A program made the translations under genes and the position numbers. The notes under the pieces were generated by a model that made no database searches, was not told the origin of the DNA, and saw only the letters and a program-made list of their open reading frames with translations. This document shows positions 1 through 32,089 of a stretch of 32,089 nucleotides of DNA, piece by piece. This DNA comes from Candidatus Omnitrophota bacterium (lineage in GTDB: Bacteria > Omnitrophota > Gorgyraeia > Duberdicusellales > 4484-171). Each line of letters begins with the position of its first letter. Position 1 is the stretch's first letter. The stretch lies in the NCBI GenBank assembly GCA_021735405.1, contig JAIPHC010000006.1:1-32089 (forward strand), in the 5' to 3' direction.

Positions 1-2
1 CG

Positions 3-170
3 GTTGCCTATATTCTTGCTAATCTTTTTGCTCTCAAGGTAATCGGGGTCTATCTTGCTATTAGCACTTCCGACCTGCTGCATGGCTTGACTATGGGAAT
101 TTATTTTCAAAAAGGCAGCTGGCAAAAAAGATACCATAATCACCGCAAAATACTGGATATGGAAAATTAA
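3..170 (+). CDS. C-terminal fragment of a polytopic membrane transporter, probably MATE family (5' truncated by window edge)
   Basis: Open frame from base 3: VAYILANLFALKVIGVYLAISTSDLLHGLTMGIYFQKGSWQKRYHNHRKILDMEN*; hydrophobic helix plus basic tail, MATE-like C-terminus. Below the ORF-track cutoff. Confidence 0.5.
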   Translation, partial: VAYILANLFALKVIGVYLAISTSDLLHGLTMGIYFQKGSWQKRYHNHRKILDMEN

Positions 171-176
171 TCAGAG

Positions 177-319
177 GTTAAGGGGTCGTTTCCCTCGTTT
201 ATAACCCTTTGTTAATCAATGAGTTACAGACTGGCATTTTCCGCTATCTGCGGAAAACACTGTTTCATAAGTTCTTTATTTGCAGTAACTTATAACAGAG
301 GGAAACGTCCCCTCTTAAC
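177..319. repeat. Imperfect palindromic element with ~28 bp terminal inverted repeats (MITE/REP-like)
   Basis: Left arm gttaaggggtcgtttccctcgtttataa (177-204) pairs with right arm ttataacagagggaaacgtcccctcttaac (290-319) with small indels. Inner hairpin ttttccgc-tatct-gcggaaaa lies at 237-257. Confidence 0.75.
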
Positions 320-572
320 AAAATAATAAAAATAGCTCCTAACAACTCATCCCACCTCTGCTGATCTTATAATAACATATTTATCTTGCACCCCAGAAAA
401 TTAATAGCACTAAAAGTGCTTGAGCAATTGTTGATTTCTGTTACAATTCTATAGCACAGATTACACAAAATACAGGTTATAATAAATTTTACAAAAACCA
501 GAGAAAATATTATTTCTATCTGTGTTCTCTGCAAACGTGCTTTTAGGTGATTTCTCTGTCATCTGTGGTTGC

Positions 573-644
573 GCCAAGGTAGCTCAGGGGAAGAGCAGGG
601 CATTCGTAATGCTCAGGCCGAGAGTTCGAATCTCTCCCTTGGCT
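573..644 (+). tRNA. tRNA-Thr (anticodon CGT)
   Basis: Acceptor GCCAAGG/CCTTGGC, D-arm GCTC/GAGC, anticodon loop TTCGTAA, T-arm GAGAG-TTCGAAT-CTCTC; all stems pair. CCA is not encoded. Confidence 0.93.
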
Positions 645-671
645 TGATTAAAAAACGGTTTTATTTATAAT
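644..671 (+). promoter_or_regulatory. Candidate sigma70-type promoter for the MFS/rnf transcription unit
   Basis: TTGATT (644-649), 16 nt spacer, TATAAT (666-671); ATG at 680. Confidence 0.5.
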
Positions 672-679
672 ATTTAGTT

Positions 680-1969
680 ATGGTATCCCCTTATTTTAAA
701 ATCCTGGCCAAAAGAAATTTTTCTTTACTTTGGTCCGGCCAAATCACCTCCCAGTTTGGCGACAAACTGACTCAACTGGCTTTGGTATCTTTGGTGGGTT
801 TCTTTTTTAAGGACTCATCCAGCCTGGGATTAGCGGTAATTTTTAGCATGACTATAATCCCTGTAATAATATTTTCTCCGGTAACCGGTGTTTATGTTGA
901 CCGTTGGGATAAAAGAAAAACAATGTATTTCTGCGATTTTTTCAGGGGCGCATTAGTTCTTTTGATTCCGCTTTTATTTTTAAGAGCGTTTTACTTTCCC
1001 TTAATTTGTATAATTATTTTCATTTCTTCTACATTAGGCCGGTTCTTTATTCCTGCCAAGATGGCCTTTATCCCTCAGATAATTAAAAAGAAAGATATTT
1101 TTATCGCAAACACTCTGATTTCTGTAACAGCAACAACTGCGGCTATCTTCGGTATCGGCATGGGAGGTATTATTGTAGATAATCTTGGCCTTAAAGCTAC
1201 CTTTTATATCGATGCTTTAACTTTTTTTATCTCTGCAATATTTATTTTTTTTATTGCTAAAATAGAAAAAAAACACTTTTCTCCAAATGATATTGTCGGT
1301 TTGGGCCGGGAGGTCGTTCAAAATATAAAAAAATCTTTTTTAAAAGAACTAACTGAAGGGTTTAAGTATATTTTGGCCGCAGATGAAACAAAATATGCTT
1401 TCAGAACGTTTTTGTTTTTATTTTCCTATTTAGGAGCAATATCTACCGTCTATATTCGTTATATTCAAACTACTCTGGGAGCGTCTTCTCAGGACGTAAA
1501 AGAGGTTGCCTTTATCGGGATATTTTTAGGCGCGGGAATATTTTTCGGTTCATTAATTTATGGAAGATTAGCTCACAGATTATCGATAAAGAAGGTAATA
1601 AATTATGCGTCTCTTTCCGCTTCTTTTTTTCTTCTTTTTTTTGTTATTTGGATTAAACACAATCCCTTTACTTTACACGCTATAGTCCTTTCTTTTATTT
1701 TAGGAGTTTTGATTTCGCCGATTTTTATCGCTGTCAATAGCCTAATCCATAGCACCACAAAAAAAGCTCTTTTAGGAAGAATCTTTGGCAGCTTGGAGTT
1801 TATAGCTCATTTGGGATTTTTGATTATGATGTTTATCGCATCTATCTTAGCTGATTTGTTCAGTCCCTTTACAATAATAACTGCAATTGGTATAATTGGT
1901 TCTCTTTTTTCAATTATTTTTTTAATTAATGATGCTAAAAGCAGCCGAATACAAAGATCCTCAACATAA
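680..1969 (+). CDS. Major facilitator superfamily transporter
   Basis: 429 aa, many TM helices; MFS motif-A-like DRWDKRKTM after TM2/3. Confidence 0.85.
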   Translation: MVSPYFKILAKRNFSLLWSGQITSQFGDKLTQLALVSLVGFFFKDSSSLGLAVIFSMTIIPVIIFSPVTGVYVDRWDKRKTMYFCDFFRGALVLLIPLLFLRAFYFPLICIIIFISSTLGRFFIPAKMAFIPQIIKKKDIFIANTLISVTATTAAIFGIGMGGIIVDNLGLKATFYIDALTFFISAIFIFFIAKIEKKHFSPNDIVGLGREVVQNIKKSFLKELTEGFKYILAADETKYAFRTFLFLFSYLGAISTVYIRYIQTTLGASSQDVKEVAFIGIFLGAGIFFGSLIYGRLAHRLSIKKVINYASLSASFFLLFFVIWIKHNPFTLHAIVLSFILGVLISPIFIAVNSLIHSTTKKALLGRIFGSLEFIAHLGFLIMMFIASILADLFSPFTIITAIGIIGSLFSIIFLINDAKSSRIQRSST

Positions 1970-3215
1970 TTTAAAAACTGAAAAGTTTTTATCGGCGGAA
2001 AAACTCTACCTACCCCTTTCTCAGCATACCGGAAAACCTTCTAAGGTTTGCGTTCAAGAAAATCAAATAGTTCAAAAAAATCAAATAATCGCTGAAAGCA
2101 ACGGTTTTATTTCAGCCTCACTCCATGCGCCTATAAAAGCAAAAGTTTCTAAGATAAAAAAACATTTTCATCCAAAGTTTGGTAAAACTAAAACTATAGT
2201 TCTATCCGCCCAACCCGAGCACAAGCCCGACGGCCATCCCAACCAAACTGCCGGCTTAGATCAATTTAGAAAAGATCAATTATTAACTGCTATTGCCAAA
2301 GCCGGAATAGTGGGAATGGGGGGAGCAGGATTTCCGGCTCAGGTAAAGTTAAATCCGCCTAAAGGCATCGATACCTTAATAATCAATGGTTGTGAATGTG
2401 AACCATATCTGGCTTCCGATTGCCGCTTAATGATTGAAAACCTCAAAGGAATTTTCAAAGGCATCGAAATAATATCTAAACTGGTTGCTCCCGAAAAAAT
2501 AATATTTGCTGTCGAAGAAAACAAAAAAGAGGCGATAAAAAAAATAAACTTTTTTCTTCATAGAAAAAAAAATAATTCTAAAATAGAATTACGAGTCTTA
2601 AAATCAAGATACCCGCAGGGAGGAGAAAAGCAGTTAATCTATTCTCTAACTAAAAGAAAAATTTCCGGCAAAATGCTTCCCTTTGATCTTGGCTGTATAG
2701 TAAATAATGTAGCAACTTGTTTCGCTGTTTATGAAGCAGTTTATTTTAATCAACCCCTAACCAGGCGCATTGTAACTTTTTGCGGAGACGCTTTGGTTGA
2801 ACCAAAAAACCTCTGGGTGAATATCGGCACTACTTTAGCTGAATTAATTGAAAAAGAAATAATCAAGTTTAAAAAAAATCCAAAAAAAATAATATTCGGG
2901 GGGCCAATGATGGGGGATGCAGTTACTAATTTGGCCAACCCTATTTTAAAAACAACCAGCGGTGTTTTATTTTTAGAAAAATTGCCTAAAAAAGAAGAAG
3001 AATCAGCCTGTATAAGATGCGGCCGTTGCGTAAATTATTGCCCAATAAACCTTATTCCGCTTGAATACGCAAAGATGGTAAAAAAGGAAAAATATCAAGA
3101 GTTAAAAGATTATTACATAAAAGATTGTATTGAATGTGGCTGCTGTAGTTATGTTTGTCCGGCTCAAATACCAATATTGGATTATATAAAATTGGGCAAG
3201 GAAAAGATAAAATGA
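1929..3215 (+). CDS. rnfC: Rnf electron transport complex subunit C
   Basis: LPLSQHTGKPS, GMGGAGFPAQVKL, NGCECEPYL, and two 4Fe-4S motifs (CIRCGRCVNYCP; CIECGCCSYVCP). Overlaps the MFS 3' end by 41 nt. Confidence 0.95.
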   Translation: MMLKAAEYKDPQHNLKTEKFLSAEKLYLPLSQHTGKPSKVCVQENQIVQKNQIIAESNGFISASLHAPIKAKVSKIKKHFHPKFGKTKTIVLSAQPEHKPDGHPNQTAGLDQFRKDQLLTAIAKAGIVGMGGAGFPAQVKLNPPKGIDTLIINGCECEPYLASDCRLMIENLKGIFKGIEIISKLVAPEKIIFAVEENKKEAIKKINFFLHRKKNNSKIELRVLKSRYPQGGEKQLIYSLTKRKISGKMLPFDLGCIVNNVATCFAVYEAVYFNQPLTRRIVTFCGDALVEPKNLWVNIGTTLAELIEKEIIKFKKNPKKIIFGGPMMGDAVTNLANPILKTTSGVLFLEKLPKKEEESACIRCGRCVNYCPINLIPLEYAKMVKKEKYQELKDYYIKDCIECGCCSYVCPAQIPILDYIKLGKEKIK

Positions 3216-4162
3216 CCCCTCAGTTAAAACTAACAGTCAGCGGATCTCCTCACTTAAAAGACAAGGCAAAAACATCTTATATTATGCGGGATGTAATCAT
3301 CGGGCTTCTTCCCGCCGTCGGTGCTGCAATTTATTTTTTTGGTATCTTGGCAGCCATCTTAATTCTCAACTGTGTAGTTACTGCTTTGCTAACTGAATGG
3401 ATTATAAATCGAATCAGAAAACAAAAAAATACTATCTATGATTTTAGCGCGGCAGTTACCGGAATACTGGTAGCCCTGATCCTGCCGCCTTCAATCGCCT
3501 GGTATGGAGCAACAATTGGTGTGGTATTTGCGATATTGGTGGGAAAACATTTATTTGGCGGATTAGGTTCAAATATATTCAATCCTGCTCTTTTAGGCAG
3601 AGCCTTTTTAGCTGCAGCTTATCCAAGAATGCTTACGACTTACACAAAACCGGGTCAATTTGATACAATTACCGAAGCAACTCCTTTGATGCTTCAAAAG
3701 TTCAGCCATAAATTAACGTCTTTAGATAAATTATTTTTAGGAAATGTTTCCGGGAGCTTGGGGGAAACTTCAGCAATTTGTTTGTTAGTTGGAGGGCTTT
3801 ACCTTCTTTTACGCAAAAGCGCCGGCTGGAGGATACCGGTTAGCTTGTTAATTTCTCTAACTTTGGTTGCGACTGCCGGATACTTAATAAACCCAATTCT
3901 GGGAACGCCCGTATTTCATCTTTTAGCCGGAGGATTGCTTTTAGGAACATTTTTTATGGCAACAGACCCAGCCACAACACCTGTAACCGCAAAAGGAAGA
4001 TTTATTTTTGGAGCAACTTGCGGTATTTTAATTATGGTAATAAGATATTTTAGCAACTTACCAGAAGGCGTAATGTATTCAATACTTTTTTGTAACGCGC
4101 TGGTACCTTTAATAAACCGTTACACAAAACCTAAAGCATTTGGCCGAAAGGAGAGGGAATGA
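3212..4162 (+). CDS. rnfD: Rnf electron transport complex subunit D
   Basis: ATGA overlap with rnfC; RnfD/NqrB-like TM protein with GGLGSNIFNPALLGRAF and TDPATTPVT. Track start 3155 is upstream; ATG 3212 (MTPQLKLTVSGSPH) is preferred. Confidence 0.95.
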   Translation: MTPQLKLTVSGSPHLKDKAKTSYIMRDVIIGLLPAVGAAIYFFGILAAILILNCVVTALLTEWIINRIRKQKNTIYDFSAAVTGILVALILPPSIAWYGATIGVVFAILVGKHLFGGLGSNIFNPALLGRAFLAAAYPRMLTTYTKPGQFDTITEATPLMLQKFSHKLTSLDKLFLGNVSGSLGETSAICLLVGGLYLLLRKSAGWRIPVSLLISLTLVATAGYLINPILGTPVFHLLAGGLLLGTFFMATDPATTPVTAKGRFIFGATCGILIMVIRYFSNLPEGVMYSILFCNALVPLINRYTKPKAFGRKERE

Positions 4163-4704
4163 AAGAAGTAATTAAAATTTCTGCTACTTTAACTTTAATT
4201 TGTTTGATTTGCGCATTTTTACTCGCCCTGGCCTACAACACAGCCGAAGGAAAAATAGAAGCAAATCAAAAAAAGGCAATAGAGAATTCGATAAACAAAC
4301 TGGCTCCGGAAGCAACAAGGCAAGATAAAATTAAAATTGGCGGCAAAACTTTATGGAAGCTTTATCGGAATAATGATTTAACCGGCTATGCCGCTATCGC
4401 CTCAGGCCAAGGCTATGGTGGTGAAATTAGGATAATGATAGTAACCGGCCGGAACTTAGAAAAAATAAAAGGAATTGAAATAATTGAATCAAATGAAACT
4501 CCCGGCTTGGGCTCAAAAATTCAAGAAAAAGATTTTAAAAACCAATTTAAAAACCTAGAAATTAGAAAACCGATCAGTTATACAAAAGAAAAACCGGCTA
4601 AACCAAATCAGATTCAAGCAATAACTGGAGCTACGATATCATCAAAATCTGTAGTCGAGATACTAAATAAGGAAATAGAGAAGCTCAGATATAAAATCCA
4701 ATGA
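4159..4704 (+). CDS. rnfG: Rnf electron transport complex subunit G
   Basis: Single N-terminal TM, FMN-binding domain, ETPGLGSKI and QAITGATISS motifs; overlaps rnfD. Confidence 0.95.
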   Translation: MKEVIKISATLTLICLICAFLLALAYNTAEGKIEANQKKAIENSINKLAPEATRQDKIKIGGKTLWKLYRNNDLTGYAAIASGQGYGGEIRIMIVTGRNLEKIKGIEIIESNETPGLGSKIQEKDFKNQFKNLEIRKPISYTKEKPAKPNQIQAITGATISSKSVVEILNKEIEKLRYKIQ

Positions 4705-5291
4705 AAAGACAACAAATCTTAAAAGGCCTTTGGGAACAAAATCCTATTTTTCGCCAGTTGTTAGGCATGTGCCCTACTTTAGCAGTTACAACTACTGCAG
4801 AAAACGGCTTGGCAATGGGTTTAGCGGTAATATTTGTTCTTTTCTTTTCGGAACTTGCTGTAACCTCTATCAAAAAGATAGTACCGCATCAAGTGCGGAT
4901 TGCAGTTTATACAGTAATAATCGCAACCTTTGTAACCATCGTTGATATTTTCCTAAAAGCGCAATTTCCCCAAATAAGTAAAAATTTAGGCCCCTATGTA
5001 CCCCTGATTATCGTAAACTGTATAATATTGGGCAGATGCGAGGCTTTTGCTTCAAAAAATAAACTATCCAACTCTCTTTTAGATGCGCTGGGGATGGGAA
5101 TAGGGTTTTGTTGGGGGCTTTTAGTTTTAGGCTCAATACGAGAGCTCTTAGGCGCAGGCAATATTTTTGGGTTTAAATTGATGCCGGCAGGTTTTAATCC
5201 ACTGGTAGTTATGATTTTACCCGCAGGTGCTTTTTTGGTCTTAGGATTTCTGGTGGCTTTAATGAACAGGGTTGAACAATGGAAAACTTAA
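4701..5291 (+). CDS. rnfE: Rnf electron transport complex subunit E
   Basis: LWEQNPIFRQLLGMCPTLAVTTTAENGLAMG, GRCEAFASKN; RnfE/NqrD family. Confidence 0.96.
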   Translation: MKRQQILKGLWEQNPIFRQLLGMCPTLAVTTTAENGLAMGLAVIFVLFFSELAVTSIKKIVPHQVRIAVYTVIIATFVTIVDIFLKAQFPQISKNLGPYVPLIIVNCIILGRCEAFASKNKLSNSLLDALGMGIGFCWGLLVLGSIRELLGAGNIFGFKLMPAGFNPLVVMILPAGAFLVLGFLVALMNRVEQWKT

Positions 5292-5860
5292 TCTTAATTT
5301 TTATATCAACTATTTTAATCAACAACGTTGTCTTAAGCTATTTTTTAGGGATTTGCCCCTTTCTTGGTGTATCCGGCAAAATGGAATCTGCTTTAGGAAT
5401 GGGTATGGCAGTAACTTTTGTAATGACTTTGGCGACCTCGATTAGTTGGTTAATCTATTATTTAATATTGGAAAGATTCGGTTTATTGTTTTTAGAATAT
5501 ATCGTTTTTATTTTAGTTATTGCCTCGCTTGTCCAAATTGTAGAAATGTTTATCCGGAAATATTCAACAAATCTTTATCAATCCTTAGGTATATACCTTC
5601 CTTTAATTACCAGCAACTGTGCGATTCTAGGAGTAGCTCTCTTTATGGTGGTTAAAGATTATTCCTTTTTAGAAGCTGTAGTTTTTGGTTTCTCAGGCGG
5701 GCTGGGGTTTTCTTTAGTTCTAATAGTTATGGCAGGGATAAGAGAAGAGTTAGAATTTGCTGATATTCCTAAAGTTTTTAAAGGGGCCCCGCTTACCTTG
5801 ATTACTGCCGGTATTTTAGCCCTAATCTTTATGGGATTTTCAGGGCTAGGAGGAGGATAA
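5279..5860 (+). CDS. rnfA: Rnf electron transport complex subunit A
   Basis: NNVVLSYFLGICPFLGVSGKMESALGMGMAVTFVM, LPLITSNCAILGVALF, GIREELEFADIP; RnfA/NqrE family. Confidence 0.96.
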   Translation: MENLILIFISTILINNVVLSYFLGICPFLGVSGKMESALGMGMAVTFVMTLATSISWLIYYLILERFGLLFLEYIVFILVIASLVQIVEMFIRKYSTNLYQSLGIYLPLITSNCAILGVALFMVVKDYSFLEAVVFGFSGGLGFSLVLIVMAGIREELEFADIPKVFKGAPLTLITAGILALIFMGFSGLGGG

Positions 5861-6666
5861 TGGCTCAAGTAATTGCCGCAACCATAGTTTTTGGATTAAT
5901 CGGCTTAGCTTTCTCTTTGCTTTTGTCTTTTCTAAACAGAAAACTGAAAGTACCTGATGATCCTAGAGTAAAAGAAATATTAAATATATTGCCCGGATTA
6001 AATTGCGGAGCTTGTGGCTTTAGTAGTTGCAAAGCCTATGCTCAGGCGATAGTAGAAGATCCGAGTAAAATGAAAGGTTGCCGGCCAGGCGGAGACCAGG
6101 TAAATAAAAAAGTGGCAAAAGCAATCGGAAAAAAAGAAAACCTCAAAAAACAAAAAAAAATGCTAGTTGTTTGCTCTTGCGGAGCCGAGGAAAAAGATAA
6201 AAAAACAACTCATAACTATCAAGGTCTAAAAAATTGCCAATCCGCCCATATTACCGGCGGGGCTATTGACTGTGTTTATGGATGCTTAGGTTTTGGCGAT
6301 TGTCAAGAGGCCTGCCCTGTGGGAGCAATAACCCTTAAGAACAATAAAGTTTATATTGACCAGAAAAAATGTATTCTTTGCGGCAAATGCATAAAAGCCT
6401 GTTCCCGTAACCTTTTTAAGATAATTCCCGCTAAAGAATTGGGAAATTATTTTATTGCCTGCAATAACAAAGACCGGCTCAAAGAGGTAAAGGATGTCTG
6501 CAACCGAGGTTGTATAACTTGCGGGATATGCACAAAAGTCGAAGATTCTCCTTATGAATTAGTTGATAACCTATCTCGAATAAATTATAAAAATATTAAA
6601 AATAAAAAATCTTTAGAAGAGGGTAAAAACAAATGCCCAACAAACTGCATCGACATAATCAATTAA
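5860..6666 (+). CDS. rnfB: Rnf electron transport complex subunit B
   Basis: N-terminal TM, LPGLNCGACGFSSCKAYAQAI cluster, ferredoxin motifs CVYGCLGFGDCQEACP and CILCGKCIKAC. Confidence 0.95.
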   Translation: MAQVIAATIVFGLIGLAFSLLLSFLNRKLKVPDDPRVKEILNILPGLNCGACGFSSCKAYAQAIVEDPSKMKGCRPGGDQVNKKVAKAIGKKENLKKQKKMLVVCSCGAEEKDKKTTHNYQGLKNCQSAHITGGAIDCVYGCLGFGDCQEACPVGAITLKNNKVYIDQKKCILCGKCIKACSRNLFKIIPAKELGNYFIACNNKDRLKEVKDVCNRGCITCGICTKVEDSPYELVDNLSRINYKNIKNKKSLEEGKNKCPTNCIDIIN

Positions 6667-6688
6667 TTAGTTTCCATATTAGTGGGAT

Positions 6689-6822
6689 TAAACTCGAAGC
6701 ACGAAATCCGAATGTTCGAAATAATTTTCAAATGTTTAAATAACCAAAACTGTTGTTTTGAGAATTCGGTCATTAAAAAATTCAGATTTGTTTCGGATTT
6801 CGATATTCGGATTTCGGATTTA
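6689..6822. repeat. Dispersed palindromic repeat, copy A
   Basis: aactcgaagcacgaaatccgaatgttcgaa...ccaaaactgttgttttg...ttcggatttcgatattcggatttcggattt; near-identical in layout to copy B (10807-10951). Confidence 0.85.
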
Positions 6823-6828
6823 AAAAAT

Positions 6829-7230
6829 ATGCATAAAGAAACAGCTACAGTAAAAAAAGTTTTAAAAGATAAGATTTTGATTAAAGTAGATAAAAAGGCG
6901 ATGTGCGGTTGTTGCCGGATTACTTCTGCCTGCAATAAAAATCAAGGCATCTTTGAGCTCCCCAATAATAATTTATATTTAAACGAGGGCAATAAAATAG
7001 AAGTGGGAGTTGAGGCCGGCAAAGCAATTTCGGCTATTTCTATAATGTTTATTATTCCTCTGGCTATATTTGTAATGGCTTTGGTTTTACTCCAAAATAG
7101 AGGAGAACTAATAAGTTTTTTGCTTGCTTTATCAATTATGTTTATTTATTATGGAGTAGTTAAGATTTTTATAAAAAACACAAATAAATTTAATATAAAA
7201 TTTTTAAGGAAACTTAAAGATGAAGACTAA
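6829..7230 (+). CDS. RseC/MucC-like (SoxR-reducing system) membrane protein
   Basis: MHKETATVKKVLKDKILIKVDKKAMCGCCRITSACNKN... plus two TM helices; RseC-like Cys-rich N-terminus. Track start 6682 translates repeat copy A, so ATG 6829 is preferred. Confidence 0.75.
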   Translation: MHKETATVKKVLKDKILIKVDKKAMCGCCRITSACNKNQGIFELPNNNLYLNEGNKIEVGVEAGKAISAISIMFIIPLAIFVMALVLLQNRGELISFLLALSIMFIYYGVVKIFIKNTNKFNIKFLRKLKDED

Positions 7231-7831
7231 AACTAATCTAGCAATTTTAGCTTCAGGTAATGGCAGTAATTTTGAAGCGATAATAAAAGCTGTTAAAAAA
7301 GGTTTCTTAAATTTAGACTATTGTATTTTAGTTACTGACAAAAGAAACTCCTTTGTGCGCGAAAGAGCAAAAAAGCATCAAATAAAAGATATTTTCGTTG
7401 ACCCAAAAAAATTTAAAAGTAAAAAAGATTTTGATAAAAAGTTAATTCAAATCTTAAACAAAGAAAAAATAAAAATAGTTGTACTAGCCGGATATATGAG
7501 AATATTATCACCACTTTTCCTGAATCGCTTTAAAAATAAAATTTTAAATATCCATCCATCGCTTTTACCTAGCTTCGCTGGTAAGAATGCAATTGAAGAC
7601 GCCTACAACTATGGAGTTAAAGTAACAGGAGTTACCGTTCATTTTGTTACCCAAAAAGTTGACCAAGGGCCGATTATTGCCCAAAAAACTGTTTTTATCA
7701 AAAGTAACATGGAATTAAAAGAGCTCGAGAAAGAAATTCACAAAACCGAACATAAACTTTACCCTAAACTGTTAAAAAAGTTTTTAGAAAATAAAATAGA
7801 AGTTAAAGGGCGCCATGTCAAAGTTACCTAA
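7220..7831 (+). CDS. purN: Phosphoribosylglycinamide formyltransferase
   Basis: LAILASGNGSNFEAII, LAGYMRILSP, NIHPSLLPSFAGKNA, GVTVHFV...DQGPIIAQ motifs. Confidence 0.93.
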   Translation: MKTKTNLAILASGNGSNFEAIIKAVKKGFLNLDYCILVTDKRNSFVRERAKKHQIKDIFVDPKKFKSKKDFDKKLIQILNKEKIKIVVLAGYMRILSPLFLNRFKNKILNIHPSLLPSFAGKNAIEDAYNYGVKVTGVTVHFVTQKVDQGPIIAQKTVFIKSNMELKELEKEIHKTEHKLYPKLLKKFLENKIEVKGRHVKVT

Positions 7832-8273
7832 ACTCTTTATTATTATTTTAGGAATTTTTGCTTTTTTAGGTTTTTTTGGAAAAAGCCCAAAAGACAAAGA
7901 TGATTCAAGATCGGTTAAGGTTAAAGTCAGCCAAAATAAAGTTGAAACCGGAGAAATTTTTTCTTATTTGGTTACCATCGAAGGAGAGTTTAAAGACCCT
8001 GAAGTTCAAATGCCGGATTTAGATAATTTCAGAATAATTTCAAGAAAAAAAACAAAAAACTTTTCATACCAAAAAGACAAAATAAAAGCTAAATTGATAA
8101 CAACCTACTTTCTTCTTTGCCCCAAACCAGGAGTATTTACAATTAAACCGGTCAGGGTAATCGACGGCAATAAGGTCTATAAAAGCAGCTCGGTTAAAAT
8201 TAGCGCAAAAGGAGAGTCTCTCGAGAAGAAAAGGCAACTACAGCCTTATATCGAAACTGGAACAAAAATATAG
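7815..8273 (+). CDS. Short BatD/oxygen-tolerance-like protein (N-terminal domain only)
   Basis: N-terminal TM/signal; KVSQNKVETGEIFSYLVTIEGEF...PDLDNFRIISRKKTKNFSY...TTYFLLCPKPGVFTIKPVRV resembles BatD. Confidence 0.55.
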   Translation: MSKLPKLFIIILGIFAFLGFFGKSPKDKDDSRSVKVKVSQNKVETGEIFSYLVTIEGEFKDPEVQMPDLDNFRIISRKKTKNFSYQKDKIKAKLITTYFLLCPKPGVFTIKPVRVIDGNKVYKSSSVKISAKGESLEKKRQLQPYIETGTKI

Positions 8274-8284
8274 TTTTACTTATT

Positions 8285-9085
8285 TTAATCAAAGAGAGCA
8301 GCCTGGGTAAAAGTGCTTTTTTTACCCGAAGCATCTGCAATTTCAATCTCGATGATTGTCTCCGGCCGGCCATAGATTTTCAAATATTTTTTAGCTATTT
8401 CTTTTGTTTTGTTAAAAGGATTGGGAATGCTTTCATCCTTTTTATTTATTTTAATATCGAAAATTATCCCTAGCTTGCCTTCTTGATAATAAGATTGAAT
8501 TCTTTCAACCTTTACCTTCTTAGAATAAGGGATAAACAGATTGTTTAATCTTTGCCGAATCAAATATCCGATAAAATCTCCCAAGCTAATATTGTATTTG
8601 GCAATATGCTCACCCTGCTTATCGCCTAAAGCTTTTTTATTTTCAAACGATAAAAAGACCATCCTTTGGTTAAATTCTTCTAAAGATATAAGGTTCATCC
8701 GAAGCTTTATCAAATCCCGGACAAAACCAATCCGATAAACATCGATGCCTTTATCTTTTATATCTGACAAAACAAAGCAGTAGAATTTAGGCGGGTTATC
8801 CATATTTAAAAATGTCCTTTGGAGAGCGAGAAAAATCCGGCGGGTGTTTTCAGAAAAGCTATCTCTGGGCTTTCCTTTTATATCTAAAATTTCCCCAAAA
8901 GGAACGTAAACCCATAATGTATTTTCAACCAACCAGGCTTTAGCCTCTAAGTTAAATTCTTCTTCACAAAGCCTTTCGATAGTTTGCTCAATATTTTTTT
9001 GAGAATAAGTTGGAGTTGTTTTGCAGGCTGGATGCAGCAAAAGAAAAAAACTAACTAGAACTATCTTGAGCTCTTTCTTTGCCAT
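8285..9085 (-). CDS. Hypothetical secreted/envelope protein, possibly a lipoprotein
   Basis: MAKKELKIVLVSFFLLLHPACKTTP signal-like N-terminus (weak lipobox); no family recognised. Start overlaps the 3' end of the ftsH-like gene by ~35 nt. Track start is 9115. Confidence 0.6.
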   Translation of the reverse strand: MAKKELKIVLVSFFLLLHPACKTTPTYSQKNIEQTIERLCEEEFNLEAKAWLVENTLWVYVPFGEILDIKGKPRDSFSENTRRIFLALQRTFLNMDNPPKFYCFVLSDIKDKGIDVYRIGFVRDLIKLRMNLISLEEFNQRMVFLSFENKKALGDKQGEHIAKYNISLGDFIGYLIRQRLNNLFIPYSKKVKVERIQSYYQEGKLGIIFDIKINKKDESIPNPFNKTKEIAKKYLKIYGRPETIIEIEIADASGKKSTFTQAALFD

Positions 9086-10724
9086 ATTTTTTAAATATAT
9101 CAACAATTTCATCATATTCGAGCTCTTCTTTCTTTAATAACTCTTGAGCAAAATGTTCAAATAGTTCTTTTTCGTTATCTAAAACATCCCGGACTTCTTT
9201 AAGGCAGCTGCCGAGAATTTTTTGCACATCTTCATCTAACTTTTCTTTTATTTTTCCTGAAGCATCAAATGCATTCTGGCTGTAAGGGTTCCCGCTTTTA
9301 AAGTTACCAATTACCCCGGATGAACCCATGCCCCACATATAAACCATTTTTTGAGCTGTATCTAAGGCGTTTTTAAAATCACCGGCTACACCGGCGCCGG
9401 TTGTTCCAAATTTTAAATTTTCTGCGGCATAGCTTGCCAGAGAAACTTTAATCTCGGATAAGAAAAAATCTTTCATTGGGATATGGATTTCTTCGCGGGG
9501 AACAGGATGAGCATAGCCTAAGAATCCCCGCCGAGGAATAATTGTTGCTTTGACCACATCAGTTGTGGGGTGGAGGAGATAAGCGATTATTGCATGTCCG
9601 GCTTCATGATAAGCTGTCCAAACCTTTTCTTTTTCGCTTAGCTGTAAACCCGACTTTAAGCCAAATAAAACTCTATCGTAGGCATCCGAGATATCTTTCA
9701 TCGTAATTGATTCACGCTTGCTTCTTACTGCAACCAAAGATGCCTCTCTGATCATATTGGCAATATCTGCGGGCGAAAAAAATACTGTTTTTCTCGCCAA
9801 CACCCCGGCATTTAGTTTACGGTCACAGCCAACTTTATTTAGGTAATATTTAATAATTTCTTTCCGGTCATCAAGGTTAGGGTACTCAACATAAATTTTG
9901 CGGTCAAAACGGCCGGCTCGCATAAGAGCAGGGTCAAATTCAGATTCGGAAATATTAGTTGCTGCAATAACCACTATATTGTTTTCTGTTTGACGCAAGC
10001 CGTCTAGTTCGGTAAGAAGTTGATTAATAGTTGCGTTATGAGAAATACCGGCTCCCATACCGCTTACCCCAACTCGCTTACGGGCGATAGTATCAATTTC
10101 ATCTATGAATATAAGACAGCCGCCATGAAGGTCAGCCAAGACTCTAGCTTCCTTAAATAAACTTTTGATTTTAGCGGTACCTGTACCAACAAACATCCCG
10201 ACAAATTCACTTCCCGTTGCAGAAAGAAAAGGGAGCCCGGTTTCTGTGGCAATAGCTTTAGCAAGATAAGTTTTTCCGCATCCAGGCGGGCCAATCATCA
10301 TAATTCCTTTTATAATTTTTCCGCCGATTTGTTTTATTTGAGCCCTGTCTTTAAGCAGTTTAATAACCTCAAGGACTTCGCCTTTTACATGTTTCATTCC
10401 GATTACATCAGACCACTTTACATTTACATGCTCTGGTTTTATTCTTTTCTGGCCGATTTTATTCATTCCGCCGCCAAACATAAACCAATAATGAAACCCC
10501 ATATAGATGCTGGCAAACACAAAAGCGGTAATTACACTTAGAAAAAGCTGCAAGGGAATTCCGGCTAAGGTCATCTTGCGATAAAAAGCTTCCAGGGTAA
10601 GAAAGTGCTTAATACCTACCACAACAAGAAGGATAACTATTATAAGGATGACTAAAGCTACCGCTATAAGTAGTATTTTAATCCAATGAAGCTTAAGCAG
10701 TTTTTTAATTTTATTCACATTCAT
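9051..10724 (-). CDS. FtsH-like membrane AAA+ zinc metalloprotease with a very short inter-TM loop
   Basis: Walker A GPPGCGKT, Walker B LIFIDEID, pore loop EFVGMFVG, SRH DPALMRAGRFDR, HEAGH zinc motif, TTGAGVAGDF third-ligand region; two TMs separated by ~17 residues. Confidence 0.92.
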   Translation of the reverse strand: MNVNKIKKLLKLHWIKILLIAVALVILIIVILLVVVGIKHFLTLEAFYRKMTLAGIPLQLFLSVITAFVFASIYMGFHYWFMFGGGMNKIGQKRIKPEHVNVKWSDVIGMKHVKGEVLEVIKLLKDRAQIKQIGGKIIKGIMMIGPPGCGKTYLAKAIATETGLPFLSATGSEFVGMFVGTGTAKIKSLFKEARVLADLHGGCLIFIDEIDTIARKRVGVSGMGAGISHNATINQLLTELDGLRQTENNIVVIAATNISESEFDPALMRAGRFDRKIYVEYPNLDDRKEIIKYYLNKVGCDRKLNAGVLARKTVFFSPADIANMIREASLVAVRSKRESITMKDISDAYDRVLFGLKSGLQLSEKEKVWTAYHEAGHAIIAYLLHPTTDVVKATIIPRRGFLGYAHPVPREEIHIPMKDFFLSEIKVSLASYAAENLKFGTTGAGVAGDFKNALDTAQKMVYMWGMGSSGVIGNFKSGNPYSQNAFDASGKIKEKLDEDVQKILGSCLKEVRDVLDNEKELFEHFAQELLKKEELEYDEIVDIFKKYGKERAQDSSS

Positions 10725-10806
10725 AGTTAAAGTAAAGATAGCATAAATTTGCTATTTTGTCTATCTTTTCTAACTTTTAACTGGCAGATATACAAGTATC
10801 ATAGAG

Positions 10807-10951
10807 TTTAAATTCGAAGCACGAAATCCGAATATTCGAAACAATTTTCAAATTTTCAAATGTTTAAATGACCAAAACTGTTATTTTTAAAATTCAGTCA
10901 TTAGAGAATTCGGATTTATTTCGAATTTCGATATTCGAATTTCGAATTTGA
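10807..10951. repeat. Dispersed palindromic repeat, copy B
   Basis: aattcgaagcacgaaatccgaatattcgaaacaattttcaaattttcaaatgtttaaatgaccaaaactgtt...gaattcggatttatttcgaatttcgatattcgaatttcgaatttg; matches copy A. Confidence 0.85.
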
Positions 10952-10982
10952 GCATTACACTTTTGACATCCGAATAAAACCC

Positions 10983-11010
10983 TTGCCAATGAACTTATCT
11001 GTGATACAAT
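10983..11010 (+). promoter_or_regulatory. Candidate sigma70-type promoter for hflKC
   Basis: TTGCCA (10983-10988), 16 nt spacer, TACAAT (11005-11010); hflK ATG at 11020. Confidence 0.55.
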
Positions 11011-11019
11011 CTTTACGTT

Positions 11020-12018
11020 ATGGATTTTGAAGCAAAATCACCAGATGAAATAATTAACCAGTTTAAGAATAAGTTTAAATGGAAGGGGCCAAAGTTTCTC
11101 TCTGGGCCAACTTTAATTATTGCTATAGTTTTGGTAATTATTTTAGTCAGTAACATTTTTTATACCATTTCGCCCAATGAGGTGGGGGTTGTGCTGCGTT
11201 TTGGAAAATATGTGCGGACAACTCAACCCGGGCTTCACTTTAAAATACCCTTTGTCGAAGCTGTTACTCCCATTAAAACAAAGTATGTTTACAAACAAGA
11301 GTTTGGCTATAGAACCGCCCAGCCGGGAATAAGAACCCGTTACAGCCAGCGTTCCTACAGCAGCGAATCTTTGATGCTTACCGGAGATTTAAATGTATTA
11401 GACCTTGAATGGATTGTTCAATTCAGAGTCAAAGACCCTTATAAAATCCTTTATAATATCCGCAACCCAGAAAGAACTTTACGGGATATATCCGAAGCCG
11501 TAATGCGCCAAGTTGTTGGTGACTACACCTTTACCGAAGTCCTCACCTTAAAAAGAATTGAGGTAAATAACAAAGTTCAAAAAAAGCTTCAGGAAATTCT
11601 TAACGACTATGGAGCCGGAATTCATATCGTAACCGTAAAATTACAGGATGTTAATCCACCTGACCCGGTAAAGCCGGCCTTTAACGAAGTAAATGAAGCT
11701 AAACAGCAGAGAGAAACTTTAATTAACCAGGCCTGGAAATATTACAACCAAAAAATACCCCAAGCGAGAGGGAAAGCAAAACAAAAAATTCAAGAAGCAG
11801 AAGGATATGGCCTTGAAGTAGTAAACAATGCTCAAGGTGACGCAAAAAGGTTTTTACTCTTATATAACGAATATGCGCAAGCAAAAAATATTACTAAAAA
11901 ACGCATTTACCTTGATCATTTGAGTGATGTTTTACAAAAAGCGGGTAAAAAATATATCGTTGATCCAAGCGAAAAAGGAATTTTACCAATGTTGAGGTTA
12001 GATCATGAAACAAAGTAA
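11020..12018 (+). CDS. hflK: HflK, SPFH-family FtsH modulator
   Basis: N-terminal TM, PNEVGVVLRFGKYVRTTQPGLHFKIPF, VQFRVKDP, VNPPDPVKPAFNEVNEAKQQRE. Confidence 0.93.
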   Translation: MDFEAKSPDEIINQFKNKFKWKGPKFLSGPTLIIAIVLVIILVSNIFYTISPNEVGVVLRFGKYVRTTQPGLHFKIPFVEAVTPIKTKYVYKQEFGYRTAQPGIRTRYSQRSYSSESLMLTGDLNVLDLEWIVQFRVKDPYKILYNIRNPERTLRDISEAVMRQVVGDYTFTEVLTLKRIEVNNKVQKKLQEILNDYGAGIHIVTVKLQDVNPPDPVKPAFNEVNEAKQQRETLINQAWKYYNQKIPQARGKAKQKIQEAEGYGLEVVNNAQGDAKRFLLLYNEYAQAKNITKKRIYLDHLSDVLQKAGKKYIVDPSEKGILPMLRLDHETK

Positions 12019-12964
12019 CGCCAAAGGCTTAATCGCTTTAATTATAGTTATTTTACTTATTTTAGTCGGAAACCCTTTTTATACCTTAAAAGAAGGCAAG
12101 CAAGCAGTAATCACTCAATTTGGCGATCCCGTCGGTAATCCGATCACAAAAGCCGGCCTGCATTTAAAGATACCTTTTATTCAAAAAGTCAATGTTTTCG
12201 AAGAAAGAGTATTAGAGTGGGACGGTGACCCGAATCAAATTCCTACCAAAGATAAACGCTATATCAAGATAGACACAACTGCCAGATGGCGGATAATCGA
12301 TGCTCTAAAGTTTTTTCAATCAGTCTATGATGAAACCGGAGCTCATGCCCGTCTTGACGATGTAATCGATGCGGCAGTAAGGGATGTGATAACTTCTCAT
12401 AATTTAGTTGAAATCGTAAGGAGTTCAAATCGAATTTTAGAAAATTTTGACAAAATAAAAGAAGAAGGGAAGCTCTTTATCGAGGAGAGTCAAATCGAAG
12501 AGGTAAAAAACGGAAGAAATGACTTAAGAAAAATGATTATATCTAACGCTAAAACCGGACTGCGTTCTCAATTCGGGATAAAACTGCTTGATGTAAGAGT
12601 AAAGCGCCTAAACTATGTGGAAGAAGTCCAGCGCAAAGTTTATGACCGAATGATTTCTGAACGCAAAAGAGCCGCCGAAGAATACCGTTCCGAAGGCCGG
12701 GGAGCCCAAGCTGAGATTACCGGAAAAACCGATAAGGAACTTAAACTGATTCAATCAGAAGCTTATAAAAAAGCTCAAGAAATAAAAGGAAAAGCCGATG
12801 CGAGAGCAACCAAAATTTATGCAGATGCTTACAGTAAAGATCCTGACTTTTACTCGTTTCTGCAAACGCTTAAAACTTATAAAAATAGTGTCGATAGTGA
12901 CACTGCCTTGATTTTAACTACTGACGCAGAATATTTCAAATATTTACAACAATCTTCTCCTTAA
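12005..12964 (+). CDS. hflC: HflC, SPFH-family FtsH modulator
   Basis: N-terminal TM, EGKQAVITQFGDPVG...AGLHLKIPFIQKV, RMISERKRAAEEYRSEGRGAQAEI; overlaps hflK. Confidence 0.94.
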   Translation: MKQSNAKGLIALIIVILLILVGNPFYTLKEGKQAVITQFGDPVGNPITKAGLHLKIPFIQKVNVFEERVLEWDGDPNQIPTKDKRYIKIDTTARWRIIDALKFFQSVYDETGAHARLDDVIDAAVRDVITSHNLVEIVRSSNRILENFDKIKEEGKLFIEESQIEEVKNGRNDLRKMIISNAKTGLRSQFGIKLLDVRVKRLNYVEEVQRKVYDRMISERKRAAEEYRSEGRGAQAEITGKTDKELKLIQSEAYKKAQEIKGKADARATKIYADAYSKDPDFYSFLQTLKTYKNSVDSDTALILTTDAEYFKYLQQSSP

Positions 12965-12981
12965 TTTAATTTCCTCTTTCT

Positions 12982-13833
12982 ATGAGCACAGCAATACTTT
13001 TAATCTCTTCTCCTGACCAAAAAGGGATTACAGCCGCGGTGACTAATTTCATCTACCAAAACAATGGCAATATTGAACATGCCGACCAACATATAGATTC
13101 TAATTTAAACATTTTTTTTATGCGGATTGAATGGTCCTTAGAGGACTTTTCTATCCCGCCTTCAAAATTAAAAACCGCTTTTAAGCCCTTAGCCGATAAG
13201 TTTTCCATGGATTGGTCTCTCCATTTCAGCGGCGAAAAAGAAAAAATGGCTATCTTTGTATCAAATAAATACCATTGTCTCTATGACCTGCTTCATAAAT
13301 ACAAACAGGGGTACCTGCGCTGTAAAATTCCTTTAATCATAAGCAACCACCGGCAGACAAAACCAATAGCAGACTATTTCAACATACCTTTTTTTTATTC
13401 ATTTAAAAATTCAAAAAGTAAAAAAAAGGCAGAAGCTAAAGAAATTTCTCTTCTCAAAAAAGAAAAAATAGATTCAATAGTTTTAGCAAGGTATATGCAG
13501 ATATTTGGCAAAAATTTCGTCGATAATTTTAGAAATAAAGTAATAAACATCCATCATTCATTTCTGCCAGCTTTTGCCGGCAAAAACCCCTATCGGCAAG
13601 CTTACCGGCGCGGGGTAAAGATAATCGGCGCGACCAGCCACTATGTTACCGAGAAACTTGATAAAGGCCCAATCATCCAACAGGGCACAACCGGCATAAG
13701 CCATCGTGATTCTTTGCTTGACTTAAAGCACAAGGGCCAAGATTTAGAAAAGAGCGTTTTAAGCCGGGCCGTTCAGCTTCATCTTGATAAAAAAATATTA
13801 GTTTATAAGAATAAAACCGTTGTTTTCGACTAA
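12982..13833 (+). CDS. purU: Formyltetrahydrofolate deformylase
   Basis: N-terminal ACT domain (LLISSPDQKGITAAVTNFIYQNNGNIEHADQHID) plus formyltransferase fold (NIHHSFLPAFAGKNPYRQAYRRGVKIIGATSHYVT). Confidence 0.94.
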   Translation: MSTAILLISSPDQKGITAAVTNFIYQNNGNIEHADQHIDSNLNIFFMRIEWSLEDFSIPPSKLKTAFKPLADKFSMDWSLHFSGEKEKMAIFVSNKYHCLYDLLHKYKQGYLRCKIPLIISNHRQTKPIADYFNIPFFYSFKNSKSKKKAEAKEISLLKKEKIDSIVLARYMQIFGKNFVDNFRNKVINIHHSFLPAFAGKNPYRQAYRRGVKIIGATSHYVTEKLDKGPIIQQGTTGISHRDSLLDLKHKGQDLEKSVLSRAVQLHLDKKILVYKNKTVVFD

Positions 13834-13845
13834 CCGGTTTTTTTT
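13814..13845 (+). terminator. Candidate rho-independent terminator over the purU stop codon
   Basis: aaaaccg ... cggttttttttt: complementary arms followed by a T-run, overlapping the end of purU. Confidence 0.5.
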
Positions 13846-13854
13846 ATTATAATA

Positions 13855-13883
13855 TTGATAGAAATCTTTAAACATGGTATAAT
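13855..13883 (+). promoter_or_regulatory. Strong sigma70-type promoter for the carbohydrate ABC/GH cluster
   Basis: TTGATA (13855-13860), 17 nt spacer, TATAAT (13878-13883); SD aaaggagga before ATG 13909. Confidence 0.7.
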
Positions 13884-13908
13884 TACTGCTCTTTAAAGGA
13901 GGAGAAAA

Positions 13909-15198
13909 ATGCGTAATTCTTTTATTTATCTAATCGTTTTAGCAGTTTGTTTTAGTTTTGCCGGCTGTAATAATTCTCAAAAAAACAGCGGGCCTCAGGT
14001 AACTATTTGGCATTGGATGTCGGACCGGCAAGATGCTTTCGAACAGTTAGCCCAAAAGTATAAGCGGGAGAAAAAAATTACTGTTCATTTTGAACTTTTC
14101 CCTCATAGCGCTTACACTCAAAAAATAAATGCCGCCGAAGCCGCAAACGATCTACCTGATTTATTCGGAATATTAGGCGAAAAACGAGTTTTGGCTTCTT
14201 TTGCCAAAGAAAAAAAAATCGAGGACCTAACTCCTTACATGGAAAAACAGAATTCTAACTGGAAAGAAAGGTTTATCGAGATTTGTTTAGCTGTAAATAG
14301 TTTCAAAAAAGATAATATTTACGCGGTAAAACCGGGTATTTACGGTGTGCCTATCGACGCAATGAGCATTCAATTTCTTTACAATAAAGATTTACTGGAA
14401 AGGGAAGGGTTTGCTTCCGATTCGCCGCCTGAAACTTTTCAGGATTTTTTATCTATTGCTAAAAGCGCTAAAGATGAAAAAGATACCTACGGCTTTGCTT
14501 CCGGCTGGGGAGAAACCTGGCTGATTTATTGCTTTACCACAAATTATGCCTTTGATTTAATGGGAGAAGAGAAATTTCTTAACACAATCAAAGGAGAAGT
14601 GCCCTATACCGACCCGGATTGGATAAAAGTTTTTTCTCTCTTTAAGGATTTAAGAGAAGCCGGCATATTGGCTCCGGGCATCATCACCATGAACAATAAA
14701 GAAGCTGAGCAAATTTTTGCCACAAATAGAACTTTTTTTACCTTTAACGGAAGCTGGGGGGTCAACACTTATCAACAAATCAACCCCCAACTAAAATACG
14801 CCACTATGCCGCCTCCTAAGGCTAATCAAAAGCACCCTCCTGCTATTTGGGCCGGAGCCGGAACTTCATTTGTGGTAAATTCACAATCTGAAAATAAAAA
14901 AGAGTCGATTGATTTTCTAAAATGGCTAACCGAAGCCAGACAACAAGTTTTTTTAATCAAAGAGACCAACAACCTGCCTTCAATTAAAGGGCTTAAAAAA
15001 GATACCCCGGATAACATGAGCAGCTTTTTAAGCAACCAACAATATTTTACCCATCCCCGGCTTTGGCGGATAAATGAAAATTCAAGAGTGGTAGAAGCCA
15101 TAAACAGGGGAGTGCAGAATATTGTAATCGGGGCAAAGACACCGGAAGAAGTGGCAAAAGAGGTTGCAAAGACTAAAGAAAGATATAAAAACGAATAA
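13909..15198 (+). CDS. Extracellular carbohydrate-binding lipoprotein of an ABC transporter (family 1 solute-binding)
   Basis: Signal with lipobox-like FAGC; VTIWHWMSD, YTQKINAAEAANDLPDLF, VPIDAMSIQFLYNKDLLEREGF, FNGSWGV. Confidence 0.9.
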   Translation: MRNSFIYLIVLAVCFSFAGCNNSQKNSGPQVTIWHWMSDRQDAFEQLAQKYKREKKITVHFELFPHSAYTQKINAAEAANDLPDLFGILGEKRVLASFAKEKKIEDLTPYMEKQNSNWKERFIEICLAVNSFKKDNIYAVKPGIYGVPIDAMSIQFLYNKDLLEREGFASDSPPETFQDFLSIAKSAKDEKDTYGFASGWGETWLIYCFTTNYAFDLMGEEKFLNTIKGEVPYTDPDWIKVFSLFKDLREAGILAPGIITMNNKEAEQIFATNRTFFTFNGSWGVNTYQQINPQLKYATMPPPKANQKHPPAIWAGAGTSFVVNSQSENKKESIDFLKWLTEARQQVFLIKETNNLPSIKGLKKDTPDNMSSFLSNQQYFTHPRLWRINENSRVVEAINRGVQNIVIGAKTPEEVAKEVAKTKERYKNE

Positions 15199-15203
15199 AA
15201 AGA

Positions 15204-16283
15204 ATGAACAAAAAAGAACAACTCATAAATTTTTCTTTTGTATTTCCGGCTTTAGCGATTTTTTCTTTTTTCTACATCATACCTTTTTTTTATACTTTTT
15301 GGCTTTCTTTGCACAAAGCTTCTTCTACCAATGTTTTGGATTTAAATTTTGTCGGGGTCCAGAATTTCAAAGATATCTTTTCTTTTCAAATCTTTGCCGC
15401 TTTAGCCGGAATTTTGGGGATTTCTTTAATAGTTTTTGCTTTCAAAAATAAATTTAAAAAACTATCCTTAAATCATAAAAAAAGTTTAGCTAAAACGCTC
15501 CAAACTATTACCGTAGTTGCCGGAGGAGCGCTGCTTATTTATTCAATCGGAGCTTTTTTTAATATATCCAAAGAAGCTGTTTCTTTTAGCCCTGACCTGC
15601 AGTGGTGGAACTCGGTAAAGCGTTCATTTTATATTACTTTTTGGGGCTTAACTTTTCAAAATTGCCTGGCTTTTCTCTTAGCTCTGGGGGTAGACCGGGC
15701 CGCAAGAACCGGACAGTTCTATCGGGTAGTATTTTTTCTTCTTCCTGTTTTAGGAGAAGTAATCATCGGGCTTCTCCTGCGAATTATGCTTTCTCATTAC
15801 CCGGGTGTTTTTAACCACCTTCTTGAAAGTGTTGGTTTGGGGCAATGGGCTCAAAACTGGCTGGGAAAAGATATGGCTTTAACCACTTTGGCGGTAAGCC
15901 ACTGCTGGCGCGGTTTTGGTTATGGTTTTATCATCCTGCTTGCCGGTTTACAAACTATACCGGAGCAATTATACGAAGCAGCGAGAATCGATGGAGCCAA
16001 CGCTCTGCATCGATTCACAAAAATTACTATCCCGATGTTGGTGCCAATTATATTTTTGGTAATAATTTTAACGATTCTCGGAACAGTACAGATTATCGGG
16101 CTTCCCATGGCTTTAACCCGCGGCGGGCCGGCGGGAAGAACCACGGTCTCTGTATTAAGAATATTTGAAGATTTAAACAATAGCCATGTAGGCTATGCTT
16201 CTGCCGAAGGGTTGATTTTAGGATTAATTTTAGTAACATTATCTTTTAGCTTGCTTAAACTATCAAAAAAAATAAAAAGTTAA
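15204..16283 (+). CDS. Carbohydrate ABC transporter permease, MalF/UgpA type with a membrane insertion
   Basis: EAA loop EQLYEAARIDGANALHRFTKITIPML; TM1 then a ~70 aa insertion containing two extra hydrophobic segments. Confidence 0.88.
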   Translation: MNKKEQLINFSFVFPALAIFSFFYIIPFFYTFWLSLHKASSTNVLDLNFVGVQNFKDIFSFQIFAALAGILGISLIVFAFKNKFKKLSLNHKKSLAKTLQTITVVAGGALLIYSIGAFFNISKEAVSFSPDLQWWNSVKRSFYITFWGLTFQNCLAFLLALGVDRAARTGQFYRVVFFLLPVLGEVIIGLLLRIMLSHYPGVFNHLLESVGLGQWAQNWLGKDMALTTLAVSHCWRGFGYGFIILLAGLQTIPEQLYEAARIDGANALHRFTKITIPMLVPIIFLVIILTILGTVQIIGLPMALTRGGPAGRTTVSVLRIFEDLNNSHVGYASAEGLILGLILVTLSFSLLKLSKKIKS

Positions 16284-17129
16284 ATGCCGGAACAAATTAA
16301 AAAAACACTTTATCTGTTAGTTATCCACACTCTCTTAATCACCGTTGCTTTAAGCTGCATTTTCCCTTTTGTTTGGATGATCAACTCTTCCTTAAAACCA
16401 AATAGCGAATTTATCCAAGACCATGGTTTTGAGCTTCCCGATACAATAAATCTTCGAAACTATATCTATACTTTCACCAAAGGCAATCTCGGTACTTACT
16501 TTTTAAACAGTATTCTTTATACTTTTCTTACTGTAATCGCAATTGTTATTATTTCTTCATTAGCCGGCTACGGAATATCACGTTTGCAATTCCGGGGTAA
16601 AAACTTTATCTTTTATATGATTTTAGCCGCGATGATGATACCGATTCCCGCAGCTTTTGTCCCTCTCTATGTTCTCTTAAAAAGCGTCGGCCTCCTTAAT
16701 ACAAGAATCGGTTATATTTTAGCTATGGTTAACGTAGGGCTTTCTTTAAGCATTTATCTTTACAAAACTTTCTTTGACCAGCTTCCTAAAGACCTGGAGG
16801 AATCGGCGCGAATCGATGGCTGCGGAAAGTTAAGAATTTGGTGGCATGTAATGTTTCCTTTAGCAAAGCCGGCAACCGGAGTCGTGGTAATTTTTAATGC
16901 TCTAAATGTCTGGAATGAACTAATATTAGCATTAGTTATATTAAGCAATAAAGGCCTTATGCCTTTACAGGTTGGTTTATTAAAGTTTTCCCAAAGCAGT
17001 GTGGGCTTAACTCAATATACCACACTGATGGCTGCTCTTACAGTGGCTGCCTTGCCAATTATAATAATTTACCTTATAATGCAAAAACACATAATTAAGG
17101 GAATGACAGCCGGGGCTACCGTCGGCTAA
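16284..17129 (+). CDS. Carbohydrate ABC transporter permease, MalG/UgpE type
   Basis: EAA loop KDLEESARIDGCGKLRIWWHVMFPLAKPATG; MINSSLKPNSEF; MalG-like C-terminus. Confidence 0.93.
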   Translation: MPEQIKKTLYLLVIHTLLITVALSCIFPFVWMINSSLKPNSEFIQDHGFELPDTINLRNYIYTFTKGNLGTYFLNSILYTFLTVIAIVIISSLAGYGISRLQFRGKNFIFYMILAAMMIPIPAAFVPLYVLLKSVGLLNTRIGYILAMVNVGLSLSIYLYKTFFDQLPKDLEESARIDGCGKLRIWWHVMFPLAKPATGVVVIFNALNVWNELILALVILSNKGLMPLQVGLLKFSQSSVGLTQYTTLMAALTVAALPIIIIYLIMQKHIIKGMTAGATVG

Positions 17130-17141
17130 CAACCGCTGGAA

Positions 17142-17266
17142 GAAAGGACGACAGACGAAGGACGAATACCAAAATGAACACAATAATTACTAATAAAAAT
17201 AAAAAACAAATGCTAATTGCTAAAAATAAATCATCCATCGTCTATCGTCTATCATCTATCGTCCCT
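17142..17266. repeat. CGTCTAT-type short tandem repeat with opposing ACGA-rich arm (inverted repeat pair)
   Basis: gaaaggacgacagacgaaggacga (17142-17165) versus tcatccatcgtctatcgtctatcatctatcgtcc (17231-17264); the second arm is largely the reverse complement of the first. Confidence 0.65.
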
Positions 17267-19519
17267 CGGTTGATGATTACCTTTATTGCCCTCTGCCTTC
17301 TGCCCACGTTATGTTACGGGCAGGATTCGGGCCAATTTGTAAATAAAGGCTGGTCAGCCCTGGGTAAACGCAACTTTGATAAAGTACATCAAATTACCGA
17401 TAAATGTATCCAAACCTATCAAGAAAAAGCAAAAAAACAAGCCAGCAAATTAAATAGCTTTCCGGCTAAAGGCGAAGAAGATCAATATGAGACCATGAAC
17501 AATGCGGCTACTTGTTATTTTATAAAAGGTGAAGCCTACATGCGCGAAGAAAAGAAAGAAAAAGCTATAGAAACTTTTCAAAAAGTTGTCCAGGATTATC
17601 CTTATGCCCAAAGTTTTGACCCGCGCGGCTGGTATTGGTCAATAAAGGAAAAAGCCGAGAGCTCAATCAACAAACTGATAACCGGAAAAATAGAAGAGCA
17701 AGAGCAAGAAGAGGTAGTTATCACCAAGGTAAAACTTTATGATCCCGGCCAAAGCCTGCCGATAGATTATCAAAAATTCGGTAAATTTAAAAACGCCGGA
17801 ACAGCAGATTATGAATATGTTATCGAAAAACCAATCGAATTGGCTGAGGCCGCGGGCGAAGGAATTTATCCTAACACAAGTTCGGTTAAGTTTGACCCCC
17901 GCTATCAAGAAATAAAAGATAAACTTTATAAGATTGACCATTGGGAAGTACTAAATTCCCGTAATTTGAATGCTGCTTTTTATAAATGGATAAAAGCTCC
18001 CGAACCAGCCGGAATACGCCAATTCTATATCGCAGAGATCTTAGAAAAAAGCGGATTAATCGAACATGCAATAAAAGCTTATTATGCTGTTTTAGTCCAT
18101 TTTCCCAAAACTTACGGCTGGACCTACTGGAATACCCCTTGGTATGTAGGAAACGCTGCGCTTTATCGAATAAAATACCTTCTCCGGAAACATCCTGAAT
18201 TAAATTTAAAATTAGAAAATGCTGAGATTAAAATAGATAATGGTTTTAATAATAATATCCGCGATGATCTTTTTATTGTTAACCCGGGAAGGCTGGTGAA
18301 AAGATCATTTTGGAAAAAGATATTTTCTAAAAAATGTAATTCGAAAAAAAGAAAATTAGGCGAAATCGTAAAAACTTCCGGCAAAACCATAAAATTAGCC
18401 CAATATAAAAACGGTGATTGGCAGTTATTTGTAGAAGGAAAACCCTTTATCCTAAAAGCGATAACTTATGATCCAACCCGAGTCGGTGAATCTCCTGATG
18501 AAGGGACTTTAGAAGACTGGACAACTCAAGACGTAAACAATAATGGCTTAATCGACGGGCCTTATGAAGCCTGGGTCGATAAAAATAAGAATAATAAAAA
18601 AGACAAAAACGAAAAAAAGATAGGCGACTTTCAATTAATGAAAAATATGGGGGTAAACGCAATCAGGCTTTACCACCAGCCCTTTATGAGGAATAAAAAA
18701 ATTATTGGACAAATGTATGAAAAATATGGTATATATACTTTAATAGGCAACTTTTTGGGTAAATACACATTAGGAAGTGGAGCTGACTGGGAAGAGGGCA
18801 CCGATTACGACAACCCCGCCCATCAAAAAAATATGCTTAAAAGCGTAAAAGAAATGGTAGAAACCTGGAAAGACGAGGATGCTATCTTAATTTGGATTTT
18901 GGGTAATGAAAATGTCTACGGCTTAGGCTGTAACGCCGACAAAAAACCAGCCAGTTTTTTTAAATTTGCAAATAAAGCTGCAAAGTTAATAAAAAAACTC
19001 GACCCTAAAAAACGGCCGGTTGCTATCGCTTCGGGAGACAGCCTCTACCTTGACCTTTTTGCCAAATATTGCCCGGATATCGATATATTCGGAACAAATT
19101 CCTATCGGGGTAAATATGGTTTTTTAGGGTTATTTGAAGACATAAAGAGAATTTCCGGTAAACCGGCAATAATTACCGAATATGGAGCGCCGTCTTACGG
19201 TAGAGGATATACGAACAAAGAAGCTCAAAGCTTTCAAGCTGAATACCACAACGGTTGCTGGTACGACCTAAAATGTAATTCAGCCGGTTACGGAGCCGGT
19301 AACGTCTTAGGCGGAGTTGTTTTTGAATGGCTTGATGAATGGTGGAAAGCATATGAACCGCACTACCATGATAAAAAAGGGCTTTTTAGCGGGCCTTTTT
19401 TAGACGGATATATGTACGAAGAATGGTTAGGGGTAATGAGCCAGGGAGATGGCAGTAAATCACCGTTTTTAAGACAGCCAAAAAAATCTTATTTTAAATA
19501 TAAAGAACTATGGAACTAA
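17174..19519 (+). CDS. Secreted protein with N-terminal TPR-like region and C-terminal clan GH-A-like glycoside hydrolase domain
   Basis: AEAYMREEKKEKAIETFQKVVQDYP-type TPR segment (read as GEAYMREEKKEKAIETFQKVVQDYP); LIWILGNENVYG (acid/base) and AIITEYGAPSYG (nucleophile); FEWLDEWWK. Start uncertain: signal-peptide-like MITFIALCLLPTLCYG begins at 17273. Confidence 0.75.
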   Translation: MNTIITNKNKKQMLIAKNKSSIVYRLSSIVPRLMITFIALCLLPTLCYGQDSGQFVNKGWSALGKRNFDKVHQITDKCIQTYQEKAKKQASKLNSFPAKGEEDQYETMNNAATCYFIKGEAYMREEKKEKAIETFQKVVQDYPYAQSFDPRGWYWSIKEKAESSINKLITGKIEEQEQEEVVITKVKLYDPGQSLPIDYQKFGKFKNAGTADYEYVIEKPIELAEAAGEGIYPNTSSVKFDPRYQEIKDKLYKIDHWEVLNSRNLNAAFYKWIKAPEPAGIRQFYIAEILEKSGLIEHAIKAYYAVLVHFPKTYGWTYWNTPWYVGNAALYRIKYLLRKHPELNLKLENAEIKIDNGFNNNIRDDLFIVNPGRLVKRSFWKKIFSKKCNSKKRKLGEIVKTSGKTIKLAQYKNGDWQLFVEGKPFILKAITYDPTRVGESPDEGTLEDWTTQDVNNNGLIDGPYEAWVDKNKNNKKDKNEKKIGDFQLMKNMGVNAIRLYHQPFMRNKKIIGQMYEKYGIYTLIGNFLGKYTLGSGADWEEGTDYDNPAHQKNMLKSVKEMVETWKDEDAILIWILGNENVYGLGCNADKKPASFFKFANKAAKLIKKLDPKKRPVAIASGDSLYLDLFAKYCPDIDIFGTNSYRGKYGFLGLFEDIKRISGKPAIITEYGAPSYGRGYTNKEAQSFQAEYHNGCWYDLKCNSAGYGAGNVLGGVVFEWLDEWWKAYEPHYHDKKGLFSGPFLDGYMYEEWLGVMSQGDGSKSPFLRQPKKSYFKYKELWN

Positions 19520-19563
19520 CTGGTTAACCAATAACCAATTAACCAAAACAAAAGGAGGTTTAG

Positions 19564-20748
19564 ATGAAAAGGATAAGTTTACTTACACTATTAGGAGCAT
19601 TTTTGATTCTAATATTATCGGCGGGAGCGCAAAATGCAGCTTGTGAAACAGAAAATTTCTATATTTACGCCGATAAAAATTCACCTAAAAATCATTTTAT
19701 CCCTTCCGGTTGGATGGGAGACACCAATGATTTAGCTTTTAACGATCAGGCTACCGAAGAAGCTTTATCCGGCGGAACATCGATTAAATTAACTTACGAC
19801 CCGGAAAAAGGACAAGGACAGGGTTGGGCCGGAATTTATTGGCAATCAGCTCAAAACAATTGGGGCACCCGGGATTCCGGTTATGATTTATCTAAATACA
19901 ATAAATTAGTTTTTTCAGCTAAAGGAGCCGAAGGGGGAGAAGTAATAACCGGAGTAAAAGTAGGTGGCTTAACTACCATCGGGTCAACCGGAGAACCAGT
20001 CCCTTACCCTGATACTACAAATACAGAATCAGGGCCGATTAGAGTTACCGATAGCTGGCAGGAATATCAAGTAAATTTAGCCGATCAAGACCTCTCTTAT
20101 ATAAACGGAGGGCTTGCAATAATTTTTAACTCGGATCATGCAGAGGAAGGGCAATCTATCTATATCGACGATATCCGCTACAGCTACGATCCTGATTTAA
20201 CTGCCGAGGATGATTCTACGAATTTCCCTTTCTATGTTTACGCCGACAGCAGCTCTTTAGATAATCATTTTATTCCTTCTGGCTGGATGCCCGCTACAGC
20301 GGCGAAGGACATCCGCTTAAATACCAACTGGAAAAACTTACCCTTTAGCGGTAGTACTTGTATCAGGGTTGAGTATGAAAACAACTCTGGAACCCGCTGG
20401 GCCGGAATTTACTGGCAGCAGCCAGCTAATAATTGGGGTACGGTGCCTAAAGCCGGCTATGACCTCCAAGGAGCCCAAAAGCTTACCTTCTGGGCCAGAG
20501 GCGACCAAGGCGGAGAAGTCATCTATGAATTTAAGATGGGTGGGTTATCCAGCGGCCAATATCCTGATTCTGACAGCGCAAGTATAGGCCCGATCGAGCT
20601 TTCAAAAGAATGGGAAAAGTATGAGATTGACTTACGCGGCAGGGACCTTTCTTATGTAATCGGCGGCTTCGCATGGGCAACCAACATTGACGTTAACGAT
20701 CCCGAAGGTATAGTTTTCTATATCGACGAAATTAAGTACGAAAAATAA
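19564..20748 (+). CDS. Secreted protein with two tandem homologous beta-rich (carbohydrate-binding-like) domains
   Basis: Signal peptide; domain 1 YIYADKNSPKNHFIPSGWMG...GWAGIYWQSAQNNWGT...SIYIDDIRYSYD and domain 2 YVYADSSSLDNHFIPSGWMP...RWAGIYWQQPANNWGT...VFYIDEIKYEK. Confidence 0.8.
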   Translation: MKRISLLTLLGAFLILILSAGAQNAACETENFYIYADKNSPKNHFIPSGWMGDTNDLAFNDQATEEALSGGTSIKLTYDPEKGQGQGWAGIYWQSAQNNWGTRDSGYDLSKYNKLVFSAKGAEGGEVITGVKVGGLTTIGSTGEPVPYPDTTNTESGPIRVTDSWQEYQVNLADQDLSYINGGLAIIFNSDHAEEGQSIYIDDIRYSYDPDLTAEDDSTNFPFYVYADSSSLDNHFIPSGWMPATAAKDIRLNTNWKNLPFSGSTCIRVEYENNSGTRWAGIYWQQPANNWGTVPKAGYDLQGAQKLTFWARGDQGGEVIYEFKMGGLSSGQYPDSDSASIGPIELSKEWEKYEIDLRGRDLSYVIGGFAWATNIDVNDPEGIVFYIDEIKYEK

Positions 20749-20757
20749 AACAAAGGA

Positions 20758-22023
20758 GTGAGAATTATTAAGCCAAAAATAAAATATACAAAGTGGATCT
20801 TCTTTGCGCTTTTTCTTGGTTTCTGCTCGCTTAACAATAGTTATGCTCAAGCAAAAAGGGTAGAAATCAAAAAAAATGAGCAGGGAGGTTACACTTTGTA
20901 TATTGAGCAAGAACCTTTTTTCTCAAAAGGCGTAATTTACAATCCAACCCCAATCGGAAAAGGACCCGGCTACAATTTTTTTACCCACCGCCCAAAAGCC
21001 TGGACTCAAGTTGACGGAAAACTTATGGCTGATTTAGGAATAAATGCGGTAAGAGTTTATTCAACCGGAGACGATATCGAAGCAATGAAAGAGTTTATCA
21101 GCGGCCTTTATCAAAAGTATGGGATTTATACCGCAGTCAGCGACTGGCTTGGCCTCTGGGACCAGCCGCGGGCAAATTATGCTGACCCTGATTTTCGCAA
21201 AGCAACCAAAAAAAGAATATTAAGGATTGTTAATGAGCTAAAAGACCAAGAAGGGCTTTTGCTCTGGATTTTAGGCAATGAAAACAATTATACTTTTTCT
21301 GGAAAAATCGGGTTTTGGACTTCTCCTGAAATAGAAAAAATTGATAAAATATATGAAAAACAACAAAAAAGAGCCGAAATTTACTATTCTTTTATTGATG
21401 AACTGGCGGCTGAGATTAAAGAAGCAGACCCTAACCACCCGGTTGCCTTAGGCAATGGTGAATCCAGTTTTCTTGATATCGCTGCGGAAAATTGCCCAAA
21501 CATAGATCTATTAGCGATTATAATTTATCGCGGCAGAACTTTTGGAAATATTTTCGAAAACATTCGCAACATTTTTGATAAACCGATTATTCTTTCCGAG
21601 TTCGGCTGTGATTCTTACGACGCCTACCGAAAAAAAGAAAATCAAAATATTCAATCCGATTTTATTCTGGACCAATGGAAAAGAATTTACAACAATAGCA
21701 CTATAAGCGGTAATCAAACCGGCAATGTCTTAGGCGGATTCCTTTTTGAGTGGACCGATGAATGGTGGAAATTTAACGAAGGTCATCCGGAGGGCTGGTC
21801 AGAGCACAACCCGCAAGCCGGCTGGTCAAACGGATCTTACTATTATGACATTCGAGCCAAGCACAACCTAAACATGAACGAAGAATGGTTTGGTATCGTA
21901 TCTTTACAAAAACGCCAAGAGAATGGCTTAAATAAAAGGATGCCGAAAAAGGCTTATTTTGACTTAAAAGAATATTTTCAAAAAATAGAAGAAAGAAGAG
22001 TTTTACCTGCCGAAAATAAATAG
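20758..22023 (+). CDS. Secreted clan GH-A-like glycoside hydrolase, paralogue of the 17174-19519 C-terminal domain
   Basis: Signal peptide; LLWILGNENNYTF, PIILSEFGCDSYD, FEWTDEWWKFNEG. Start codon uncertain (GTG overlaps the SD). Confidence 0.75.
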   Translation: MRIIKPKIKYTKWIFFALFLGFCSLNNSYAQAKRVEIKKNEQGGYTLYIEQEPFFSKGVIYNPTPIGKGPGYNFFTHRPKAWTQVDGKLMADLGINAVRVYSTGDDIEAMKEFISGLYQKYGIYTAVSDWLGLWDQPRANYADPDFRKATKKRILRIVNELKDQEGLLLWILGNENNYTFSGKIGFWTSPEIEKIDKIYEKQQKRAEIYYSFIDELAAEIKEADPNHPVALGNGESSFLDIAAENCPNIDLLAIIIYRGRTFGNIFENIRNIFDKPIILSEFGCDSYDAYRKKENQNIQSDFILDQWKRIYNNSTISGNQTGNVLGGFLFEWTDEWWKFNEGHPEGWSEHNPQAGWSNGSYYYDIRAKHNLNMNEEWFGIVSLQKRQENGLNKRMPKKAYFDLKEYFQKIEERRVLPAENK

Positions 22024-22033
22024 CTTGCCGTAG

Positions 22034-22669
22034 ATGAATAAACTCTGGTTAAATTCTTTATTATTATCAATTCTAGCCCATTTCTTAGTTTTTTCTTTTT
22101 TTTTCTTTTCTCCTTTTTCGCCAACAATAAAAAAAACCAACCAAGAAATTAAAAAAATCGAAATTATCCCCGAAGAACCGGAAAAAAAAATAAAAACTCC
22201 TCAGCAGCAAGAAAAAAATTTAGGGAAAAAAGAACCTCTTCCTTATAAAGAAAATATTATCGATAAACTGTTAAATTTAGGCAAATCAAACCCCTCTCTG
22301 GATAAAATAAAACCTATTCAGGATCAAACCGGCGATATACTTTTATCAAACTTAGTCAAGAAAGAGAACTTGCAAAATAATTCTGCTTATATGAATTATT
22401 ACCGGATGATCCGTGAAAAAATAAGAAAAAAAGCTTATCAGCGCTATAGAGGCCAAAATCGGGGTAAAGTTTACTTAAACTTTCAAGTTGGCAAAAGTGG
22501 AGCTCTCCAAGCGATAAAAGTAGGGAAACAATCTATAAAAAATTTAAACCTTAAAAAAATCGCCCTTAACAGCGTCAAAGATTCTGCCCCTTTTCCGCCG
22601 TTTCCAAAAGAACTAAAAAACTATCCCCGGCTTCAATTTAATATATCTATTTATTTCAAAAATGATTAA
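22034..22669 (+). CDS. TonB-family C-terminal domain protein
   Basis: N-terminal TM, Lys/Pro/Glu-rich spacer, GKVYLNFQVGKSGALQAIKVGKQS...PFPPFPKEL TonB-type C-terminus. Confidence 0.8.
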   Translation: MNKLWLNSLLLSILAHFLVFSFFFFSPFSPTIKKTNQEIKKIEIIPEEPEKKIKTPQQQEKNLGKKEPLPYKENIIDKLLNLGKSNPSLDKIKPIQDQTGDILLSNLVKKENLQNNSAYMNYYRMIREKIRKKAYQRYRGQNRGKVYLNFQVGKSGALQAIKVGKQSIKNLNLKKIALNSVKDSAPFPPFPKELKNYPRLQFNISIYFKND

Positions 22670-22683
22670 TTAATTTAACAGGG

Positions 22684-22712
22684 TTGACATTTTAGCTTTC
22701 CGCTGTTATTTT
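22684..22712 (+). promoter_or_regulatory. Candidate sigma70-type promoter for the MEMO-family gene
   Basis: TTGACA (22684-22689), 17 nt spacer, TATTTT (22707-22712); ATG at 22720. Confidence 0.5.
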
Positions 22713-22719
22713 ATTTTCT

Positions 22720-23523
22720 ATGATAAGAAAGCCCATAGCTAATGGCCGGTTTTATCCTAATAAAAAAGAAGAGCTTAATTCTTTGATAAAAGAATTGGGG
22801 CTTGTAGAAACTCAGTCTCGCTGCCGGGCAAAAGGAGTTATAATGCCTCATGCCGGCTATCCTTTTTCCGGCAAGGTTGCTGCTGTTACTATCTCTAAAA
22901 TAGCCGCAGTAAAAAATATAATAATGCTGGGGCCCAATCATACTGGTTTAGGTGAGGATTTTTCTTTATCTAACGCTCAAAGCTGGCAAACCCCTTACGG
23001 AGAAGTTAAAATTAATCAAATTCTATCTGAAAAAATACTAAACGCCGGCGGTTGTGTGCAAAAAGATTCATTAGCTCACAAAGAAGAACATTCATTAGAA
23101 GTAGAGTTACCGATTTTGCAATACTTCTTTAAGGATTTTCAAATCGTACCTATATCCTGTAAAAATGCCGATAGAGAAACCTACCAACAAGTTGCAAGCC
23201 AGATAAGAGAGGGCATAAAAAAAGATTTACCTGACACCTTGGTTTTGGCATCGACCGATTTAACCCATTACGAACCCGACTCGATAGCCAGAAAAAAAGA
23301 CCGAAAAGTTATCGAATCTATCGTCGATTTAAACCCGGATAAATTAATAACCGAAACTGAAAAAAATCATATTACAATGTGCGGAGTCGCCCCGGTCGCA
23401 ATTATGCTTTACTGCCTCAGGAGCTCATTAAAGAAAGCCGAAGTTGCGCTCTATGAAACTAGCGGCGATGCGGGCGGCGATTACAATTCGGTTGTAGGCT
23501 ATGTGGGAATAATTCTTAAATAA
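22720..23523 (+). CDS. MEMO1 family / AmmeMemoRadiSam system protein B
   Basis: RKPIANGRFYPNKKEEL, VIMPHAGYPFSGKVAA, GPNHTGLGEDF, KEEHSLEVELPILQYF, STDLTHYEP, CGVAPVAIMLY. Confidence 0.93.
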   Translation: MIRKPIANGRFYPNKKEELNSLIKELGLVETQSRCRAKGVIMPHAGYPFSGKVAAVTISKIAAVKNIIMLGPNHTGLGEDFSLSNAQSWQTPYGEVKINQILSEKILNAGGCVQKDSLAHKEEHSLEVELPILQYFFKDFQIVPISCKNADRETYQQVASQIREGIKKDLPDTLVLASTDLTHYEPDSIARKKDRKVIESIVDLNPDKLITETEKNHITMCGVAPVAIMLYCLRSSLKKAEVALYETSGDAGGDYNSVVGYVGIILK

Positions 23524-23545
23524 ATTTATCAAGGAGGGACGCCTT

Positions 23546-23887
23546 ATGGACGAATCAGCCAAAAAAAGAGTTGACCAAAACTGGAAAGAACAGGTAAGCA
23601 AAGAGAAACAAAACTATCAACAAAAGGATGAACCTTACCACAAGCCGAATTTTAAAATATTTCTTTCTTCCTTAAGCATGCAGGCAATGATTGCCTTAGG
23701 CCGCTTGGAAAACCCCGTTACGAAAAAGACCGAAAAAAACTTTGATCAAGCCCGCTATCTGATTGATACATTGGAAATTATCGAAACCAAAACAAAAAAT
23801 AATTTAGATCAGGAAGAAACAAAATTGCTTTCTGAATCATTGTTTAGCCTAAGAATGGCCTATCTGGAGGAAAGAAAAAATGGATAA
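23546..23887 (+). CDS. DUF1844 family protein
   Basis: FKIFLSSLSMQAMIALGRLENPVTKKTEKNFDQARYLIDTLEIIETKTKNNLDQEE matches the DUF1844 pattern. Confidence 0.8.
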   Translation: MDESAKKRVDQNWKEQVSKEKQNYQQKDEPYHKPNFKIFLSSLSMQAMIALGRLENPVTKKTEKNFDQARYLIDTLEIIETKTKNNLDQEETKLLSESLFSLRMAYLEERKNG

Positions 23888-24038
23888 AGAACTTTTAAAA
23901 ATTTTAGCCTGCCCGGTTTGCAAAGCAAGTGTAGAAGCCGTTAACAATAAAATAATTTGTAAAAAATGCGGAAAAAAATACCCGATAAGAGACGGTATTC
24001 CAATCATGCTGGAAGAGGAGGCAGAAAACGATGAATAA
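23880..24038 (+). CDS. Trm112-like zinc-ribbon small protein (52 aa)
   Basis: MDKELLKILACPVCKASVEAVNNKIICKKCGKKYPIRDGIPIMLEEEAENDE*: two CxxC knuckles and IRDGIPIML typical of the family. Absent from the ORF track (too short); overlaps both neighbours. Confidence 0.88.
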   Translation: MDKELLKILACPVCKASVEAVNNKIICKKCGKKYPIRDGIPIMLEEEAENDE

Positions 24039-24468
24039 AAAAATTCTTGTGCTGCACGGGCCGAATCTTCATCTCTTAGGCCAAAGAGAACCGGATGTTT
24101 ACGGCAAAACCAGCCTGGAAAAGATCAATAAAAAAATAAAAGCCAAAGCAAAAAATGCTGGAATTGCCGTCGATACCTACCAATCAAACCAAGAAGGCCA
24201 AATTATCGATAAAATCACAAAAAGCAACTATGACTTAATCATTATAAACCCGGCCGCCTACACCCACACATCAATAGCCATAAGGGACGCTTTAGCCGCA
24301 ATAAAAAAACCGGCAATCGAAGTTCATCTTTCCAATATCTACAAAAGAGAAGATTTTAGAAAAAAATCCTTAATCAGCGGTGTTGTTTTGGGAACGATAA
24401 GCGGCTTTGGCGAAAATAGTTATTATTTGGCAATTGATGCAGCCGCGGCTATTTTCAACAAAGATTAA
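24031..24468 (+). CDS. aroQ: Type II 3-dehydroquinate dehydratase
   Basis: VLHGPNLHLLGQREPDVYG, NQEGQIIDKI, INPAAYTHTSIAIRDAL, VHLSNIYKREDFRKKS. Confidence 0.96.
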   Translation: MNKKILVLHGPNLHLLGQREPDVYGKTSLEKINKKIKAKAKNAGIAVDTYQSNQEGQIIDKITKSNYDLIIINPAAYTHTSIAIRDALAAIKKPAIEVHLSNIYKREDFRKKSLISGVVLGTISGFGENSYYLAIDAAAAIFNKD

Positions 24469-25508
24469 TGAAAAAAAGAATTCGTAACCTTGCAAAGATT
24501 ATTAATAAAAAAAAGCTTGATGGTTTTTTAACTAAAAATCAAGCTAATATCAGGTATCTAACCGGCCTGGAACAGCCGGAGGGCTGGCTGCTTTGCTCCC
24601 GCAACCAAGAACTTATTTTTTTTACAAACCCAATTTCTCCTAAACCAATAAAAGACAAATCTTACTTAAAAACGATAATAGTTAAAAATAGCTTTTTTAA
24701 ACAAATAAGCTTATCAGCAAAAAAGATAAAATTAAAAAAGATAGGGTTTTCTGGTAACGACTTAAGCTTAAATTGTTATCAAAAATTAAAAGACAGTCTG
24801 AATATAAAAAAAATTGATTTGGTCTCCGGCGGAGCTTTGATAGAAAAACTACGAATGCGCAAAGATAAAAAGGAAATAAAACTAATAAAAAAAGCGGCCT
24901 CTTTTAGCCTGGAAGCCTTTGATTATGCCAAAGAGATTTTTAGCCAAACTATGACCGAAAAAGATTTAAGTATCGAAATTGAACGTTTTTTAAAAATAAA
25001 AGCGGATAATCAAATAGCTTTCCCGATAATTGTTGCTTCCGGTAAAAATAGCATATTTACCCACCATAATCCCAAAGAAACTTTGATTAATAATTATTTC
25101 CTAATTGACTTAGGCGCAATGCATTATGGATATTGTGCTGACTTGACAAGAATATTTTTTTGGGGTAAAATGCCTCCGCTTTTCCAAAAAGCTTATAATA
25201 CAATAAAAAAAGCGCAAGCGGCAGCAATCAGCCGGATTAAAGAAGGTAAAAAAGCTTCCGACATTGACAAAGCAGCCCGGGATGTAATCAGCAAAAACGG
25301 CTTCGGTAAATACTTTACTCACGGCTTAGGCCATGGGGTGGGCTTAGAGGTCCACGAACCGCCGTATCTTAAACCAGGCCAGAATGAAATTTTAAAAGAA
25401 GGGATGGTTGTAACTATCGAGCCGGGAATATACTATAAAAACCAATTTGGAATTCGTTTGGAAAACATGGTAATAGTCAAAGCAAAAAAAGCAGAGGTGA
25501 TAGCTTGA
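24468..25508 (+). CDS. Xaa-Pro peptidase (M24 family)
   Basis: LIDLGAMHYGYCADLTRIFFWG, FTHGLGHGVGLEVHEPPYL, VVTIEPGIYY, IRLENMV. Confidence 0.93.
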   Translation: MKKRIRNLAKIINKKKLDGFLTKNQANIRYLTGLEQPEGWLLCSRNQELIFFTNPISPKPIKDKSYLKTIIVKNSFFKQISLSAKKIKLKKIGFSGNDLSLNCYQKLKDSLNIKKIDLVSGGALIEKLRMRKDKKEIKLIKKAASFSLEAFDYAKEIFSQTMTEKDLSIEIERFLKIKADNQIAFPIIVASGKNSIFTHHNPKETLINNYFLIDLGAMHYGYCADLTRIFFWGKMPPLFQKAYNTIKKAQAAAISRIKEGKKASDIDKAARDVISKNGFGKYFTHGLGHGVGLEVHEPPYLKPGQNEILKEGMVVTIEPGIYYKNQFGIRLENMVIVKAKKAEVIA

Positions 25509-26065
25509 GTATTTCTCTTTCTCAGCTCAAGCCTTCTCTGACGATTGTATACAATAATCAGCCTTATATAATTTTAGAATCCGAACACGCAAAATTAGCC
25601 CGTGGTTCATCCTTTGTCCGGGCAAAAATAAAAAATTTGATCACTTCACAAACATTAAATTGTACTCTACGGGATTCTGATAAAATCAATCCTGCTTTTA
25701 TTGAAAGAAAAAAATTAATATTTAGCTACCAGGACGGGCAATATTATCATTTTCTTGACAGCAAAAGTTATGAAGATTTTATTTTACATCAAGAAAGGAT
25801 AGAAGATAAAGCTAAATACCTTAAAGAAAATCTGGAATTGTCTGGATTGTTTTATGAAAATAAATTAATTAACCTGGAGTTACCTGCCTCGATTATCCTA
25901 AAAGTTGCTAAAACAGCTCCTGGATTCCGAGGTAATACCGTAAAATCAGGAACTAAACCGGCTCTACTCGAAACCGGCTTAGCCGTCGATGTGCCTTTGT
26001 TCATAAAAAACGAAGATTTAATAAAAATCGATACCCGAAACCAACAATATCTAGAAAGAGCATAG
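25505..26065 (+). CDS. efp: Elongation factor P
   Basis: EF-P KOW-like N-terminus (SEHAKLARGSSFVRAKIKNLIT), central domain, APGFRGNTVKSGTKPALLETGLAVDVPLFI. Confidence 0.93.
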   Translation: MSISLSQLKPSLTIVYNNQPYIILESEHAKLARGSSFVRAKIKNLITSQTLNCTLRDSDKINPAFIERKKLIFSYQDGQYYHFLDSKSYEDFILHQERIEDKAKYLKENLELSGLFYENKLINLELPASIILKVAKTAPGFRGNTVKSGTKPALLETGLAVDVPLFIKNEDLIKIDTRNQQYLERA

Positions 26066-26119
26066 AATAATTAAAAATATAGGTATTCGCTAAATAAAAT
26101 AATTTTCAATGGAGGTAAG

Positions 26120-26542
26120 ATGGATTTAAAAAAGCTAAAAAGTTTTATAAAATTTATGGACCAAAATAACTTAAGCGAATTAGAAATAGAAGAAAACAAA
26201 CAACGTATTCGGCTTAAAAAATACGAAGGCCAAAAACCTCAAATATCTTACCAGCAACTTCCAGACAAAGGCGAAAAAAAAGAAAAAAAACAAAAGGATG
26301 AAAGCCTTACTGAAATAAAATCGCCGATGGTCGGCACTTTCTACCGGGCGCCTTCTCCTGAAGCCAAACCTTTTACAGAAGTAGGCAATACTGTCGGTGC
26401 CGATGATATTGTTTGCATTATTGAGGCTATGAAAGTAATGAATGAAATAAAAGCCGAAGTAGGTGGCCAAATAGCCAAAATCTTACCCGAAGACGGCCAG
26501 CCTGTCGAATTCGGGCAAACATTATTTACAATTAAAACATAA
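26120..26542 (+). CDS. accB: Acetyl-CoA carboxylase biotin carboxyl carrier protein
   Basis: [35 protein letters not shown] biotinylation motif. Confidence 0.96.
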
Positions 26543-26573
26543 TTAAAAAACCACTAGGATTAAGGGCAAATCA

Positions 26574-27917
26574 ATGTTTTCAAAAATTTTAGTAGCTAAT
26601 CGCGGAGAAATTGCAATTAGAATATTACGGGCAGCCCGGGAGCTCGGCATAAAAACAGTTGCGGTCTATTCTCAGGCTGACAAAAACTCGCTCCATTTAG
26701 CTTTTGCTGATGAAGCAATTTGCATCGGCAAAGGCCCGGCTTCCCAAAGCTACTTAAACATTTCTTCGATTATCAGCGCCGCCGAAGTCACCGATTCCGA
26801 CGCGATTCATCCCGGCTACGGATTTTTAGCTGAAAATCCGCATTTTGCTGAAATTTGCCATTCTTGCGGTATACACTTCATCGGCCCTTCGGCCGAAAAT
26901 ATTCGTTTAATGGGAGACAAAATCCAAGCGCGAAAAACAATGCGCAAAGCCGGAGTCCCGGTTGTCCCCGGCAGTAAAGATAAAATTGACACCCAAAAAG
27001 AAACAATAAAGATTATAAAAGATATAGGATTTCCAGTAATCTTAAAAGCAAAATCAGGCGGAGGAGGCAAGGGAATGCGGATTTGCCATAGTGAAATAAG
27101 TTTAGCGGCATCTTTGCATACCGCCCAAACCGAAGCGGAAGCCGCCTTTGGCGACCCTGGGCTTTATGTAGAAAAATATTTAGAAAACCCCCGCCATATC
27201 GAAATCCAAATCGCGGCCGATTCAGAAGGCAATATGATACATCTTGGCGAAAGAGATTGCAGCGTCCAAAGAAACCATCAGAAAATAATCGAAGAATCTC
27301 CTTCTCCGGCTATCGACAGCCAAACCAGAAAAAAAATGGGACAATTTGCCCTAAAAGGAGCCCGGGCTATCAATTATCAAAGTGTCGGAACCGTAGAATT
27401 TTTGCTTGATAAAGACGGCCATTTTTATTTCATGGAAATGAATACTCGAATTCAGGTAGAACACCCCGTCACCGAAGAAGTAACCGGGATAGACCTTCTT
27501 AAGCTTCAAATTCTAATCGCAGCCGGAGAAAAACTCCCCCTTAAGCAAAACGATATTAAGTTCTCCGGCCATGCAATTGAATGCAGGTTAAACGCTGAAG
27601 ACCCGCAAAAGAATTTTATGCCTTCACCGGGAAAAATTAATTTTTGTTATTTCCCCGGCGGCAAAGATATAAGAGTTGACACTCATATTTATTCGGGTTA
27701 TCATATTCCACCTTACTATGACTCGCTGATTGGAAAAATAATCGCAAAAGGAGAAAATAGAAAAGAGGCTATCATCAAGATGAAAGGCGCTCTTGGCGAA
27801 TTTTTAATCGAGCCAACTAAAACAACGGCTGAATTTTGCCTTCAGGCAATGAATGACGCTGATTTTCAAACTGGTAAATATCATACCGGTTTTATAAAAA
27901 AATTTATAGATACATAG
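26574..27917 (+). CDS. accC: Acetyl-CoA carboxylase biotin carboxylase subunit
   Basis: KILVANRGEIAIRILRAARELGI, HPGYGFLAEN, KAKSGGGGKGMR, EMNTRIQVEHPVTE. Confidence 0.97.
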   Translation: MFSKILVANRGEIAIRILRAARELGIKTVAVYSQADKNSLHLAFADEAICIGKGPASQSYLNISSIISAAEVTDSDAIHPGYGFLAENPHFAEICHSCGIHFIGPSAENIRLMGDKIQARKTMRKAGVPVVPGSKDKIDTQKETIKIIKDIGFPVILKAKSGGGGKGMRICHSEISLAASLHTAQTEAEAAFGDPGLYVEKYLENPRHIEIQIAADSEGNMIHLGERDCSVQRNHQKIIEESPSPAIDSQTRKKMGQFALKGARAINYQSVGTVEFLLDKDGHFYFMEMNTRIQVEHPVTEEVTGIDLLKLQILIAAGEKLPLKQNDIKFSGHAIECRLNAEDPQKNFMPSPGKINFCYFPGGKDIRVDTHIYSGYHIPPYYDSLIGKIIAKGENRKEAIIKMKGALGEFLIEPTKTTAEFCLQAMNDADFQTGKYHTGFIKKFIDT

Positions 27918-27932
27918 TAAAAGGGGGTAAAA

Positions 27933-28508
27933 ATGGGATTCTTAACTATTTTAATCTATATTCTTTTATCTTTTAGCGCCGGGTTTATCTTAATTATGGC
28001 TCCAACCGGAATTCTTAATTTAGAATCTTTGATAAACTATTTAGACCAAAATATTCTAAACAACTTTTCCTCAAATATTACTTTAGTTTTAATCGGCCTT
28101 CTTATCATCTTATTATGTTTGCGCTATATCCAAAAGATGATTTTAAATTCCCGCCAAAACAAAAACATATCCTTTGAATCTAAAGAAGGGAAAGTTAAAA
28201 TTACCTTAGTGGCAATTGAAGATTTGTTAAAGAAAATGATCGAGCAGCGAGATGAAATATCTCATATCAAAGTAAAGGTCCGCTTAAAGAAAAAAATAAT
28301 TGCGGTCCAAATCAAAGGATACCTGAATTATGAAGTAAATCTGGTTAACCTTACAAAAGAAATACAAGAAAAAGTCAAAGAAAGAATAGGAGTGCTCCTT
28401 GGCGAAGACAAAAAAGTTGAAATAAACTTACAAATTCGAAAAATCACCGTATCCGGCGACCAAGAAAAAGCAGAAGAACCTGAAATACCTTTTCGGCATT
28501 ACGAATAA
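27933..28508 (+). CDS. AmaP-like membrane protein (alkaline shock response membrane anchor type)
   Basis: Two N-terminal TMs, then KEGKVKITLVAIEDLLKKMIEQRDEISHIKVKVR... resembling AmaP. Confidence 0.7.
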   Translation: MGFLTILIYILLSFSAGFILIMAPTGILNLESLINYLDQNILNNFSSNITLVLIGLLIILLCLRYIQKMILNSRQNKNISFESKEGKVKITLVAIEDLLKKMIEQRDEISHIKVKVRLKKKIIAVQIKGYLNYEVNLVNLTKEIQEKVKERIGVLLGEDKKVEINLQIRKITVSGDQEKAEEPEIPFRHYE

Positions 28509-28556
28509 ATAGAATATAAACTTTTAATCTATTACATTAATAAGAAAGGAGGTTTC

Positions 28557-29582
28557 ATGAAAATCGGCATTCTAACCGGTGGAGGAGATTGTCCGGGCCT
28601 AAATTCAGTTATCCGGGCAATAGTAAGAAAAAGTATTGATCAAAAAAATGAAGTAGTTGGCATAAAATACGGCTGGAAAGGCCTTCTCGAAAAGGAAACC
28701 ATGCCTCTTACCTTAAGGTCGGTATCAGGAATACTGCCTAAAGGAGGCACTATGCTTGGTACCTCAAGAACCAACCCTTACAAACAAAAAGACGGCAGCG
28801 AATTAGCAAAGAAGAATTTTAAAGAGTTAGGCCTTGACGCGCTTGCGGCAATCGGCGGCGAAGATACTTTAGGGGTCGCATCAAAGCTTTATGGAGAAGG
28901 TTTAAATGTTGTCGGAGTACCAAAAACTATCGATAATGATTTAGCCGCTACTGATTTTACTTTTGGCTTTGATACAGCGGTTAATATCGTCATGGGCTGC
29001 ATAGACAGGCTTCATACTACTGCTGAATCCCATAACCGAATTATTGTAGTCGAGGTAATGGGCCGCCACGCCGGCTGGATCGCGACCCATGCCGGAATTG
29101 CCGGCGGCGCCGACTATATTCTTGTGCCGGAGATACCGATAAATATGGATGAGGTTTGCCAATCTCTACAAGCGCGCCATGACAGAGGAAAGAATTTTAG
29201 CATTGTAGTCGTAGCCGAAGGCGCTCAATTTAGAAACGAAGATTTAAAAACTCAAGAAAAAAAGTTGGATGAATTTGGCCATGTCCGCTTAGGCGGTATC
29301 GGGCACAAGGTCGGCAGTTTAATAGAAGAAAGAACCGGTTTTGAAACCAGAGTTACTGTATTGGGCCATATTCAACGCGGAGGATCCCCTTCTGCCTTTG
29401 ACCGAGTCCTGGGAACCCGCTATGGGGTAAAGGCCTACGAACTGATTAAAGATAAACAATTCGGAAAAATGGTTAGTTTACGCGGAAATAAAATTATTGC
29501 TGTATCGTTAGAGGAAGCAACTGCAGAGATAAAAACTCTCGATTTGGACCTTTACGATTTAGCTAAAATATTCTTCCGTTGA
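28557..29582 (+). CDS. 6-phosphofructokinase, predicted PPi-dependent subtype
   Basis: IGILTGGGDCPGLNSVIRA, GGEDTLGVA, VPKTIDNDL, VEVMGRHAGWIA, LGHIQRGGSPSAFDR. Confidence 0.94.
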   Translation: MKIGILTGGGDCPGLNSVIRAIVRKSIDQKNEVVGIKYGWKGLLEKETMPLTLRSVSGILPKGGTMLGTSRTNPYKQKDGSELAKKNFKELGLDALAAIGGEDTLGVASKLYGEGLNVVGVPKTIDNDLAATDFTFGFDTAVNIVMGCIDRLHTTAESHNRIIVVEVMGRHAGWIATHAGIAGGADYILVPEIPINMDEVCQSLQARHDRGKNFSIVVVAEGAQFRNEDLKTQEKKLDEFGHVRLGGIGHKVGSLIEERTGFETRVTVLGHIQRGGSPSAFDRVLGTRYGVKAYELIKDKQFGKMVSLRGNKIIAVSLEEATAEIKTLDLDLYDLAKIFFR

Positions 29583-29595
29583 TCAGGAAGGTGTC

Positions 29596-30156
29596 GTGCT
29601 AGAAGATATTAAAAGAATAATTCTAAAACATCGGAACGCTTTAGATATTTTAGAGGATGCCGGCGCTAAGCTCCAGCAAATAACCTTAATTTGCCAAAAA
29701 GCTTTAAAAAGCGGGAATAAAATAATTTTTTTTGGCAACGGCGGCAGCGCCGCAGACTCTCAGCACTTAGCTGCAGAATTTGTGGGGCGTTTTCAAAAAA
29801 ACCGAAAGCCGCTTGCCGCATTAGCTTTATCGGTAAACAGTTCCGCTTTAACCGCAATAGGAAATGATTTTGGCTTTCAGGAGGTATTTAGCCGGCAAAT
29901 TAGCGCTCTGGCAAAACCCGGCGATATTGCTTTTGGAATCTCTACTTCAGGAAATTCTCCAAATGTTCTCTATGGCTTCAAGGCGGCAAAAGAACGCAAT
30001 GCCGGCACCGTTGCGTTTTTAGGAAAAGACGGCGGCAAGATCGCAAGCCAAGTCGATATACCTTTGGTGATTTCAGTAGAACAAACCCCGCGCATTCAAG
30101 AAATTCATATTTTAGCCGGCCATATTATTTGTGAATTAATCGAGGCATCTCTTTAA
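29596..30156 (+). CDS. gmhA: Sedoheptulose-7-phosphate isomerase
   Basis: FFGNGGSAADSQHLAAEFVGRF, GISTSGNSPNVLYG, IQEIHILAGHIICELIE; GTG start with SD aggaagg. Confidence 0.92.
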   Translation: MLEDIKRIILKHRNALDILEDAGAKLQQITLICQKALKSGNKIIFFGNGGSAADSQHLAAEFVGRFQKNRKPLAALALSVNSSALTAIGNDFGFQEVFSRQISALAKPGDIAFGISTSGNSPNVLYGFKAAKERNAGTVAFLGKDGGKIASQVDIPLVISVEQTPRIQEIHILAGHIICELIEASL

Positions 30157-30161
30157 AAAAA

Positions 30162-30623
30162 ATGGTTAAAAAACAAAGCATAAGCTCATTAAAAAAAATT
30201 GTTTCTATCCTGAAACAAAAAGGCAAAACAATAGTTTTTACTAACGGTTGTTTCGACCTAATTCATCCCGGCCATATCAAAATAATAAAAGAGGCCAAAA
30301 AAAAAGGCGATGTTTTAATCGTCGGCTTAAATTCGGATAAATCTGTAAAAAAAATTAAAGGAAAAACCAGGCCGCTTCTAAACCAAAAAGCAAGGGCTAC
30401 GATCTTGTCAGCTATTCAATATATCGATTATCTTACGATTTTCGATCAAAAGACACCTTACCTGCTGATTAAAGCCCTAAAACCTGATATCTTAGTTAAA
30501 GGCCAAGACTGGCCTAAAGATAAAATAATTGGGCGCAAATTGGTAAAAAAAATAGTCCAAATCAAGATATCCCCGGGTTACTCAACTACAAATACAATAA
30601 AAAAAATTAAAAAACATGGATAA
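30162..30623 (+). CDS. rfaE2: D-glycero-beta-D-manno-heptose 1-phosphate adenylyltransferase
   Basis: VFTNGCFDLIHPGHIKIIKEAK, GLNSDKSVKKIKGKTRPL, KPDILVKGQDW, SPGYSTTNTI. Confidence 0.92.
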   Translation: MVKKQSISSLKKIVSILKQKGKTIVFTNGCFDLIHPGHIKIIKEAKKKGDVLIVGLNSDKSVKKIKGKTRPLLNQKARATILSAIQYIDYLTIFDQKTPYLLIKALKPDILVKGQDWPKDKIIGRKLVKKIVQIKISPGYSTTNTIKKIKKHG

Positions 30624-31059
30624 AAAAAACTATCTTCCTATTATCGACGCTAATTTTAACCGCTGTAAAGAAGGCTTAAGAGTAGCAGAAGATATTTTCC
30701 GTTTCGCATTAAAAGATGACCAGTTAAGAAAAAAGATAAGAAACTATCGCCATAAAATAGTCGGATTAGTCGAACCGGTTTTAATCCGGGAAGCGATAAG
30801 AGAACGCGATTCGATGCAGGATTTAGGCAAAAAATTAGATTCTCTTGAAAATAAACGGGACGGTTTATTTGATGTGTTATATCTAAACTTACAAAGAGGA
30901 AAAGAATCTTTGCGGGTTTTAGAAGAATTTTCCAAAATAACCGATAAAAAAAATACCGCTAAACTTAAAAATTTACGCTATAGAATCTATGACCTTGAAA
31001 AAGAAATTATCCTCAAATGGCCTTCTTTATCTGATACTCGACACACAGATAGCAGATAG
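30616..31059 (+). CDS. ThiD2-like domain protein (usually found as the N-terminal part of ThiE fusions)
   Basis: PIIDANFNRCKEGLRVAEDIFRFALKD, YLNLQRGKESLRVLEEFSKI, LRYRIYDLEKEI match the N-terminal domain of fused thiamine-phosphate synthases. Confidence 0.8.
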   Translation: MDKKNYLPIIDANFNRCKEGLRVAEDIFRFALKDDQLRKKIRNYRHKIVGLVEPVLIREAIRERDSMQDLGKKLDSLENKRDGLFDVLYLNLQRGKESLRVLEEFSKITDKKNTAKLKNLRYRIYDLEKEIILKWPSLSDTRHTDSR

Positions 31060-31642
31060 CAGCAATAGAAATATCCTGAGCTTAGCCAATGAACTTTCTA
31101 AGACTTCGCTGGATTTAATTCAATTAAGGGCCAAAAACACTAATGACTCTGATTTTCTAAGCTTAGCCAAAAGGCTTTCTTGCTTGTTTAAAAAAACTAA
31201 AAAATATTTTATTATTAACGACCGGGCCGATATCGCTTCCCTGGCAGATGCCGACGGCCTGCACCTCGGCCAATACGATATCCCTTTAAATGAGGCAAAA
31301 AAAATAATTGGAGAAAGGAAAACTTTCGGAAAAACTATTCACTCTTTAAAAGAATTAATCAATACCGACCAAAACAGGATTGATTACCTGGGAGTAGGCC
31401 CGTTTTTTGCTTCAAAAACTAAAAAAAATAATCGAAAACCTTTAAAGAAAAATGAAATAAAACAAATAACCGCCAAATCCAAAAAAGTAATATTTGCTAT
31501 TGGGGGAATAACTAGATATAATATAGATTCTGTTTTAAAGCACGGTATAAAAAATGTAGCAGTTTCTTCCGCAGTTTTATTATCGTCTAATCCTTATCAA
31601 GAAATAGAGGAAATTAAAAAATGTTTAAAAAAAGCTTCTTAA
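30989..31642 (+). CDS. thiE: Thiamine-phosphate synthase
   Basis: DLIQLRAKN, YFIINDRADIASLADADGLHLGQYDIP, DYLGVGPFFASKTK, IFAIGGITRYNI. Confidence 0.92.
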   Translation: MTLKKKLSSNGLLYLILDTQIADSSNRNILSLANELSKTSLDLIQLRAKNTNDSDFLSLAKRLSCLFKKTKKYFIINDRADIASLADADGLHLGQYDIPLNEAKKIIGERKTFGKTIHSLKELINTDQNRIDYLGVGPFFASKTKKNNRKPLKKNEIKQITAKSKKVIFAIGGITRYNIDSVLKHGIKNVAVSSAVLLSSNPYQEIEEIKKCLKKAS

Positions 31643-32089
31643 AAAATATTGCAAAAAAAGAGAAAGTAAGCCTGTCTTTTTTGGAAAAACAGCTAAAAGA
31701 CAAGAAAGCCGTAATCCCCTTAAACAACCAAAAAGAACTCAAAAATCCGGTAGTAATCGGAGACGGCTTTAAGGTAAAAATCAATACAAATATCGGCATT
31801 TCCTCAGAAAAACCTGATATTTCTGGCGAAATAAAGAAACTAAAAGAAGCCATACGTTGTGGCAGCGATACGGTTATGGACTTAAGTATCGGCAAAAACC
31901 CTTCGCTTTTACGTAAACAAATTATAAAAAAATCAATAATACCTCTGGGTACCGTACCGATTTATGAAGCGGCGGTAAACGCGGAGAAAAAAAATGGTTC
32001 TTTTGAACAGATGCCGTTTGATTGCATTTGGGAGACCTTAAAAAAACAAGCTCAAGAGGGAGTAGATTTTTTTACTATTCATTCAGGAA
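31621..32089 (+). CDS. thiC: Phosphomethylpyrimidine synthase, N-terminal part (truncated at window end)
   Basis: KINTNIGISSEKPDISGEIKKLKEAIRCGSDTVMDLSIGKN...IPLGTVPIYEAAVNAEKK...QAQEGVDFFTIHSG. Open at the 3' edge. Confidence 0.93.
   Translation, partial: MFKKSFLKNIAKKEKVSLSFLEKQLKDKKAVIPLNNQKELKNPVVIGDGFKVKINTNIGISSEKPDISGEIKKLKEAIRCGSDTVMDLSIGKNPSLLRKQIIKKSIIPLGTVPIYEAAVNAEKKNGSFEQMPFDCIWETLKKQAQEGVDFFTIHSG

Follow-up and report, generated by a model that had tools for sequence, protein, structure and literature searches.

The locus described here raises the question of whether two related glycosidases, the secreted protein encoded between them and a sugar importer encoded upstream form a single glycan-processing system, and if so, which glycan it serves. 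The genes lie in a window (the whole stretch of DNA analysed, 32,089 nucleotides) from a Candidatus Omnitrophota MAG of 861 kb that is 77% complete; the last gene of the cassette is 90% identical in the Candidatus Omnitrophota MAG Tobar13.5m-G63, which is among the nearest named relatives. We consider it probable that 13909-22023 is a locus of a non-Sus kind through which Candidatus Omnitrophota utilise beta-1,3-glucan (laminari-oligosaccharides). This reading is based directly on which genes are present and in what order, on catalytic residues and similarity of fold, and on the co-occurrence and linkage of a phosphorylase.

The three open reading frames picked out by an earlier, sequence-only reading are real (the last three in Table 1). 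That reading placed them after an ABC sugar importer, which is borne out by SBP_bac_1/8 and two BPD_transp_1 matches in Pfam, but it left outside the cassette the importer genes (13909-17129), although these are part of one unit with the other three. The six genes are separated by only 5, 0, 44, 44 and 9 bases. Since promoter and terminator scans yielded about as many hits overall as shuffled sequences (31 versus 27.1 and 11 versus 12.4, respectively), the limits of the operon were set by gene spacing and synteny. The start codon of the TPR-linked enzyme is uncertain, with further in-frame ATGs at codons 13 and 34.

Table 1. Genes of the six-gene cassette, in window coordinates.
Feature	Position	Strand	Evidence
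CUT1-type sugar ABC importer SBP	13909..15198	+	PF13416 113.6 bits, PF01547 106.6 bits
ABC importer permease, MalF/UgpA-like	15204..16283	+	PF00528 48.4 bits; class-wide synteny
ABC importer permease, MalG/UgpE-like	16284..17129	+	PF00528 66.9 bits; class-wide synteny
TPR + clan GH-A enzyme, predicted secreted, 781 aa	17174..19519	+	TPR_6; Glyco_hydro_2_C 55.6 bits
Two-domain jelly-roll, CBM-like protein, predicted secreted, putative beta-glucan binder	19564..20748	+	AF2, Foldseek
Second clan GH-A enzyme, predicted secreted, 421 aa	20758..22023	+	Glu pair; PDB best match GH158

Several other features were observed in the window. Genes for RnfC, RnfD and an RnfB-like Fe-S protein form one run (1929-6666), which, as far as can be read from the sequence, would be fitting for a fermentative or acetogenic metabolism. 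At 8285-12964, hflK and hflC adjoin a divergent short FtsH-like AAA/M41 protease (557 aa, 9051-10724, minus strand), and the single match in an Rfam scan is a tRNA (573-644, RF00005, 64.8 bits). Directly 3′ of the cassette lies a gene for a TonB/TolA-like protein (22034-22669; TIGR01352, 28.1 bits against a cut-off of 27.1), found at that place in the window's family only (9 of 81 loci); it is possibly a link to outer-membrane uptake, or a mere neighbour.

Loss of synteny in relatives had been named beforehand as a possible refutation of a conserved glycan-processing cassette. Synteny turned out to be very strong: the TPR-linked enzyme, the binding protein and the stand-alone enzyme are ordered alike in 68 of the 72 distinct loci that have 3.5 kb or more of upstream sequence, and all six genes are ordered alike in 50 of the 60 that have 7.5 kb or more. 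The SBP is the first cassette gene in 50/60 eligible loci. Of the 37 genomes of the window's family, 36 have a match to the last gene; class-wide, where the counts take in either enzyme, 196 of 293 genomes have one (179 at an E value of 1e-30 or better). In many families the operon is extended, by genes for a TPR protein of about 540 aa (44/81 loci), ROK (47/81), a coiled-coil protein (43/81) and LacI (38/81); in the window's own family neither ROK nor LacI adjoins the cassette. Inserts consist of a GPH-type MFS_2 sugar transporter (14/81) or a TPR protein with a weak porin match (14/81). One locus of family f57 (L145) carries the whole set together with a GH94 gene, and the binding domain is found outside the class as well (f57 and f59). 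Two contigs labelled Bacteroidales and Planctomycetales (L065 and L123) hold close relatives (61% and 49%, respectively) and are probably misassigned Omnitrophota bins.

The cassette is not of uniform composition. The sampled loci of families f28, f35, f39, f40, f43 and f54 lack the stand-alone enzyme and encode a single-domain binding protein; next to the TPR-linked enzyme they have a separate protein with two copies of the TPR module. The absence of the stand-alone enzyme from some families defines the constant core as the TPR-linked enzyme, the binding domain and the importer, and the last gene of the window is a lineage-specific addition. The TPR module itself, about 120 aa long (17174-17690 in the window), recurs free-standing in two copies, e.g., at L138:10234-11136. 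An ORF of 280-340 aa in the f28, f35, f39 and f43 loci was considered as a third glycosidase and rejected, as its match, found twice over, is confined to the TPR module (residues ~52-171). Fusions also occur: at L021:8076-10832 the stand-alone enzyme is joined to another domain in a protein of 918 aa, and single ORFs of 857 and 1302 aa (G216:C160 and G180:C59) contain two to three enzyme units.

The two enzymes had been proposed to be tandem paralogues. Paralogy is evident from BLASTP, in which residues 401-778 of the TPR-linked enzyme align with residues 30-405 of the second enzyme (31% identity, 177 bits, E 4e-53), but a local tandem copy does not agree with the tree. Among 43 cassette sequences, TPR-linked and stand-alone enzymes form two groups (support 78 and 95), for each of which one label change suffices, and the stand-alone enzyme of the window falls into its own clade (SH-aLRT 95). 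This separation points to an old duplication rather than a local one. The N-terminal TPR-like region claimed for one enzyme is likewise found: the TPR module spans residues ~52-171 (PF13174, 27.0 bits against a cut-off of 26.3), the AF2 model (pLDDT 85.2) is helical from ~52 to 340, and the catalytic domain occupies residues ~398-780.

For both enzymes, GH158 is the best match in PDB searches with single sequences or profiles; the profile search with the TPR-linked enzyme gives 9oro_A (2.6e-14) and 6pal_A (3.9e-13) as best hits. Foldseek with its model also places GH158 at the top, followed by GH2 glucuronidases and GH72 beta-1,3-glucanosyltransferases. The predicted catalytic residues are Glu579 (acid/base) and Glu669 (nucleophile) in the TPR-linked enzyme and Glu175 and Glu281, respectively, in the second enzyme. 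In the profile alignment these glutamates, which lie in GNEN and TEYG motifs, correspond to 6pal chain residues 115 and 198, i.e., Glu137 and Glu220 after a numbering offset of 22, which are the catalytic residues of BuGH158 (PMC7157763). They follow barrel strands 4 and 7, as is the rule in clan GH-A, and the pair is unchanged in 41 orthologues of the TPR-linked enzyme and 39 of the second enzyme.

Identity to GH158 is about 20% for both enzymes (E 1e-12 to 1e-14), and Pfam models of GH2 and GH72 also score above their cut-offs. These Pfam matches are weak and at clan level alone (GH2 barrel, GH72): PF03198 (GH72) reaches 26.5 and 28.9 bits against a cut-off of 25.9, and GH72 ranks below GH158 in the structure search. 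A GH2 beta-galactosidase or glucuronidase was rejected, as the match is confined to the TIM barrel and lies far below the NCBIfam cut-offs, and the jelly-roll domains of GH2 are absent. A search of the window's own genome with PF12876 (cellulase-like) gave zero matches and was uninformative. The AF2 model has no C-terminal Ig-like domain of the BuGH158 kind: past the last barrel strand (711-716) there is no beta-sandwich, and the chain from 716 to residue 781 consists of helices and a single short strand. Both proteins are clan GH-A enzymes related to GH158, and present evidence does not suffice to place them in that family.

The description of the middle protein as a secreted two-domain protein was also correct. 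It has a signal peptide and two domains (residues ~32-207 and ~222-394) that are 46% identical to each other, modelled by AF2 as two all-beta units (beta-sandwiches; mean pLDDT 91.8). In Foldseek the model matches a tandem CBM22 (4xup, 7.5e-12), SGBP-B (7kwb) and CBM30 (1wmx_A, TMt 0.69), and sequence matches of its domains to CBM30 and CBM22 are weak (E 0.05). As modelled, the protein thus resembles CBM22, Bacteroides SGBP-B and CBM30, which bind beta-glycan or surface glycan, and the likeness is too loose to name a ligand.

The set of CUT1 importer components is complete, comprising the SBP, two permeases and a MalK/UgpC-type ATPase. CUT1 systems commonly use an ATPase encoded elsewhere. The single TOBE_2 ATPase in the genome (L153:5387-6493; UgpC, 465.7 bits against a cut-off of 432) is unlinked to the cassette; it would be shared and would power the importer from there. 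The presence of an SBP indicates that the direction of transport is import. Attachment varies: in a simple motif count, 41 of 58 SBPs and 21 of 83 stand-alone enzymes have a lipobox-like signal. No SusC/SusD-like cluster recurs among the neighbours of the 81 loci, and ABC permeases occupy the place of the SusC/SusD pair.

We then addressed the identity of the substrate, which the sequence-only reading had held could not be assigned. The window's genome encodes a GH94 protein (L152:5838-8222) that matches the laminaribiose phosphorylase 6GGY of Paenibacillus over its full length (645 bits, versus 58 bits for the best cellobiose phosphorylase), which places its match in the laminaribiose rather than the cellobiose branch. 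Homologues of this phosphorylase are found in 129 of 293 genomes of the class, i.e., in 120 of 179 cassette-positive genomes versus 9 of 114 others, giving an odds ratio of 24 that ignores kinship. In the window's own family and in other sampled families, the phosphorylase gene lies elsewhere in the genome than the cassette. In families f39 and f43 it shares a gene run with the cassette in 10 of the 11 genomes examined (L138, L159-L166 and L178, but not L167), where it is located upstream of the SBP gene or, in L159, beside the TPR-linked enzyme; the L138 protein scores 827 bits against 6GGY. A beta-1,3-disaccharide phosphorylase is directly linked genetically to the importer and enzymes in these two families. 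From this in-locus laminaribiose phosphorylase in related families, together with the similarity of the enzymes to GH158 and GH72, the substrate can be inferred to be beta-1,3-glucan or laminari-oligosaccharides.

Other neighbours suggest a different linkage. A GH94 gene of the cellobiose-phosphorylase type (508 bits to 3qde) adjoins 7 of the 81 loci as well as L139 and L145, which means that the substrate may be, additionally or instead, a beta-1,4- or mixed-linkage glucan. A like uptake locus with such a glucan (cello-oligosaccharides) as main substrate would also accommodate GH116 in 5 of the 81 loci, the CBM30/CBM22 likeness of the two-domain protein, and a GH158 crystal soaked with a mixed-linkage oligosaccharide. 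We regard it as unlikely, given that the phosphorylase in the window's genome and inside the f39 and f43 loci is of the laminaribiose type and that the enzymes resemble the beta-1,3-acting families GH158 and GH72. A role outside nutrition seems more improbable still. In such a role, GH-A transglycosylases or hydrolases on a periplasmic TPR scaffold (cf. Pga, Pel and Bcs) would modify envelope or exopolysaccharide, with the ABC transporter recycling fragments. The TPR and glycosidase architecture, the similarity to the glucanosyltransferase family GH72, the PilZ proteins upstream in 33 of 81 loci, the TPR-porin-like proteins mentioned above and the near-universal presence of the locus in small genomes would all suit it. 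However, no glycosyltransferase or synthase cluster recurs among the neighbours, and an importer, a kinase, a repressor and a disaccharide phosphorylase suit catabolism.

For utilisation of beta-1,3-glucan, which we favour, the following route can be proposed. The two-domain protein would bind beta-glucan outside the cytoplasm, where the two GH-A enzymes, exported in secreted or membrane-attached form and one of them on a TPR scaffold module, would cut it to short oligosaccharides. The SBP would hand these to the two permeases, with import driven by the unlinked, shared UgpC/MalK-type ATPase, and a cytoplasmic GH94 laminaribiose phosphorylase would supply glycolysis with glucose-1-phosphate and glucose; in some other lineages a GH94 of the cellobiose-phosphorylase type may take the cytoplasmic step. 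In this route we infer export past the signal sequences, linkage specificity, hydrolysis over transglycosylation and the direction of flow. More tentatively, and with the odds somewhat against it, the enzymes could found a new beta-1,3-glucan-active family of clan GH-A and the two-domain protein a new CBM family, and both might form with the TPR module a cell-bound complex for the core carbon acquisition of the class.

Omnitrophota are widespread, very small, uncultured bacteria, and beta-1,3-glucan is a major glucan of algae and fungi. Should the enzymes be beta-1,3-glucanases, much of the phylum could itself process this glucan, which would offer a specific substrate for growth trials and a new enzyme family for characterisation. 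The locus points to a likely core food source of a major uncultured phylum, and this is directly testable. The main text of the Nature Microbiology survey of Omnitrophota covers sugar transport, with no glycosidases, CAZy families or glucans (PMC10066038). Williams et al. reported that Omnitrophota MAGs from Ace Lake encode ABC sugar transporters and phosphorolytic enzymes, found enzymes for initial polysaccharide depolymerisation absent from all MAGs, and concluded dependence on other microbes (PMC8542988). The locus is present in two of the Ace Lake MAGs, 3300035698_1005 (Ca. Susulua stagnicola, L066) and 3300035698_1934 (Ca. Gygaella obscura, L099), and the claim of missing depolymerising enzymes needs re-testing.

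The sequence-only reading had singled out the cassette as a candidate for an undescribed system. This holds for the proteins, as our literature search found no described locus with them and the enzyme branch, the TPR fusion and the binding protein are undescribed; the type of system, an ABC importer with a secreted beta-glucanase and an intracellular GH94, is already known. The Blautia producta locus for mixed-linkage beta-glucan (BpGH16, ABC transporter and BpGH94; PMC10318527) follows the same principle of an exported endo-glucanase, SBP-dependent ABC import, an intracellular GH94 phosphorylase and a regulator. It differs in its GH16 endo-enzyme, its GH94 being a cellodextrin phosphorylase, its Gram-positive host, and the lack of a TPR protein and of a comparable two-domain binding protein. 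The beta(1,3)-glucan locus of Bacteroides uniformis (BuGH158 and SGBPs; PMC7157763) shares the predicted substrate, a GH158-related GH-A beta-1,3-glucanase (predicted in Omnitrophota) and a multidomain beta-sandwich glycan-binding protein (putative in Omnitrophota). The Omnitrophota locus has an ABC importer instead of the SusC/SusD pair, two GH-A paralogues of which one carries the TPR fusion, and phosphorolysis in the cell where Bacteroides has GH3. At the level of single proteins, GH158 (BuGH158, 6PAL; GH158(Pro), 9ORO/9P26) is the closest match in both sequence and structure, with the catalytic pair in common; the low identity, the missing Ig-like domain and the N-terminal TPR module of one paralogue set the Omnitrophota enzymes apart. 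The GH94 protein of the window's genome is a full-length homologue of the Paenibacillus laminaribiose phosphorylase, with the same specificity predicted.
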